Below, in pieces: positions 1 through 64,000 of a stretch of 64,000 bases of DNA. The stretch is from Pseudomonas kuykendallii (GTDB lineage: Bacteria; Pseudomonadota; Gammaproteobacteria; Pseudomonadales; Pseudomonadaceae), in NCBI RefSeq assembly GCF_900106975.1, contig NZ_FNNU01000003.1:492727-556726 (forward strand), given 5' to 3'. Position 1 is the stretch's first letter; each line of letters begins with the position of its first letter. A model generated the notes under the pieces. The model saw nothing but the letters and a program-made list of their open reading frames with translations, was not told where the DNA came from and made no database searches. The translations under genes and the position numbers were made by a program.

Positions 1-428
1 TGGAGCTTGCTGGCAATCCAGTGTGCAGCCAGTGTTTTGCCGACTCCTGGTGGGCCGGTAAAGATCATGGAGCGAATCGGCTCCAGTCCTGCGGTTAAGA
101 GCTCTTTGTGGCTTTTTCGCTCTTGAATGATCTCTAGCAGCTGCTGCTCGACGGCGATTTCCCACTTGGGCTCGAATTCAATGAAGGCGCCTACGCCTTC
201 TTTTAAAAGGCTGCGTCGAGAGTCTGGATCTACCGGGGCCGCCAAGCGTGGAGCTCCTCGCAGCCCACTATCGGATGCGAGGAGCTCGGCTAGGCGAGAG
301 GCAAGTTCTGGCTGCGTCTTCTTGAGCTTGCTTACGATCTGACGGCCTATGAGAGCAAAGGCTGCGGCGTTGCCTCTAACCCCTTGCTGGTAAAGAGACT
401 CAAGGTCTTTTTCGGCTAGCGTTACCAT
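1..428 (-). CDS. AAA+ family ATPase, 5' part only (cut by window edge)
   Basis: This minus-strand gene starts at ATG 428 and runs off the left edge, so only about 142 N-terminal residues are visible. Residues 1-75 look helical and resemble nothing I know. Residues 80-105 are acidic and helical (FIEFEPKWEIAVEQQ). A clear Walker A motif, GPPGVGKT, lies at 125-132 and is followed by LAAHWIASKL, typical of AAA+ ATPases that remodel proteins. Walker B, the sensor residues and any partner gene lie outside the window. By eye the codon use is more AT-rich and less biased than in hrpA next door, which suggests an acquired region. ATPases of this general look occur in accessory and defence-type loci, sometimes beside a protease gene, but nothing here proves that role. 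Confidence 0.7.
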   Translation of the reverse strand, partial: MVTLAEKDLESLYQQGVRGNAAAFALIGRQIVSKLKKTQPELASRLAELLASDSGLRGAPRLAAPVDPDSRRSLLKEGVGAFIEFEPKWEIAVEQQLLEIIQERKSHKELLTAGLEPIRSMIFTGPPGVGKTLAAHWIASKL

Positions 429-896
429 AATAAGCCCACTTATTTCTGCATCCTGGCAGATCGGTAAATTTACTATTAAAAATTTACCACTAATTTACCA
501 AGCTTTCCACTCCCATCTCTAGGGAGAAGGAGTGACGAGACATGCCGCTCCTTTCTAGAGTTTGCTCGATCGGCCACTGAGCGGTCATCCCAAGCGGAGA
601 GTGGGGGCACTATGTACCTACGGAGCGCTAAGGAGTCTGCACACTGCGCATGGGCTATCGGCCAGAGGCGGCGCGGTGGCTTCCTTGTGCTTGGCTTTGG
701 CACGAAGAGATACAAAGGAGGGGAAGCCATAAGTCGTAAGCGGGTATCGCTGCGGCAGCAAGCAGTTCTCGGACACATCGACCTCTGAGGGCCACGCTGA
801 GCGCTATGCGGAATATCGCTGCCTGCTAGGCATGGGAGTTCACCGCATCCGTGCCAGATAGCTGCACTCATCGCAGGTGTTCTCGCGCAGCAGCAA
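429..896. other. Gene-poor stretch between the ATPase gene and a REP-like cluster
   Basis: No convincing gene was found in these 468 bases. The open frames present have Arg/Ser/Pro-rich translations, no ribosome binding site and no family resemblance. The A/T-rich part at about 460-505 lies just upstream of the ATPase start and probably holds its promoter; I could not pick unambiguous -35 and -10 boxes. Confidence 0.4.
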
Positions 897-1105
897 GTAG
901 GGTGGACGACACCTCACCCGTCCACCGTGTCGGCACCTTGCGAACGAAACGAGCGTCATCTGCCGTACTCGGTAAACGAGTGGGGTGGAAAACAGCGAAG
1001 CGTTTTCCACCAGCAAGATCAAACGTCCGAAGCAACTGGAAGGCCGGACATTCGACAGCCCCACCGGCAAAACCCGGTGGACAAACAAAGCGTTGTCCAC
1101 CCTAC
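897..1105. repeat. Composite REP/BIME-like repeat cluster
   Basis: An 11-base inverted repeat bounds the cluster: GTAGGGTGGAC at 897-907 and GTCCACCCTAC at 1095-1105. Inside are three short palindromes. GGTGGAC/GTCCACC pairs across 901-926. GGTGGAAAAC/GTTTTCCACC pairs across 984-1011. GGTGGACAA/TTGTCCACC pairs across 1076-1101. Extragenic palindromes of the GTAGGGTGGAC type are common in Pseudomonas, where they are probably moved by RAYT transposases. The cluster sits just past the 3' end of hrpA, between it and the possibly acquired ATPase region. Confidence 0.7.
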
Positions 1106-1118
1106 GAAAGCAACACCC

Positions 1119-4100
1119 TCAGCCCTCCACCGCCGCCCACTGCTTGCTCAGCCGCTTGTCCGAGACCGCCACCCGCGTGCCCAACTGCTGGGCGAACAGG
1201 GATACGCGGTATTCCTCCAGCATCCAGCGGTACAGCTGCAGGTTGGCGTCGCGCTTGCCTTCCTGGGCGTGCTTGGCCAGGCGGGTCTGGTACTGGTCCC
1301 AGTAGCCGGCAAGTTCGCCAGACCACACGCGGTCGCGTTGCAGTTGCGCGCCGATCTTCTCGAAGCGCTGTTCCACGGCCTTGAGGTAGCGCGGGTATTC
1401 GCGCAGCCATTCGGCCGGGGTTTCGCGGACGAAGCCGGGGTAGATGAGCCGGCCGAGCTGCGCCTTGATGTCGTTCAGCGCCACGGCCTGGGCCAGGTCG
1501 ATCTTGCCCTTGAAGCGTTTCTGCAGGCCGTGCCAGAGCTTGAGGATGTCCAGCACGAGCTTGGCCAGGCGCTCGGCGTGTTCGGTCCAGGCGCCGCGCT
1601 TCTTCTCGGCCAGGGCGGCCAGGGCGGCGCCGTCGCGCGGGAGCGTGGCTTCGCCGTCGAGCACGCAGCTGTCTAGGCTGGCGAGCAGGATGTCCTCGAC
1701 CAGCGCATCGACCCGGCCCATTTCGCGGTAGAGCAGGCCCAGTTCGGTCAGCCCCGGCAATTTGTTGCGCAGGAACTTGGCGGGCTCGGCGAGTTGCTGA
1801 AGCAGCAGCCGTTGCAGCGCGCGGCGGTGCTGGTATTCGGCCTCGGCCTGGGTCGGGAAGCGGCCTTCCTTGACGGTGCCACCCTCCTCCACCAGCGCCG
1901 GGTAGACGGTCATCGACAGTCCGGCGACCTTCTGCTGGGTTTTCTCGGCGACTTCGGCGAATGCCCTGGCTTCCACGGGGCCCTGTTGCTTCTGTGTCTG
2001 CGGGATCGCCAGGGCGGCCTGGCTGGCCTCGGCGAAACGCGCGGTGAGCTCGGCCAGGTCGCGGCCTTCGCCGAGGAACTTGCCGCGCGCATCGACCACT
2101 TCGATGTTCATCTTCAGGTGGCCGTCGAGCTGCGCCGCGGCTTCCGCCCAGGCGTCCTCGCTCACCCGCGCGCCGGTCATGCGTTGCAGCTCGCGGCCGA
2201 GGGATTCGGGCAGCGAGCCCTCGGCGAAGGCGACCTTGGCCAGCGCCGCCCTGACGAAGTCCGGCACCGGCACGAAGTTCTTGCGGATCGCCTTGGGCAG
2301 GTTGCGCACCAGCGCCACCGCCTTGGCTTCCAGCAGGCCGGGAACCAGCCAGTCGAGGCGTTCGCTGCGCAGTTGCGGCAGCAGCGGCGCCGGCACGCGC
2401 AGGGTCACGCCGTCGCGCGGGTGATTGGGCTCGAAGTGGTATTCCAGCGACAGCTCCAGCTCGCCGATGTGCAGGCTGTCCGGGTACTGCGCGGCGGTGA
2501 CCTCGCTGGCCTCGCGGGCGAGCACGTCTTCCTCGCGCATGATCAGCAACCCGGCATTCTTCGCGCTCTCGCGCTTGTACCAGTTCTCGAAACTGGCGGC
2601 CTGGTAGATGTCCTGCGGGATACGCGCGTCGTAGTAGCCGAACAGGGTTTCCTCGTCGGCGAGGATGTCGCGGCGGCGCGCCTTGGCTTCGAGTTCGTCG
2701 AGGCGTTCGAGCAGTTCTCGGTTCGCCGACAGACAGCGCGCGCGGCTGTTGATCTCGCCGCGCACCAGACCCTCGCGGATGAACAACTCGCGCGCCACCG
2801 GCGGGTCGATGGGGCCGTAATGCACCGGCCTGCGGCCGACCACGATCATGCCGTAGAGGGTGACCTGCTCGTAGGCCACCACCTGGCCGCGCTTCTTCTC
2901 CCAGTGCGGCTCGAAGTGGTTGGTCTTGATCAGGTGCGCGGCCAGCGGCTCGATCCAGTCCGGCTCGATCTTCGCCACCATGCGGGCGAACAGCTTGGTG
3001 GTTTCCACCAGCTCGGCGGCCATGATCCAGTTCGGCTTCTTGCGCCCGATCACGCTGGAAGGGTGCACCCAGAAGCGCCGCTGGCGTGCGCCCAGGTAGT
3101 CGCCGTCCTCGGTCTTCTGGCCGACCTGGCTGAGCAGGCCGGAAAGGATCGCCTTGTGCACGGCGGCGTAGCTGCGCGCGCGCTGCGCGGCCTCGCTGGC
3201 TTCGGCCTGCTGGCGGGCGACGACGTTGACCCTGGTGTCGGTGGTCGGCGTCGGCGCGACGTTGCCGGAGGACAAGGCGGCGGCATGGGTATCGCTTCGC
3301 TCGATCCCTCCTGCGGGTGGGGCGGATTGCGGCACGTTTTTCGTGGGATGGCGTTGAGCGGAGCGATACCCATCGGGTGACAGCTGCAGCTCGCGGCAGA
3401 TCAGCGTCAGTTGGCGATGGGCGTCGCGCCACTCGCGCAGGCGCAGGTAGTTGAGGAAGTTCTTCCGGCACCAGGTGCGCAGCGGGTTGGCGCCCAGCTC
3501 CTGGCGTTTTTCCTCGAAGCCGCGCCAGAGGTTGATCAGCGCGGCGAAATCGGAATCCACGTCCTTCCACTGCGCGTGCGCTTGGTCGGCGGCCTGCTGG
3601 CGGTCGGCCGGACGCTCGCGCACGTCCTGCACGGACAGCGCGCTGGCGACGATCAGCACTTCTTCCAGGCTGCCCTGCTGCGCGGCTTCCAGCAGCATGC
3701 GGCCCAGGCGCGGGTCCACCGGCAGGCGCGCCAACTGGCGGCCGAGCGGGGTCAGCTGGTTCTCACGGCTGACTGCGGAAAGCTCCTGCAACAGGTTGAA
3801 ACCGTCGCTGATGGCCTTGCCGTCCGGCGGCTCGATGAAGGGGAAATCCTCGATCTGGCCGAGGCGCAGATGAAGCATCTGCAGGATCACCGCGGCGAGG
3901 TTGGTACGCAGGATCTCCGGATCGGTGAACGCCGGCCGGGCGAGGAAATCCTCCTCGCTGTACAGGCGCACGCAGATGCCCGGTTCGACCCGTCCGCAGC
4001 GGCCCTTGCGCTGGTTGGCGCTGGCCTGCGAGACCGCCTCGATGGGCAGGCGCTGGACCTTGGCACGGTAGCTGTAGCGGCTGATGCGCGCGGTGCCGGA

Positions 4101-5240
4101 GTCGATCACGTAGCGGATGCCGGGCACGGTGAGCGAGGTTTCCGCGACGTTGGTGGCGAGCACGATCTTGCGCCCGGCCGCCGGCTTGAAAATCTTCTGC
4201 TGCTCGGCGGGGGTCAGTCGCGCGTACAGCGGCAGCACCTCGGTGAGGCGCAGGTTGGCCTTGCGCAGCATCTCGGCGGCATCGCGGATTTCCCGCTCGC
4301 CGGGGAGAAACACCAGCACATCGCCGGGGCGCTTGCCGACGTTCTTCTCGTGCGCGGCGATCTCGTCCAGCGCGGCGAGGATGCCCTGGTCCACCGAGAG
4401 GTCATCCTCGACGCGGTTGCCGTCCTCGTCGTTCTCGGCGGCGAGCGGCCGGTACCAGGTTTCCACCGGATAGGTGCGCCCGGACACTTCGACGATGGGC
4501 GCGCCATTGAAGTGCTGGCTGAAGCGCTCGAGGTCGATGGTCGCCGAGGTGATGATCACCTTCAGGTCCGGGCGCCGCGGCAGCAGGATCTTCAGGTAGC
4601 CGAGGAGGAAGTCGATGTTCAGCGAACGCTCGTGGGCCTCGTCGACGATGATCGTGTCGTACTTCTCCAGGTAGCGGTCGTGCTGGGTTTCGGCGAGCAG
4701 GATGCCGTCGGTCATCAGCTTGATCAGCGTGCCGTCCGTGCTCTGGTCCTCGAAGCGCACCTGGTAGCCGACCCGCTCACCGAGCGGCGTGCCGATCTCC
4801 TCGGCGACCCGCGTGGCGACGCTACGCGCGGCCAGGCGGCGCGGCTGGGTATGGCCGATCAGGCCGTGCACGCCCCGGCCGATCTCCAGGCAGATCTTCG
4901 GCAACTGGGTGGTCTTGCCCGAGCCGGTTTCGCCGGCGATCACCAGCACCTGGTGCTTCTGTAGCGCCGCCTTGATCTCGTCGCGCTTGGCGGCGATCGG
5001 CAACTGGTCGTCGTAGCGCATGGTCGGCACGCTGGCGCGCCGGGCCTCGACCTTGGCCACCGACGCCTGGAAACGCTCGATCCACTGCGCCAGCCTGGCG
5101 TCGTCGCCCCCGGCGTTCTTGCGCAGCTCGTGCAACTGCCGGCGCAGGCGGTGACGGTCGGCGATCAGGGTCTGGTCGAGGTTTTTCAGCAGGGCATCGG
5201 CGGTGGCGTTCGAATCGGTCATCAGGCGCTTGGCTGGCAT
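1119..5240 (-). CDS. hrpA: ATP-dependent RNA helicase HrpA (DEAH box)
   Basis: This is a 1373-residue DEAH-box RNA helicase of the HrpA family, a cytoplasmic protein linked in E. coli to mRNA processing and rescue of stalled ribosomes. Walker A GETGSGKT is at residues 103-110 and the DEAH box (VDEAH) at 199-203. The HA2/OB-fold region and the long HrpA C-terminal domain (DUF3418) follow. E. coli HrpA has about 1300 residues. Part of the extra length is a low-similarity insert around residues 620-655 that corresponds to a REP-like inverted repeat (separate entry). The start could instead be the ATG at 5222 (MTDSNATAD), which is closer to how I remember Pseudomonas homologues; neither start has a strong ribosome binding site. 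Downstream lies the REP cluster and then the ATPase gene. Confidence 0.95.
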   Translation of the reverse strand: MPAKRLMTDSNATADALLKNLDQTLIADRHRLRRQLHELRKNAGGDDARLAQWIERFQASVAKVEARRASVPTMRYDDQLPIAAKRDEIKAALQKHQVLVIAGETGSGKTTQLPKICLEIGRGVHGLIGHTQPRRLAARSVATRVAEEIGTPLGERVGYQVRFEDQSTDGTLIKLMTDGILLAETQHDRYLEKYDTIIVDEAHERSLNIDFLLGYLKILLPRRPDLKVIITSATIDLERFSQHFNGAPIVEVSGRTYPVETWYRPLAAENDEDGNRVEDDLSVDQGILAALDEIAAHEKNVGKRPGDVLVFLPGEREIRDAAEMLRKANLRLTEVLPLYARLTPAEQQKIFKPAAGRKIVLATNVAETSLTVPGIRYVIDSGTARISRYSYRAKVQRLPIEAVSQASANQRKGRCGRVEPGICVRLYSEEDFLARPAFTDPEILRTNLAAVILQMLHLRLGQIEDFPFIEPPDGKAISDGFNLLQELSAVSRENQLTPLGRQLARLPVDPRLGRMLLEAAQQGSLEEVLIVASALSVQDVRERPADRQQAADQAHAQWKDVDSDFAALINLWRGFEEKRQELGANPLRTWCRKNFLNYLRLREWRDAHRQLTLICRELQLSPDGYRSAQRHPTKNVPQSAPPAGGIERSDTHAAALSSGNVAPTPTTDTRVNVVARQQAEASEAAQRARSYAAVHKAILSGLLSQVGQKTEDGDYLGARQRRFWVHPSSVIGRKKPNWIMAAELVETTKLFARMVAKIEPDWIEPLAAHLIKTNHFEPHWEKKRGQVVAYEQVTLYGMIVVGRRPVHYGPIDPPVARELFIREGLVRGEINSRARCLSANRELLERLDELEAKARRRDILADEETLFGYYDARIPQDIYQAASFENWYKRESAKNAGLLIMREEDVLAREASEVTAAQYPDSLHIGELELSLEYHFEPNHPRDGVTLRVPAPLLPQLRSERLDWLVPGLLEAKAVALVRNLPKAIRKNFVPVPDFVRAALAKVAFAEGSLPESLGRELQRMTGARVSEDAWAEAAAQLDGHLKMNIEVVDARGKFLGEGRDLAELTARFAEASQAALAIPQTQKQQGPVEARAFAEVAEKTQQKVAGLSMTVYPALVEEGGTVKEGRFPTQAEAEYQHRRALQRLLLQQLAEPAKFLRNKLPGLTELGLLYREMGRVDALVEDILLASLDSCVLDGEATLPRDGAALAALAEKKRGAWTEHAERLAKLVLDILKLWHGLQKRFKGKIDLAQAVALNDIKAQLGRLIYPGFVRETPAEWLREYPRYLKAVEQRFEKIGAQLQRDRVWSGELAGYWDQYQTRLAKHAQEGKRDANLQLYRWMLEEYRVSLFAQQLGTRVAVSDKRLSKQWAAVEG
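3285..3373. repeat. REP-like inverted repeat inside hrpA, read in frame
   Basis: ATGGGTATCGCT at 3285-3296 is the exact reverse complement of AGCGATACCCAT at 3362-3373. The repeat resembles the Pseudomonas REP family of the GGTGGGTATCGCT type. It is translated without a stop as about 30 residues (near 622-652, including HPTKNVPQSAPPAGGIERSD) at the junction before the helicase C-terminal region. Confidence 0.75.
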
Positions 5241-5321
5241 CTACGGCGGAGGGCGGATTGTCGCAGATTTCCGCACCCCGCAACGAACACGGGACCGGCA
5301 TGCCGATCCCGGGCGCGCGAT

Positions 5322-6101
5322 TCAGCGCGTCGCCTGCACCGTCGCGCCGCCGAGCCCGGCGGGCACCGTGCGCAGGGCGATGTCCACCGATTGCAGCGCG
5401 GCCCAGGCGTCCTGCTGCAGCTCGGCGGCGGTGGCATGCTCGAAACGGCTGCTCTGCGCGGCCTGCGGCGCCGGCGGCGGGTTGCCGTAGATCAGCGAGT
5501 AGAACACCGAGGCGGCGAGGTAGGAGCCGGTGTAGGTCGGATGGCTACCGTCGGCGATGAACAGCGTCGGCTGCGGCTGGCTGGCCAGGGCGACTTTCCA
5601 GGCATCGCCGACCGGCGCCAGCAGGCCGTGGTTTTCCTTCGCCACCTGGGTGTAGACGGCGTCCAGCGTGGACTGCATCGAGGGGTCGTTCTGCCGCGCC
5701 CAAGTCAGGTAGAAGATCGGCTGGGCGCCGGCCTGGCGCGCGGCCTGGGCGACCAGGCCGGCGTACTTGCGGGTGGATTCGGCGTCCTGCAGCGGCATCA
5801 GGCTGAAATCCTGGATCACCACGTAATCCCAGTGCTGGCTGGCGAGCACCTTCTGCACCTCGCCGCGGGCCCAGTGCTGCTTCAGGCTGGAACCGGCGAC
5901 GGTGACGTCCTTGACCTCCAACGCGCGCGGCTGCCTGGCCTCGACCGACATCTGCCGGACCATCAGCGGCAGCTGGTTGTAGAAGGTGTAGCTGTTGCCG
6001 ACGAAGAGCACCTGCAGCGGCTCCCCGGCCTGGGCCTGGCCGAAAACGGCGGTGACGAAAAGAAAGGACGTCAGGAAGAGCTGGCGCAGCTGAGTTCGCA
6101 T
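5322..6101 (-). CDS. Secreted SGNH/GDSL-type hydrolase-like protein
   Basis: This 259-residue protein has a signal peptide (hydrophobic residues 8-21, likely cleavage after AQA near 25), so it is predicted to be periplasmic. The mature start VLFVGNSYTF gives a GNSYT version of the SGNH nucleophile block (Ser37). VAGSSL supplies a block II glycine, WARQND resembles block III, and DGSHPTYTG gives the Asp184/His187 pair of block V. The pattern fits small SGNH-like esterase/acyl-hydrolases, including DUF4886-type proteins. The substrate is unknown. The start was chosen at ATG 6101 because the signal peptide begins there; the frame stays open far upstream only because of GC bias. It lies downstream of the chemoreceptor gene on the same strand, 239 bases away, and probably has its own promoter. 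Confidence 0.75.
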   Translation of the reverse strand: MRTQLRQLFLTSFLFVTAVFGQAQAGEPLQVLFVGNSYTFYNQLPLMVRQMSVEARQPRALEVKDVTVAGSSLKQHWARGEVQKVLASQHWDYVVIQDFSLMPLQDAESTRKYAGLVAQAARQAGAQPIFYLTWARQNDPSMQSTLDAVYTQVAKENHGLLAPVGDAWKVALASQPQPTLFIADGSHPTYTGSYLAASVFYSLIYGNPPPAPQAAQSSRFEHATAAELQQDAWAALQSVDIALRTVPAGLGGATVQATR

Positions 6102-6310
6102 GGAGATCACTCGGTGAACGTGAAGAGAACGGGCGTGGAGATTCTGACGCGCCCATGTGACAGCACGCTTATATGCGATATCTGTGCAAAAAACGCTCAA
6201 TTCCGAGGGTTCGGCGACGAGAGGTAGAAGCCCTCCGGCAACGGTGGAACGCTCAGGGACAGGCAAGCGAAGCGGCGTGAACGGCGGCGCCTTCACGCCC
6301 GGAAGCTGCT

Positions 6311-6335
6311 GGCGCCCCGCGTTGCGCGGGGCGCC
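6311..6335 (-). terminator. Strong hairpin after the chemoreceptor gene
   Basis: GGCGCCCCGC and GCGGGGCGCC are perfect arms around a 5-base loop. The hairpin lies 5 bases past the chemoreceptor stop. No T-run follows, so it is either a terminator helped by Rho or an mRNA-stabilising hairpin. Confidence 0.5.
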
Positions 6336-6340
6336 GGGAC

Positions 6341-8023
6341 TCACACGCGGAACTGTTGCACCAGCGCCTGCAACCGACCGCTGAGCGCGTTCAGCTCGGC
6401 GGCGGTGCGCGCGCTCTGGGCCGCGTCCGAGGCGACGCTGTCCACCGCCGAAGCGATCTGGTGAACGCTGCGGTTGATCTCCTCGGCCACCGCCGTCTGC
6501 TCTTCGGCGGCGGAGGCGATCTGCGCGTTCATCAGGTTGATGGTGCCGACCAGCGTGGTGATGGCCTCCAGCGAAAGCCCGGTCTGGTTGGCCTGGCTGC
6601 TGGTGGCCTGGCCCTTCTCGCCGCTGCGCTGCATGGCGGTCAGCGACTGGGCGGTGGCGCTCTGCAGGCGGTTGATCATCGCCTGGATCTCGCCGGTGCT
6701 CTGCTGGGTGCGGCTGGCCAGCGCGCGCACCTCGTCGGCGACCACGGCGAACCCGCGCCCGGCCTCGCCGGCGCGGGCGGCTTCGATGGCCGCGTTGAGC
6801 GCCAGCAGGTTGGTCTGGTCGGCGATCGAGCGGATCACTTCGAGTACCCCGACGATGCCCTGCACGTCGCCGTGCAGACCGTCGATCACGGCGCCGCTGG
6901 CGTGCACGTCCTCCACCAGGCTGTGGATCTGCACGATGCTCTGCTCCACCACCTCGCGCGCCTTGCGTCCCTGCTCGTCGGTTTCCTGCGCCGCTTCCGA
7001 GGCGCGCTGCGCGCTGCTGGCGACTTCCTGGGCAGCCGCGGACATCTCGTTGATCGCCGTGGCGACCTGATCGGTCTCCTGGCGCTGGCGATCCATCGCC
7101 TGTTCCGAGCGATGCGCCTGGCTGGCCACGGCCTCCACCAGCATCGACAGCTCGGAGGACGTATTGCTGACCTGGCGCACCAGCGCCTGGATCTTCTCGA
7201 CGAAGCGATTGAAGGCGCTGGCCAGCTCGCCCAGCTCGTCGGCGCCGGTCACCGGCAGCCGCTGGGTGAGATCGCCATCGCCGCGGGCCACCTCGTCGAG
7301 ACTCGCCTTGATCCGCAGCAGCGGCCGCAGCAGCGTGCCGGAGAGGTACATCGCAACGGCGCCGATCACCAGCAGCAGGCCCACGGCGCTGCCGATCATC
7401 AGCCAGGTCAGCTGGTCGATGCGTTTGCCGAAGTGCGCGCGAATGGTCTGAACTTCCCGCTCGATACCGTCCAGGTTGACCGAGGTGCCGAACACCATGT
7501 GCCACTTCGGCAGGTACTCGGAATAGCCGATCTTCGGCACCAGGGTGGTGCCATCGCCGAGGACGAAGCTGTAGTCGACGTAATGGCTGCCGTCACGCCC
7601 GGCTCGCACCAGCTCGCGGATCGCGTAGACGCCCTGCGGATCGCGGTAGTCCTGGAAGCTCTGCCCGATCTTGTCGCCGGTGCTGCCCTGGAACAGCCGC
7701 ACGGCGCTCTCGTCATACCCCCAGTAGTAGCCGTCCTTGCCATAGCCGAGGTTCTGCAGCAGCTCGACGGCGCGCGCCCGGGCTTCCAGGTCGCCTTCCG
7801 CGGAGGCCTCGTACAGCGGCGCGATCGCCTTGCGCGCGACCTGCACGTAATGCTCGATCTCAATACGCCGGGCCTCGATCAGGCTGGTGCGGGCCTCGGC
7901 CTCCTGCTGCGCGGCAACCCCCTGAAGCACCCAGACCGACAACCCCCCGAGCGTCAGGGAAAGCAGAAAGCAGGGCACCAGGACCAGCAGCAACACTTTG
8001 GGGCGCAATCTCAGGCTGAGCAT
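6341..8023 (-). CDS. Methyl-accepting chemotaxis protein with a Cache sensor
   Basis: This 560-residue inner-membrane chemoreceptor starts at ATG 8023. The first transmembrane segment is at about residues 10-30. A periplasmic single-Cache domain follows (about 35-185), with the [10 protein letters not shown] and [19 protein letters not shown] segments typical of that fold. A second transmembrane segment is at about 195-220, then a HAMP domain, then the cytoplasmic signalling domain with the near-invariant hairpin [20 protein letters not shown] and [15 protein letters not shown]. It passes ligand signals to CheA/CheW. Single-Cache receptors of this kind often bind small carboxylates, but the ligand cannot be read here. 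No che genes are adjacent; cheV at 50196-51098 is separate. It ends with the C-terminus LVQQFRV and has no CheR-tethering pentapeptide. Confidence 0.93.
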
Positions 8024-8164
8024 GAAGCATTTCCTTATAGAGCGTGACGGACGCCGGGCGGCGTCGCCACCGAGGCGGTGATTCTGACAAAAAGCGCGCA
8101 GCAGCGGGGCGACGAGCGAAATATCTGCGCCAGACTGCCGCAGGTCCGGACGCCGCGCAGCAAC

Positions 8165-8191
8165 GAAAAAGCCCCGCATGGGCGGGGCTTC
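8165..8191 (-). terminator. Rho-independent terminator of fadD1
   Basis: AAGCCCCGCCCATGCGGGGCTT, read on the minus strand, is followed by TTTCG. It lies directly after the fadD1 stop at 8209 and ahead of the chemoreceptor promoter region. Confidence 0.85.
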
Positions 8192-8208
8192 TCCGAACGG
8201 TGGTACGC

Positions 8209-9897
8209 TTACTTCTTGCCGAGCTTCTTCAGCTCTTCGTCACGCAGCTCGCGGCGCAGGATCTTGCCGACGTTGGTGGTCGGCAGCGCGTCGCGGAATT
8301 CCACGGACTTCGGTCGCTTGTAGCCGGTGACGTTGTCGTGCATGTGCTGCATGACCTGGTCCTTGGTCAGGCTCTCGCCCGGCTTGACCACCACGAAGAC
8401 CTTGATCGCCTCGCCGGATTTCTCGTCCGGGATGCCGATGGCGGCGCACTGCAGCACGCCCGGCAGGGTGGCGAGCACGTCTTCCAGCTCGTTCGGATAC
8501 ACGTTGAAGCCGGAGACGATGATCATGTCCTTCTTGCGGTCGACGATGCGCAGGTAACCGTCTTCCTGGATCACCGCGATGTCGCCGGTCTTCAGCCAGC
8601 CATTGGCGTCGAGCACCTCGGCGGTGGCTTCTTCGCGCTGCCAGTAGCCCTTCATCACCTGCGGGCCCTTGATGCACAGCTCGCCGATGGAGCCGATCGG
8701 CAGGTCGTTGCCTTCGTCGTCGATGACCTTGCACAGGGTCGAGGGCACCGGGATGCCGATGGTGCCGACCTGGATGTGCTGGAACGGGTTGACCGTGGCG
8801 ACCGGACTGGTCTCGGTCATGCCGTAGCCTTCGCAGATGCCACAGCCGGTGACCTCTCTCCAGCGCTCGGCGGTGGCCAGCTGCAGCGCCATGCCGCCGG
8901 AGAAGGTCGCCTTCAGCGCGCTGAAATCGAGGCGGCGGAAGTCTTCGCTGTTGCACAGCGCGACGAACAGGGTGTTCAGGCCGACGAAGCCGGTGAACTT
9001 CCATTTGCCGAGTTCCTTCACCGTGCCGGGCAGGTCGCGCGGGTTGGTGACGAGGATGTTGTGCCCGCCGATCAGCATCATCGCCATGCAGTGAAAGGTG
9101 AAGGCGTAGATGTGGTACAGCGGCAGCGGCGCGATGAGGATCTCGCAGCCCTCGTTGAGGTTGGCGCCCATCAGCACCTTGCACTGCAGCATGTTGGCGA
9201 TGATGTTGCGGTGGGTGAGCATCGCGCCCTTGGCCACGCCGGTGGTGCCGCCGGTGTATTGCAGCACGGCGACGTCGTTGCCCTGCGGAGCGGATTCGCG
9301 CAGCGCCTTGCCGCGCCCCTTGGCGAGGGCGTCGTTGAACTTCACCGCCTGCGGCAGGTTGAACGCCGGCACCATCTTCTTCACGTACTTGACGACGCTG
9401 TTGACCAGCAGGCGCTTGAGCGGCGGCAGCAGGTCGCCGACCTCGGTGACGATGACGTGGCGCACGCCGGTCTTGGGCAGCACGTCTTCGGCCAGGTGGG
9501 CCATGTTGGCCAGGCACACCAGCGCCTTGGCGCCGGAGTCGTTGAACTGGTGTTCCATCTCCCGCGCGGTGTACAGCGGGTTGGTGTTGACCACCACCAG
9601 GCCGGCACGCATCGCGCCGAACACGGCGACCGGGTACTGCAGCACGTTGGGCATCTGCACGGCGATGCGGTCACCGGGTTGCAGGTCGGTATGGTTCTGC
9701 AGGTAGGCGGCGAAGATGCCGGAGAGTTCGTACAGCTCGCCGTAGCTGATCGTCTTGCCGAGGTTGCTGAAGGCGGGCTTGTCGGCGAAGCGTTGGCAGG
9801 ACTCTTTCAATACCGCCTGGATGTTCGGGTATTGGTCGGCATTGATGTCAGCAGGGATGCCCGCCGGGTACTTGTCCTTCCAGAAGTTTTCGATCAT
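8209..9897 (-). CDS. fadD1: Long-chain fatty acid-CoA ligase (FadD1 type)
   Basis: This 562-residue enzyme activates fatty acids with ATP and CoA to acyl-CoA for beta-oxidation at the inner membrane. It has the AMP-binding P-loop [12 protein letters not shown], the adenylate segment [10 protein letters not shown], and the acyl-CoA ligase signature [20 protein letters not shown] followed by [18 protein letters not shown]. Length matches E. coli FadD (561). The start at ATG 9897 is preceded by AGGAGTGGG. It lies downstream of the paralogous fadD2 on the same strand, but a terminator stands between them, so it has its own promoter in the 160 bases upstream. The order fadD2-fadD1 beside hrpA matches P. 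aeruginosa as I recall it, and the symbol is given on that basis. Confidence 0.93.
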
Positions 9898-9928
9898 GGA
9901 AGCCCACTCCTAAGCAACAGCTGGTCTC

Positions 9929-9945
9929 ATCGCCTTTGAGGCGAT
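9929..9945 (-). promoter_or_regulatory. Short hairpin in the fadD1 leader
   Basis: ATCGCC-TTTGA-GGCGAT lies 32-48 bases upstream of the fadD1 start. It could influence translation or mRNA stability. No acyl-sensing (PsrA/FadR-like) operator was recognised here. Confidence 0.3.
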
Positions 9946-10059
9946 TGGTTATTGTGTCTGCGCATCTTGCCCCGCACGGGGAGGGCAAAAAATCGCGCCG
10001 AGCGTAGCAGCTTTGCCAGGAGCCCACCAGCACCAACATCTGCCTAGTCAGTAACGAAA

Positions 10060-10085
10060 ATGACCGGATACAAGTATCCGGTCAT
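10060..10085 (-). terminator. Rho-independent terminator of fadD2
   Basis: The perfect 12-base arms ATGACCGGATAC and GTATCCGGTCAT enclose AA. On the minus strand they are followed by TTTCG. The hairpin is 38 bases past the fadD2 stop and separates fadD2 from fadD1. Confidence 0.85.
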
Positions 10086-10123
10086 ATTTTTCAGCCTTGC
10101 CTGAAATGCCCTTTCCAGACGCC

Positions 10124-11812
10124 TCAGGCGATGTCGCGCAGCTCGCGGCGGAGGATCTTGCCCACCGGCGTCATCGGCAACGCGTCCCTGAGGACGATGT
10201 GCTTGGGCACCTTGTAGCCGGTGAAGTTGGCTTTGCAGTAGTCCTTGAGTTCCTCGACGCTGACCCCGCCCTCGCGCGGCACGACGAACAGCTTCACCGC
10301 CTCGCCGGAACGCTCGTCCTCGACGCCGATGGCGGCGCAGCTGGCGACGCCCGGATGGGCCATCACCACTTCCTCGATCTCGTTGGGGTAGACGTTGAAG
10401 CCGGAGACGATGATCAGGTCCTTCTTGCGGTCGACAATGCGCGTGTAGCCATCCGGGTCGATCACGGCGATGTCGCCGGTCTTCAGCCAGCCCTCGGCGT
10501 CCAGCACCTCGGCGGTCGCCTCCTCGCGCTGCCAGTAGCCCTTCATCACCTGCGGCCCCTTGATGCACAGCTCGCCGCGTTCGCCCAGCGGCAGCTCGTT
10601 GCCGTCGTCGTCGATCACCTTGAACGCGGTGCCGACCACCGGGATACCCACGGTGCCCAGCCGCGCCTTGTCGCCGTAGGGGTTGGTGCTGGCCACCGGA
10701 GAGGTTTCAGTGAGTCCGTAGCCTTCCACCACCATGCAGCCGGTCAGCTGTTTCCAGCGGTCGGCGGTGGCCTTGACCAGCGCGGTGCCGCCGGAATTGG
10801 TCAGCTTGAGGTTGGAGAAGTCCAGGGTCTTGAAGTCGGGATGGTCCATCAGCGCGACGAACAGGGTGTTCAGCCCGAGCAGCGCGGAGAAGCGCCACTT
10901 CTTCAGCTCCTTGATGAAGCCGCCGATGTCGCGCGGGTTGGTGATCAGCACGTTGTGGTTGCCGTTGAGCATCATGCACATGCAGTTCGCGGTGAACGCA
11001 TAGATGTGGTACAGCGGCAGCGGCGCGATCATCACCTCCTCGCCCACCTTCATCAGCGGCTTGCCGTCCGGGCCGAGCTGCTGCATGCAGGCGTCCACCT
11101 GGAGCATGTTGGCCACCAGGTTGCCGTGGGTAAGCATGGCGCCCTTGGCCACGCCGGTGGTGCCGCCGGTGTACTGCAGCACGGCGATGTCGTCGAGACC
11201 GACGTTCACCGGTTTCTGCCCGTGACCCTGGCCCTTGCGCAGCGCCTCCTTGAACGGCACCGCCTGCGGCAGATGGTAGTCCGGGACCATCTTCTTGACC
11301 TTCTTCACCACCGTGTTGACCAGCAGCCCCTTGAGGCTCGGCAGCATGTCGCCCATGCGCGCCTCGATCAGGTAGTCGATCTGCGTATCGGGCAGCACCT
11401 CCTCGACCAGCTTGCCGAACATGTTCAGGTAGACCAGCGCGCGCACGCCGGCGTCCTTGAACTGGTGGCGCATCTCGCGGGCGGTGTACAGCGGGTTGGT
11501 GTTGACCACCACCAGCCCGGCACGCAGGGCGCCGAACACGGCGATCGGGTACTGCAGCACGTTGGGCATCTGCACGGCGATGCGGTCGCCGGGCTGCAGG
11601 TCGGTGTGCTTCTGCAGGTAGCAGGCGAAGGCGGCGGCCTGGCGATTGAGCTCGGCGTAGCTGAGGGTGACGCCGAGGTTGCTGAACGCCGGACGGTCGG
11701 CGAACCGCTTGCACGAGCGCTCGAACACTTCGATGACGGACGAGTAAGCCGTCTGATCGATCGAAGCAGGCACTCCGGCCGGACGTTTGTCGCTCCAGAA
11801 ATCAGGCTGCAT
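10124..11812 (-). CDS. fadD2: Long-chain fatty acid-CoA ligase (FadD2 type)
   Basis: This 562-residue acyl-CoA synthetase is clearly paralogous to fadD1. It contains the P-loop [23 protein letters not shown], and [20 protein letters not shown] followed by [18 protein letters not shown]. The start at ATG 11812 (MQPDFWSDKRPAGV) has a good AAGGAGA ribosome binding site 8 bases upstream; longer in-frame starts lack one. It is divergent from the lipase/MaoC pair starting at 12038, and the 225 bases between them should hold both promoters. In P. aeruginosa the two FadD enzymes are reported to differ in preferred chain length; which prefers what here cannot be read from sequence. Confidence 0.93.
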   Translation of the reverse strand: MQPDFWSDKRPAGVPASIDQTAYSSVIEVFERSCKRFADRPAFSNLGVTLSYAELNRQAAAFACYLQKHTDLQPGDRIAVQMPNVLQYPIAVFGALRAGLVVVNTNPLYTAREMRHQFKDAGVRALVYLNMFGKLVEEVLPDTQIDYLIEARMGDMLPSLKGLLVNTVVKKVKKMVPDYHLPQAVPFKEALRKGQGHGQKPVNVGLDDIAVLQYTGGTTGVAKGAMLTHGNLVANMLQVDACMQQLGPDGKPLMKVGEEVMIAPLPLYHIYAFTANCMCMMLNGNHNVLITNPRDIGGFIKELKKWRFSALLGLNTLFVALMDHPDFKTLDFSNLKLTNSGGTALVKATADRWKQLTGCMVVEGYGLTETSPVASTNPYGDKARLGTVGIPVVGTAFKVIDDDGNELPLGERGELCIKGPQVMKGYWQREEATAEVLDAEGWLKTGDIAVIDPDGYTRIVDRKKDLIIVSGFNVYPNEIEEVVMAHPGVASCAAIGVEDERSGEAVKLFVVPREGGVSVEELKDYCKANFTGYKVPKHIVLRDALPMTPVGKILRRELRDIA

Positions 11813-12037
11813 TGTTATTGTCTCCTTGGTCCTGAACGTGGCGCGCCCGCTCGTGCGGGCCTTTCCGGACGTTAGCAGGTGGGCCGGACGGCGCAAATCG
11901 CCATAGACCGCGTGAATCTTGCCGGCTTTGCCGCAGGCTGCTACCGCGCGGGCTGGCTATGCTCAAGCGGTCACCGGTGGCTTGCGCTGCCGGTCGTCCC
12001 GTGCAAAATGCCGCCACCACAGGGTTCGAGAACCACC

Positions 12038-12979
12038 ATGCGCCACGATGCCTTCTGGCTCACCACCAGCGATGCCGCGCCCGTCCACGTCCAGCGCTGG
12101 TTCGCCGAACAACCGCCGAAAGCCGTGCTGATGCTGGCCCACGGCATGGCCGAACACGCCGGCCGCTATGCCCGTTTCGGCGCGGCGCTGGTCGCCGCCG
12201 GCGTCGAGCTGTATGCCCACGACCAGCGTGGCCACGGCCAGACGGCGCAGCGCGGCATCCTCGGCGACTACGCGGTGAAGGATGGCTGGCAACGGGTGAT
12301 CGACGACCTCGCCGCGCTCAACCACCACATCCGCCAGCAGCACCCGCGCACGCCGATCTTCCTGCTCGGCCACAGCATGGGCAGCTACATCGCCCAGGCC
12401 TACCTGATGCAGCACAGCTGCGCGGTGAGCGGCGCGATCCTTTCCGGCTCCAACTACCAGCCGGTCTCGCTGTATCGCGCGGCGCGCCAGGTGGCGCGTT
12501 TCGAGCAATGGCGCCAGGGCCCGACCGGGCGCAGCGCGCTGATCGACTTCCTGTCCTTCGGCTCCTTCAACAAGGCCTTCAAGCCGAACCGCACCGCCTT
12601 CGACTGGCTAAGCCGCGACCCGGCGGAAGTGGACGCCTACGTCGCCGACCCGCTGTGCGGCTTCCGCTGCACCAACCGCCTGTGGATGGACCTGCTCGGC
12701 GGGCTGCAGGACATCACCCCGCTGGAGAAGCTGGCGCAGATCGACGCACGCCTGCCGCTGCTGGTGATCGGTGGCGAGTGCGATCCGGTCAGCGACGGCG
12801 AGCGCCTGGAAGACCTCGCCGAAGCGATGCAGCGCGCCGGCCTGCGCAAGGTGCAACTGAAACTCTACCCGGACGCCCGTCACGAGCTGCTCAACGAGAC
12901 CAATCGCGACGAGGTGACCGCCTTCCTCATCGACTGGCTGCAACAGGCCCTCGACTCATCCGCCAAGGACACTCCATGA
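12038..12979 (+). CDS. Alpha/beta hydrolase, monoacylglycerol lipase/lysophospholipase-like
   Basis: This 313-residue serine hydrolase resembles the Hydrolase_4 (monoacylglycerol lipase) family. LAHGMAEHAGRY is the oxyanion-hole HG region, GHSMGS is the nucleophile elbow, GGECDPVS carries the likely acid Asp, and YPDARHELLNE carries the catalytic His. No signal peptide is seen, so it is probably cytoplasmic. The start at ATG 12038 (MRHDAFWL) gives the normal family length. Its stop overlaps the start of the next gene (ATGA at 12976), so the two are translationally coupled. Release of fatty acids from monoacylglycerols or lysophospholipids would fit the divergent fadD2. The same gene order occurs in P. 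aeruginosa (PA3301-PA3302, from memory). Confidence 0.85.
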   Translation: MRHDAFWLTTSDAAPVHVQRWFAEQPPKAVLMLAHGMAEHAGRYARFGAALVAAGVELYAHDQRGHGQTAQRGILGDYAVKDGWQRVIDDLAALNHHIRQQHPRTPIFLLGHSMGSYIAQAYLMQHSCAVSGAILSGSNYQPVSLYRAARQVARFEQWRQGPTGRSALIDFLSFGSFNKAFKPNRTAFDWLSRDPAEVDAYVADPLCGFRCTNRLWMDLLGGLQDITPLEKLAQIDARLPLLVIGGECDPVSDGERLEDLAEAMQRAGLRKVQLKLYPDARHELLNETNRDEVTAFLIDWLQQALDSSAKDTP

Positions 12980-13446
12980 CCCAGCTCCGCAACTTCCCCT
13001 ACGACAGCCTCGAAGTCGGCCAGACCGCACGCTACGAAAGGACCGTCGAAGAACGCGACATCCAGCTGTTCGCCGCGGTTTCCGGCGACCGCAACCCGGT
13101 GCACCTCGATGCCGCCTACGCGGCCGGCACGCAGTTCAAGGAGCGCATCGCCCACGGCATGTTCAGCGGCGCGCTGATCAGCGCGGCCATCGCCTGCGAG
13201 CTGCCGGGACCGGGCACCATCTACCTCGGCCAGAGCCTGAAATTCACCCGCCCGGTGAAGCTCGGCGACGCCCTGACCGTGGAGCTGGAAATTCTCGAAA
13301 AGCTGCCGAAGAACCGCGTGCGCATCGCCACCCGGGTGATCAACCAGGATGGCAAGAAGGTGGTGGACGGCGAGGCGGAGGTGATGGCGCCGACCGAGGC
13401 GCTGAACATCCCCCTGACCGAGCTGCCGCCGATCACCATCGGCTGA
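12976..13446 (+). CDS. MaoC-family (R)-specific enoyl-CoA hydratase (PhaJ-like)
   Basis: This 156-residue protein has a single hot-dog fold. SGDRNPVHLDAAYA carries the hydratase catalytic Asp and His, and RIAHGMFSGALIS is the second signature. PhaJ-type enzymes hydrate 2-enoyl-CoA to (R)-3-hydroxyacyl-CoA, linking beta-oxidation to polyhydroxyalkanoate or rhamnolipid precursors. In P. aeruginosa the homologue next to the lipase and fadD2 is, as I recall, one of the PhaJ enzymes (rhlY/rhlZ family), but which one cannot be fixed from sequence. It overlaps the lipase stop by 4 bases. The C-terminal tail of about 20 residues after VDGEAEVMAP is slightly longer than the minimal family. Confidence 0.85.
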   Translation: MTQLRNFPYDSLEVGQTARYERTVEERDIQLFAAVSGDRNPVHLDAAYAAGTQFKERIAHGMFSGALISAAIACELPGPGTIYLGQSLKFTRPVKLGDALTVELEILEKLPKNRVRIATRVINQDGKKVVDGEAEVMAPTEALNIPLTELPPITIG

Positions 13447-13755
13447 CAGTCCGGTACGCCGGCGATGCGCGGGGCGCATCCTACGGAAGGCAATCACGAG
13501 TTAGGGTACGCCAGGCGCACCGCGTCGGCCATATCTGGTGCAGGCGTCACGGCCACGCACCAGCGCGGCTCACGAAACAGCCATATCGCACAAGAAATCG
13601 CGTCAATCCCGTGAAAATCCCTCAATTATCTGTGCATAACGCACAAGTATCACCGTCGCCCTGACCAACCTGCGCTTTTCCGTGTTTTCTCCATCGACCT
13701 GGCACAACCTTCGCAATCGCCGAGGCCACACCAAACGATTGCGCGAGGAGACGGC
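13447..13755. other. Intergenic region with REP-like pieces and the permease promoter
   Basis: This 309-base gap after maoC holds GC-rich repeat-like sequence near the left end (ATGCGCGGGGCGCATCCTACGG at about 13464-13485, then TTAGGGTACGCCAGGCGCACC near 13500). Such pieces are typical of Pseudomonas extragenic repeats. The right half (about 13600-13745) is less GC-rich and is the likely promoter region of the operon starting at 13756. It includes ATAACGCACAAGTATCAC. I see no gene here. Confidence 0.45.
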
Positions 13756-15030
13756 ATGGCCCAGGCAGCGGACAACGGCAACGACTACCCCCTCAGCGAG
13801 GTCCCGGCCGGGGCACGCAAAGGCTTGTTTTCCACCTCGATCATGCTGTTCGGCTTCACCTTCTTCACCGCCACCATGTTCGCCGGCGGCAAGATCGGCA
13901 TGGCCTTCGACTTCAAGACGCTGATCTGGGCAGCGCTCATCGGCAACCTGCTGCTTGGCGCCTACGCCGCCGTGCTCGGCCTGATCGCCTGCCGCAGCGG
14001 GCTCAACTCGGTGCTGATGGGGCGCTTCTGCTTCGGCGAAGTGGGCAGCAAGCTGTCCGACATGCTGCTCGGCTTCACCCAGGTCGGCTGGTACGCCTGG
14101 GGCACCGCGACCATGGCCCTGGCGCTGGTGAAGATCCTCGGCCTGCCGGAAGGCTGGACCATTCCGCTGATGGTGCTGTTCGGCTTCGGCTTCTGCATCA
14201 CCGCCTTCGTCGGCTACAGGGGCCTGGACCTGCTGTCGCGCGTCGCGGTGCCGGCCATGTGCGTATTCCTGGTCTGGTCGCTGTGGCTGGCCACCGGCAA
14301 GGTTGGCGGCCTCGATGCACTGCTGGCAATCCAGCCGCAGGAAAGCATGAGCATGAACCTGGCGATCACCATGATCTTCGGCACCTTCGTCAGCGGCGCC
14401 ACCCAGGCCACCAACTGGACGCGTTTCGCCCGCAACGGCCGGGTGGCGATGCTTTCCAGCATGGTCGGGTTCTTCTTCGGCAATGGCCTGATGATCGTCA
14501 CCGGCGCCTACGGTGCCATCGTCTACCAGCAACCCGACGTGGTCGAGGTTCTGGTACTGCAGGGCCTGTCGATGATTGCCGTGATGATGCTCTTCCTCAA
14601 CCTGTGGACCACCCAGGACAACACCATCTACAACTTCGCCGCCGCCGGCTGCAACCTGCTGCGCAGCGAGCGACGCAAGCTGATCACCGTGGTCGGCGCC
14701 GGCATCGGTACCCTGCTGGCGATCGGCGGCATGTACGAGATGCTGATCCCGTTCCTGATCCTGCTCGGCTCTATCATCCCGCCGATCGGCGGCGTGATCA
14801 TGGCCGACTACTTCTACGGGCATAAGCAGCGCTACCCGCGCCTGGCGGACGTGCGCCTGCCGAAGTTCAACGCCGTCGGCCTCGCCGCCTACTTCATCGG
14901 TGCCTTCTGCGCCTACGTCTCGCCCTGGGTAGCGCCCATCGTTGGCATCCTGGTCGGCGCGCTGGCGTATGTCGTGCTGTTCCAGTTGCGCCAGTTGGCC
15001 ACCCGCAGCGCCGGCACCAGCCGCGCCTGA
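13756..15030 (+). CDS. codB: Cytosine permease-like NCS1 transporter (CodB family)
   Basis: This 424-residue inner-membrane protein belongs to the NCS1 nucleobase:cation symporters. About 12 hydrophobic segments are visible. The N-terminus resembles E. coli CodB (419 residues), with PLSEVPAGARKG, LFGFTFFTATMFAGGKIG and the segment ending in TNWTRFARNGRVA. The ribosome binding site GAGGAGA is 6 bases before ATG 13756. It heads a plus-strand block that includes a 2-OG oxygenase, an ABC importer, a PucR-type regulator and a CodA-family deaminase. If that deaminase prefers 5-methylcytosine, this permease may carry the modified base; substrate choice cannot be read from sequence. Confidence 0.88.
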   Translation: MAQAADNGNDYPLSEVPAGARKGLFSTSIMLFGFTFFTATMFAGGKIGMAFDFKTLIWAALIGNLLLGAYAAVLGLIACRSGLNSVLMGRFCFGEVGSKLSDMLLGFTQVGWYAWGTATMALALVKILGLPEGWTIPLMVLFGFGFCITAFVGYRGLDLLSRVAVPAMCVFLVWSLWLATGKVGGLDALLAIQPQESMSMNLAITMIFGTFVSGATQATNWTRFARNGRVAMLSSMVGFFFGNGLMIVTGAYGAIVYQQPDVVEVLVLQGLSMIAVMMLFLNLWTTQDNTIYNFAAAGCNLLRSERRKLITVVGAGIGTLLAIGGMYEMLIPFLILLGSIIPPIGGVIMADYFYGHKQRYPRLADVRLPKFNAVGLAAYFIGAFCAYVSPWVAPIVGILVGALAYVVLFQLRQLATRSAGTSRA

Positions 15031-15058
15031 CTACGCCATTCACTTCAGGGACGCCACC

Positions 15059-16120
15059 ATGCAAACCGTAAGAACCGGCAACGGCCCCCGCAGCTTCAGT
15101 GCCTCGGGCCTTGAAGCGCGCCAGTTGCCCTTCTCCGAAATCCCCGTGATCGATTTCTCCGCCATGTACGGCGATGACCCGGAGGCCCGGCAACGGGTCG
15201 GCGAAGAGGTGCGCAAGGCGTGCACCGAGGTCGGCTTCTTCTACGCCCGCGGGCACGGCGTGCCGGACGAGGTGATCGATGCCACCTTCAGCGCCGCCCA
15301 CCGCTTCTTCGACCTGCCGCTGGAGGTGAAGAAGGCGGTGGACATCGACCGCTCGCCGAACATGCGCGGCTACACGCCGATGCTCGGCGAGAACACCAAC
15401 GAGGAAGGCCAGGGCGACATGCACGAGGGGTTCGACCTGGCCCTGGAAGTGCCCGCCGACGATCCCGACGTGCAGGCCGGCGTGTTCGGCTACGGCCCCA
15501 ATCAGTGGCCCGAGCAACTGCCCGGTTTCAAGCCCGCGCTGCTCGCCTACCACGCCGCCATGCTGGATTTCGGTCGGCGCATCTTCGCCGCCTTCGCCCT
15601 GGCCCTGGAGCTCGAAGAGGACTTCTTCGAGGGCTACCTGAACAAGCCGATGGCGCACATGCGCGTGCTCTCCTACCCGAGCCAGAGCGGCGCCATCGAC
15701 GACGCGCAGATCGGCATCGGCGCGCACTCCGACTACGAGTGCTTCACCATCCTGCGCACCGACGAAGTGCCGGCTCTGCAGGTGCTCAACAGCGCCGGCG
15801 AGTGGATCCAGGCGCTGCCGATTCCCGGCTGTTTCATCGTCAACGTCGGCGACCTGATGGCGCGCTGGACCAACGGCTACTTCGCCTCGACGCTGCATCG
15901 CGCGATCAATGCCTCGGGGCGCCAGCGCTACTCGATCCCCTTCTTCTTCGGCCCCGACTCGCAGAGCCTGATCGAGGTGCTGCCGAGTTGCCAGAACCCG
16001 GACTGGCCGCCGCAGTACCCGCCGATCACCGCCGGCGACTACATCCGCTCGCGCTTCGACCACACCTACTTCCACCGCCAGAAAGACGAAAGCCAAACTC
16101 CTGAAGGGAATACCCCATGA
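15059..16120 (+). CDS. 2-oxoglutarate/Fe(II)-dependent oxygenase, isopenicillin N synthase fold
   Basis: This 353-residue enzyme has the DIOX_N region (about residues 28-140) and the 2OG-FeII oxygenase jelly roll (about 195-300). The iron facial triad is visible: His223 and Asp225 in GAHSDYECFTIL, and His280 in STLHRAI. The 2-oxoglutarate clamp is Arg290 and Ser292 in QRYSIPFFF. All key residues are present, so it should be active. The start at ATG 15059 has AGGGA upstream. It lies 28 bases after codB, and its stop overlaps the next start (ATGA at 16117). Relatives act on many small molecules, including ring methyl groups (thymine 7-hydroxylase is a fungal example of the fold). In this operon a role in oxidising a modified base such as thymine is an inference. 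Confidence 0.85.
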   Translation: MQTVRTGNGPRSFSASGLEARQLPFSEIPVIDFSAMYGDDPEARQRVGEEVRKACTEVGFFYARGHGVPDEVIDATFSAAHRFFDLPLEVKKAVDIDRSPNMRGYTPMLGENTNEEGQGDMHEGFDLALEVPADDPDVQAGVFGYGPNQWPEQLPGFKPALLAYHAAMLDFGRRIFAAFALALELEEDFFEGYLNKPMAHMRVLSYPSQSGAIDDAQIGIGAHSDYECFTILRTDEVPALQVLNSAGEWIQALPIPGCFIVNVGDLMARWTNGYFASTLHRAINASGRQRYSIPFFFGPDSQSLIEVLPSCQNPDWPPQYPPITAGDYIRSRFDHTYFHRQKDESQTPEGNTP

Positions 16121-17229
16121 AAACTCGCCGTCACGCGTCCCTGCACCTCGCCTGTATCGGCCTGCTGGCCTCCACCGCCCTGCTCGCCCTGGCACCCGCG
16201 CAGGCGGCGGAAGCCTTCAAGCTGGCCGGCAAGCCGAAGATCGCCTTCATCTATGCCGCCACCGTCAAGGACGGCGGCTGGAATGAATCCATCGACAACG
16301 GCCGCCAGCAGGTGGCCAGCGAACTCGGCTACCCGATCGCCGTGGCGGAGAGCATTCCCGAGGAATCCACCGCGCTGAAGAACGCCATCGACCTCTACGT
16401 GCAGCGCGGCTTCAACATCATCGTCACCACCTCCTTCGGCTACTCCGACGGCGTGCTGGAAGCGGCCAAGAAGTACCCGCAGGTGGCCTTCCTCGCCGCC
16501 TCCGGCACCACCAACGCGGCCAACCTGGAAAGCTTCTACCCGCGCACCTACCAGGCCTGGTACCTGGCGGGCATCGCCGCCGCCTCGGTCAGCCCGAACA
16601 AGACCCTGGGCATGCTCGGCGGCTTCCCGGTGGCGCCGGTGAACTGGGACATCAACGGTTTCGCCCTCGGCGCGCAGTCGGTCGACCCGACGATCAAGAC
16701 CATCGCCCTCTACACCAACTCCTGGTGGGACCCGGCCAAGGAAAGCCAGGCGGCCAAGTCGATCCTCGAGCAGAACGCCGACGTGATCGCCAACAACCTG
16801 TCCTCGGCCGGCCCCTTCACGGCTGCGGAAAAGGCCGGCAAGGCCTCGGTGGGCTTCCAGCTGGACATGAGCAAGATGGCACCCAAGGGTCACCTGACCT
16901 CGGTGGTCTTCCACTGGGACAAGTACCTGGTGCCGACCATCCGCAAGATCGTCGACGGCAGCTGGGAGCCGAACCAATACGGCGCCTTCCCCGGCCTCGC
17001 CGAAGGCGTAGTGGACATCACCCCGCTGAGCGACAAGGTGCCCGCCGAGGCCCGCGCGAAGATCGAGGCGGTGCGCGCGCAGATCATCGCCGGCAGCTTC
17101 TCGCCGTTCAGCGGCCCGCTGTTCAAGCAGAACGGCGAGGAGGCCGTGGCCGCCGGTGCGGCGCTGGACGACGCGGCGATCTGGAACATGGACTACCTGG
17201 TCAAGGGCACCGTCGGGAGCGTCAAGTGA
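16117..17229 (+). CDS. BMP-family ABC transporter substrate-binding protein (nucleoside/nucleobase type)
   Basis: This 370-residue periplasmic protein has a signal peptide (hydrophobic residues 12-27, cleavage near AQA at 28-30). The mature start KPKIAFIYAATVKDGGWNES is the hallmark of basic membrane protein (BMP/PnrA/Med) family binding proteins, many of which bind purine nucleosides. It is the first gene of a complete importer: binding protein, dual ATPase, two permeases. It overlaps the oxygenase stop by 4 bases. The ligand may be a nucleobase or nucleoside related to the deaminase substrate; binding residues were not assigned. Confidence 0.9.
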   Translation: MKTRRHASLHLACIGLLASTALLALAPAQAAEAFKLAGKPKIAFIYAATVKDGGWNESIDNGRQQVASELGYPIAVAESIPEESTALKNAIDLYVQRGFNIIVTTSFGYSDGVLEAAKKYPQVAFLAASGTTNAANLESFYPRTYQAWYLAGIAAASVSPNKTLGMLGGFPVAPVNWDINGFALGAQSVDPTIKTIALYTNSWWDPAKESQAAKSILEQNADVIANNLSSAGPFTAAEKAGKASVGFQLDMSKMAPKGHLTSVVFHWDKYLVPTIRKIVDGSWEPNQYGAFPGLAEGVVDITPLSDKVPAEARAKIEAVRAQIIAGSFSPFSGPLFKQNGEEAVAAGAALDDAAIWNMDYLVKGTVGSVK

Positions 17230-17234
17230 CAGCC

Positions 17235-18755
<1,521 letters not shown>

Positions 18756-18770
18756 CATGAGAATGAAACG

Positions 18771-19844
18771 ATGATCGCGCTGCCTTACACCTTCGCCCTG
18801 CAACGCCGCCTGACGCTGTCCGGCCGTCGTGGCGTCGGCACCTTCGTCGGCGGCCTGGCTGCCGGCATCCTGCTCGGCCTGGCGCTGCTGGTCTGGGCCG
18901 GCGTACCGACGGAGTCGCTGCTCGACGACCTCTTCGTGCAGGTCTTCATCAGCCCGCAGGGACTGGCGCAGACGCTGACCCTGACGGTGCCGCTGATTCT
19001 CGTCGGGCTGTCCTCGGCGGTCGCCATGCGGGTGAAGTTCTGGAACATCGGCATCGAGGGCCAGCTCTGGCTCGGCGCCATCGGCGCCACGGCCGTCTCC
19101 CTCTACGGCGTCGGCCCCGAGGCGCTGCGCCTGCCGCTGATGCTGCTCGCCTCCGCGCTGTTCGGCGCCGCCTGGATCGCCCTGCCACTGGTGTTGCGCC
19201 TGCGCCTGCAGGTCAGCGAACTGGTGGTCACCCTGCTGCTCTCGAACATCGCCTACCTGCTGTTGCAGCACCTGCTGTTCGGTGCCTGGCGCGATCCGGC
19301 CAACAGCTTCCCGATGTCGATGCAGATCGGCGGCGACGAGCGTCTGGCGCTGCTCGGCTTCGGCAACCTGCACAGCGGCCTCTTCATCGCCCTCGCCGTG
19401 ACCCTGCTGGTGGCGATGCTCAGCGAACGCAGCCGGCTCGGCTTCCACGCCGCCGCCATCGGCGCCAACCCGCAGGTGGCGCGCGCCGCCGGCATTCCGG
19501 TGGGCCTCACGCTGGCGATCATGGTACTGCTCTCCGGCGCGCTGTCCGGCCTCGCCGGCGGCCTGATCATCACGGGCAGCGAGTATCGCCTGACGCAGAA
19601 CATCGGCTGGAACATGACCTTCAGCGGCATCGTCATCGCCTTCGTCGCGCGCTTCAAACCGCTGTGGATCCTGCCCACCGCCTTCGCCCTCGCCGGGCTG
19701 TACAACGCCGGCAGCACGCTGAAAGTGTTCTACGGCCTGTCCGACGCCGTCGTCGTGCTGCTGCAGGGGCTGATCCTGATGAGCCTGCTCGTCGCGCAAT
19801 TCTTCGCCCATTACCGCATCGACATGAAGAAGGAGCCGCGCTGA
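18771..19844 (+). CDS. ABC transporter permease, nucleoside type (first of two)
   Basis: This 357-residue inner-membrane permease belongs to the BPD_transp_2 family, with 8-10 hydrophobic segments. The segments VPLILVGLSSAVAMRVKFWN and NIGIEGQLWLGAIGATAV match the conserved cytoplasmic coupling region of nucleoside-type permeases such as YufP/NupP. It starts 15 bases after the ATPase stop, and its own stop overlaps the next start (TGATG). It pairs with the second permease to form the translocation channel. Confidence 0.92.
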   Translation: MIALPYTFALQRRLTLSGRRGVGTFVGGLAAGILLGLALLVWAGVPTESLLDDLFVQVFISPQGLAQTLTLTVPLILVGLSSAVAMRVKFWNIGIEGQLWLGAIGATAVSLYGVGPEALRLPLMLLASALFGAAWIALPLVLRLRLQVSELVVTLLLSNIAYLLLQHLLFGAWRDPANSFPMSMQIGGDERLALLGFGNLHSGLFIALAVTLLVAMLSERSRLGFHAAAIGANPQVARAAGIPVGLTLAIMVLLSGALSGLAGGLIITGSEYRLTQNIGWNMTFSGIVIAFVARFKPLWILPTAFALAGLYNAGSTLKVFYGLSDAVVVLLQGLILMSLLVAQFFAHYRIDMKKEPR

Positions 19845-20773
19845 TGGACATCGCCTTCCTCGGCAGCTGGCTCGGCAGCGTACCGACCGCCGCCATCCCA
19901 CTGCTGCTGGCCAGCGTCGGCCTGATCCTGTCCGAACGCGCCGGCGTGGTCAGCCTCGGCGTCGAGGGCTACCTGGCGATGGGCGCGATGGCCGCCGCCG
20001 CGGTGACCCTGGAGAGCGGCAGCCTGGTTCTCGGCATCGCCGCCGGGGTGGCCGCCGGCGCCCTGCTCGCACTGGGCTTCGGCATCGCCGTGGTGCTGCT
20101 GCGCGCCGAGCAGATCCTCGCCGGCCTGGCGACCATGGCGATCGGCCTCGGCGCCGCCGGGCTGCTCGGCCGCGACTACGTGCATCGCACCTTCGAAGGC
20201 GTGACCAACGTCGACCTGGGCAGCCTCGCCCAGGTGCCGCTGCTCGGCCAGCTGCTGTTCGCCCAGGACCCGCTGGCCTACCTGGCCATCCTCCTCACCC
20301 TCGGCGGCTGGTGGTTGATCGCCCGCAGCCACTTCGGCCTGCGCCTGCGCGCGGTCGGCGAAGACCCGGCGACCGCCGATGTCGCCGGGGTCAACGTGCA
20401 ACTGCACCAGTTGTTCGCGGTGACCTGCTGCGGTGCGCTCGGCGGCCTCGGCGGCGCATACTTGTCCGCGGTGGCGAGCAACGTCTGGGTCGAGAACATG
20501 GTCGCCGGGCGCGGCTGGATCGCCCTGGCGCTGGTCATCTTCGCCCGCTGGGACCCACTGCGGGCGATCCTCGGTGCCTTTCTCTTCGGTGCGGTGGAAG
20601 CACTGCTGCCGCGCCTGCAGGCCAGCGGCTTCGACGCGCCGGTGTACCTGATGGGCATGCTGCCCTACGCGCTGACCATCGTCGTGCTGGTGGCCGCCAG
20701 TTGCTCGCGGGCGCGGCGCAACGCCGAACCGGCGGCGCTCGGGCAGTCCTACATCCGCCAGGACCGGCGCTGA
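19844..20773 (+). CDS. ABC transporter permease, nucleoside type (second of two)
   Basis: This 309-residue partner permease resembles YufQ/NupQ-type proteins. GLILSERAGVVSLGVEGYLAMGA is split here as GLILSERAGVVSLG then VEGYLAMGAMAA, the family signature, and later segments are strongly hydrophobic. The start ATG overlaps the previous stop, and the stop overlaps the regulator start (TGATG at 20771-20775). The tight coupling of binding protein, ATPase and both permeases indicates one stoichiometric complex. Confidence 0.92.
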   Translation: MDIAFLGSWLGSVPTAAIPLLLASVGLILSERAGVVSLGVEGYLAMGAMAAAAVTLESGSLVLGIAAGVAAGALLALGFGIAVVLLRAEQILAGLATMAIGLGAAGLLGRDYVHRTFEGVTNVDLGSLAQVPLLGQLLFAQDPLAYLAILLTLGGWWLIARSHFGLRLRAVGEDPATADVAGVNVQLHQLFAVTCCGALGGLGGAYLSAVASNVWVENMVAGRGWIALALVIFARWDPLRAILGAFLFGAVEALLPRLQASGFDAPVYLMGMLPYALTIVVLVAASCSRARRNAEPAALGQSYIRQDRR

Positions 20774-22014
20774 TGAGCCTGACCGTCGCCGACGCCCTCG
20801 CCCTCCCCGGTCTGGAAAGCATGCACCTGCGCGCCGGCGCGGCGGGGCTCGACAATCCGGTGCGCTGGCCCTACGTGGCCGAGAACGAAGGCATCGCCGA
20901 CTGGGTGATGGGCGGCGAACTGATCTTCGTCACCGGCATCAACCATCCCCGCGACGAGGCCAACCTGCTGCAACTGGTGCGCGAGGCGCAGCAGCGGGTG
21001 GTCGCCGGAATGGTCATCCTCACCGGCGAGGAATTCATCCAGCAGATTCCCGAGGCGGTGATCGCCGAAGCCGAGCGCCTCGGCGTGCCGCTGCTCGAGC
21101 AGCCCTACCAGTTGAAGATGGTGGTGGTGACCCAGGCCATCGGCACCGCGCTGGTCCAGGAACAACTGCTCGGGCGCTCGCGCCAGCACGTTCTGGAGCA
21201 GTTGCTGGAAGGCGACTACCAATCCCTCGACGTGCTCACCCAGCGCGCCCAGACCCTGCACCTGCCGCTGGCCGTGCCGCGCCAGGTGGCGCTGTTCAAG
21301 CTGGAAAACAGCGAGCGGCTGTTCGCCGGGGACGACCTGCAGGACGCCGAGCGCAGCCTCCAGGCCAGCCGCCAGCGCCTGCAGCGACGTCTTGAACAGG
21401 CTCTGAACGACCTCGGCGAGCCGCTCGCCCTGGTCTGCCAGGGCGAGCACTGGATCGCCCTGCTGCCCGCCGCCGACGCCCAGCGCGAGCAGCTCAACCG
21501 GCAACTAATGACCGGCCTGCTCGACGAACTCAACCAGACCCTGGCGCCGCTGCGACTGTTCCTTGGCCTCAGCGCCGGCGGTCATGGCCCGTCCGGCTAT
21601 GCCCTCGCACTCGGCGAGGCGCGCCAGGCGCTCGTCGCCGCACAATCCTTCCCGGAGCGCCTGGGGTTATGCTGCTTCAACGAACTCGGCGTGCTCGAAC
21701 TGCTCGGCGCGATTCGCGATCGCAAGCTGCTCGACCGCTTCGTCGATACCACCCTTGGCGCGCTGATCGGCGACGACTCGCGCCACGAGCCGGTGCTGAT
21801 GCCGACGCTGGAGGCCTGGTTTCACGAGAACGGCAACCTGGCCCTGGCCGCGCAGCGCCTGGCCGTGCACCGCAACACCCTGAGCTACCGGATGCAGCGT
21901 ATCGAAGCGCTCACCGGCCGCTCGTTCGACGACCCGCACCAGCGCCTGAACACCGCCGTCGCCCTGATGATCTGGCGGCTATCGTCTCCCCGAAATCCAC
22001 GGAGTCCTGCATGA
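20773..22014 (+). CDS. PucR-family transcriptional regulator
   Basis: This 413-residue protein has the PucR N-terminal ligand domain (about residues 1-125: TVADALALPGLESMHLRAG, FVTGINHP, GVPLLEQPYQ). A central GGDEF-like/CdaR region follows (about 150-320). The C-terminal helix-turn-helix (HTH_30) spans about 345-400, with FHENGNLALAAQRLAVHRN and TLSYRMQRIEALTG. PucR proteins control purine and other nitrogen catabolic genes in response to small ligands. It sits inside the operon, between the transporter and the deaminase, and overlaps both by 1-4 bases. It is therefore the likely local regulator and probably autoregulates. Its effector could be the imported base or its deaminated product. 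Confidence 0.9.
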   Translation: MSLTVADALALPGLESMHLRAGAAGLDNPVRWPYVAENEGIADWVMGGELIFVTGINHPRDEANLLQLVREAQQRVVAGMVILTGEEFIQQIPEAVIAEAERLGVPLLEQPYQLKMVVVTQAIGTALVQEQLLGRSRQHVLEQLLEGDYQSLDVLTQRAQTLHLPLAVPRQVALFKLENSERLFAGDDLQDAERSLQASRQRLQRRLEQALNDLGEPLALVCQGEHWIALLPAADAQREQLNRQLMTGLLDELNQTLAPLRLFLGLSAGGHGPSGYALALGEARQALVAAQSFPERLGLCCFNELGVLELLGAIRDRKLLDRFVDTTLGALIGDDSRHEPVLMPTLEAWFHENGNLALAAQRLAVHRNTLSYRMQRIEALTGRSFDDPHQRLNTAVALMIWRLSSPRNPRSPA

Positions 22015-23252
22015 ATATCGTCAACGCCCGCCTGCGCGGAAAAGACGGCCTGTACCGCATCGAGCTGAGCGGCGAGCGCATCGCCGCGATCCAGACCCAG
22101 GTCGGCAGCAGCGTCGCCAACCCCGGCGACCTCGACGCCACCGGCAACCTGGTCACGGCACCCTTCATCGAGCCGCACATCCACCTGGACGCCACCCTCA
22201 CCGCCGGCGAGCCGGCCTGGAACATGAGCGGCACGCTGTTCGAAGGCATCGAGCGCTGGGCCGAGCGCAAGGCGCTGGTGACCCACGAGGACAGCAAGAC
22301 GCGGGCGAAGAAGACCATCGACATGCTCGTCGACCACGGCATCCAGCACGTGCGCACCCACGTCGACGTCACCGACCCGACCCTCGCCGCGCTCAAGGCG
22401 ATGGTCGAGGTGCGCGAGGAAACCCGCCACCTGATCGACCTGCAGATCGTCGCCTTCCCGCAGGAAGGCATCGAGTCCTACGCCAATGGCCGCAAGCTGA
22501 TGGAGGAATCGCTGGTGATCGGCGCCGACGTGGTCGGTGGCATCCCGCACTTCGAGAACACCCGCGACCAGGGCGTCAGCTCGATCAAATTCCTCATGGA
22601 CCTGGCCGAGCGCAACGGCTGCCTGGTGGACGTGCATTGCGACGAAACCGACGATCCGCAGTCGCGCTTCCTCGAAGTGCTGGCCGAGGAAGCCCGCGTG
22701 CGCGGCATGGGCGAACGCGTCACCGCCAGCCACACTACGGCGATGGGCTCCTACGACAACGCCTACTGCTCCAAGCTGTTCCGCCTGCTGAAGATGTCCG
22801 GGATCAACTTCATCTCCTGCCCGACCGAGAGCATCCACCTGCAAGGCCGCTTCGACACCTATCCTAAGCGCCGCGGCCTGACCCGGGTGGCGGAAATCGA
22901 CCGCGCCGGGATGAACGTCTGCTTCGCCCAGGATTCCATCGTCGACCCGTGGTATCCCCTGGGCAACGGCAACATCATGCGCATCCTCGAAGCCGGCCTG
23001 CACATCTGCCACATGCTCGGTTACGACGACCTGCAGCGCGGCCTCGACCTGATCACCGACAACAGTGCGCGCACCCTGAACCTGGGCGAGCGCTACGGCC
23101 TGGAAGCCGGCCGCCCGGCCAACCTGCTGGTTCTTTCCGCACCCAGTGACTACGAGATGATCCGCAGCCAGGGCCACGCGCTGGTCTCGATCCGTCACGG
23201 CAAGGTGCTGATGCAACGCACCCCGGCAAAAATCGAGCGCATGGCGGGCTGA
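22011..23252 (+). CDS. codA: CodA-family deaminase, predicted 5-methylcytosine deaminase
   Basis: This 413-residue amidohydrolase aligns along its whole length with E. coli cytosine deaminase CodA. Shared segments include GTLFEGIERWAERKAL, DLQIVAFPQEGI, VTASHTTAM, KLFRLLKMSGINF and HLQGRFDTYPKRRG. Metal and catalytic residues are present: His56 and His58 (EPHIHLD), Gln151, His209 and Glu212 (VDVHCDE), His241 and Asp308. The notable change is at Ser309 (CFAQDSIVDPW), where E. coli CodA has Asp314 (CFGHDDVFDPW). Homologues lacking that Asp, such as ones from Klebsiella and Rhodobacter, are known to deaminate 5-methylcytosine to thymine. This is the best prediction here, but ordinary cytosine is not excluded. 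It overlaps the regulator stop (ATGA) and is the last gene of the block. Confidence 0.85.
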   Translation: MNIVNARLRGKDGLYRIELSGERIAAIQTQVGSSVANPGDLDATGNLVTAPFIEPHIHLDATLTAGEPAWNMSGTLFEGIERWAERKALVTHEDSKTRAKKTIDMLVDHGIQHVRTHVDVTDPTLAALKAMVEVREETRHLIDLQIVAFPQEGIESYANGRKLMEESLVIGADVVGGIPHFENTRDQGVSSIKFLMDLAERNGCLVDVHCDETDDPQSRFLEVLAEEARVRGMGERVTASHTTAMGSYDNAYCSKLFRLLKMSGINFISCPTESIHLQGRFDTYPKRRGLTRVAEIDRAGMNVCFAQDSIVDPWYPLGNGNIMRILEAGLHICHMLGYDDLQRGLDLITDNSARTLNLGERYGLEAGRPANLLVLSAPSDYEMIRSQGHALVSIRHGKVLMQRTPAKIERMAG

Positions 23253-23433
23253 CGAGAAATGAGGGACACGGCTGAGCGACCGATCACAGGATCGATTCGC
23301 CGGCGAGGCGGGAATGCGCGGGCGGGATGCGCGTCGAGCCACTCGATCGGGCCAGACGGAAAACAGCGGTAAGAGAGACGGGTTTCGGCGTCATCTATCG
23401 GGCCAGGCCGCCTGAAACCACTTTTCTGCAGGC

Positions 23434-23460
23434 AAAAAAACGGGCGACCGAAGTCGCCCC
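23434..23460 (-). terminator. Rho-independent terminator after the 38-residue CcoM-like gene
   Basis: On the minus strand GGGCGAC-TTCG-GTCGCCC is a stem capped by a UUCG tetraloop, followed by a seven-T run after one G. It lies 30 bases past the small gene's stop. Confidence 0.9.
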
Positions 23461-23489
23461 AAGTGCCTTGCGTGCTCTTTAAAGAAGGA

Positions 23490-23606
23490 TCAGTTTGCTT
23501 TTTGCTTCTTCGAGTCCTTCCAGATGAAAAGTCCGAAACTGGTGCAGAAAACGACACAGAGTCCGACGATAAGCAGACCTGCGATTACCACTTCATCTAG
23601 AAACAT
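23490..23606 (-). CDS. 38-residue single-span membrane protein, CcoM-like (cbb3 oxidase accessory subunit)
   Basis: This short gene (ATG 23606, stop 23490) encodes MFLDEVVIAGLLIVGLCVVF, then CTSFGLFIWKDSKKQKAN. It has one hydrophobic span of about 22 residues, an acidic N-terminus and a lysine-rich C-terminus, giving N-out/C-in topology. The AGGAGG ribosome binding site is near perfect. Size, topology and the FxWKD end resemble CcoM, the small subunit seen in the Pseudomonas stutzeri cbb3 cytochrome oxidase, which is encoded away from ccoNOQP. Support comes from upstream: a perfect Anr box at 23676-23689 with a -10-like TATCTT about 25 bases nearer the gene, and a strong terminator downstream. 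Other small respiratory or stress membrane proteins are possible. Confidence 0.65.
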   Translation of the reverse strand: MFLDEVVIAGLLIVGLCVVFCTSFGLFIWKDSKKQKAN

Positions 23607-23648
23607 GGATGGCCTCCTGCGATGGGGCGTTATGCTTGGATGGGTCCA

Positions 23649-23689
23649 AGATAGTCACCCTCGACGCGGGCAAAATTGATTTGAATCAA
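23649..23689 (-). promoter_or_regulatory. Anr/FNR box and -10 element for the CcoM-like gene
   Basis: TTGATTTGAATCAA at 23676-23689 is a perfect TTGAT-N4-ATCAA Anr/Fnr site. A TATCTT -10-like element, read on the minus strand, is at 23649-23654. A start near 23641 would place the box at about -41.5, the normal class II position for activation under low oxygen. Confidence 0.75.
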
Positions 23690-23786
23690 GTGCGGGGAAA
23701 GCCAATCCGACGGCTTCCTGGGGGAATGACCTGAGTCAAGCATTGGCGGATTGATGGGCGACCGATGGCCGCGGATTGCGGGGGCT

Positions 23787-23942
23787 CTAGCGTTTTTTCG
23801 GCTTGTTCTTCGGCTTTTTCTTCTTCGCCAGGGGCATCGCCTGCTCGAAGGCCTGACGCATTTCATCCAGGCGCTTGTCGCGCAGATCGTGGATGCGTTT
23901 GTCTCGCTCGGCGGCGAAGTCGATCAGTTTGTCATCGCTCAT
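23787..23942 (-). CDS. 51-residue basic-tailed hypothetical protein
   Basis: Start ATG 23942 (MSDDKLIDFAAERDKRIHDL) has GGGGAAGG at good spacing. Residues 5-35 form a charged amphipathic helix rich in Asp, Arg and Glu. The tail (residues 36-51) is almost all Lys and Pro (AKKKKPKNKPKKR), like a nucleic-acid-binding or ribosome-associated tail. Length and composition look like small conserved Pseudomonas hypotheticals. I do not recognise a function. The upstream start (MHRKGVGG) is less likely because the ribosome binding site fits the internal Met. Confidence 0.6.
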   Translation of the reverse strand: MSDDKLIDFAAERDKRIHDLRDKRLDEMRQAFEQAMPLAKKKKPKNKPKKR

Positions 23943-24138
23943 GTCGACCTTCCCCGTAGTGCCTATGCCACCGACGCCTTTTCGGTGCAATTTTCCTGCA
24001 TTTTTATCGAGCTGTCTGCAATTGACCGCTCAATCGGCCTTACGGGATGCGTGACGTTACCTCAGCCCTCAGCCAGGGACATCGGTCGGAGACCACTCGA
24101 GATGATCTCCTTCCCGGTCCCCGTACGCGGAACGGTAT

Positions 24139-24178
24139 CCGGCGAAGTGCCGGGGCCGGCGCCCAGGCACTTCGCCGG
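24139..24178 (-). terminator. Hairpin after the TonB-dependent receptor
   Basis: CCGGCGAAGTGCC (24139-24151) and GGCACTTCGCCGG (24166-24178) are perfect 13-base arms with a 14-base GC-rich loop. The hairpin is 2 bases past the receptor stop. There is no clear T-run. Confidence 0.6.
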
Positions 24179-24180
24179 TT

Positions 24181-26601
24181 CTAGAAGCCGATCGTGGCCG
24201 AGAGGATGTAGGTGCGCGGTGTGGCAAGCGTCAAACCGGGCTCGCTATCGTCCGAAGCACCCGCCGAGATCCAGTCGCGCTCGTTCAGCAGGTTTTCGAC
24301 GGTGCCGCGCAAGGTAATGACCTTTTCATCGACCTTGAAGGCGTAGCGGGCGCCGACGTCATAGCGCGTCCAGGCGTCGATTTCCTTGGTGTTGTCCTGA
24401 TCCAGATACTGGGAACTGCTGTAGATGCCACGGGCGGTCAGGGTGAGCCCCTGCACCCTTGGCACGTCCCACTCGGCACCGAGGTTGACGTTGTACTTGG
24501 GCGTGGCCGGGGCGCGGTTACCATCGTTGGCGCCGCCGTTGTTGGTGTCTTCCAGGTTGCTGTCGATGTACATCACACCGCCGAGCAGGCGGACGCCACC
24601 GACGGGCTCGCCGAACAGGCTCAACTCGATACCGTCGTTCACCCGCTTGCCACTGGGGCCGAAAGTGCCCTCCAAACCTGGACCGGGTGCATCACCTGTC
24701 TCATAGGCGGGCTGTTTGATGCGAAATGCTGCAGCGGTAATGGCGAACTTGCCCATGTCGTATTTGGCACCGGCCTCAAGCTGGCGGCTGATGAACGGGG
24801 GGAAGATGTCGTCTTCGTTGCTGGCGGTCGAGGGAGCGATCTTGCCCTGGCTCAGGCCTTCCATGTAGTTGGCGTAAAGCGACAGCTGATCGGTAGCCTT
24901 GAACAGCACGCCAACCGACGGCGAGAGTTTCTCCTCGTCGTAGGAGGTTTCGCCCTTGATGCCATTCTCCCAGTCGTCGACCTTCACCCGCTGCCAACGC
25001 GCGCCGAGCGTCAGGAGCATCCGATCCTCGAAAAAGCCCAGGGTGTCGGACAAGGCGACGCCGCTGAAGCGGTTCTCGGTGTAGATCTTCGCGTCAGTCC
25101 GGGTCCGCACGGTCGGTTCGGGCGTAGTGACCGGGTCGTAAAGATTGCCCGGGCGGTTGGCGTAACGCCCGCCACCGTTCTCGAAGTCCATCGAGAAATA
25201 GTCGGCGGCCAGATTCACCTCATGGCTCACTGTGCCGGTCCGGAACCATTTGCGCACACCGGCATTGACCGTGCGTACGTCTTCGTCGCGGGTGAAGTCG
25301 CGGGGCTGGATGGTGAAGTCGCCCGCGGCATTGGTGATCGATACGTTGTGGCGCAGGAAGTCGTGGTTGCTCTTACGTGCCCCGACCGCGCCGTAAACCA
25401 TCAGCGAGTCGTCGATGTCGTACTCGCCCCGTATCGCACCGAAGGTGTCGCGGGTCCGGGCTTTGGTCCAGGCCTGGGCATAGTTGTGGCGAACATCATC
25501 CGCCCTGGGCACGGGCGCATCGTCGCCCACCAGCACCCGCTCCTGGGGTGCATCGGTATCGCGCTCGGTATGGCCTACGTCCATCGACAGGCGCAGGCGC
25601 TCGTCGCGGAAATCGAGGCCGACGATGGCCATCTCGCGGTCGACCTTCTGGTGATCCCACTCGGTATCGCCGGATTGCTTGACGCCGTTGAAGCGGATGC
25701 CGAAGCGGTTGTCCTCGCCGAAGCGGCGGCCTACGTCCAGCGCGCCGCCCACCTGGCTGTCGGAGACATAGCTGGTGGTGAATTCGGTAATGGGCTTGTC
25801 GGTGGCGCGCTTGGGCACGATGTTGATGCCGCCGCCGACGCTACCGCGCGGCGATATGCCGTTGATCAGTTGGGTCGGGCCGCGAAGGATGTCGACGCGA
25901 TCGGCCATCTCCATGTCGATGGAGTACGTCGGCATGATGCCGTAGAGGCCGCCGTAGGACACATCGCTGTTGAACAGGCTGAAACCACGGATGGTGAACT
26001 GTTCGAAACGACCGCCCGCCGGATTGGTGGAGCGTACCGCCGGATCGCTGGCGGTCAGATCGGCCAGGGTACGTGCCTGCTGATTCTTCACCGCCGCCGA
26101 GGTGTAGGTGGTCATGCTGAACGGCGTATCCATGAAGTCGCGCGAACCCAGCAAACCCTGCGAGCCGAGCCGGGCGACCTGACCGCCGGCGTAGGCCTGG
26201 CCGTCCGCCGAGCCGCTGGCAGCGATGACCGAAGCAGGCGCCAGTTGCAGCGCAGCACCTTCCGCGACCGGCGCGAGGGTGTAGGCCTGCTCGCCGACGG
26301 GCACAAGTCGCAGGCCGGTGCCCAGCAGCAAGTGGGCGAAGCCCTCCTCGACGCCATACTGCCCGGAAAGGCCGGCCGTGGTGCGTCCATTGACCAGCGC
26401 CGGATCGACCGACAGGCTGACGCCAGCCTGCCCGGCAAAACGCGTCAGCGCGGGACCCAGGCTACCGGAAGGGACCTCGTAACTACGCGGCGGCGGCGTA
26501 TCTGCCCAACTGCTCGGGATGAATGGCGGGAGGGAACTCAGGGCCAGCAACAAGGCGAGATGCGACAGCGGGCTCGTACGAAAAGGCGGTGCAGCGGACA
26601 T
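24181..26601 (-). CDS. TonB-dependent siderophore receptor with signalling domain
   Basis: This 806-residue outer-membrane receptor has a signal peptide (residues 1-34). The STN signalling domain (about 40-105, SYEVPSGSLGPALTRFAGQA) marks receptors that report to a FecR anti-sigma factor. A plug domain (about 150-260) follows, with RTLADLTASDPAVR and FTIRGF. The 22-strand barrel ends in YILSATIGF, the classical terminal Phe. Siderophore-receptor motifs such as RVDILRGPTQLINGISPRGSVGGGINI (here read in two pieces around 240-265) are present. Ligand is unknown; the FpvA/FoxA/FiuA-like type takes up ferric siderophores, often made by other microbes. It follows fecI-fecR on the same strand, so its expression should need that sigma factor. 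Confidence 0.92.
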   Translation of the reverse strand: MSAAPPFRTSPLSHLALLLALSSLPPFIPSSWADTPPPRSYEVPSGSLGPALTRFAGQAGVSLSVDPALVNGRTTAGLSGQYGVEEGFAHLLLGTGLRLVPVGEQAYTLAPVAEGAALQLAPASVIAASGSADGQAYAGGQVARLGSQGLLGSRDFMDTPFSMTTYTSAAVKNQQARTLADLTASDPAVRSTNPAGGRFEQFTIRGFSLFNSDVSYGGLYGIMPTYSIDMEMADRVDILRGPTQLINGISPRGSVGGGINIVPKRATDKPITEFTTSYVSDSQVGGALDVGRRFGEDNRFGIRFNGVKQSGDTEWDHQKVDREMAIVGLDFRDERLRLSMDVGHTERDTDAPQERVLVGDDAPVPRADDVRHNYAQAWTKARTRDTFGAIRGEYDIDDSLMVYGAVGARKSNHDFLRHNVSITNAAGDFTIQPRDFTRDEDVRTVNAGVRKWFRTGTVSHEVNLAADYFSMDFENGGGRYANRPGNLYDPVTTPEPTVRTRTDAKIYTENRFSGVALSDTLGFFEDRMLLTLGARWQRVKVDDWENGIKGETSYDEEKLSPSVGVLFKATDQLSLYANYMEGLSQGKIAPSTASNEDDIFPPFISRQLEAGAKYDMGKFAITAAAFRIKQPAYETGDAPGPGLEGTFGPSGKRVNDGIELSLFGEPVGGVRLLGGVMYIDSNLEDTNNGGANDGNRAPATPKYNVNLGAEWDVPRVQGLTLTARGIYSSSQYLDQDNTKEIDAWTRYDVGARYAFKVDEKVITLRGTVENLLNERDWISAGASDDSEPGLTLATPRTYILSATIGF

Positions 26602-26667
26602 GGCAAGTCTCTCGTATTTTATTCACTTACCGGGAATGACCGGCGAGCTGAAAAAAAGGGACGAGCT

Positions 26668-27633
26668 TTACGCGCTGTTCTTCTGCGTGAAGGCTTTGCG
26701 AGACCGCAGCGTGACCCAGTAACGGCTACGCATCTGCACCTCGACCGGCAGGCTGGCCGCCAGCAACGAGAGGATCTGTTCGGTGTCGTCGAGACGGAAC
26801 GTGCCGGTGACACGAAGGTTTTCGAGCTCGGGCTCCCAGCGCAACAGTCCGACGCGATAACGGCTCAGTTCGCGCAGGAAGTCACCCAGGGCCTGGTCCT
26901 GCGCCGTGAGTACGCCCTCGCGCCAACCGGGCGCGGAAACGTCGAAGACGCCAATCGGCCCTGCCCCGTTCAACGCCAGACGGACCTGCTGACCTGCATG
27001 CAAATCCATCGACACGCCCCGCAACGGCCCCAACTGAACCGAGCCGCTGAGCACCGACACCTGGCAATCGCTGGAGTTGAGCCGTACACAGACCGCGCTC
27101 CGACCTACGAGGATGCGCCCATATGGCGCCTCGATGGCCAGTACCGCGTTGCCCGGCACGCTCAGCGCAATTTCGCCACGCAGCAGCGTCACGACGCCGC
27201 TGCCCAGGTCCAGATTCACGGCACTGTCCGTGTTGAGTTGCAGCAAGCTACCTGCGGCCAGCGGTAGCTTACGGAGTTCACCGGTGGAGGTGTGGAGGTC
27301 GGCGCGCCAGACATCCAGCGGCAACTGCCGGCTCAGCAACCAGGCTGCAGGAACCACCGCGGTAATACCCAAGGCTCGCTTGAGCAGCGCGCGACGGCCC
27401 TGGTCCGGTCGGTCCAGAGTGGACATTGCCAGCCCCGACGGCAGGCCGCAGAAGCGCTCGCGCAGTTGGCGAGCCTTCTGCCAGGCGCGCTCGTGGGTAC
27501 TGGAACTCTTACGCCAGCTCTGCAACTCCGGGTGATCGTCCTCGCAGGTGCCCGCCGACTCCAGCAGCGCCAACCACTGTGCCGCCTGGCGTATTACCTC
27601 GCGATCCTCGTTCGAGGGCACTCGGCGCGTCAC
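26668..27633 (-). CDS. FecR-family anti-sigma factor (sigma regulator)
   Basis: This 321-residue inner-membrane protein has the cytoplasmic N-terminal FecR domain (DUF4880; DREVIRQAAQWLALLESAG and the TAVVPAAWLLSR transmembrane span at about 90-105). A periplasmic FecR domain follows (STGELRKLPLAAGSLLQLNT, VVTLLRGEIALSV) and ends in a secretin/TonB short domain-like region that contacts the receptor's STN domain. The start was placed at GTG 27633 because it overlaps the fecI stop as GTGA; a TTG at 27651 would extend it by six residues. It keeps the sigma factor off until the receptor is loaded. Confidence 0.88.
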   Translation of the reverse strand: MTRRVPSNEDREVIRQAAQWLALLESAGTCEDDHPELQSWRKSSSTHERAWQKARQLRERFCGLPSGLAMSTLDRPDQGRRALLKRALGITAVVPAAWLLSRQLPLDVWRADLHTSTGELRKLPLAAGSLLQLNTDSAVNLDLGSGVVTLLRGEIALSVPGNAVLAIEAPYGRILVGRSAVCVRLNSSDCQVSVLSGSVQLGPLRGVSMDLHAGQQVRLALNGAGPIGVFDVSAPGWREGVLTAQDQALGDFLRELSRYRVGLLRWEPELENLRVTGTFRLDDTEQILSLLAASLPVEVQMRSRYWVTLRSRKAFTQKNSA

Positions 27634-28139
27634 CAGTCCACCAGCAGGCAATGCTCGTAGGCCTGGGCCATGTAGCGTTTGACGGTGCGCTCCGAAACCT
27701 CCAGGCGCTCGGCAATATCGCGGTAGCCAAGACCGTCGAGCTGACTCAATAGAAAGGCGCGGCGCACCTGGGCCTGCAGCCCATCGAGCAACTCATCGAG
27801 CGCGTGCAACGTTTCCAGCAGCAGCCAGCGTTGTTCCGGAGACGGCACGCTGTCTTCAGGCATTTGCGCCAGGGCTTCGAGATAGGCGTGTTCCAGGCTG
27901 CGTCGAGCGTAGAAGTTGCTCAACAGGCGTTTGCCCACGGTGAGCAGATAAGCCCTGGGCTCGCGCATGTCGGCAATTTTCTGGGAGCTGGAGAGCACCC
28001 GCAGAAAGGTATCCTGGCTGAGGTCCGCCGCATCCCAGGCGTTGCCCATTCGCCGGCGCAGCCAGCTTTCCAGCCAGCCATGGTGGTCGCGGTACAAGGC
28101 ATCAAGGGACCGCTCCGTCGACGTCACTGCTTCAGTCAT
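27630..28139 (-). CDS. FecI-type ECF sigma factor
   Basis: This 169-residue sigma-70 family protein has region 2 (DLSQDTFLRVLSSSQKIADM and REPRAYLLTVGKRLLSNFYA) and region 4 (LSQLDGLGYRDIAERLEVSE and RTVKRYMAQAYEHCL). These are typical of iron-responsive FecI/PvdS-like sigma factors. It would direct RNA polymerase to the receptor promoter, and sits upstream of fecR and the receptor in the usual order. A Fur-box-like palindrome 28 bases upstream of the start (28167-28185) predicts iron repression. Confidence 0.92.
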   Translation of the reverse strand: MTEAVTSTERSLDALYRDHHGWLESWLRRRMGNAWDAADLSQDTFLRVLSSSQKIADMREPRAYLLTVGKRLLSNFYARRSLEHAYLEALAQMPEDSVPSPEQRWLLLETLHALDELLDGLQAQVRRAFLLSQLDGLGYRDIAERLEVSERTVKRYMAQAYEHCLLVDW

Positions 28140-28166
28140 CTCAAGGAACCCGGGCGACGGATATCA

Positions 28167-28185
28167 AATGAGACTGATTCTAATT
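28167..28185 (-). promoter_or_regulatory. Fur-box-like operator before fecI
   Basis: AATGAGACTGATTCTAATT closely matches the AATGAGAATNATTCTCATT palindrome form of the Fur box, with two departures outside the central spacer (C for A, A for C). It lies just upstream of fecI, the expected place for iron repression. Confidence 0.7.
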
Positions 28186-28334
28186 ACTGAATCGGACGAA
28201 AACCAAGCGCTTTTCGAAAGGTGCCGCACGCCCGCTTCGACCGCTGCCGGCGAGCCCCATCGGGTGACTTGACGGGGCGCCCGCTCATGCCGGCTACGCA
28301 GGAAACCTCCGCGTCGTGCCGCGCATCCATCGGG

Positions 28335-28940
28335 CTACCGGTGCTCGGGCAGCACGTGACGGAAGGTGAGATTGAGGCGGGGCGCGCAGGCCTTGCGCGT
28401 TTTCGCCACTTGGTGCTGCCAATGATGCTGCGTCGTACCGCCCATCACCAGTAGCGAACCGTGGCCGAGAGCCAGCGAATGTTCGATGCGGCTCTGCCCC
28501 TTGCGGCGCAGGTCGAAGCGTCTCGCGCCGCCCAGGTTCAGCGAGGCGATCACGGGATTGCGCCCCAAGTAGCCCTCGTCATCGGCGTGCCAGCCCATGG
28601 AGTCCTGGCCATCGCGGTAGTGGTTGATCAGCACGCCATTGAACGCCTGCCCCGCGGCTTCTTCGACGCGCCGGCGTATCTGCTCGAGCAACGGCGTCCA
28701 GCTCGACGCGCGATGGGTCAGCCCGGAATAGCTGAGGTGAACGCCGGGATCGGCATACCAGGCGACCAGTCGCGGAACCGGCAGGCGCCGGCCATGCACC
28801 TGCACGATCGGTTGTTCCCAGGGCGTATCGCGCATCAGCGCCTGCAGCCAGGCGTCGGCGGTTTCGGCGTCCAGCCAGCCCGGCTGGTAGCGCAGATCGG
28901 CGTCGGCCAGTTGCAGCGCAACATCGGCGAACAGGTCCAT
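28335..28940 (-). CDS. alkB: AlkB-family alkylated DNA/RNA repair dioxygenase
   Basis: This 201-residue 2-OG/Fe(II) dioxygenase has FNGVLINHYRDGQDSMGWHA, where His and Asp of GWHADDE bind iron. SLNLGGARRFDLRRK is the family core, the distal His lies in TQHHWQHQVAKT, and RLNLTFR carries the 2-oxoglutarate-binding Arg pair. The layout resembles human ALKBH2/3 and the bacterial AlkB relatives found in Pseudomonas. It directly reverses 1-methyladenine and 3-methylcytosine lesions. The start was set at ATG 28940 (MDLFADVAL); a start at 28967 would add nine residues. Six bases upstream lies the end of a small gene on the same strand, so they may form an operon. The alkB-small gene-rapA order matches P. 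aeruginosa. Confidence 0.9.
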   Translation of the reverse strand: MDLFADVALQLADADLRYQPGWLDAETADAWLQALMRDTPWEQPIVQVHGRRLPVPRLVAWYADPGVHLSYSGLTHRASSWTPLLEQIRRRVEEAAGQAFNGVLINHYRDGQDSMGWHADDEGYLGRNPVIASLNLGGARRFDLRRKGQSRIEHSLALGHGSLLVMGGTTQHHWQHQVAKTRKACAPRLNLTFRHVLPEHR

Positions 28941-28945
28941 GCCGC

Positions 28946-29245
28946 TCAAACTTCTACATCCACCCACAGGCCCTGGCGCGGCAGGGCTTCCACCGCCTCG
29001 GCATCGGCTTCGTCGACGTTGCCCTCCGCCAGCTCGGCGGCGCTGTAGGCACGGCGGCGCTGACGCCGGCGCTGCTCCTCGCGCAGCAGCTCCTCGGTTT
29101 CCTGCGGGTGGCGCTTGTCCAGCGCGACCGCATCCTCGGCGGAGGTCTGCTGCACCGGCGCGACGGCGGGAACCACGGGACGTTGCACGACCGGGTCCGG
29201 CTGGGTGGCGACCGGCAACATGGTTGGGGTTATCGGCGATAGCAT
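28946..29245 (-). CDS. 99-residue hypothetical protein, Pseudomonas type
   Basis: Start ATG 29245 (MLSPITPTMLPVATQPDPVV) has AAGGAGGG nearby. Residues 1-45 are Pro/Val-rich and probably disordered. Residues 48-75 form a highly charged helix (TEELLREEQRRRQRRRAYSA), and the tail is acidic (EGNVDEADAEAVEALP). The pattern recurs in Pseudomonas between alkB and rapA. It has no known domain, no membrane segment and no signal peptide. It lies 5 bases before alkB on the same strand and is divergent from rapA. A longer upstream start exists but lacks a ribosome binding site. Function unknown. Confidence 0.7.
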   Translation of the reverse strand: MLSPITPTMLPVATQPDPVVQRPVVPAVAPVQQTSAEDAVALDKRHPQETEELLREEQRRRQRRRAYSAAELAEGNVDEADAEAVEALPRQGLWVDVEV

Positions 29246-29436
29246 CTTCAATCCCTCCTTGCGATGTCTGTCGGCGCGCGGCCGGCTACCTTTAGCCAGG
29301 CGGCTGTCCTTTCGTCGTTGCAACGCGTTTGCAGCAACTTGGACTGTGCCTGAATCGGCAAGTGCCGTCGCCCTGTGCCGGTCCTTCCGTTAAGATAACC
29401 GGCTTTTTCGAAGCGATTTCTCAGACGGAGAGCGGC

Positions 29437-32280
29437 ATGGCGCAGCAGTATCAACCGGGGCAACGCTGGATCAGCGACAGCGAAGCAGAGCTGGGACTCG
29501 GCACGGTCATCTCCCAGGACGGTCGCCTGCTCACCGTGGTCTACCCGGCCACCGGCGACACTCGCCAGTATGCCCTGCGCAGCGCGCCGCTCACGCGCGT
29601 GCGCTTCGCCCCCGGCGACGAAATCACCCACTTCGAAGGCTGGAAGCTGACCGTGCGCGAAGTCGAGACCGTCGATGGCCTGCTGGTCTATCACGGGCTC
29701 GACGAGCAGAACCAGGCGCAGACGCTGCCGGAAACCCAGCTGTCCAACTTCATCCAGTTCCGCCTGGCCAGCGACCGCCTGTTCGCCGGGCAGATCGACC
29801 CGCTGAACTGGTTCGCCCTGCGTTACCACACCCTCGAACACCAGAGCCGCGTGCTGCAATCCTCTCTGTGGGGCCTGGGCGGCGCGCGTGCGCAACCGAT
29901 CGCTCACCAGCTGCACATCGCCCGTGAAGTCGCCGACCGCATCGCCCCGCGCGTCCTGCTGGCCGACGAAGTGGGCCTGGGCAAGACCATCGAGGCCGGC
30001 CTGGTGATCCATCGCCAGCTGCTCACCGGGCGCGCCAACCGCGTGCTGATCCTGGTTCCGGAAAACCTCCAGCACCAGTGGCTGGTGGAAATGCGCCGGC
30101 GCTTCAACCTGCAGGTGGCGCTGTTCGACGGCGAGCGCTTCGCCGAGAGCGATGCCAGCAACCCATTCGAGGACACCCAGCTCGCCCTGGTTTCCCTGGA
30201 GTGGCTGGTGCGCAGCGAGAAGGCTCAGGACGCCGCGTTCGCCGCCGGCTGGGACCTGATGGTGGTCGACGAGGCGCACCACCTGGTCTGGCATCCGGAG
30301 AAGGCCAGCCCCGAGTACGCGCTGGTCGAACAGCTGGCCGAAGTGATTCCCGGCGTGCTGCTGCTCACCGCGACACCGGAGCAGCTTGGCCAGGACAGCC
30401 ATTTCGCGCGCCTGCGCCTGCTCGACCCGAACCGTTTCCACGACCTGGAAGCGTTCCGCGCCGAGAGCGCCAACTACCGCCCGATCGCCGAGGCGGTGCA
30501 GGAACTGCTGGAGAACGGCCGTCTTTCGCCGGCCGCGCAGGCCACCATCGGCGGTTTTCTCGGCGCCGAGGGCGAAGCACTGATCGCCGCCATCAGCGAC
30601 GGCGACATCGACGCCAGCGGCCGCCTGGTCCGCGAACTGCTCGACCGCCACGGCACCGGCCGCGTGCTGTTCCGCAACACCCGCGCTGCGGTCCAGGGCT
30701 TCCCCGAGCGCCAGTTGCACCCGTATCCGCTGCCCAACCCGGACCTGTACATGGAGCTGCCGCTGGGCGAGCAGGCCGAGCTGTATCCGGAACTCAGCTA
30801 CCAGGCGCAGCCGGACGCCGGCGAAGAGCGCTGGTGGCGCTTCGACCCGCGCGTCGAGTGGCTGATCGACACGCTGAAGATGCTGAAGAAATTCAAGGTG
30901 CTGGTGATCTGCGCCCACGCCGAAACGGCGCTCGACCTGGAGGACGCCCTGCGCGTGCGCTCCGGCATTCCGGCCACGGTGTTCCACGAAGGCATGAACA
31001 TCCTCGAACGCGACCGCGCCGCCGCCTATTTCGCCGACGAGGAATTCGGCGCGCAGGTGCTGATCTGCTCGGAAATCGGCAGTGAGGGCCGCAACTTCCA
31101 GTTCAGCCATCACCTGGTGCTGTTCGACCTGCCGTCGCACCCGGACCTGCTCGAGCAGCGCATCGGCCGCCTCGACCGGATCGGCCAGAAGCACGTCATC
31201 CAGCTGCACGTGCCCTATCTGGAAAACAGCGCCCAGGAGCGCCTGTTCCAGTGGTACCACCAGGCGCTGAACGCCTTCCTCGCCACCTGCCCCACCGGCA
31301 ATGCCCTGCAGCACCAGTTCGGCCCGCGCCTGCTGCCGCTGCTCGAAGGCGGCGACGATGGCGAGTGGCAGGCGCTGGTGGACGAGGCGCGCGCCGAGCG
31401 CGAGCGCCTCGAAGGCGAACTGCATTCCGGCCGCGACCGCCTGCTGGAACTGAACTCCGGCGGTGCCGGCGAAGGTGTCGCGCTGGTCGAGGCGATCGAG
31501 GAGCAGGACGACCAGTACAGCCTGCCGATCTACATGGAAGAGCTGTTCGATGCATTCGGTATCGACAGCGAGGACCACTCCGAGAACGCCCTCGTGCTGC
31601 GCCCCAGCGAGAAGATGCTGGACGCCAGCTTCCCGCTCGGCGACGACGAGGCGGTCACCGTGACCTACGACCGCAACCAGGCGCTGGCCCGCGAGGACAT
31701 GCAGTTCCTCACCTGGGAACACCCCATGGTGCAGGGCGGCATGGACCTGGTGCTGGCCGGTTCGATGGGCAACACCGCGGTGGCGCTGATCAAGAACAAG
31801 GCGCTGAAACCCGGCACCGTGCTGCTCGAGCTGCTGTTCGTCAGCGAAGTGGTGGCGCCCCGTGCGCTGCAGCTCGGGCGCTTCCTGCCGCCGGTGGCGC
31901 TGCGCTGCCTGCTCGACGGCAACGGCAACGACCTGGCCTCCAAGGTCGCCTTCGACACCCTCAATGATCAGCTGGAAAGCGTGCCGCGGGCCAGCGCCAA
32001 CAAGTTCATCCAGGCCCAGCGCGACGTGCTCGGCCCGCAGATCAACGCCGCCGAGGCGAAGGTCAGCCCGCGCCACGTCGAGCGCGTCGAGCAGGCCAAG
32101 CACCGTCTGATGGCCGAGCTGGACGAGGAACTGGCGCGCATGGTGGCGCTGCAGGCGGTCAACCCGAGCGTGCGCGACAGCGAGATCGATGCGCTGCGCC
32201 ACCAGCGCGAGGAAGGCCTGGCCTGCCTCGACAAGGCTGCGCTGCGCCTGGAGGCGATCCGCGTGCTGGTCGCGGGCTAA
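29437..32280 (+). CDS. rapA: RNA polymerase-associated ATPase RapA (Swi2/Snf2 family)
   Basis: This 947-residue protein matches E. coli RapA (968 residues), a Swi2/Snf2 ATPase that binds RNA polymerase and promotes recycling after termination. The N-terminal Tudor-like region ([20 protein letters not shown]) is present. Walker A is DEVGLGKT (177-184) and motif II is DEAHH (278-282). Motif V/VI carries [20 protein letters not shown] and [11 protein letters not shown]. The C-terminal RapA domain follows. The start at ATG 29437 ([11 protein letters not shown]) matches homologues. It is divergent from the 99-residue gene and ends at a bidirectional terminator. Confidence 0.95.
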
Positions 32281-32300
32281 GGCGCCAGCCCACGGAAACG

Positions 32301-32330
32301 AAAAAGGCCCGCAGATGCGGGCCTTTTTTT
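32301..32330. terminator. Bidirectional terminator between rapA and the MFS gene
   Basis: AAAAAGGCCCGC-AGAT-GCGGGCCTTTTTTT gives a GC-rich stem with A/T tracts on both sides, serving rapA on the plus strand and the MFS transporter on the minus strand. Confidence 0.92.
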
Positions 32331-32341
32331 CGTCCTGCCGA

Positions 32342-33673
32342 TCAGGCCGCCGGGGCGGCGGCCACCAGCCCGGCCTGCATCGCACGCGAGTCGCGGGCGA
32401 AGCTGCGCATGGCTTGGAGCAGGCAGAGCATGGTGACGAACAGCGCCGAGGGGATCAGGTACATGGCGTTGTGCAGACCGACCGCCTTGAACGCCTCGCT
32501 CATCTGGCTGTCGCCGGCGGCGTGCATCGCGGCCTGGGCGAAATAGTCGGAGAGGACGCCGACGACCAATGGGCCGAGGCCGCCGCCGAGCAGGTACAGG
32601 CCGGCGAAGAACAGCGCCATCGCGGTGGCGCGCAGGCGCGGCTCGATGACGTCCTGGATCGCCGTGTAGACGCAGGTGTAGAAGTTGTAGGAGAACAGCC
32701 AGCCGATGCTGTAGACGGTGATGAACAGGCCGATCTCTATCCGCCCGGAGAACAGCGCGAAACCGGTGGCCACCGCCGCCACCAGCATGCTCACCGCGGC
32801 GAACATCAAGCGCCCGCGCTCGGATTTCTGGTGGAACCGGTCCGCCACCCAGCCACCCAGCGTCAGGCCGATCAGGCCGGTCACGCCGACGATCACCCCG
32901 GTCGCCACTGCCGCCTGCTGCAACGGCAGCAGGAAGTAGCGCATCAGCATCGGCACCATGAACGAGTTGCAGGCGTAGGTGGCGAAGTTGAACGCCAGGC
33001 CGGCCAGCGTCAGCCACCAGAAGGTACGGATCACCAGCACCTTGCGCAGCGGTTTCTCCACCGGCGCGGCATCCACCTTGACCGTCTCCGCCGCGCCGCG
33101 GACCGGCTCCTTGATCAGGAACATGAACGCCGCCAGCAGCAGGCCGGGCACGGCGGCGATGAAGAACGGCGCGCGCCAGCTGTCGAACGCCTCGACCATC
33201 GCACCGATGGTGAAGAACGCCAGCAGCAGGCCCAGCGGCAGGCCGAGCATGAAGATGCCCATGGCGCGGGCCCGCTTGTGCGCCGGGAACAGGTCGCCGA
33301 TCAGCGAGTTGGCGGCCGGCGCGTAGCTGGCCTCGCCGATCCCGATGCCCATGCGGATCAGCAGGAAGCTCCAGAAATTCCAGGCCAGGCCGTTGATCGC
33401 GGTAAGACCGCTCCAGGCCGCCAGGCCCCAACCCATGATCTTGCGCCGCGCGCCGGTGTCGGCCATGCGCCCCAGCGGCACCCCCGCGATGGCATAGACG
33501 AGGGTGAAGGCGGTGCCGATCAGGCCCAGCTGGAGGTCGCTGAGGCCCCACTCGTGGCGGATCGGCTCGATGATGATCGCCGGGATGGTGCGATCGAAGA
33601 AGTTGAACAGGTTGGCGAGGAACAGCAGGAACAGTATGCGCCAGGCATTCGCCGCTTGCGTGGAGGGCTGCAT
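32342..33673 (-). CDS. MFS transporter, spinster-like / anion:cation symporter-like
   Basis: This 443-residue inner-membrane protein has 12 predicted spans and MFS signatures: GVPLGRMADTGARRKIMGWG for loop 2-3 and GGWVADRFHQKSERGR for loop 8-9. The N-terminal NLFNFFDRTIPAIIIEPIR resembles the Spns (spinster-like) branch, which includes bacterial exporters and uptake systems of uncertain substrate. The start was set at ATG 33673 (MQPSTQAANAWR), with AAGAGAGACC upstream. It converges on rapA and is divergent from nbdA, 236 bases away. No metabolic neighbour points to a substrate. Confidence 0.85.
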   Translation of the reverse strand: MQPSTQAANAWRILFLLFLANLFNFFDRTIPAIIIEPIRHEWGLSDLQLGLIGTAFTLVYAIAGVPLGRMADTGARRKIMGWGLAAWSGLTAINGLAWNFWSFLLIRMGIGIGEASYAPAANSLIGDLFPAHKRARAMGIFMLGLPLGLLLAFFTIGAMVEAFDSWRAPFFIAAVPGLLLAAFMFLIKEPVRGAAETVKVDAAPVEKPLRKVLVIRTFWWLTLAGLAFNFATYACNSFMVPMLMRYFLLPLQQAAVATGVIVGVTGLIGLTLGGWVADRFHQKSERGRLMFAAVSMLVAAVATGFALFSGRIEIGLFITVYSIGWLFSYNFYTCVYTAIQDVIEPRLRATAMALFFAGLYLLGGGLGPLVVGVLSDYFAQAAMHAAGDSQMSEAFKAVGLHNAMYLIPSALFVTMLCLLQAMRSFARDSRAMQAGLVAAAPAA

Positions 33674-33909
33674 GGGTCGGTCTCTCTTGTTGTTATAACT
33701 TCCCTGGTCATACCGCGGCCCAGGCGCCTGACTGCAATCTAAGGCGCCGGGCACCAGCTGTCTGCGACCATTCGCGGGTGTTATGTCAGCAAATGCGACA
33801 GCCTTGCAGTTACTGCGATATAACGACGATTCTCTGGCGTCGTTTATTTGAACAAAGAATCCGCCACACGCTCTAAGGGCAAGCGTCCCCGCCTGGAGTC
33901 CCGATCAAC

Positions 33910-36099
33910 ATGGAATCGCCCGGTCTTGCAGCCCTGTTCAACCTGCCCAGGGAGGGAATGGTCGCGCTGCACTGCATGCACAACGGCTGGCTGGTCATGC
34001 TCGCCTTCATCGTCGCCACGGCAGCGGGATTCACCACCCTGGGCATCACCGAACGCATGGTGCATGCGCGGCGGCGCCGCGGCCGCCTGACCTGGGGCGT
34101 GCTGGGCGCACTGTGCATGGCCGGCGGCATCTGGTCGCTGCATTTTCTCTGCATGCTGGCGTTCCGCGCACCGATTCCGATCCACTACACGCTGCCGGCG
34201 ACTCTCGCTTCGCTGATCATCGCGCTGATCACCGCGGCGCTGACGATGTTCACCCTGAACAAACCGGCATTGCCGCTGCGGCGTTACGTGGTGTCGGCGG
34301 TCTGCATCGGCCTGGGCATCTCCGCCATGCACTACAGCGGCATGCTGTCGATCGTCTCCCCGGCCAGCCAGCATTACGACCCGCGCCTCTTCGTCCTTTC
34401 GCTGATACTGGCCGTCGCCGCCAGCCTGGTGATCCTGCTGCTGGCCATGCACTTCCGCCGGCGCACCACGTCCCGCCAGCGCCTGCTCAAGCTCGGTGCC
34501 AGTGCGCTGGTGGCGCTGGCGATCCTTTCCATGCACTTCACCGGGATGCACGCGATGACGCTGGTGGTGCCGGAAGGCACGCCTCTCGAGTTGCAGCCCG
34601 CCAACGACACCCTGCAGCTCGGCCTCAGCATCGGCCTGGTCACGCTGATGATCGTCGTCATCAGCCTCGGCGCCGCCTGGACCAATCGCAAGCTGCAAAG
34701 CAAGGAGCGCGACCTGCGCCGGGTCAATGCGCTGCTGCGCAAACTCGACCACGCCCAGGCGTCGCTGAAGAAGGCGGCGCACCACGATGCACTGACCAAC
34801 CTGCTCAACCGCCGCGGCTTCAATGCGCTGTTCGCCGAGAAGCTCGAAGAACACTCCGAACAACACCGCGACATGGCGGTGATGTTCCTCGACATCGACC
34901 ACTTCAAGCGGATCAACGACAGCCTCGGGCACGATGCCGGCGACGAGCTGCTGCAGGTGATCGCCCAGCGCATCCGCAGCGCGGTACGTGAAGGCGACGC
35001 CATCGCCCGCTTCGGCGGCGACGAGTTCTGCATCCTCGCCAGCCTCGAGCAGCAGGACGACGCGCGCCTGCTGGCGCAACGGGTGATGCAGACCATGAAG
35101 GAGCCGATCGCCCTCGCCGGGCGCAGCATGGTGATGACCACCAGCATCGGCATCAGCCTGTTCCCGCAGGATGGCGACGCCTGCGACGAGCTGCTCAAGC
35201 ACGCGGACATGGCGCTCTATCAATCCAAGGGCAGCGGGCGCAACCACTTCACCTTCTTCAGCGAACGGCTGCGCAGCAAGGCGTCGTTCGAGCTGGAACT
35301 GGAGGAGGACCTGCGCAAGGCGCTGGCGCGCGACGAGGGTCTGCAATTGTTCTACCAGCCGATCGTCGACCTGCGCAGCGGCCGCACCACCAAGCTCGAA
35401 GCCCTGGTGCGCTGGCAACATCCGCAGCACGGCATGCTTTCGCCGGACCGCTTCATCGGCATCGCCGAGGCCAACGGTTTCATCACCGAACTGGATGGCT
35501 GGGTGCTGCGCCGCGCCTGCCAGGACGTCGCCAGGTTTCAGGCGCGCGGTCATCCGCCACTGATCGTCACGGTGAACTGCTCGGCGCTGAACCTCGCCCA
35601 TGAACAGCTTCCCGACGAGGTCGACCAGGCCTTGCGCCAGTCCGGGTTGCAGCCGCAGATGCTGGAACTGGAGGTGACCGAAAACGCGCTGATGAGCAAC
35701 ATCAACCGGGCGATCTCGCTGCTCCAGGAGATCCGCCAGCTCGGCGTGTCCCTGGCGATCGACGACTTCGGCACCGGCTATTCGTCGCTCGCCTACCTCA
35801 AGCGCCTGCCGATCAACACGGTGAAGATCGACCGCTCGTTCATCCAGGACCTGGCGGCGACCGAAGAGGACCGGCAGATCATCCAGGCGATCCTGGCGAT
35901 GGCCCACGCGCTGCGCCTGCAGGTGGTCGCCGAGGGCGTCGAGACGCAGGAGCAGGTGAGCTTCCTGCGCGACCAGGGCTGCGATTTCATGCAGGGCTTC
36001 CTGTTCTGCCGGCCACTGCCGATGGCGCAACTGGAGAGTTTCCTCGCCGAACGGCCGGAGTTGCCGCTGCCGTTATCCGGGCAGATCAGCCTGGTCTGA
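33910..36099 (+). CDS. nbdA: MHYT-GGDEF-EAL cyclic-di-GMP protein (NbdA type)
   Basis: This 729-residue inner-membrane protein has an N-terminal MHYT sensor of seven spans (about 15-250) with three conserved Met-His pairs (LHF, MHYSG, MHFTGMHAM), thought to bind copper and sense NO or oxygen. A GGDEF domain (about 290-450) and an EAL domain (about 470-710) follow. The GGDEF motif is canonical here, FGGDEF at 368-373, and an RxxD inhibitory site (REGD) sits five residues before it. The EAL motif is E497-A-L, with the TENALM and DDFGTGYSS catalytic segments intact. P. aeruginosa NbdA, as I recall, has AGDEF and acts mainly as a phosphodiesterase in NO-triggered biofilm dispersal. This copy may do both reactions. 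Its end overlaps the convergent hyi-like gene by 27 bases. Confidence 0.9.
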   Translation: MESPGLAALFNLPREGMVALHCMHNGWLVMLAFIVATAAGFTTLGITERMVHARRRRGRLTWGVLGALCMAGGIWSLHFLCMLAFRAPIPIHYTLPATLASLIIALITAALTMFTLNKPALPLRRYVVSAVCIGLGISAMHYSGMLSIVSPASQHYDPRLFVLSLILAVAASLVILLLAMHFRRRTTSRQRLLKLGASALVALAILSMHFTGMHAMTLVVPEGTPLELQPANDTLQLGLSIGLVTLMIVVISLGAAWTNRKLQSKERDLRRVNALLRKLDHAQASLKKAAHHDALTNLLNRRGFNALFAEKLEEHSEQHRDMAVMFLDIDHFKRINDSLGHDAGDELLQVIAQRIRSAVREGDAIARFGGDEFCILASLEQQDDARLLAQRVMQTMKEPIALAGRSMVMTTSIGISLFPQDGDACDELLKHADMALYQSKGSGRNHFTFFSERLRSKASFELELEEDLRKALARDEGLQLFYQPIVDLRSGRTTKLEALVRWQHPQHGMLSPDRFIGIAEANGFITELDGWVLRRACQDVARFQARGHPPLIVTVNCSALNLAHEQLPDEVDQALRQSGLQPQMLELEVTENALMSNINRAISLLQEIRQLGVSLAIDDFGTGYSSLAYLKRLPINTVKIDRSFIQDLAATEEDRQIIQAILAMAHALRLQVVAEGVETQEQVSFLRDQGCDFMQGFLFCRPLPMAQLESFLAERPELPLPLSGQISLV

Positions 36100-36870
36100 G
36101 CGCCAGCTCGGCAGCCAGCCGAGCGAATCCACGGTTGCCCCGCCCGGCCGGTACTCCGCCGCCAGCCAGCCGCGGTAGCCGCTGCGGCGCAGCGCCTGCA
36201 ACGCCGAAGCGAAATCCAGCGTGCCGCTGCCAGGCTCGTGGCGGCCGGGGCAATCGGCGAACTGCACATGGCCGATACGCTCGCCGAGCGCCTCGATCCC
36301 GGCGGCCGGGTCAAGGCCCTGGCGCGCCATGTGATAGAGATCGAACTGCGCGCGGAAATTCTCGTGCGCCACCGCCTTGAGGAGCGTTTGCAGGTGCTCC
36401 GGGGTGTTGATCAGGAAGCCGGGCATGTCCAGCGGATTGATCGCCTCGGCGAGCACACCGATGCCCAGTTCGGCGAACGCCTCGGCGGTGCGGCGCAGGT
36501 TCACCGTCAGCGTCTGCAACGCCAGCTCGCGGGGAACGCCCTCGGCCAGGCGCCCGGCCAGCACGTTCACCCAGCGCGGGCGCAGCACCCGGGCGTAATC
36601 CAGCGCCAGGCGCAGAGCCTCGTCGAACTCCGCCTGGCGCTGCGGCAGCGCGGCCAGCCCCGGGCCGCCCTGCATCAGGTCGCCTGCCGGCAGATTGAAC
36701 AGCAGCAGCGGCAGGCCGACAGCATCGAGGGCATCCTTGAAATCCTGGGCCGACACCTCGTAGGGAAACTGCACCTCGACGCCGTCGAAACCCGCCGCGG
36801 CGGCGGCCTCGATGCGCTCCAGCAGCGGCAGTTCGGTGAACAGCAGGGACAGGTTCGCGGCGATTTTCAT
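36073..36870 (-). CDS. Hydroxypyruvate isomerase family protein (Hyi/OtnI-like)
   Basis: This 265-residue TIM-barrel protein belongs to the AP_endonuc_2/xylose isomerase-like superfamily. It starts MKIAANLSLLFTELPLLERI and carries GFDGVEVQFPYEVS, VLAEAINPLDMPGFLIN with the metal-binding Glu, QFDLYHMARQG, and HVQFADCPGRHEPGSG followed by LAAEYRPGG, all typical of Hyi/OtnI. Such enzymes interconvert hydroxypyruvate and tartronate semialdehyde, or 2-oxotetronates in tetronate catabolism. The start overlaps the upstream dehydrogenase stop as ATGA, so the two form an operon. No glyoxylate carboligase or OtnK-type kinase is in the window, so its pathway is unsettled. Confidence 0.82.
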   Translation of the reverse strand: MKIAANLSLLFTELPLLERIEAAAAAGFDGVEVQFPYEVSAQDFKDALDAVGLPLLLFNLPAGDLMQGGPGLAALPQRQAEFDEALRLALDYARVLRPRWVNVLAGRLAEGVPRELALQTLTVNLRRTAEAFAELGIGVLAEAINPLDMPGFLINTPEHLQTLLKAVAHENFRAQFDLYHMARQGLDPAAGIEALGERIGHVQFADCPGRHEPGSGTLDFASALQALRRSGYRGWLAAEYRPGGATVDSLGWLPSWRSDQADLPG

Positions 36871-37754
36871 GCCTCCAACTCCCGGTAGTGCTCGATCAGG
36901 GTGGCCAGATCGCGAGCCAGGTAACCGTGGCCGCCGTGCAGGCGCATCAGTTGTGCGGCGAGGCCGCTCATGGGCGTCGCCGAGCCCTGCTCGCGGGACA
37001 GTTTCACCGCTGCATCGAGGTCCTTGAGCAGGGTGCGCACGTGCCAGCGGATCGGCTCGAAGCGCCGCTCGGCCATCTGCGGGGCGAGAATCTGCAACGG
37101 CTTGGAGTCGGCGAAACCACCAGCCAGCGCAGGCGCCAGCAGCGCGGCATCGACGCCCGAGCGCTCGGCCAGGGCCACCACTTCGGCGATCACCAGGGCG
37201 TTGCAGGCGACGATCATCTGGTTGCAGACCTTGGTCACCTGCCCGGCGCCGACGTCGCCCATATGGGTAAGGCGCTGGCCGAGGTGCGCCAGGATCGGCC
37301 GCAGCCGCTCGATGTCCGCCGCCTCGCCGCCGGCCATGATGGTCAGGCTGCCGGCCTCGGCGCCCACAGTGCCGCCGGAAACCGGCGCATCGACCCAGCG
37401 CATGCCGCTGCGCGTGGCCAGCTCGGCGGCCATCCGCCGCGTTTCGGCCGGATCGAGGCTGGAAAAATCCACCAGCAGTTGCCCGGGCCGCGCGCCCTCG
37501 ACGATGCCGTCGGCGCCGAACACCACGTCGCGCACCGCCGCGGTATCGCTCAGGCAGAGCATGACGACATCGCTATCGGCGCAGAGCGCGGCGGGGTCGT
37601 CGACGACCATCGCGCCGGCAGCGGCCAGGGCTTCGGTCTTGTCCGGGCTGCGGTTCCATACCCGCAGCGGATAGCCGGCCGCCAGCAGGCGGCGACTCAT
37701 GGGCTCGCCCATCAGGCCTGTGCCGGCGAAGGCGAGCTTCGGCAACGCGCTCAT
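36867..37754 (-). CDS. 3-hydroxyacid dehydrogenase (HIBADH/tartronate semialdehyde reductase/threonate dehydrogenase family)
   Basis: This 295-residue NAD(P)-dependent enzyme has the Rossmann motif GTGLMGEPMSRRLLAAGY near residues 11-28. The family substrate loop is DAPVSGGTVGAEAGSLTIM, and the catalytic Lys is in VTKVCNQMIVACN. The C-terminal DLDAAVKLSREQG is typical of beta-hydroxyacid dehydrogenases. Candidate substrates are tartronate semialdehyde/glycerate (GlxR), L-threonate (LtnD) and 3-hydroxyisobutyrate. The coupled Hyi/OtnI-like isomerase favours the first two. The start at ATG 37754 (MSALPKLAF) has GGGAGC upstream. The position next to nbdA matches PA3312 of P. aeruginosa from memory. 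Confidence 0.82.
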   Translation of the reverse strand: MSALPKLAFAGTGLMGEPMSRRLLAAGYPLRVWNRSPDKTEALAAAGAMVVDDPAALCADSDVVMLCLSDTAAVRDVVFGADGIVEGARPGQLLVDFSSLDPAETRRMAAELATRSGMRWVDAPVSGGTVGAEAGSLTIMAGGEAADIERLRPILAHLGQRLTHMGDVGAGQVTKVCNQMIVACNALVIAEVVALAERSGVDAALLAPALAGGFADSKPLQILAPQMAERRFEPIRWHVRTLLKDLDAAVKLSREQGSATPMSGLAAQLMRLHGGHGYLARDLATLIEHYRELEA

Positions 37755-37808
37755 CGAAAGGTGCTCCCGCAAACGTCGGACGTCAGCCCCGGTCCGGGCT
37801 GGCGCCGC

Positions 37809-38183
37809 TCAAAGACCGTCCTGGCCGAGGTGATCGAGGTTCATCGGCTCGCCGGGCTTGAGATCGAGCAGCCGGCGGATGTCGGCGAACATCGCGTCGA
37901 AATCCTTGTGATCGACGAACACGCTGCCGAAATGCGGATGCCTGCCATGCTGCTCGGCGATCCGGCTGATCTTGGTGGCGAAATTGAAGGCGTCATCGCG
38001 GTGAAGCTCGAAGGTCTCCTCGAAGGCCTTGCCGTCCACGTCGCCCTTCATGAGCATGTGCAGCATCTGCCCTTCCTGCGCGTCCCTGCGTACCTCGTAG
38101 TGCACGTCGATGGAGAACTCCTGCCCGTCCGGCATACCCGGGAAGCTGAGGTGGTGCAGATGCAGATGGCCCGATTCGAACAT
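37809..38183 (-). CDS. DUF5064-like small protein
   Basis: This 124-residue protein begins MFESGHLHLHHLSFPGMPDG and has a beta-rich, charged, His-rich sequence (GKAFEETFELHRDDAFNFAT, HGRHPHFGSVFVDHKDFDAM). The pattern is that of the Pseudomonas DUF5064 family, whose role is unknown. There is no signal peptide or membrane span. It is 54 bases upstream of the dehydrogenase gene on the same strand and 51 bases downstream of the DUF2288 gene, so the four minus-strand genes could be cotranscribed, although no overlap supports that. Confidence 0.65.
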   Translation of the reverse strand: MFESGHLHLHHLSFPGMPDGQEFSIDVHYEVRRDAQEGQMLHMLMKGDVDGKAFEETFELHRDDAFNFATKISRIAEQHGRHPHFGSVFVDHKDFDAMFADIRRLLDLKPGEPMNLDHLGQDGL

Positions 38184-38234
38184 GTGGTGCTCCCGTAAGG
38201 CATAAAGGATCGGACTGTCTGCCCGTGGATAGTT

Positions 38235-38555
38235 TCAGTGCCTGGCACCCTGCCCGAGGTCGCGTTCCTGCACCAGCACCCAGGGCGCCACCACCACCGC
38301 CCAGAGCGGCGGATCGCGGGCGACCAGGTCTTCGGCGAGGGCGTCCTCGATCTTGCCCAACGCACCGCCTCGCATCCATGCACCGACCTTTTCGCCGTCG
38401 TCCTCGGCCACGGCCTGGGCGACTTCCACCAGGTCCAGCGCGGGCGCAACCCAGAGCAGCGCGCCACGGGCGAAAAAGGGCTGCAGCTCGGCCCAGCCGA
38501 TTGCTGCGGTTTCGCCAAGAAGCTTGGCGTAGAGCGTTTCGTCGGAGCCGGTCAT
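38235..38555 (-). CDS. DUF2288 family protein
   Basis: This 106-residue cytoplasmic protein has the DUF2288 pattern: LYAKLLGETAAIGWAELQPF, then FARGALLWVAPALDLVEVA and AVAEDDGEKVGAWM. The start at ATG 38555 (MTGSDETLYAK) has AGGTGAG upstream. The family is widespread in gammaproteobacteria and uncharacterised. It is divergent from the bra operon. Confidence 0.75.
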   Translation of the reverse strand: MTGSDETLYAKLLGETAAIGWAELQPFFARGALLWVAPALDLVEVAQAVAEDDGEKVGAWMRGGALGKIEDALAEDLVARDPPLWAVVVAPWVLVQERDLGQGARH

Positions 38556-38917
38556 GGACTCACCTGTGGCTGTCGCGGAGACGAATGATAATGCCCATGG
38601 CGCAGCGCGCCAAACCGTCGCGGCTGGCGCGCGATGAGCTGCGCGGCCTGCGCAACGGCGTGCCCCGCTCCCGATGTTCCGGTCAGATCTATGCAAACAG
38701 CATGCGAGACGAGGAATTTGCGGCGGAATTTTGTACACTTGTTGCGTTTAGGCGACACCCCTCCGTTCCGCTTGGCGCCTTGGCTTTCAAGCCGTCGACG
38801 CCCGCCTTACACTGTACCGGTACAGTTGTACGGGCACGACCCGGAGGGTCTACCGTTCGGTTCCACGGCCTGCCGCGCAGAGCCGACACAACCAAAACAC
38901 CAGAGAGTGGAGCACCA
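38556..38917. other. Divergent regulatory region between the DUF2288 gene and braC
   Basis: This 362-base gap has no gene. It holds the braC promoter region, including a perfect 16-base palindrome at 38809-38824. An A/T-richer segment at about 38695-38750 (GGAATTTTGTACACTTGTTG) could provide a promoter core. The leftmost 60 bases serve the DUF2288 gene. Confidence 0.5.
38809..38824. promoter_or_regulatory. Perfect 16-base palindrome upstream of braC
   Basis: ACTGTACCGGTACAGT is fully self-complementary and lies 94 bases before the braC start. No T-run follows, so it looks like a protein-binding operator rather than a terminator. The regulator is unknown. Confidence 0.5.
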
Positions 38918-40039
38918 ATGAACAAGGCTACCAAGCAGCTTTCCAAACTGTTCGCCGCCATGGCCCTGGCCGGCGCTGCCAGCTATTCCGTTGCCGCCGA
39001 CACCATCAAGATCGCCCTCGCCGGTCCCGTGACCGGTCCGGTCGCCCAGTACGGTGAAATGCAGTTCATCGGCGCCAAGATGGCGATCGAGCAGATCAAC
39101 AAGGCCGGCGGCGTCAACGGCGAGCAACTCGAAGGCGTGGTCTACGACGACGCCTGCGACCCGAAACAAGCGGTCGCCGTGGCCAACAAGATCGTCAACG
39201 ACGACGTGAAATTCGTCGTCGGCCACCTGTGCTCCAGCTCCACCCAGCCGGCTTCGGACATCTACGAAGACGAAGGCATCATGATGGTCACCCCGGCCGC
39301 CACCAGCCCGGAAATCACCGCGCGCGGCTACAAGCTGATCTTCCGCACCATCGGCCTGGACAGCCTGCAGGGCCCGACCGCCGGCGCCTTCATCGCCGAC
39401 CACGTCAAGCCGAAAGTGGTTGCCGTGATCCATGACAAGCAGCAATACGGCGAAGGCATCGCCACCGCCGTCAAGCAGACCCTGGAAGCCAAGGGCGTCA
39501 AGGTCGCGATGTTCGAAGGCATCAACTCCGGCGACAAGGACTTCTCCTCGCTGATCGCCAAGCTGAAGCAGGCCAACGTCGACTTCGTCTACTACGGCGG
39601 CTACCACCCGGAACTCGGCCTGCTGCTGCGCCAGACCAGCGAAAAAGGCCTGAAGGTCAAGTTCATGGGGCCGGAAGGCGTGGGCAACAAGGAAATCTCG
39701 GCGATCGCCGGCCCGGCTTCCGAAGGCCTGCTGGTCACCCTGCCGAAATCCTTCGACCAGGATCCGAAGAACCAGGCGCTGGTCGAGGCCTTCAAGGCGA
39801 AGAACCAGGACCCGACCGGTCCGTTCGTGTTCCCGGCCTACGCCGCGGTCCAGGTGATCGCCGATGGCATCAAGAAAGCCGGCAGCACCGACACCGACAA
39901 GGTCGCCGCCGCGCTGCGCGCCAACAGCTTCGACACCCCGACCGGCAGCCTCGGCTTCGACGACAAGGGCGACCTGAAGGACTTCAGCTTCGTGGTCTAC
40001 GAATGGCACCAGGACGGTACCAAGACAGAAGCCAAGTAA
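38918..40039 (+). CDS. braC: Branched-chain amino-acid ABC transporter substrate-binding protein BraC
   Basis: This 373-residue periplasmic protein, the same length as P. aeruginosa BraC as I recall it, binds Leu, Ile and Val (and often Ala/Thr). The signal peptide (MNKATKQLSKLFAAMALAGA) ends near SYSVAA, and mature DTIKIALAGPVTGPVAQYGE is typical of LivJ/LivK. DACDPKQAVAVANKIV and VGHLCSSSTQPAS carry the Cys pair and ligand-binding region. The start at ATG 38918 has GGAG upstream. A strong terminator-like hairpin separates it from braD, letting the binding protein be made in excess. Confidence 0.96.
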   Translation: MNKATKQLSKLFAAMALAGAASYSVAADTIKIALAGPVTGPVAQYGEMQFIGAKMAIEQINKAGGVNGEQLEGVVYDDACDPKQAVAVANKIVNDDVKFVVGHLCSSSTQPASDIYEDEGIMMVTPAATSPEITARGYKLIFRTIGLDSLQGPTAGAFIADHVKPKVVAVIHDKQQYGEGIATAVKQTLEAKGVKVAMFEGINSGDKDFSSLIAKLKQANVDFVYYGGYHPELGLLLRQTSEKGLKVKFMGPEGVGNKEISAIAGPASEGLLVTLPKSFDQDPKNQALVEAFKAKNQDPTGPFVFPAYAAVQVIADGIKKAGSTDTDKVAAALRANSFDTPTGSLGFDDKGDLKDFSFVVYEWHQDGTKTEAK

Positions 40040-40057
40040 GCGTCACGCTTGAAACCC

Positions 40058-40087
40058 AAAGCCCACTGCGTTCGCGCAGTGGGCTTT
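40058..40087 (+). terminator. Attenuating terminator between braC and braD
   Basis: AAAGCCCACTGCG-TTCG-CGCAGTGGGCTTT is a perfect 13-base stem with a UUCG loop, followed by GTCTAT. It lies 19 bases after the braC stop. Partial readthrough would give high BraC and lower transporter expression. Confidence 0.85.
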
Positions 40088-40157
40088 GTCTATCCGCATG
40101 TTCCGGACATCCACGCGTCACGAGCGCCGCAGTACGGGATGTTCCAGGAGTCAGGTA

Positions 40158-42324
<2,167 letters not shown>

Positions 42325-42328
<4 letters not shown>

Positions 42329-43092
42329 GCCAGCCGATTCTTGAAGTGAGCGGGCTGTCCATGCGTTTCGGCGGCCTGCTGGCCGTCAACGGGGTGAACC
42401 TGCGCGTCGAGGAAAAACAGGTGGTCTCGATGATCGGCCCGAACGGCGCCGGCAAGACCACCGTGTTCAACTGCCTGACCGGTTTCTACAAGCCGACTTC
42501 CGGCAGCATCCGCCTCGCCGGCGAGCAGATCGAAGGCCTGCCGGGCCATCACATCGCGCGCAAGGGCGTGGTGCGGACGTTCCAGAACGTGCGCCTGTTC
42601 AAGGACATGACCGCGGTGGAAAACCTGCTGGTGGCGCAGCATCGCCACCTCAACACCAACTTCCTCGCCGGCCTGCTGAAGACGCCGGGCTACCGCCGCA
42701 GCGAGCGCGAAGCGATGGATTTCGCCGCGCACTGGCTGGAACGGGTCAACCTGACCGACGTCGCCAACCGCCCGGCGGGCACCCTCGCCTACGGCCAGCA
42801 GCGCCGCCTGGAAATCGCCCGCTGCATGATGACGCGCCCGCGCATCCTGATGCTCGACGAACCGGCCGCCGGCCTCAACCCGCGGGAAACCGAAGACCTC
42901 AAGCAACTGATCGGCGTGCTGCGCGACGAGCACAACGTCACCGTGCTGCTGATCGAGCACGACATGCACCTGGTGATGAGCATTTCCGACCACATCTTCG
43001 TGATCAACCAGGGCACGCCCCTGGCCGACGGCACGCCGGCGCAGGTCCGCGACAACCCGGACGTGATCAAAGCCTATCTGGGGGAGGCGTAA
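42325..43092 (+). CDS. braF: Branched-chain amino-acid ABC ATPase BraF (LivG)
   Basis: This 255-residue ATPase has Walker [10 protein letters not shown], the signature [15 protein letters not shown], Walker [13 protein letters not shown] and the H-loop LIEHDM. The LivG hallmark [14 protein letters not shown] is present. It overlaps braE by 4 bases and is followed by braG 4 bases later. Confidence 0.95.
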
Positions 43093-43096
43093 TCCA

Positions 43097-43798
43097 ATGC
43101 TGTATTTCGATAACGTGTCCACCTTCTACGGCAAGATCCAGGCGCTGCACGGCGTCAGCGTGGAAGTCCGCAAGGGCGAGATCGTCACCCTGATCGGGGC
43201 CAACGGCGCCGGCAAATCTACCCTGCTGATGACCCTCTGCGGCTCGCCGCAGGCCACCAGCGGCAGCATTCGCTACGAAGGCGAGGAACTGGTCGGCCTG
43301 GAAACCCCGCAGATCATGCGCAAGAGCATCGCCGTGGTGCCGGAAGGCCGCCGCGTGTTCGCCCGCCTGACCGTCGAGGAAAACCTCGCCATGGGCGGTT
43401 TCTTTGGCAGCAAGGCGGACAACCAGCAGCAGCTGGACAAGGTGCTGCACCTGTTCCCGCGGCTCAAGGAACGCCTGGCGCAGCGCGCCGGCACCATGTC
43501 CGGCGGCGAGCAACAGATGCTCGCCATCGGCCGTGCGCTGATGAGCAAGCCCAAGCTGTTGCTGCTCGACGAACCGTCGCTGGGCCTGGCGCCGATCATC
43601 ATCCAGCAGATCTTCGACATCATCGAACAGCTGCGCGAGGACGGCGTGACCGTGTTCCTCGTCGAGCAGAACGCCAACCAGGCGCTCAAGCTCGCCGACC
43701 GCGGCTACGTGCTGGAGAACGGCCGGATCGTCATGCAGGGCAGCGGGCAGGACCTGCTGCACGACCCGAAGGTGCGCGACGCCTACCTCGGCGGCTGA
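43097..43798 (+). CDS. braG: Branched-chain amino-acid ABC ATPase BraG (LivF)
   Basis: This 233-residue ATPase has Walker A GANGAGKST, the signature MSGGEQQMLAIGRALM, Walker B LLLLDEPSLGLAP and VFLVEQNANQALKLADRGYV, which are typical of LivF. It is the last gene of the operon and ends before a strong terminator at 43812-43839. Confidence 0.95.
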   Translation: MLYFDNVSTFYGKIQALHGVSVEVRKGEIVTLIGANGAGKSTLLMTLCGSPQATSGSIRYEGEELVGLETPQIMRKSIAVVPEGRRVFARLTVEENLAMGGFFGSKADNQQQLDKVLHLFPRLKERLAQRAGTMSGGEQQMLAIGRALMSKPKLLLLDEPSLGLAPIIIQQIFDIIEQLREDGVTVFLVEQNANQALKLADRGYVLENGRIVMQGSGQDLLHDPKVRDAYLGG

Positions 43799-43811
43799 GC
43801 CTGCCAGAACG

Positions 43812-43839
43812 AAAAAGCCGCCCTTCGGGGCGGTTTTTT
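43812..43839. terminator. Bidirectional terminator after braG
   Basis: AAAAAGCCGCCC-TTCG-GGGCGGTTTTTTA has a UUCG-capped stem and A/T tracts on both sides. It serves braG and the convergent small gene at 43868. Confidence 0.92.
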
Positions 43840-43867
43840 ATGCGCGCTGGCAGGCGGCTCGCGTTTT

Positions 43868-44230
43868 CTACGCGTCGTTGCTGGCGCCCTGCTGCTCGTT
43901 GTCGGCGTCGCTGTCGTCGCCACCGAATGCCGCCATACACACCAGCCGGTGTTCGCCGTCGGCGTCGGCGATGCGCCAGCTGTCGCTCGGCGCATCGAAG
44001 GTGGCGGCCCGTACCTGCACGGAAGAGAAGCGCCAGACGCGGCGGGTGCGGCCGTCCATGCACTCGATGCTCAGCAGGCCGTCGGCGTCGGCGAAGACGC
44101 CCTGCGCGACCTGCGCCAGCGCCGCCTCGTCCAGCGCGAACTGCCAGGCGTGCAGGTCGTCGATCAGCAGCATGTCGGCGGTTTCCAGGGCGGTCAGCAG
44201 CGTCGGTGTTTCCGTAGTCATGAGGGTCAT
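43868..44230 (-). CDS. Small hypothetical protein, DUF5629-like
   Basis: This protein of about 120 residues begins MTLMTTETPTLLTALETADM. The core DDLHAWQFALDEAALAQVAQ and CMDGRTRRVWRFSSVQVRAA alternates strands and ends in a disordered acidic tail (GGDDSDADNEQQGASND). It resembles a Pseudomonas-restricted family (DUF5629, recalled without certainty). It has no signal peptide or span. The start could be ATG 44221 instead of 44230. It converges on braG. Function unknown. Confidence 0.6.
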   Translation of the reverse strand: MTLMTTETPTLLTALETADMLLIDDLHAWQFALDEAALAQVAQGVFADADGLLSIECMDGRTRRVWRFSSVQVRAATFDAPSDSWRIADADGEHRLVCMAAFGGDDSDADNEQQGASNDA

Positions 44231-44349
44231 CGTCGGCAAAGGGAGCGCGCATGATAGCGCCTGCGCAGTGCCCACTGCCGCGCGGGCGCTCACCGCCGTG
44301 ACCGGCTTGCGCCTACACTGGGTGTCCATTCCCCGACAGGAGCAGCTCC

Positions 44350-44949
44350 ATGAAGATCATCCTCATCGGCGCCAGCGGTACCCTCGGCAAGGCGATCGAT
44401 GCCGAACTCGCCCCGCGCCACGAGATCGTCCGGGTCGGCCGCAGCAACGGCGACCATCAGGTCGACATCACCGATACGGCCTCGATCCGCCGGTTGTTCG
44501 AGCAGGTCGGCCGCTTCGATGCGCTGGTCAGCGCGGTGGGCAAGGTGCACTTCGGCGCGCTGGCCGAGATGGGCGGGGAACAGTTCGCCGTCGGCCTGCG
44601 CGACAAGCTGATGGGCCAGGTCAACCTGCTGCTGATCGGCCGCGAGTTCGCCAACGACGGCGCGTCCTTCACCTTCACCTCGGGCATCATCAGCGACGAG
44701 CCGATCCGTTTCGGCAGCTCGGCGAGCCTGGTCAACGCCGCGATCGACGGTTTCGTCCGCGGCGCGGCGATCGAGCTGCCCCGCGGCCTGCGCGTCAACG
44801 CGGTAAGCCCGACGGTGGTCGAGGAGTCGATGGAGGTGTACGCCAGCTATTTTCGCGGCTTCAAGCCGATCCCCGCAGCGGAAGCGGCGCTGGCCTACGC
44901 CAGGAGCGTCGAGGGCGCGCAGACCGGGCAGGTCTACAAGCCGCGCTGA
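44350..44949 (+). CDS. Short-chain dehydrogenase-like protein lacking the YxxxK motif
   Basis: This 199-residue Rossmann protein begins MKIILIGASGTLGKAIDAEL, with the GxSGxxG nucleotide-binding motif. It has VSAVGKVHFG in place of the NNAG motif and SFTFTSGIISDEP carrying a Ser at the catalytic position. Where classical SDRs have Tyr-x-x-x-Lys it reads SSASLVNAAIDGFVRGAAIE, so both residues are replaced. It may bind NAD(P) without classical catalysis or use other residues. Such short SDR-like proteins are common in Pseudomonas next to braG. The start at ATG 44350 has CAGGAGC upstream, and a terminator follows. Confidence 0.8.
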   Translation: MKIILIGASGTLGKAIDAELAPRHEIVRVGRSNGDHQVDITDTASIRRLFEQVGRFDALVSAVGKVHFGALAEMGGEQFAVGLRDKLMGQVNLLLIGREFANDGASFTFTSGIISDEPIRFGSSASLVNAAIDGFVRGAAIELPRGLRVNAVSPTVVEESMEVYASYFRGFKPIPAAEAALAYARSVEGAQTGQVYKPR

Positions 44950-45007
44950 CGAACATCGGAGTCGAGGGATTGTCACACCCAGACATGAGAATCCCCGATG
45001 GAACGGA

Positions 45008-45029
45008 GCGGCCCCTTGCGGGCCGTTTT
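45008..45029 (+). terminator. Terminator after the SDR-like gene
   Basis: CGGCCC-CTTGC-GGGCCG is followed by TTTTC. It lies about 60 bases past the SDR-like stop. Confidence 0.65.
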
Positions 45030-45091
45030 CGCTGCTGGCGTGTTGCGGGCGACTGGTCGATCATGTTCCTTGCGCGAGAGGCGCCGCAGCA

Positions 45092-45128
45092 TAGAGTCAG
45101 CCAATGACACTCATCGCCTCAATCAATT
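45092..45128. promoter_or_regulatory. Candidate OxyR operator upstream of ahpC
   Basis: ATAG-N7-CAAT-N7-ATCG-N7-CAAT keeps the exact spacing of the OxyR consensus ATAG-N7-CTAT-N7-ATAG-N7-CTAT and matches 13 of 16 bases. It ends 70 bases before the ahpC start. ahpC is a classic OxyR target. Confidence 0.55.
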
Positions 45129-45198
45129 AAAACTTTCCCGCCAACCTCGTTAGGATGGCGACATCAAATTTTCCAAACCCCCTGAAGGAGCTCCACTG

Positions 45199-45762
45199 AT
45201 GTCTCTGATCAACACTCAAGTCCAGCCTTTCAAAGTCAACGCATTCCACAACGGCAAGTTCATCGAAGTCACCGAGGAATCCCTCAAAGGCAAGTGGTCG
45301 GTACTGATCTTCATGCCGGCTGCCTTCACCTTCAACTGCCCGACCGAGATCGAAGACGCCGCCAACAACTACGCCGAGTTCCAGAAGGCCGGTACCGAGG
45401 TGTACATCGTCACCACCGATACCCACTTCTCGCACAAGGTATGGCACGAAACCTCGCCGGCCGTTGGCAAGGCGCAGTTCCCGCTGATCGGTGACCCGAC
45501 CCACCAACTGACCAACGCCTTCGGCGTGCACATTCCGGAAGAAGGCCTGGCCCTGCGCGGCACCTTCCTGATCAACCCGGAAGGCGTGATCAAGACCGTG
45601 GAAATCCACTCCAACGAGATCGCTCGTGACGTGTCGGAAACCCTGCGCAAACTGAAAGCCGCCCAGTACACCGCCGCTCACCCGGGCGAAGTCTGCCCGG
45701 CCAAGTGGAAAGAAGGCGAGAAGACCCTGGCTCCGTCGCTGGACCTGGTCGGCAAGATCTAA
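45199..45762 (+). CDS. ahpC: Alkyl hydroperoxide reductase subunit C (AhpC peroxiredoxin)
   Basis: This 187-residue typical 2-Cys peroxiredoxin has peroxidatic Cys47 in AAFTFNCPTEIED and resolving Cys166 in PGEVCPAKW, the same length and positions as in E. coli. It reduces H2O2, organic peroxides and peroxynitrite, and is recycled by AhpF. The start at ATG 45199 has GAAGGAG. The TAA stop overlaps the first bases of a fold-back repeat that fills the gap before ahpF. Confidence 0.97.
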   Translation: MSLINTQVQPFKVNAFHNGKFIEVTEESLKGKWSVLIFMPAAFTFNCPTEIEDAANNYAEFQKAGTEVYIVTTDTHFSHKVWHETSPAVGKAQFPLIGDPTHQLTNAFGVHIPEEGLALRGTFLINPEGVIKTVEIHSNEIARDVSETLRKLKAAQYTAAHPGEVCPAKWKEGEKTLAPSLDLVGKI

Positions 45763-45917
45763 AAATGGTTGTAGAGCTGCTGCGCTAGGCATTGCAGCGT
45801 TGAAATCAGGCTCGGGCTGCTCATTTACAGTTCGTAAAGTCGCCCGCGACTCCGACCGGCCCTCGCCTGATTTCGCCTCGCACTGCCGTCGCTCGCGACG
45901 CTCTTCAGTCCATTTTT
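45761..45917. repeat. Fold-back repeat, copy B (between ahpC and ahpF)
   Basis: The outer arms AAAAATGG (45761-45768) and CCATTTTT (45910-45917) are complementary. Inside, on the minus strand, are the shared parts: GTCGCGAGCGA near one end, the core TTTACGAACTGTAAATGAGC and GCGCAGCAGC near the other. The first two bases fall inside the ahpC TAA stop. No coding capacity. Confidence 0.75.
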
Positions 45918-46016
45918 CGCCGGCTAAGCTCATGAAGTTTAGAAGGTGCCCGACGCCCGGGTGCGATCCGCCCGGGCGTTCTTTTCTCAAAATTCAGCAA
46001 AAGGGAAACCGCCGCC

Positions 46017-47573
46017 ATGTTGGACGACAATCTTAAAACCCAGTTGAAGGCCTACCTCGAAAAGGTCACCCAGCCGTTCGAGATCGTCGCGTCCCTCGAT
46101 GACAGCGCGAAATCTCAGGAAACCCTCGGCCTGCTGCAGGACATCGTCAGCCTGACCGACAAGATCACCCTCAAGACCGATGGCGCGGACGCCCGCAAGC
46201 CGTCGTTCTCGCTCAACCGTCCCAACGGCAACATCAGCCTGCGTTTCGCCGGCCTGCCGATGGGCCACGAATTCACCTCGCTGGTACTCGCCCTGTTGCA
46301 GGTCGGCGGACACCCGTCGAAAGCCACGGCCGAAACCCTCGAGCAGATCAAGGGCCTGGAAGGCGAATTCAACTTCGAGACCTACTTCTCGCTGTCCTGC
46401 CAGAACTGCCCGGACGTGGTCCAGGCGCTGAACCTGATGGCCGTGCTCAACCCGAACATCCGCCATGTCGCCATCGACGGCGCGCTGTTCCAGGACGAAG
46501 TCAACGACCGCCAGATCATGTCGGTGCCAAGCATCTACCTGAACGGCGAGCTGTTCGGCCAGGGCCGCATGGACGTCGAGCAGATCCTCGCCAAGATCGA
46601 CACCGGCGCCTCGGCCCGCGACGCCGAGAAGCTCAACGCCAAGGAAGCCTTCGACGTGCTGGTCATCGGCGGCGGCCCGGCCGGCGCCGCGGCGGCGATC
46701 TACGCCGCGCGCAAGGGTATCCGCACCGGTGTCGCCGCCGAGCGCTTCGGCGGTCAGGTGCTGGACACCATGGCCATCGAGAACTTCATCTCCGTGCAGG
46801 AGACCGAAGGGCCGAAGCTGGCACGCGCGCTGGAAGAGCACGTGCGCCAGTACGAGGTCGACATCATGAACCTGCAGCGCGCCAGCCAGCTGATTCCGGC
46901 CAGCGGCGAAGGCGCCCTGCACGAAGTGAAGTTCGAGAGCGGTGCCAGCCTCAAGGCGAAGACCGTGATCCTCTCCACCGGCGCCCGCTGGAGGGAAATG
47001 AACGTGCCCGGCGAGCAGGAGTACCGTAACAAGGGCGTGGCCTACTGCCCGCACTGCGACGGTCCGCTGTTCAAGGGCAAGCGCGTGGCGGTGATCGGCG
47101 GCGGCAACTCCGGCGTCGAAGCGGCCATCGACCTGGCCGGCATCGTTTCCCAGGTCACGCTGCTGGAGTTCGACAGCAAGCTGCGCGCCGATGCGGTACT
47201 GCAGAAGAAGCTCTACAGCCTGCCCAACGTCAGCGTGATCACCAGCGCGCTGACCAGCGAAGTGAAGGGCGACGGGCAGAAAGTCACCGGCCTGGTCTAC
47301 AAGGATCGCAACTCCGACGAGTTCGTTTCTTTGGAACTGGAAGGCATCTTCGTGCAGATCGGCCTGCTGCCGAACTCCGACTGGTTGAAAGGCTCGGTGG
47401 AGCTGTCGCCCCGCGGCGAGATCATCGTCGATGCGCGCGGCGAAACCTCGCTGCCGGGCATCTTCGCCGCCGGCGACGTGACCACGGTGCCGTACAAGCA
47501 GATCGTCATCGCCGTCGGCGAAGGCGCGAAGGCCTCGCTGAGCGCTTTCGACCACCTGATCCGCAACAGCTGA
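46017..47573 (+). CDS. ahpF: Alkyl hydroperoxide reductase subunit F (AhpF)
   Basis: This 518-residue flavoprotein disulfide reductase passes NADH electrons to AhpC. The N-terminal thioredoxin-like region has the redox pair Cys128/Cys131 in CQNCPDV. The FAD motif is [20 protein letters not shown]. The C-terminal TrxR-like disulfide is Cys344/Cys347 in YCPHCDGP. The NADH motif is [18 protein letters not shown]. Length agrees with the family (about 520). It starts 254 bases after ahpC, with most of the gap filled by a repeat, so it may have its own promoter or depend on readthrough. The start at ATG 46017 has AAGGGAAA upstream. Confidence 0.96.
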
Positions 47574-47587
47574 TCGATCAGGCAAAC

Positions 47588-47623
47588 AAAAAAGCCGGGT
47601 ATCGCGAGATGCCCGGCTTTTTT
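47588..47623. terminator. Bidirectional terminator after ahpF
   Basis: AAAAAAGCCGGG and CCCGGCTTTTTT flank a 12-base centre that can pair further (ATC/GAT). It serves ahpF and the convergent L,D-transpeptidase gene. Confidence 0.92.
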
Positions 47624-47666
47624 CATGCCTGCGAAAGGTGCGTCACAGGCGCCGCGTCCACCCGCG

Positions 47667-49283
47667 CTAGCCGCGCTTGCCCGCCGCATTCAGCGCGGCG
47701 AGCACGCGCGCGTCGTAGCCGTACATGTCCGGGCGGAACTGCAGCTGACCGTCGTCGCCGACCTGGGCGGTCCAGTAGGCCATCAGGATCGGCACCGGCT
47801 TGGGCAGGTCGGCGCGCAGCGTGCGGCCGGTATCCCACAGCCGGGCGATGCGTTCGCGCTCCCTCGGCGTGACCTCGGCGAGCAACTGGTCGATCAGCTC
47901 GGAGACCCGCTCGACGCGCACGCAGCCCGAGCTGAAGGTCCGCGGCAGGTTATCGAACAGGCGCTGGCTCGGCGTGTCGTGCAGGTACACCGAGAACGGG
48001 TTGGGGAAGCGGATCGCCACGCGGCCGAGGGCATTGTGCGGCCCGGGCTCCTGGCGGATCAGGATGCGCCCCGGATGGCTCCAGTCGACGCCCCGCGGAT
48101 CGACCGCGTTGCCGTCGTAATCGATCACCTGCATGTTGTTGCTGGCCAGGTAGCCGGCGGCGTCGCGCTGCAGTTCGGGCAGCTTGTCTTCGCGCAGGAT
48201 GGTCGGCGGCACGGTCCAAGTCGGGTTCAGCGTCAGGTGGGTGATCTGCGAGCGCAGCAGCGGCGTCGGCCGGGACGGGCGCCCGACCTGGGTGCGCGCG
48301 CGCCAGACCCGCTTGTCGTCGCGGTAGAACGCTACTTCGCTGCCGGCCACGTCCACCAGTACGCCGGTCGGGCTGAGCTGGTGGGCGAGCCAGCGCAGCC
48401 GCTCGAGGTTCACGCGGATCTGATCCATGCGCTCGCTGGCCGAGCGGTTCAGTTCGGTGAGGGTGGACGGGCCGATCACGCCGTCCTGCTTGAGCAGATG
48501 GCGGCCCTGGAAGGCTTCCACGGCCGCGACCAGCTCCGGCGAGTAGACCGCGCCCTGCCCGGCTTCGGCGGGCGGCACTCCCTGGGCGAGGTCGCCGCGC
48601 AGCAGCAGGCGCTGTTCCAGCAGCGGCACGCGCGCATCCACCGCGCCGGGCTTCAGCAGCGGCCCGGTGGGCACCGCGAGCCAGGCAGGCAGCGGCTGCC
48701 GGCGCAATTCGGCGTAACGCAGGCGCAGCCTCTGGTAGGCCTCGGTGGCCGGCCGCGCCCCGGCGAACGCCACGGCGGGATCGGACAGGTGCTCCTCCGC
48801 CAGGTGCAGCAGCGGCCCGCGGTCGAGGGTCGGCTGGCTGCCCTCGGGTTGCCACATCGGCTCGACCTTGGCCTGCTCCAGACGGCCGAACGCCAGGTGC
48901 CGCAGCGCCTGCAGGTAGGCGCTGGAGGCGAGCACCTCGGTGCAGGCGGACAGCTGTGGCGAAGGCTGCTCGAACTGCGCCAGCTGGCGCAGCGGATGCA
49001 CCTGGTACGCCTGAGGGTCGAGGCCGTCGTCGGCGAGGTCATCCAGCTGGGTGAACAGCCGCTGCAGACGCTCGTCCGTCCAGGCCGGCTGGAACCCGCG
49101 TTGCAGGTAGAAGGCCTGCAGCCACTCGCGATCGACTTCGTTCAGCGGCGGTGCGGGCTGCACGCAGCCGAAGCGGGTGTCCGCCAATTGCTGCTGGATC
49201 GGGTTGACGAGGACGTCCTGCGCCGATGCCAGCGGGGCGGCCAGCGCCAGCCCAACCAGACCAAGTGTACGTTTATTGAGCAA
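47667..49283 (-). CDS. L,D-transpeptidase, YcbB/LdtD-like, with peptidoglycan-binding domain
   Basis: This protein of about 538 residues has a signal peptide (GLVGLALAAPLASAQD). An N-terminal scaffold follows (LQAFYLQRGFQPAWTDERLQ, typical of YcbB), then a PG_binding_1 domain (VEAFQGRHLLKQDGVIGPST near 300), then the YkuD catalytic domain. Its HxxxxxxxF...SSGCVRVE site has the nucleophile Cys454, and SVYLHDTPSQRLF carries the conserved His. It makes 3-3 cross-links in peptidoglycan. The start was taken as TTG 49283 because GGAG stands 8 bases before it and the signal peptide begins there; no ATG fits. It is divergent from a second transpeptidase-fold gene at 49430. Confidence 0.88.
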   Translation of the reverse strand: MLNKRTLGLVGLALAAPLASAQDVLVNPIQQQLADTRFGCVQPAPPLNEVDREWLQAFYLQRGFQPAWTDERLQRLFTQLDDLADDGLDPQAYQVHPLRQLAQFEQPSPQLSACTEVLASSAYLQALRHLAFGRLEQAKVEPMWQPEGSQPTLDRGPLLHLAEEHLSDPAVAFAGARPATEAYQRLRLRYAELRRQPLPAWLAVPTGPLLKPGAVDARVPLLEQRLLLRGDLAQGVPPAEAGQGAVYSPELVAAVEAFQGRHLLKQDGVIGPSTLTELNRSASERMDQIRVNLERLRWLAHQLSPTGVLVDVAGSEVAFYRDDKRVWRARTQVGRPSRPTPLLRSQITHLTLNPTWTVPPTILREDKLPELQRDAAGYLASNNMQVIDYDGNAVDPRGVDWSHPGRILIRQEPGPHNALGRVAIRFPNPFSVYLHDTPSQRLFDNLPRTFSSGCVRVERVSELIDQLLAEVTPRERERIARLWDTGRTLRADLPKPVPILMAYWTAQVGDDGQLQFRPDMYGYDARVLAALNAAGKRG

Positions 49284-49429
49284 CTTTTCGACTCCGAACG
49301 GCGGATCGCCTGCTAGAATCCGCGCACTTCGCGGTACGCCGCAGGCATGAGAATTGCGAGGCACAACGACCTCACGAGACGGAACCGGCCGGTGAACGCC
49401 GGGAAGCCGCACTACAGAGACCTACCTGC

Positions 49430-50143
49430 ATGATGACAATTTTTCGACGGCTCGGTTTGGCAGCCGTCTGCATGGGGATGCTGGCGAACCCGCTTTCGGC
49501 CGCGCCGCGACTGCCGGATCGCCAGGTGGATACCCTCGCCGCCCAGGCGCCACAGCTCAATCGCAAGATCCTCCAGCACGCCGTTTCGGCGATGCGTTGC
49601 GCCATCAACAACGGCGCGCTGCCGGCGCAGCGGTTGGCGATCATCGACTTCTCGCGGCCGTCCACCGAACGGCGCCTGTGGATCTTCGACCTGCGGAGCA
49701 ACCGGCTGGTGCTCAGCGACCTGGTCGCCCACGGGCAGAAATCCGGGGAAAACCTGGCGACGCGCTTTTCCAACGTCGAGGGCAGCAATCAGTCGAGCCT
49801 GGGGCTGTTCCGCACCCAGGAAAGCTACATCGGCAAACATGGCTACTCGCTGCGCATGGACGGCCTGGAGCCGGGGATCAACGACCGCGCCCGCGAGCGC
49901 GCCATCGTCATCCATCCGGCCGATTACGTGAGTCCCGCGCTGATCCGGAGCCAGGGCCGCATCGGCCGTAGCCTCGGCTGCCCCGCCGTGCGCCCGGAAG
50001 TGGCGCAACAAGTGGTGGACAGCCTCAAGGGAGGGCAGTTCATGTTCTCCTACTACCCGGACCAGCGCTGGCTGCAGTCGTCGGTCTACCTCAACTGCCA
50101 GCCCAAGCTGGTCGCCAGCCTGGCGGCGGCCCGCGGCGGCTGA
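49430..50143 (+). CDS. Murein L,D-transpeptidase catalytic domain protein (YkuD_2 type)
   Basis: This 237-residue protein has a signal peptide (LGLAAVCMGMLANPLSAA, cleavage near 25). The YkuD_2-like domain carries IIDFSRPSTERRLWIFDL, SNQSSLGLFRTQESYIGKHG, and the active-site stretch VIHPADYVS...RSLGCPAVRP with Cys184 as the likely nucleophile. Whether these enzymes cross-link peptidoglycan or do another step is less well established than for YcbB. The start at ATG 49430 is preceded by CAGAGAC; the next in-frame Met (MTIF) is one codon later. It is divergent from the YcbB-like gene with 146 bases between, and converges on cheV. Confidence 0.82.
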   Translation: MMTIFRRLGLAAVCMGMLANPLSAAPRLPDRQVDTLAAQAPQLNRKILQHAVSAMRCAINNGALPAQRLAIIDFSRPSTERRLWIFDLRSNRLVLSDLVAHGQKSGENLATRFSNVEGSNQSSLGLFRTQESYIGKHGYSLRMDGLEPGINDRARERAIVIHPADYVSPALIRSQGRIGRSLGCPAVRPEVAQQVVDSLKGGQFMFSYYPDQRWLQSSVYLNCQPKLVASLAAARGG

Positions 50144-50161
50144 GCCACGCGCGTCCCGACC

Positions 50162-50183
50162 AGGCGCCGAGCCATCGGCGCCT
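50162..50183. terminator. Hairpin between the YkuD_2 gene and cheV
   Basis: AGGCGCCGA and TCGGCGCCT are perfect 9-base arms around GCCA, lying between the two convergent stops. There is no T-run, so terminator strength is uncertain. Confidence 0.5.
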
Positions 50184-50195
50184 TCCCGGCAACCG

Positions 50196-51098
50196 TTAGC
50201 GGATGCGCGCCGCGTGATTGGCGCGCACGGCCCGCACCAGGCACTTGCCCAGCTCCGGCGCGGAGAACTTGGTGAGCACGTCGTTGGCTCCCGCTTCCGT
50301 GGCTCGGGCGGCACTCATCGTGGCATCCAGAGAGGTGTGCAGCAGCACGTAGATATCGCGGAAGTCGGCGTGCCGGCGCAGGCTCTGGGTGAAGCTGTAG
50401 CCGTCCATCTCGGGCATCTCGATGTCCGAGACGACGATGTTGATGGCGTCCTCGCTGCCGTGCAGCGCTTCGAGAATCGACATCCCCTCGCGCGCGCTGT
50501 GGGCGGTGTGGCAGACCACGCCCAGGTGCTGCAGCGAAATCAGCGACTGGTGCAGCGCGACCTGGCTGTCGTCCACCACCAGCACCCGCGCCTCCGACAG
50601 CAGTTGCGCATCCTCGCTATCCAGTTCGTCCACGCCCAGCTCGATGGGCGCCGGCGCGATGCCGTGGATGACCTTTTCGATGTCCAGGATCTGGATCAGC
50701 TCGCCGTCCACCTCGGCGGTGCCGGTGATGAACGACTTGCGCCCGGAGCCATAGGGCGGCGGGCGGATGTCGCTGGTACGGCAGTGGACGATCCGGGTCA
50801 CGCCCTGCACGTGCAGGCCCTGGGTGGAACGGCTGACCTGGGTGACGATCAGGCAGCCGGCGGCGGGATCGCTCAGCGGCTGCTCGCCGATCGCCCGGCT
50901 GAGGTTGATCACCGACAGGGCGACGCCGCGCAGGGTGGCGATGCCTTCAACGTGCGGGTGGGAATCCGGCAGATGGGTCAGCCGTGGGCAGGGGATGATC
51001 TCGCTGACCTTGAGCAGGTTGATTGCCATCAGCTTGCCGCTGCGCAAGGTGAACAGGAGCAGGGAGAGCGCATCGCTCTTGGCGAAGGATGAGGACAT
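50196..51098 (-). CDS. cheV: Chemotaxis protein CheV (CheW domain plus response-regulator receiver)
   Basis: This 300-residue cytoplasmic adaptor has an N-terminal CheW-like domain (about 8-155; LLFTLRSGKLMAINLLKVSE, THLPDSHPHVEGIATLRGVA) that couples CheA to receptors. The C-terminal receiver domain (about 170-295) has phospho-acceptor Asp225 in VVSDIEMPEMDG, the acidic pair in VLVVDDSQ, and Lys in VLTKFSAPELGK. The start at ATG 51098 has GGGAG 6 bases upstream. It stands alone, without che genes, as is common for CheV proteins in Pseudomonas. Confidence 0.93.
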   Translation of the reverse strand: MSSSFAKSDALSLLLFTLRSGKLMAINLLKVSEIIPCPRLTHLPDSHPHVEGIATLRGVALSVINLSRAIGEQPLSDPAAGCLIVTQVSRSTQGLHVQGVTRIVHCRTSDIRPPPYGSGRKSFITGTAEVDGELIQILDIEKVIHGIAPAPIELGVDELDSEDAQLLSEARVLVVDDSQVALHQSLISLQHLGVVCHTAHSAREGMSILEALHGSEDAINIVVSDIEMPEMDGYSFTQSLRRHADFRDIYVLLHTSLDATMSAARATEAGANDVLTKFSAPELGKCLVRAVRANHAARIR

Positions 51099-51310
51099 GG
51101 AACTCCCGTGGGGCTGTTGAAGTGATCGGGCCGCTGCGCGACGCACGAAAACACGGACACCAGGGGTTATCGGCGGGCGATTCGCAGACTTCAGCGCAGA
51201 GACGCGATCTTATCCCTCGCGGCGGGGTTCGCCATGATGGCGGACAGTTCGGGCGCTGCAACGGCGCCCACCGGCACGCCAGGCGGGCGGCGCCGGGGCG
51301 GCAAGGCCGA

Positions 51311-52864
51311 TCAGGTGATCGGCGCGGGGTTGAACAGCACCAGATCGTTGTGCAGCACGTGGCGCTCGGCCCAGGTCTGCTGGCGGCCGCTGGCGACGTC
51401 CAGGTAGTAGCGGAACAGCTCCCAGCCCATCTCCTCGAGGGTCGCCCGGCCACTGGCGATGCGCCCGGCGTCGATGTCGATCAGGTCCGGCCAGCGCTCG
51501 GCCAGCTCGGTGCGGGTGGACACCTTGACCACCGGTGCCATGGCCAGGCCGTAGGGCGTGCCGCGGCCGGTGGTGAACACGTGGAGGTTCATCCCGGCGG
51601 CGAGCTGCAGGGTGCCGCAGACGAAGTCGCTGGCCGGCGTGGCGCAGAAGATCAGGCCTTTGCGGCTGACCCGCTCGCCCGGGCCGAGCACGCCGTTGAT
51701 CGCGCTGCTGCCGGATTTGACGATCGAGCCGAGGGATTTCTCGACGATGTTCGACAGCCCGCCCTTCTTGTTGCCGGGCGTGGTGTTGGCGCTGCGGTCG
51801 GCCTCGCCGCTCTGCAGGTAACGGTCGTACCAGTCCATCTCGCGCACCAGCGCGTTGGCCACCTCGGTGTTTTCCGCGCGCGAGGTGAGCATGTAGATGG
51901 CGTCGCGCACTTCGGTGACCTCGGAGAACATCACCGTGGCGCCGGCGCGGATCAGCAGGTCCGAGGCGTATCCCAGCACCGGATTGGCGGTGATGCCGGA
52001 GAAGGCATCGCTGCCACCGCACTGCATGCCGAGGATCAGCTCGGAGGCCGGCACGGTCTCGCGGCGGCGCTGGTCGAGTTTCTGCAGGCGCGCCTCGGCC
52101 AGTTCCATGATCTGCTCGATCATCTCGACGAAGCCGTTGCGCGAATCCTGCAGGCGGTACAGCCACTGCTCGGAGAGGTCGACGGACGGATCGTCCTCGT
52201 GCATCACTTGGGAGGCCTGGAGTTTCTCGCAGCCGAGGCCGATCACTAGCGCCTCGCCGCCCAGGTTCGGGTTGCGTGCCAGGTTGCGCACGGTACGGAT
52301 CGGGATGTAGGCGTCGCGCGCGGTGATCGCCACGCCGCAGCCGTAGCTGTGGGTCAGCGCCACCACGTCGTCGACGTTCGGGTACTTGGGCAGCAGTTCC
52401 TTGCGGATGCGCGACACCGCGTGGTCGAGCACGCCGGTGACGCACTGCACGGTGGTGGTGATGCCGAGGATGTTGCGCGTGCCCACGGTGCCGTCGGCAT
52501 TGCGGTAACCCTCGAAGGTGAAGCCTTCCAGCGGCGGCAGCGAGGACGGCACCGCGTCGGACATGGGCAGGCTGTCCAGCGGCGGCGCCGACGGCATGTC
52601 GAGCTGGGTTTCCTTCACCCAGCTGCCCTGGCGCAGGGGCTCGCGGGCGTAGCCGATGACCTGCCCGTAACGCAGCACCGGGCCGCCCGCGGGGATGTCG
52701 CGCAGCGCCACCTTGTGGCTCTGCGGAACGCCTTCGATCACCGTCAGCCCATCGGGAAAACGGCTGCCGGCAGCGACGCCCTGGTCGTTCACCACCACCA
52801 CGACGTTGTCGTCATCGTGCAGGCGCACGTAACGCGGGGAATCGGAATGTTCGATCAACTGCAT
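51311..52864 (-). CDS. garD: Galactarate dehydratase (GarD)
   Basis: This 517-residue enzyme matches E. coli GarD (523 residues), which dehydrates D-galactarate (mucate) to 5-dehydro-4-deoxy-D-glucarate. It has the N-terminal SAF domain (about 15-90; [32 protein letters not shown]). The UxaA-type core carries [46 protein letters not shown] and [20 protein letters not shown], where conserved Cys/His bind the metal. It is the last gene of the minus-strand galactarate block and lies 62 bases after the transporter gene. The start at ATG 52864 has AAGGG upstream. Confidence 0.94.
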
Positions 52865-52926
52865 GGGTTGGCCCTTGTTGTCGTTGTCAGGGGTGAAGCC
52901 TCCCGGCGAACCGGGAGTGGTATCGG

Positions 52927-54288
52927 TCAGCTACGCGCGTCGGCCAGTTTGCCATCCACCACCTGGGTGCCGGCGTCGCCGTCGTCGTCATGCAGCACCA
53001 CGCGCCGGATCTTGCCGACGATGACCAGGTAGCTGAACACCGCCAGCACCGCGTTGGCACCGACGAACACCAGCGCCCACTTGAACGAACCGGTGGCGGC
53101 GATGATGTAGCCGATGACGATCGGCGTGGTGATCGAGGCGATGTTGCCGAAGGTGTTGAACAGGCCGCCGGAGAGGCCGGCGATCTGCTTGGGCGAGGTG
53201 TCCGCCACCACCGCCCAGCCGAGCGCGCCGATGCCCTTGCCGAAGAACGCCAGGGTCATGAAGCCGACCACCATCCAGTCCGCCTGGACGTAGTTGCAGA
53301 ACACCATGGTGGTCGACAGGGTCAGGCCGCAGACGATCGGCAGCTTGCGGGCGAAGGTCAGCGAATGGCCCTTGCGCAGCAGGTAGTCGGAGATCACCCC
53401 GCCCAGCACGCCGCCGATGAAGCCGCAGATCGCCGGCAGCGAGGCGATGAAGCCGGCCTTGAGGATGGTCATGCCGCGTTCCTGCACCAGGTACACCGGA
53501 AACCAGGTGAGGAAGAAGTAGGTGATGGCGTTGATGCAGTACTGGCTCAGGTAGACACCCAGCAGCATGCGGTTGGTCAGCAGCTGGCGCACGTAGTCCC
53601 AGCGCGGGCCGTCGCTCTTGCGGGTCTGGTCCATGTCCACCAGGCCGCCGTTCTGCTCGATGAAGTCGATTTCCGCCTGGTTGATGCGCGGGTGTTCCTT
53701 GGGGTTGTAGATCGTCTTCATCCAGATGATGGAGAAGAGGATGCCGAGTACGCCCATGACCACGAACACGTGTTCCCAGCCCATGGAATGCACGATCCAG
53801 CCCATGATCGGCGCGAACAGCGCAGTGGCGAAATACTGCGCCGAGTTGAAGATCGCCGAGGCCGTGCCGCGCTCCGCGGTAGGGAACCAGGCCGCGACGA
53901 TGCGCGCATTGCCGGGAAACGAGGGCGCCTCGGCGAAGCCGACCATGAAGCGCAGGACGAACAGCGTGGTGACCGCCCAGGCCACCGGCAGGCCGCCGAC
54001 GAAGCCCTGCAACAGGGTGAACAGCGACCAGATGAAGATGCCGGCGGCATAGACCTTCTTCGAGCCGAAGCGGTCGAGCAGCCAGCCGCCCGGAATCTGC
54101 CCGAGCACGTAGGCCCAGCCGAAGGCGGAGAAGATGTAGCCGAGGGTGACGGCATCGATGCCGAGGTCTTTCTGCAGGCTGGAGCCGGCGATGGAGATGG
54201 TGGCGCGGTCGGCGTAGTTGATCGTGGTGACCAGGAACAGCATCAGCAGAATCAAATAGCGGACGTGAGTCTTCTGGGTGTCTTGCAC
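52927..54288 (-). CDS. MFS D-glucarate/D-galactarate transporter (GudP-like)
   Basis: This protein of about 453 residues belongs to the MFS anion:cation symporter family. [40 protein letters not shown] and [12 protein letters not shown] are near-identical in pattern to GudP/GarP hexarate permeases. A later segment reads [20 protein letters not shown]. The start was taken as GTG 54288 (read as [12 protein letters not shown]), with GGGAG 9 bases upstream and a length close to GudP; an ATG at 54345 would add 19 residues. It imports galactarate or glucarate for the adjacent enzymes. A fold-back repeat lies between it and the dehydrogenase gene upstream. Confidence 0.9.
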
Positions 54289-54443
54289 AGCGGTTACTCC
54301 CACTTTTGTTTTTGTGGCGGGGTCTACTGGTTCGTTTGCCGCCATCCGTGCGGCCGGCGAGGCGCTTTTTTTCGCGTGCCTCGCCGCAGTGTTGCTGCGA
54401 GCCGGCGTCCATCGACGCCGTTCCGCTTACTGCTGCTGTCCTC

Positions 54444-54614
54444 AGAACCTGTTCACGATCTCGCGAGCTAGAGCCATACAAGGCGCTACGTTAGTAACAG
54501 CCTCCGGCTGGTAAAAAACGGGCGAGGGCGCGGAGTTTACGAACTGTAAATGAGCGTCCGAGCCCGTTTTTTAACGCAGTAGGGCCGACGCGCAGCAGAT
54601 CATGAACAGGTTCT
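54444..54614. repeat. Fold-back repeat, copy A (inside the galactarate block)
   Basis: The outer arms AGAACCTGTTCACGATCT (54444-54461) and AGATCATGAACAGGTTCT (54597-54614) pair with one mismatch. Inside are TCGCGAGC next to the left arm, the shared core TTTACGAACTGTAAATGAGC (54536-54555), and GCGCAGCA next to the right arm. The right end overlaps the TGA stop of the dehydrogenase gene by one base. No coding capacity. Confidence 0.8.
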
Positions 54615-56050
54615 CAGCCGATGTAGGTGGTCTTCACCGTCGTATAGAACTCGCGGGCATAACGCCCCTGCTCGCGAGCCCCGTAGGACGAGCCTTTGCG
54701 CCCGCCGAACGGCACGTGATAGTCGACCCCCGCGGTGGGCAGGTTGACCATCACCATCCCGGCCTGGGAGTGGCGCTTGAAGTGGTTGGCGTACTTCAGC
54801 GAGGTGGTCGCGATGCCGGCCGACAGGCCGAACTCGGTGTCGTTGGCCATCGCCAGCGCCGCCTCGTAGTCGGCCACGCGGACGATGTTGGCCACCGGGC
54901 CGAAGATTTCCTCGCGGCTGATGCGCATCTGCGCATCGCTGTCGGCGAACAGCGTCGGCGCCAGGTAATAGCCGTCCTTCGCACAGCTCACGCGCTCGCC
55001 ACCGGACACCAGCCGCGCCCCCTCCTCCAGGCCCAGGGCGATGTAGCGCAGGTCCTGCTCGAGTTGCGCCTGCGACACCACCGGCCCGACGTGAACGCCC
55101 TGCTCCAATGCGTGGCCGACCTTGATCGAACGCATGCGCTCGGCCATCGCCTCGACGAAACGGTCGTGGATGCCGGCGGTGACGATCAGCCGGCTGGACG
55201 CCGTGCAGCGCTGGCCGGTGGAGTAGAAGGCGCTCTGCGTGGCCAGTTCCACGGCGACGGCAAGGTCCGCGTCGTCGAGGATCACCTGCGGGTTCTTGCC
55301 GCCCATCTCCAGCTGCACCTTGGCACCTCGGGCGACGCACTGGGTGGCGATGCTGCGACCCACGCCGACCGAGCCGGTGAAGCTGATGCCGTCCACACGC
55401 TTGTCGCCGACGATGGCCTCGCCGACCACGCGGCCCGCGCCCATCACCAGGTTGAACACGCCGGCCGGGAAGCCGGCGCGCGAGATGATATCGGCCAGCG
55501 CCCAGGCGCAGCCCGGCACCAGGTCGGCTGGCTTGAACACCACGCAGTTGCCGTAGGCCAGCGCCGGGGCGATCTTCCATGCCGGGATGGCGATGGGGAA
55601 GTTCCACGGGGTGATCAGGCCGATCACGCCCAGCGGTTCGCGGGTCACCTCGACGCTGACGCCAGGGCGTACCGAATCGAGCAGGTCGCCGCTCTGGCGC
55701 AGGCATTCGCCGGCGAAGAACTTGAAGATGTTGCCGGCGCGCACGACTTCGCCGATCGCCTCGGGCAGCGTCTTGCCCTCCTCGCGGGCCAGCAGCGCGC
55801 CCAGCTCCTCGCGGCGTGCGAGGATTTCCAGGCCGACCTTCTCCAGCGAGTCGGCACGCGCCTGGATACCGGACACCGACCAGGCCGGGAACGCGCGGTG
55901 CGCCGCCTCGATCGCCTGGGCGACCTGGGCCGCGTCGGCCTGGGCATATTCGCCGATGGAATCGGACAGGTCCGACGGGTTGATGTTGTCGGTGTAGCCG
56001 ACGCCGGCGACCCATTCGCCACCGATGAAATTGTCGAAACGTTGTGCCAT
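54614..56050 (-). CDS. 2-oxoglutarate semialdehyde (2,5-dioxovalerate) dehydrogenase
   Basis: This 478-residue NAD(P)-dependent aldehyde dehydrogenase begins MAQRFDNFIGGEWVAGVGYT. It has the oxyanion Asn in TPWNFPIAIPAWK, the cofactor loop FTGSVGVGRSIA, catalytic Glu in LEMGGKNPQVIL, and catalytic Cys in FYSTGQRCTASSR. It is typical of enzymes that oxidise 2-oxoglutarate semialdehyde to 2-oxoglutarate, the last step after KdgD and after the hydroxyproline pathway. The start at ATG 56050 lies 15 bases after the kdgD stop with AGGACG upstream, so the two are an operon. The stop abuts a fold-back repeat. Confidence 0.9.
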   Translation of the reverse strand: MAQRFDNFIGGEWVAGVGYTDNINPSDLSDSIGEYAQADAAQVAQAIEAAHRAFPAWSVSGIQARADSLEKVGLEILARREELGALLAREEGKTLPEAIGEVVRAGNIFKFFAGECLRQSGDLLDSVRPGVSVEVTREPLGVIGLITPWNFPIAIPAWKIAPALAYGNCVVFKPADLVPGCAWALADIISRAGFPAGVFNLVMGAGRVVGEAIVGDKRVDGISFTGSVGVGRSIATQCVARGAKVQLEMGGKNPQVILDDADLAVAVELATQSAFYSTGQRCTASSRLIVTAGIHDRFVEAMAERMRSIKVGHALEQGVHVGPVVSQAQLEQDLRYIALGLEEGARLVSGGERVSCAKDGYYLAPTLFADSDAQMRISREEIFGPVANIVRVADYEAALAMANDTEFGLSAGIATTSLKYANHFKRHSQAGMVMVNLPTAGVDYHVPFGGRKGSSYGAREQGRYAREFYTTVKTTYIG

Positions 56051-56064
56051 GGGGAAACGTCCTC

Positions 56065-56976
56065 TTATTGAGCGCCCTGGGTGCTCATCAGCGCTTCCAG
56101 GGCCTCGTACTCGGCGGGCAGCAGGTCGGTCAGCGGAGCACGCACCGGGCCGGCGTCGTAACCGGCGATCTTCGCCCCGGCCTTGACGATGCTCACCGCG
56201 TAGCCCTTGCGGCGGTTGCGGATGTCCAGGTACGGCAGGAAGAAATCGTCGATCAGCTTGCCCACGGTCTCGTGATCGTCGGCGGCGATGGCGTGGTAGA
56301 AGTCCATCGCGGTGCGCGGCAGGAAGTTGAACACCGCCGAGGAATAGACCGGCACGCCCAGCGCCTTGTAGGCGGCGGCATAGACTTCCGCGGTCGGCAG
56401 GCCGCCGAGATAGCTGAAGCGGTCGCCCAGGCGGCGGCGGATCGAGACCATCAGCTCGATGTCGCCCAGGCCATCCTTGTAGCCGATCAGGTTCGGGCAG
56501 CGCTCGGCCAGTTGCTCGAGCAGCACGGGAGTCAGGCGGCAGACGTTGCGGTTGTAGACCACCACGCCGATGTCCACCGAGCGGCAGACCTGTTCGACGT
56601 GGGCGGCCACGCCTTCCTGGCTGGCTTCGGTGAGGTAGTGCGGCAGCAGCAGCAGGCCCTTGGCGCCCAGGCGTTCGGCCTCCTGCGCGTACTGGATGGC
56701 CAGGCGGGTCGGGCCGCCGACGCCGGCGAGGATCGGCACGCTGCTGGCGCAGGTATCGACCGCGGTCTTTATCACCGAACCGTATTCGTCCGGCGCGAGG
56801 GAGAAGAACTCGCCGGTTCCGCCAGCGGCGAACAGCGCGCTCGCGCCGTATTGGGACAGCCATTCCAGGCGGCGCACGTAGCCGGCCGGATTGAATTCGC
56901 CGGCGGCGTCGAAGTCGGTGACCGGAAAGGACAGCAGGCCGGAGGAGAGGATGGACTTGAGTTCTTGTGGATTCAT
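56065..56976 (-). CDS. kdgD: 5-dehydro-4-deoxyglucarate dehydratase (KdgD)
   Basis: This 303-residue enzyme of the DHDPS/NAL family converts 5-dehydro-4-deoxy-D-glucarate to 2-oxoglutarate semialdehyde with loss of water and CO2. It starts [20 protein letters not shown], a KdgD hallmark. GGTGEFFSL and [12 protein letters not shown] (catalytic Tyr) are present, and Schiff-base Lys is in [10 protein letters not shown]. Length equals that of known KdgD proteins. It is the first gene of the galactarate block, upstream of the dehydrogenase, GudP-like transporter and garD. Two candidate operators stand within 215 bases upstream. Confidence 0.94.
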
Positions 56977-57026
56977 TATGGGAACACCCTGCAAAGCGAT
57001 GGAGGAATACGAGCGAGCTACGCTAT

Positions 57027-57046
57027 GTCGTATGTCATCGTACAAC
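57027..57046. promoter_or_regulatory. Candidate GntR operator before kdgD
   Basis: GTCGTATG-TCAT-CGTACAAC is an imperfect dyad of form GTYGTAYG-N4-CRTACRAC, 51 bases upstream of kdgD. GTTGTACG recurs at 58176-58183 near the start of the GntR gene. Confidence 0.5.
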
Positions 57047-57176
57047 TGTAGATTGAAAATACAAGCCCGAGAATTTGCGCCTACGACCTTCGTCTACAGG
57101 TTTGCTGGCTATCCTCGGTTTAGCCCGCAGGAATTCGCGTAAACACCCGCGTCGCTCAGCGGCCGTAAACCATGCA

Positions 57177-57189
57177 GTCGTATTACAAC
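57177..57189. promoter_or_regulatory. Second candidate GntR operator before kdgD
   Basis: GTCGTA-T-TACAAC uses the same half-sites with a one-base spacer. FadR-subfamily regulators often bind short dyads around TNGTATACNA. Confidence 0.4.
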
Positions 57190-57374
57190 TGATAACGACA
57201 GATCCCAGCTAGGGATACCCCGTCACCGCAGGATGCCGAACGGTGGCGTCCCCGATACCCAAGGCCTCGATACCGGCACGGGAAAAGAGCCGGCCAGTCT
57301 GGCGCGGCGCCTCTACCTACGGCCTAAAAGCGTATTCGCGATCATCGATCCCAAGACGGCAACGGCTGGAAGCC

Positions 57375-58127
57375 TCAGCCCCGCAGTTGCTCGGCCTGCT
57401 CGTGCGCCTGGCGCAAGCGTTCGCGGCTGTTGGTGAGGTGCAGGCGCATCGCGGCGCGCGCGGCGTCCGAATCCTGCCGGGCGATGGCCTCGTAGATTTC
57501 CTCGTGCTCGCGGCTGAGGCGGGACAGGTAGTGCTGTTGGTCATCATGGGCGATGCGCGCCGAATTCACCCGCGTGCGCGGAATGATGCTGGTGCCCAGG
57601 TGGGTCATGATGTCGGTGAAATAGCGGTTGCCGGTGGCCTGAGCGATCTGCAGGTGGAACTGGAAGTCCGAGGCGACCGCATCGCTGGCATGCGCGACGC
57701 TGAGATTCAGCGCATCCAGCGCCGCGCGCATCGCCGCGAGCTGTTCCGCCGAACGGCGCTGCGCCGCCAGGCCGGCCGACTCGATCTCCAGGCTGATGCG
57801 CAATTCGAGCACCGCCAGCACGTCGCGCAGGGTGACGATGGTCGCCGGGTCGATGCGAAAGCCGCTGGGGCTCGGCGTATCCAGCACGAAGGTGCCGATG
57901 CCGTGGCGTGTCTCAACCAGGCCGGCCGCCTGCAGCCGCGACAGCGCTTCGCGGACCACGGTGCGACTGACGCCCTGCTCTTCCATGATCGCCGACTCGG
58001 TGGGCAGCTTGTCGCCACGCTTGATCACCCCGTCGCGAATCTGCTGCGACAGTTCGGTGACCAGCTCCTGGGCGAGGCTGCGGTGCTTGCGCCGGGTGCG
58101 CAGCGGCGGGGTATCTGGACTTTCCAT
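57375..58127 (-). CDS. GntR-family (FadR subfamily, FCD domain) regulator, likely of the galactarate block
   Basis: This 250-residue protein has a winged helix at about 18-80 (AQELVTELSQQIRDGVIKRG, DKLPTESAIMEEQGVSRTVV, REALSRLQAAGLVETRHG). The FCD ligand domain (about 95-235) has metal-binding Asp/His residues in DFQFHLQIAQATGNRYF and REHEEIYEAI. Such proteins commonly repress sugar-acid operons and are released by the acid or an intermediate. It lies 398 bases upstream of kdgD on the same strand and is divergent from a second GntR gene. The half-site GTTGTACG lies upstream of its own start, suggesting autoregulation. Confidence 0.88.
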   Translation of the reverse strand: MESPDTPPLRTRRKHRSLAQELVTELSQQIRDGVIKRGDKLPTESAIMEEQGVSRTVVREALSRLQAAGLVETRHGIGTFVLDTPSPSGFRIDPATIVTLRDVLAVLELRISLEIESAGLAAQRRSAEQLAAMRAALDALNLSVAHASDAVASDFQFHLQIAQATGNRYFTDIMTHLGTSIIPRTRVNSARIAHDDQQHYLSRLSREHEEIYEAIARQDSDAARAAMRLHLTNSRERLRQAHEQAEQLRG

Positions 58128-58175
58128 GGAAGATTCTTAATGGCTGTTCGGCAGGATCGATCATACCCGATCGAG

Positions 58176-58243
58176 GTTGTACGATCACCGACCGCTCGCG
58201 CCGGCATGCGCGCGACTGCAACGGCCATGTCGCTCGTATACAA
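58176..58243. promoter_or_regulatory. Divergent GntR promoter region with two operator-like sites
   Basis: GTTGTACG at 58176-58183 matches half of the kdgD dyad. TCGTATACAA at 58234-58243 is a near-perfect dyad of the FadR-subfamily type TYGTATACRA, 31 bases before the second GntR gene. Each regulator may bind its own site. Confidence 0.45.
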
Positions 58244-58273
58244 TATTCAAACTTCGATAACGGACCCCTTCCC

Positions 58274-58957
58274 ATGCCCCTGGCGATTCTCAACGCACCC
58301 AACCTTGGCCTCGCGCCGTCGGCTTCCGAGGTGATCGCCAAGCACCTGCGCGAAGCGATCATTTCCGGGCATTTCGCCGAGGACGAGCCGATCCGCCAGG
58401 ATGACATCGCGCGGCTGTTCAACGTCAGCAAGATTCCCGTGCGCGAGGCGCTCAAGCGCCTGGAAGCCGAGGGTCTGGTGCAGTTCCTGCGCAACAAGGG
58501 CGCCGTGGTCACGCGGATTTCCGAACCGGAACTGGCGCAAATCTTCGAGGTGCGGGTACTCCTCGAGGTGCAGGCGATCCGCCTGGCGGTGCCGAAGATG
58601 ACCCGCGCGCAGCTCGAACGGGCCACGGCGATCTGCGACGAATTCATCGTCGACGACAACGTCGGCCGCTGGGCCGAGCTGAACTGGGCGTTCCACACCT
58701 GCCTGTACGAAGCCGCGCAACGGCCGTTCCTGCTCAACCTGATCCGCTCGATCCACGACAAGGTGGAGCGCTACCTGCGCATGCAGATGACCTTCCCCGA
58801 GGGCAAGCAGCGCGCCGACCAGGAACACCGGGAGATCCTCCGCGCCTGTGCCGATCGCGACGCCGACCGCGCCGCCGAACTGATCGAACAGCACATCATC
58901 GGCGTCTGCCGGACCCTCTACGCGCAGCTGCCGAACGAAGAGATCACCGAAGTCTAG
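58274..58957 (+). CDS. GntR-family (FCD domain) regulator, likely of hydroxyproline genes
   Basis: This 227-residue protein has the winged helix at about 15-80 (SEVIAKHLREAIISGHFAED, IRQDDIARLFNVSKIPVREA, LKRLEAEGLVQFLRNKGAVV) and an FCD domain (about 90-215) with NWAFHTCLYEAAQRPFLLNL and QEHREILRACADRD metal-binding positions. It is divergent from the first GntR gene and stands 131 bases upstream of the hydroxyproline epimerase gene on the same strand. Local position suggests it controls that operon. Confidence 0.87.
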   Translation: MPLAILNAPNLGLAPSASEVIAKHLREAIISGHFAEDEPIRQDDIARLFNVSKIPVREALKRLEAEGLVQFLRNKGAVVTRISEPELAQIFEVRVLLEVQAIRLAVPKMTRAQLERATAICDEFIVDDNVGRWAELNWAFHTCLYEAAQRPFLLNLIRSIHDKVERYLRMQMTFPEGKQRADQEHREILRACADRDADRAAELIEQHIIGVCRTLYAQLPNEEITEV

Positions 58958-59088
58958 GGGTGCTTGCCGGGCTTCCCGCAGCGTCTTTGCATCGTGCCGA
59001 TTTCGTCATCGGCGCGGCGGAAATCCATCAAGCCCCGCGCCCGCCTCCAGCGCCACTCTAGGCGCCTTCACAGGCTTCAGGTGGCAGC

Positions 59089-60162
59089 ATGAAACGCATC
59101 CGCGTCCTCGATTCCCACACCGGCGGCGAACCCACCCGGCTGGTGCTGGACGGTTTCCCCGACCTCGGCACCGGCAGCATGGCCGAGCGCCGGCAGATTC
59201 TCGCCGAACGGCATGACGACTGGCGCGCCGCCAGCGTGCTGGAGCCGCGCGGCAGCGACGTGCTGGTCGGCGCGCTGTACTGCAAGCCGGTCGATCCCGA
59301 GGCCTGCGCTGGGGTGATCTTCTTCAACAACAGCGGCTACCTGGGCATGTGCGGCCACGGCACCATCGGCCTGATCGTGTCCCTGGCGCACCTGGGCTGG
59401 ATCGAACCCGGCGTGCACAAGATCGAGACGCCGGTCGGCACCGTCGAGGCGACGCTGCACGACGACCGCTCGGTGAGCGTGCGCAACGTGCCGTCCTACC
59501 GCTACCGCCAGGCCGTCGGCCTGGAGGTACCCGGCTACGGACGGGTGACTGGCGACATCGCCTGGGGCGGCAACTGGTTCTTCCTGATCGCCGAACACGG
59601 CCTGCGCATCGCCGGCGACAACCTCGACGCCCTCACCGCCTACACCGTCGCCGTGCAGAAGGCCCTGGAAGACCAGGGCATTCGCGGCGAAGACGGCGGC
59701 CTGATCGACCACATCGAGCTGTTCGCCGAGGACACACCCCCGAACGGCTCGCAGCCAAGCGTCGCGAGCGAAGAGGGGGCGAGGCAGGAGCAGGCGAAGA
59801 AGCGCAGTTTACAAGCAGTAAATGAGCATTCTGAGCCTGCTCCTAACGAAGCCCCATCGAGCGCAGCAGCTTGGCTGCCCGCCGACAGCCGCAACTTCGT
59901 GCTCTGCCCTGGCAAGGCCTACGACCGCTCGCCCTGCGGCACCGGCACCAGCGCCAAGCTGGCGTGCCTGGCGGCCGACGGCAAGCTGCAACCCGGCGAG
60001 ACCTGGCGCCAGGCCAGCGTGATCGGCAGCCGGTTCGAGGGCAGTTTCGAATGGCAGGGCGACCGGATCGTGCCGACCATCCGCGGGCGCGCCAACATCA
60101 GCGCCGAAGCGACGCTGATCATCGAGGACGACGACCCCTTCGCCTGGGGCATCCGCCCGTGA
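59089..60162 (+). CDS. lhpA: 4-hydroxyproline 2-epimerase with an in-frame repeat insertion
   Basis: This 357-residue protein belongs to the proline racemase family. It would convert trans-4-hydroxy-L-proline to cis-4-hydroxy-D-proline. Both catalytic cysteines are present: Cys88 in [13 protein letters not shown] and Cys283 in [12 protein letters not shown]. Usual length is about 310-315. The surplus is a segment at about residues 217-264, low in hydrophobic residues, between [10 protein letters not shown] and [15 protein letters not shown], two blocks that are close together in homologues I remember. That segment is encoded by a fold-back repeat (59751-59878) read without a stop. Activity is uncertain because the insert lies only about 20 residues before the second active-site Cys, but it may form a surface loop. 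The stop overlaps the next gene (GTGA). Confidence 0.88.
59751..59878. repeat. Fold-back repeat, copy C (inside lhpA)
   Basis: The outer arms GCAGCCAAGC (59751-59760) and GCTTGGCTGC (59869-59878) are perfectly complementary. Inside are GTCGCGAGCGA after the left arm, the core TTTACAAGCAGTAAATGAGC (59808-59827) and GCGCAGCA before the right arm. It is the same family as copies A and B but with different arm sequence. It is translated in the lhpA frame. Confidence 0.8.
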
Positions 60163-61280
60163 GCGAGGGCCGCGCCGCCGACGTCATCGTCATCGGCGCC
60201 GGCATCGTCGGCGCCTACTGCGCCCATGCCCTGGCCCGACGCGGGCTCGACGTACAGGTGCTGGACGCCGGCCTGCCCGGCGCCACCGCCGCCGGCATGG
60301 GCCACCTGCTGGTACTCGACGACAACCCGGCCGAGCTGGCGCTGAGCGAATACTCGCTGCAGCGCTGGCGCGACCTCGCGCCCGAATTGCCCGAGGGCTG
60401 TGCCTACCGCAGCAATGGCACGCTGTGGCTGGCGGAGAACCCCGAGGAGCTGGCGGTGGCCGAAGCCAAGCACGCCGTGCTGAGCGCCCGCGGGCTGGCC
60501 TGCGAGATGCTCGGCGCGCAGGCGCTGCGCGAGACCGAGCCGGAGCTGCGCGACGACCTGCTCGGCGCGCTGAAGGTCACCGGCGACGGCATTATCTATG
60601 CCCCGAACACCGCGCGCTGGCTGCTGGAAAGCGACCCCGCGCGCATCCGCCGGCAACGCGCCGAGGTGGTCGAGATCGACGGCAACCGCGTGCGCCTGGC
60701 CGACGGCACCTGGCTCGCGGCCCAGGCCGTGCTGCTGGCCAACGGCGTGCAGGCCGGCACGCTGTGCCCGGAACTGCCGATCGTGCCGAAGAAGGGCCAC
60801 CTGCTGATCACCGACCGCTATCCCGGCAAGGTCCGGCACACGCTGGTCGAGCTGGGTTACGTCACCAGCGCGCACAACGCCACCGGCCCGTCCGCCGCCT
60901 GCAACATCCAGCCGCGGCCCACCGGGCAGCTGTTCATCGGCGCTTCCCGGCAGTTCGACAGCGTCGATCCGGCGGTGGAAGGCTGGATGCTGGCGAAGAT
61001 GCTCGGCCGCGCCCTGCACTACATGCCCGGCCTGGGCGACCTCAACGCGATCCGCAGCTGGACCGGCTTTCGCGCCGCCAGCCCGGACGGCCTGCCGCTG
61101 GTTGGCGAACACCCGCAACGAGCGGGCGTCTGGCTGGCGGTCGGCCACGAGGGCCTCGGCGTGACCACCGCGCCCGGCACCGCCGACCTGCTGGTCGCCC
61201 AGCTGCTCGGCGAGACCTCACCCCTGGCGCCGCAGGATTACTCGCCGCAGCGCTTCTTCGGAGACACCGCGCATGCCTGA
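60159..61280 (+). CDS. lhpB: D-hydroxyproline dehydrogenase FAD subunit (DadA-like)
   Basis: This 373-residue FAD-dependent amine oxidase (DAO family) has the dinucleotide motif [31 protein letters not shown] and [20 protein letters not shown] are typical of D-amino acid dehydrogenase and glycine oxidase-like folds, and [14 protein letters not shown] lies near the C-terminus. It would oxidise cis-4-hydroxy-D-proline to 1-pyrroline-4-hydroxy-2-carboxylate as part of a heteromeric complex with the two genes that follow. The start is GTG 60159, overlapping the lhpA stop; its stop overlaps the ferredoxin-like gene by 8 bases. Confidence 0.87.
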
Positions 61281-61509
61281 ACTCCTTCTCGACGGTCGCC
61301 CGCTGCGCGTCGCCGACGGCACCAGCGTGGCCGCCGCCCTTGCCTTGGGGGGCGACGGCTGCGCACGTACCTCGGTCAGCGGCCAGCGCCGCGCACCGCT
61401 GTGCGGCATGGGCATCTGCCAGGAATGCCGGGTGAGCATCGACGGCGTGCGCCGGCTGGCCTGCCAGACCCTCTGCCGCGACGGCATGCGGGTGGAGACC
61501 CGGCCATGA
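61273..61509 (+). CDS. Small [2Fe-2S] subunit of D-hydroxyproline dehydrogenase
   Basis: This 78-residue ferredoxin-like protein carries four cysteines in plant-type spacing: Cys44, Cys49 and Cys52 in LCGMGICQECRV, and Cys64. It begins [20 protein letters not shown], the beta-grasp start. Such small subunits shuttle electrons between the two flavin subunits. It overlaps lhpB by 8 bases and the next gene by 4 (ATGA), so all three are coupled. Confidence 0.87.
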   Translation: MPELLLDGRPLRVADGTSVAAALALGGDGCARTSVSGQRRAPLCGMGICQECRVSIDGVRRLACQTLCRDGMRVETRP

Positions 61510-62798
61510 GCGACGCGGTCGACCTGCTGATCATCGGTGCCGGCCCGGCCGGCATGGCCGCTGCTCTCGCCGCTGCGCCGAGCGGCGCGCGCATCGCCCT
61601 GCTCGACGACAACCCGTTGCCCGGCGGGCAGATCTGGCGCGACGGCCCGCATGCCGAGCTGCCGCCCAAGGCCCGCGAGATGCGCGCGCGCCTGGACGCC
61701 TGCGCCAACGTGCGGCGCCATGCCGGCTGCAAGGTGATCGCCCTCGCCGGGCCGAAACGCCTGCTGCTGGAAGACGCCGAGCGCGGCTGGCTGCTCGCCT
61801 ACGACAAGCTGATCCTCTGCACCGGCGCCCGCGAGCTGCTGCTGCCCTTCCCCGGCTGGACGCTGCCCGGCGTGACCGGCGCCGGCGGCCTGCAAGCGCT
61901 GATCAAGGGCGGCCTGCCGGTGGACGGCGAGCGCCTGGTGATCGCCGGCAGTGGCCCCTTGCTGCTGGCCAGCGCCGCCACCGCCAAGGCGCGCGGCGCA
62001 CGCCTCGGGCGGATCGCCGAACAGGCCTCGCTGGGCGCGGTGGGACGTTTCGCCAGCGCGCTCTGGGCCTGGCCGAACAAGGCCTGGCAGGCGCTGGAAC
62101 TGTTCGATGCGACCTACCGTACCGGTAGCCACGTGCTCGCCGCGCTCGGCAGCGAGCGGCTCGAAGGCGTGCGCCTGCAGGTCGGCAAGCGGGTCGAGGA
62201 AATCGCCTGCGAACGCCTCGCCTGCGGCTTCGGCCTGGTGCCCAACACGCAGATCGGTGAGGCGCTTGGCTGCGCGCTGAGCGACGGCGCGATCCGCGTC
62301 GACGCCTGGCAGGCCAGCAGCCTCGCCGATCACTACGCCGCCGGCGAATGTACCGGGTTCGGCGGCAGCGAACTGGCGCTGGCCGAAGGCGCCATCGCCG
62401 GTCACGCGGCGGTCGGCATGCTGGCCGAAGCCCGCGCGCTATGGCCGCAGCGGCAACGCTGGCAAGGCTTCGCCGACCACCTCAACCGGGCCTTCGCCCT
62501 CGACCCGGCGCTGCGCCGGTTGGCACAGCCGGACACCCTGGTCTGCCGTTGCGAGGACGTGCCGCTCTCCGCGATCGGCGGGCGCCGCGGCTGGACCGAA
62601 GCCAAGCTGAGCAGCCGCTGCGGCATGGGCGCCTGCCAGGGCCGCGTGTGCGGCAGCGCTGCGCAGTTCCTGTTCGGCTGGCAGCCCCCCGCGCCACGCC
62701 CGCCGTTCAGCCCGGCACGGATCTCCACGCTGGCGAAACTCGCGGACGCCGCCGAAAGCCAGGCTCCGGACCTCAGTTCGGCCCGGACGCCGGGCTGA
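61506..62798 (+). CDS. D-hydroxyproline dehydrogenase flavin subunit with BFD-like [2Fe-2S] domain
   Basis: This 430-residue pyridine-nucleotide-disulfide-oxidoreductase-like protein has the FAD motif LLIIGAGPAGMAAALAAAPS and LLDDNPLPGGQIWRDG. LILCTGARELLLPFPGWTLP is also present, followed by GVTGAGGLQAL. The C-terminus has a BFD-type cluster site, VCRCEDVPLSAIGGRRGW and RCGMGACQGRVCG, as in heteromeric sarcosine or octopine/hydroxyproline dehydrogenases. It completes the three-part enzyme. The 3' end overlaps the convergent ABM gene by 26 bases. Confidence 0.87.
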   Translation: MSDAVDLLIIGAGPAGMAAALAAAPSGARIALLDDNPLPGGQIWRDGPHAELPPKAREMRARLDACANVRRHAGCKVIALAGPKRLLLEDAERGWLLAYDKLILCTGARELLLPFPGWTLPGVTGAGGLQALIKGGLPVDGERLVIAGSGPLLLASAATAKARGARLGRIAEQASLGAVGRFASALWAWPNKAWQALELFDATYRTGSHVLAALGSERLEGVRLQVGKRVEEIACERLACGFGLVPNTQIGEALGCALSDGAIRVDAWQASSLADHYAAGECTGFGGSELALAEGAIAGHAAVGMLAEARALWPQRQRWQGFADHLNRAFALDPALRRLAQPDTLVCRCEDVPLSAIGGRRGWTEAKLSSRCGMGACQGRVCGSAAQFLFGWQPPAPRPPFSPARISTLAKLADAAESQAPDLSSARTPG

Positions 62799-63087
62799 GC
62801 ATGTCGATGCGGCGGATGGCGAAATCCTCGCGCAGGTAGTCCATCCGCTGCGTGTGGAAGCGCTGCATGTGCGGCAGCGCCGAGTGCACCTCGAGGTGTT
62901 CGCGTGAGGCCCAGACCTCGAAGAAGATGAACAGCGTGGGGTCCTCGGCGTCGCGCAGCATGTGGTACTCGATGCACCCCGGTTCGGCACGGCTGGCTTC
63001 GACGTAGCCGCGGAACAGCGCCTCGAAGGCCGCGGATTTTTCTGCGCGGGTGTGCGCTTTCAGGATGAAACCGTAGGGCTCGCTCAT
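62773..63087 (-). CDS. ABM-domain (YgiN-like) quinol monooxygenase family protein
   Basis: This 104-residue protein is a single antibiotic biosynthesis monooxygenase domain: EPYGFILKAHTRAEKSAAFE, EASRAEPGCIEYHMLRDAED, PTLFIFFEVWASREHLEVHS and LPHMQRF. The start at ATG 63087 has AAGGAG. It is divergent from mdaB with 160 bases between. In E. coli, mdaB and ygiN are neighbours, and YgiN oxidises menadiol, so a joint quinone role is plausible. Confidence 0.85.
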   Translation of the reverse strand: MSEPYGFILKAHTRAEKSAAFEALFRGYVEASRAEPGCIEYHMLRDAEDPTLFIFFEVWASREHLEVHSALPHMQRFHTQRMDYLREDFAIRRIDMLSPASGPN

Positions 63088-63247
63088 GCTCGTTTGCTCC
63101 TTGGACAGGTAAGGACCACATCGTAAATCACGAGTCAAAATTGGATTGGTGAATCTCGCGCACAATTGATGTGCCCGGAAGCGGCTTTTTCCGCCCCCGC
63201 GAGGGCCGTAAGGTGAGCGCCATTCAAACCTTTACGGGACATTCGCA

Positions 63248-63838
63248 ATGAAGAAGATTCTCCTGCTCAACGGCGGCAAGCAGTTCGCCCACTCCGACGG
63301 CCGCTACAACGCCACCCTGCACGAGGCCGCACTGGCCTACCTCGACCACGCCGGCTTCGACGTGAAGACCACCTTCATCGACGGCGGCTACGACGTCGCC
63401 GAGGAAGTCGCCAAGTTCCTCTGGGCCGATGTGGTCGTCTGGCAGATGCCGGGCTGGTGGATGGGCGCTCCCTGGACGGTGAAGAAGTACATCGACGAAG
63501 TCTTCACCGAAGGCCACGGCAGCCTCTACGCCAACGACGGCCGGACCCGCTCCGACGCCTCGCAGAAGTACGGCAGCGGCGGCCTGCTGCACGGCAAGCA
63601 GTACATGATCTCGGCCACCTGGAACGCGCCGCAGCAGGCCTTCGACGACCCCACCGACTTCTTCGAAGCCAAGGGCGTGGACGCGGTGTATTTCCCCTTC
63701 CACAAGGCCAACCAGTTCCTCGGCATGAGCGCATTGCCGACCTTCCTCGCCGTCGACGTGATGAAGGTCCCGGCGATCGAAGCGGACGTGGCGCGCTACC
63801 AGGCGCACCTGGCCAAGGTGTTCGGCATCGCCGGCTGA
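63248..63838 (+). CDS. mdaB: NAD(P)H:quinone oxidoreductase MdaB
   Basis: This 196-residue flavodoxin-like-fold enzyme begins MKKILLLNGGKQFAHSDGRY. It has the MdaB segment VVWQMPGWWMGAPWTVKKYI, and HGKQYMISATWNAPQQAF. It reduces quinones by two electrons with FAD, avoiding semiquinone radicals. Length agrees with E. coli MdaB (193). The start at ATG 63248 is preceded by GGGACAT. It is divergent from the ABM-domain gene. Confidence 0.92.
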   Translation: MKKILLLNGGKQFAHSDGRYNATLHEAALAYLDHAGFDVKTTFIDGGYDVAEEVAKFLWADVVVWQMPGWWMGAPWTVKKYIDEVFTEGHGSLYANDGRTRSDASQKYGSGGLLHGKQYMISATWNAPQQAFDDPTDFFEAKGVDAVYFPFHKANQFLGMSALPTFLAVDVMKVPAIEADVARYQAHLAKVFGIAG

Positions 63839-63911
63839 GGGTTGCGCGCGGGGTTAAGCGGCGATGAGATCGGTGGCGGGCCAATGCCGGCGGGATGAGG
63901 CACAACCGTAG

Positions 63912-63971
63912 GGTGGGTCAGGCGCTCCGCGCCGGTCCGGGCATTCGCGGGGGTTCCGCGCCGTACCCACC
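63912..63971. repeat. REP-like inverted repeat after mdaB
   Basis: GGTGGGT (63912-63918) and ACCCACC (63965-63971) are complementary. Between them is the small hairpin GGCGC-TCC-GCGCC. It resembles other Pseudomonas extragenic palindromes of this window. The remaining bases to the right edge hold no recognisable gene. Confidence 0.55.
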
Positions 63972-64000
63972 AGCCGGAGTATCGCCCACCACCGCCCGGT

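Follow-up and report, generated by a model that had tools for sequence, protein, structure and literature searches.

Eight adjoining genes on the plus strand of Pseudomonas kuykendallii (positions 13756 to 23252 of the window, that is, of the whole 64,000-nucleotide stretch of DNA that was analyzed) may constitute one nitrogen-scavenging operon, in which a CodA-type enzyme deaminates 5-methylcytosine and a 2-oxoglutarate (2OG) oxygenase oxidizes an imported modified base before it reaches the deaminase. This composite reading is tentative and, in our judgment, slightly less than evenly probable; within it, the order that we favor, with moderate confidence, is oxidation of the imported base by the oxygenase first and deamination second. 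Decaying DNA and RNA release 5-methylcytosine and other methylated bases and, to our knowledge, the bacterial breakdown of methylated bases is little mapped.

Gene order and predicted nitrogen control

All eight genes were confirmed to be present, in the order codB, oxygenase, BMP protein, ABC ATPase, two permeases, pucR, and codA, downstream of a promoter-like site:

13700..13715, + strand: TGGCACAACCTTCGCA, putative sigma-54-type (-24/-12) promoter-like site; codB starts 41 bases downstream
13756..15030, + strand: codB, cytosine permease (NCS1); PRK11017, 590.6 bits, cut-off 326
15059..16120, + strand: Fe(II)/2-oxoglutarate oxygenase, isopenicillin-N-synthase (IPNS) fold; DIOX_N and 2OG-FeII_Oxy
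16117..17229, + strand: BMP/PnrA-like periplasmic nucleobase-binding protein; Pfam Bmp
17226..18755, + strand: ABC transporter ATPase; two ABC_tran stretches
18771..19844, + strand: ABC transporter permease 1; BPD_transp_2
19844..20773, + strand: ABC transporter permease 2; BPD_transp_2
20773..22014, + strand: PucR-family transcriptional regulator; PucR, GGDEF_2, and HTH_30
22011..23252, + strand: codA, Ser-type cytosine/5-methylcytosine deaminase; PRK09230, 611 bits, cut-off 483; 294/406 identical to 4R7W

Most junctions are overlaps of 4 bases (ATGA or GTGA) or 1 base (TGATG), with gaps between codB and the oxygenase gene (28 bases) and between the ATPase and the first permease (15 bases). 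The coupling of codA to a CodB-type permease, a BMP-type importer, a PucR regulator, and a 2OG oxygenase, as described in the first-pass annotation, was borne out, with all eight genes lying end to end. The importer comprises four genes (BMP, ATPase, and two permeases), and the oxygenase gene is placed between codB and the BMP gene.

Scored by our own count against a -24/-12 consensus, the site upstream of codB matches 10 of 12 consensus positions; by the same count, 7 of the 9 codB-bearing relatives have a site scoring at least 10 upstream of codB, and the other two reach 9. This conserved sigma-54-like site suggests nitrogen control, and one PucR-controlled transcript of all eight genes would start from it. 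The same genome encodes rutA, rutB, rutC, rutD, and rutF together with a RutR-type regulator (rutE was not identified in this genome), and these Rut genes would release more nitrogen from thymine or uracil. The reductive pyrimidine pathway was considered and set aside: the genome contains one dihydropyrimidinase-family gene, and its neighbors, judged by reading the open reading frames, are unlike that pathway.

The deaminase retains H56, H58, Q151, H209, E212, H241, and D308 in alignment, which we take to be the metal and catalytic positions, and has Ser309 opposite Asp314 of Escherichia coli CodA. Both features had been read from the sequence initially and both were confirmed, the Klebsiella protein 4R7W (72% identity) having the same FAQDSI stretch. 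The predicted assignment as a 5-methylcytosine deaminase was likewise well supported, CodA being a close relative of a characterized one, with 674 bits to 4R7W versus 524 bits to E. coli CodA (1K6W). The solved structures among the relatives of this CodA (4R7W, 4R85, and 4R88) are those of Klebsiella pneumoniae Kpn00632, and this 72% identical homolog is cited as a 5-methylcytosine deaminase in PMC6186785. CodA would thus likely turn imported 5-methylcytosine into thymine and ammonia and, likely also, cytosine into uracil and ammonia, with CodB probably taking up both bases. Such 5-methylcytosine deaminase activity was already known and is not new here. The first-pass annotation knew of no description of the whole pathway; no paper on the joined pathway was found by a literature search that covered few subscription papers.

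The loss of the Asp was less telling than it had been taken to be: the Asp is absent from 27 of the 29 CodA homologs, which were sampled regardless of the oxygenase, and its loss was rejected as a marker of the oxygenase. The same count speaks for CodA being in life an ordinary cytosine deaminase with 5-methylcytosine as a side substrate, as does the neighboring permease, which belongs to the cytosine permease family; the CodB-like PA0438 supports growth of Pseudomonas aeruginosa on cytosine, according to PMC11633122. Nevertheless, the closeness to Kpn00632, with its cited activity and its three structures, makes this explanation quite improbable.

The order of oxidation and deamination

The first-pass annotation had proposed that CodA makes thymine from 5-methylcytosine and that the oxygenase then oxidizes thymine, in the manner of fungal thymine-7-hydroxylase (T7H). 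Besides the location of both genes in one operon, a shared fold and shared residues favor this order. Aligned to T7H, the oxygenase keeps the Fe ligands (H223, D225, and H280), the 2OG residues (R290, S292, and Y206), and the residues that sandwich the base (Arg190, Tyr217, and Phe292 of T7H; Arg202, Tyr226, and Phe296 here), the roles of these T7H residues following PMC4787775. However, the Fe, 2OG, and sandwich residues are common to 36 of the 38 relatives compared and are therefore unspecific for T7H, whereas the base contacts Asn87, Glu122, and Asn294 are replaced by Met102, Asp126, and Gly298 (the pairing of Glu122 comes from an alignment of distant proteins). Furthermore, T7H ranks ninth by sequence (115.6 bits) and 14th by fold among the solved relatives of the oxygenase and sits on a long branch of the oxygenase tree, with a placement support of 13%; the genome encodes a paralog, next to its Rut genes, that is closer to T7H (159.7 versus 115.6 bits). 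None of the eight genes encodes a decarboxylase, and 8 of 56 oxygenase loci carry purine genes (see below). T7H was accordingly rejected as the identity of the oxygenase after comparison of sequence, fold, residues, and tree; oxidation of thymine after deamination is left without specific support, and we regard it as rather unlikely. The structure model of the oxygenase has a mean pLDDT of 79.6 and is poor at residues 216 to 223, which include the first Fe histidine.

The favored order, with the oxygenase before the deaminase, is suggested by the composition of related loci, because the importer is the constant partner and the deaminase varies by locus (CodA, guanine deaminase, or the adenosine-deaminase family). 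The ABC importer is predicted to bring in a modified base, which the oxygenase would oxidize, and probably demethylate, upstream of the deaminase. Against this explanation, 42 of 56 oxygenase loci have no CodA homolog within 10 kb, and at many rhizobial loci, whose BMP pocket letters are the same as here, no deaminase was found. In addition, the Arg202, Tyr226, and Phe296 sandwich fits thymine too, Asp loss is the rule among the sampled CodA homologs, and demethylase-like neighbors are few (see below).

The oxygenase-importer module across genomes

The survey covered 80 oxygenase loci, 57 relatives, and 369 genomes of the class; the neighbor families were checked on examples, and some contigs end early. 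Genes for the oxygenase, the BMP protein, the ATPase, and the permeases form a recurring module, with a BMP gene at 44 and an ATPase gene at 46 of the 56 loci of oxygenase orthologs. A CodA homolog is present within 10 kb at 14 of these 56 loci, in several arrangements; by position, about 0.3 would be expected by chance, even with one CodA per genome. At more distant oxygenases, CodA is nearby at 1 of 24 loci (p = 0.03), and the comparison becomes 15/57 versus 0/23 (p = 0.004) if locus L085 is counted as an ortholog. L085 encodes a degenerate oxygenase ortholog with CodA beside it. In two other loci (L053 and L054), CodA adjoins a second oxygenase that is 39 to 40% identical, and in two more (L029 and L045), it lies several kilobases from the oxygenase. 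Among the 369 class genomes, only one other oxygenase ortholog was found, just upstream of a Ser-type codA. The predicted co-occurrence of the oxygenase with CodA was thus upheld by these loci, but not by the codA-bearing relatives, none of which (0/13) has an orthologous oxygenase (best match, 42% identical).

The codB-pucR-codA set also exists without the oxygenase-importer module, in three relatives (L090, L094, and L095) and on one Klebsiella plasmid. The newer element here is the five-gene module (oxygenase, BMP, ATPase, and two permeases) within the codB-pucR-codA cassette; the module probably entered this older cassette, although it may instead have been lost from the relatives.

Purine genes (xanthine dehydrogenase, guanine deaminase, CDA-type deaminase, or the adenosine-deaminase family) are found at 8 of the 56 loci, which counts against the first-pass interpretation. 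Conceivably, the substrate of the oxygenase and the importer is a purine or some other base, and a common nitrogen control is the only reason why they are in one operon with codBA. A xanthine riboswitch has connected related dioxygenases with the oxidation of purines, and the best solved relatives of the BMP protein, AtzT (6pi5) and 3s99, bind guanine or adenine; the function of these isopenicillin-N-synthase-like dioxygenases is stated as not established in PMC7373994. Conversely, most purine-linked loci (six of the eight) group in a clade of their own, and their BMP pocket differs. AtzT contacts guanine through Glu165 and Asn220 (PMC6834077); these positions align with Pro174 and Ser229 here and hold D/S/T/N and D, respectively, in seven purine-linked or purine-clade loci. 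Control by a xanthine riboswitch was rejected: at the Rfam gathering score, the window matches PhrS only, and 15 other, related loci have no such riboswitch. Together with a CodA linkage that arose more than once on the oxygenase tree, these observations make the purine explanation unlikely.

A bolder extension of oxidation ahead of deamination, which we consider doubtful, is that the oxygenase clade consists of free-nucleobase oxidative demethylases, each with its own importer, beside whichever deaminase suits the base; the P. kuykendallii enzyme would strip the methyl group from free methylated cytosines. Demethylase-like neighbors of the oxygenase loci are few: GcvT-like and VanA_C-like genes adjoin at L021 and a VanA_C-like gene at L056. 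If the extension were true, bacteria would possess a catabolic pathway devoted to epigenetic bases from DNA and RNA turnover. With a deaminase of known type next to a recurring importer-oxygenase module, the search for the missing oxidation step can be confined to a few proteins and bases; a function may also come into view for a large family whose sole annotation is isopenicillin-N-synthase-like.

Comparison with known systems

The closest characterized counterpart is Kpn00632, which shares Ser309 and the FAQDSI stretch with the P. kuykendallii CodA. A related copy on the Klebsiella plasmid has the same codB-pucR-codA order, but neither an oxygenase nor a BMP importer lies within 5 kb of it. 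The E. coli codBA operon has the same permease and deaminase families, whereas its deaminase has Asp314 in place of Ser, and PucR, the oxygenase, and the ABC importer are extra here. Fungal T7H (PDB 5C3O-5C3S) shares with the oxygenase the IPNS fold, the residues for Fe and 2OG, and the Arg/Tyr/Phe set surrounding the base, and differs from it in overall identity (26 to 27% in the fold alignment), in its polar base contacts, and in that other solved relatives are nearer. The purine-binding AtzT and Brucella 3s99 share with the BMP protein an aromatic sandwich (Trp55 and Trp203), whereas the guanine-contacting Glu165 and Asn220 of AtzT are not kept. Finally, the purine oxidation loci under xanthine riboswitches, as presented in PMC7373994, similarly place an oxygenase alongside nucleoside transporters and deaminases; here, no xanthine riboswitch was found at the Rfam gathering score, and the deaminase is CodA.

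The predicted operon and its deaminase

The predicted operon and the two features that lie beyond its codA end are as follows.

13756 to 23252, all on the same strand: eight genes with ends that overlap or almost touch, their products being, by family, a cytosine permease, a 2OG oxygenase, a BMP binding protein, an ABC ATPase, two ABC permeases, a PucR regulator, and a cytosine deaminase
23433 to 23641, minus strand: match to the Pseudomonas small RNA family PhrS (RF01673, 155.6 bits), ending ∼180 bases downstream of codA and consistent with a pseudomonad
24181 to 27651, minus strand: from open reading frame (ORF) reading, an apparent TonB-dependent receptor with an N-terminal signaling domain, adjoining a FecR-like protein

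The gene set proposed in the first-pass annotation, codA with a CodB-type permease, a BMP importer, PucR, and a 2OG oxygenase, is thus present. In comparisons with solved structures, the deaminase reaches 674 bits with the Klebsiella enzyme (4R7W, 4R85, and 4R88) and 524 bits with Escherichia coli CodA (1K6W). The annotation's residue argument, that serine replaces the discriminating Asp314 of E. coli CodA, also holds: the motif is FAQDSI, as in the Klebsiella protein (294 of 406 residues identical, gapless), versus FGHDDV in E. coli. Kpn00632, with serine at the Ser309 place, is a 5-methylcytosine deaminase according to a passage in PMC6186785 that cites the discovery paper; this activity of Kpn00632-type CodA is already known.

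Genomic partners of the oxygenase

From a scan for oxygenase orthologs, the 80 best loci out of 108 were obtained. In a quick-method tree of 91 rows, from which 6 degenerate, partial, or extra rows had been removed beforehand, the window oxygenase sits in a 56-row clade; we followed 56 loci, 53 from this clade and three (L043, L069, and L084) added on the basis of sequence identity. A BMP gene is found within 10 kb of the oxygenase in at least 44 of the 56, an ATPase gene in at least 46, a CodA homolog in at least 14, and purine genes in at least 8 (guanine deaminase, 4; CDA-type deaminase, 3; adenosine deaminase family, 2; xdhAB, 2), with neighbor families verified on examples only and counts that are lower bounds because some contigs stop inside the 10-kb view. 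About 0.3 CodA neighbors would be expected by position, compared to the 14 observed; outside the 56, one locus in 24 has CodA nearby, the degenerate L085. Among 369 genomes of the class, the oxygenase ortholog (E ≤ 1e−105) occurs in two, the window's own and G413, where it lies 190 bases upstream of codA; both are among the 17 with codA (E ≤ 1e−70; P = 0.04 for co-occurrence, window excluded).

The arrangements vary. In L010, L012, L013, and L067, codB-pucR-codA is followed by the oxygenase and importer, an order shared by L015 except for the lack of a codB match. Four Acetobacter loci (L026, L027, L031, and L040) have the oxygenase, an NCS1 permease, and CodA; in L019, CodA comes after the importer. 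Looser arrangements occur in L029, L045, L053, and L054, and in the last two CodA adjoins a second oxygenase. In L044 and L046, a purine version of the module is seen, in which xdhABC and a gene for a CDA-type deaminase come after the oxygenase, BMP, ABC, and permease genes.

CodA homologs were also typed at the Asp314 position irrespective of the oxygenase, with a Ser-type protein as the query and limits of 1e−60 and 1e−70. The residue is Ser in 11, Cys in 1, and Asp in 1 of 13 relatives, and Ser in 7, Cys in 8, and Asp in 1 of 16 others from the class sample. The linkage is with CodA broadly rather than with its Ser type; Asp is absent from 27 of these 29 homologs sampled with a Ser-type query, as it is from all 17 oxygenase-linked CodA proteins (15 from L009 to L088, with 5 Ser and 10 Cys, plus the window and G413, the latter counted in both lists). 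The count leaves out a 16th match in L009 to L088, from L057, which is a distantly related amidohydrolase (27%). The co-occurrence that the first-pass annotation proposed to look for is borne out for CodA, with Ser or Cys in the linked proteins, and not for the Ser type specifically.

Substrate and order of steps

The first-pass annotation had the oxygenase oxidize thymine formed by CodA. In fungal thymine-7-hydroxylase (T7H), Arg190, Tyr217, and Phe292 sandwich the base, as stated in an excerpt of PMC4787775; these residues are kept in the window oxygenase and in 36 of the 38 relatives listed. In the window oxygenase, Asn87, Glu122, and Asn294 of T7H are replaced by Met, Asp, and Gly. Among solved relatives of the window oxygenase, T7H ranks ninth by sequence (115.6 bits) and 14th by fold. 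A Rut-linked paralog in the same genome scores 159.7 bits against T7H, its second-best solved structure, which makes it the better predicted candidate for thymine. It lies in L127 (contig C11, 3914 to 15866), with a BMP-ABC importer, after rutA, -B, -C, -D, and -F and a RutR-type regulator; rutE was not identified among these Rut genes. Contig C4 of this genome holds two further paralogs (L125 and L126). The neighbors of one include two BMP genes and a gene of the 8-oxoguanine deaminase family; those of the other include an ABC importer and a short ORF resembling a deaminase. Related dioxygenases adjoin nucleobase genes, with functions called not established in the relevant part of PMC7373994.

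The pocket residues Glu165 and Asn220 of the guanine-binding BMP protein AtzT (described in a section of PMC6834077) are replaced by Pro and Ser in the window BMP protein. Other non-purine modules, CodA-linked or not, have Val and Ser, and seven purine-linked or purine-clade loci have D/S/T/N and D, so the window pocket differs from the purine type. Because the oxygenase constantly has the importer as its partner whereas the deaminase varies between loci, we favor, with moderate confidence, an order in which the imported base would be oxidized, and likely demethylated, by the oxygenase before deamination. GcvT-like and VanA_C-like genes adjoin L021 and a VanA_C-like gene adjoins L056, neighbors that fit demethylation, though they are few. 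No publication on the joined pathway was found in the literature searched.

Promoter-like sites and origin of the module

Sigma-54-like sites were scored by our own scheme against the −24/−12 consensus, GG-N10-GC. A site 41 bases upstream of codB matches 10 of 12 consensus positions. Seven of nine codB-bearing relatives have sites scoring ≥10 upstream of codB (chance expectation, ∼0.03 per 350 bases), and the other two reach 9. Scores of 10 or 11 are likewise reached upstream of codB in L010, L012, L013, and L067, of pucR in L015, of the oxygenase at loci L009 to L013, and of rutA and the Rut-linked oxygenase in the window's own genome, where one remaining oxygenase paralog has a site reaching 9 and the other has none. 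COG0402 deaminases are listed among sigma-54-regulated genes of Proteobacteria in a portion of PMC12316311.

In three relatives (L090, L094, and L095), no module interrupts codB-pucR-codA, and L090 has a more distant oxygenase-importer set (34 to 42%) downstream on the opposite strand; five others (L089, L093, L096, L097, and L098) have codB-codA. No oxygenase above 42% identity was found in the 13 relatives carrying codA. The nearest module relative is that of Corticibacter (L009; oxygenase, 81%; terminal pucR, 74%), with no codA seen within 10 kb. This locus (2418 to 16992) holds, in one stretch without codA, three oxygenases of the same family and two BMP-ABC importers. The simplest reading of these gene orders is that the module entered a preexisting codB-pucR-codA cassette; alternatively, the relatives may have lost it. 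The codB-pucR-codA order is present on a Klebsiella plasmid as well.
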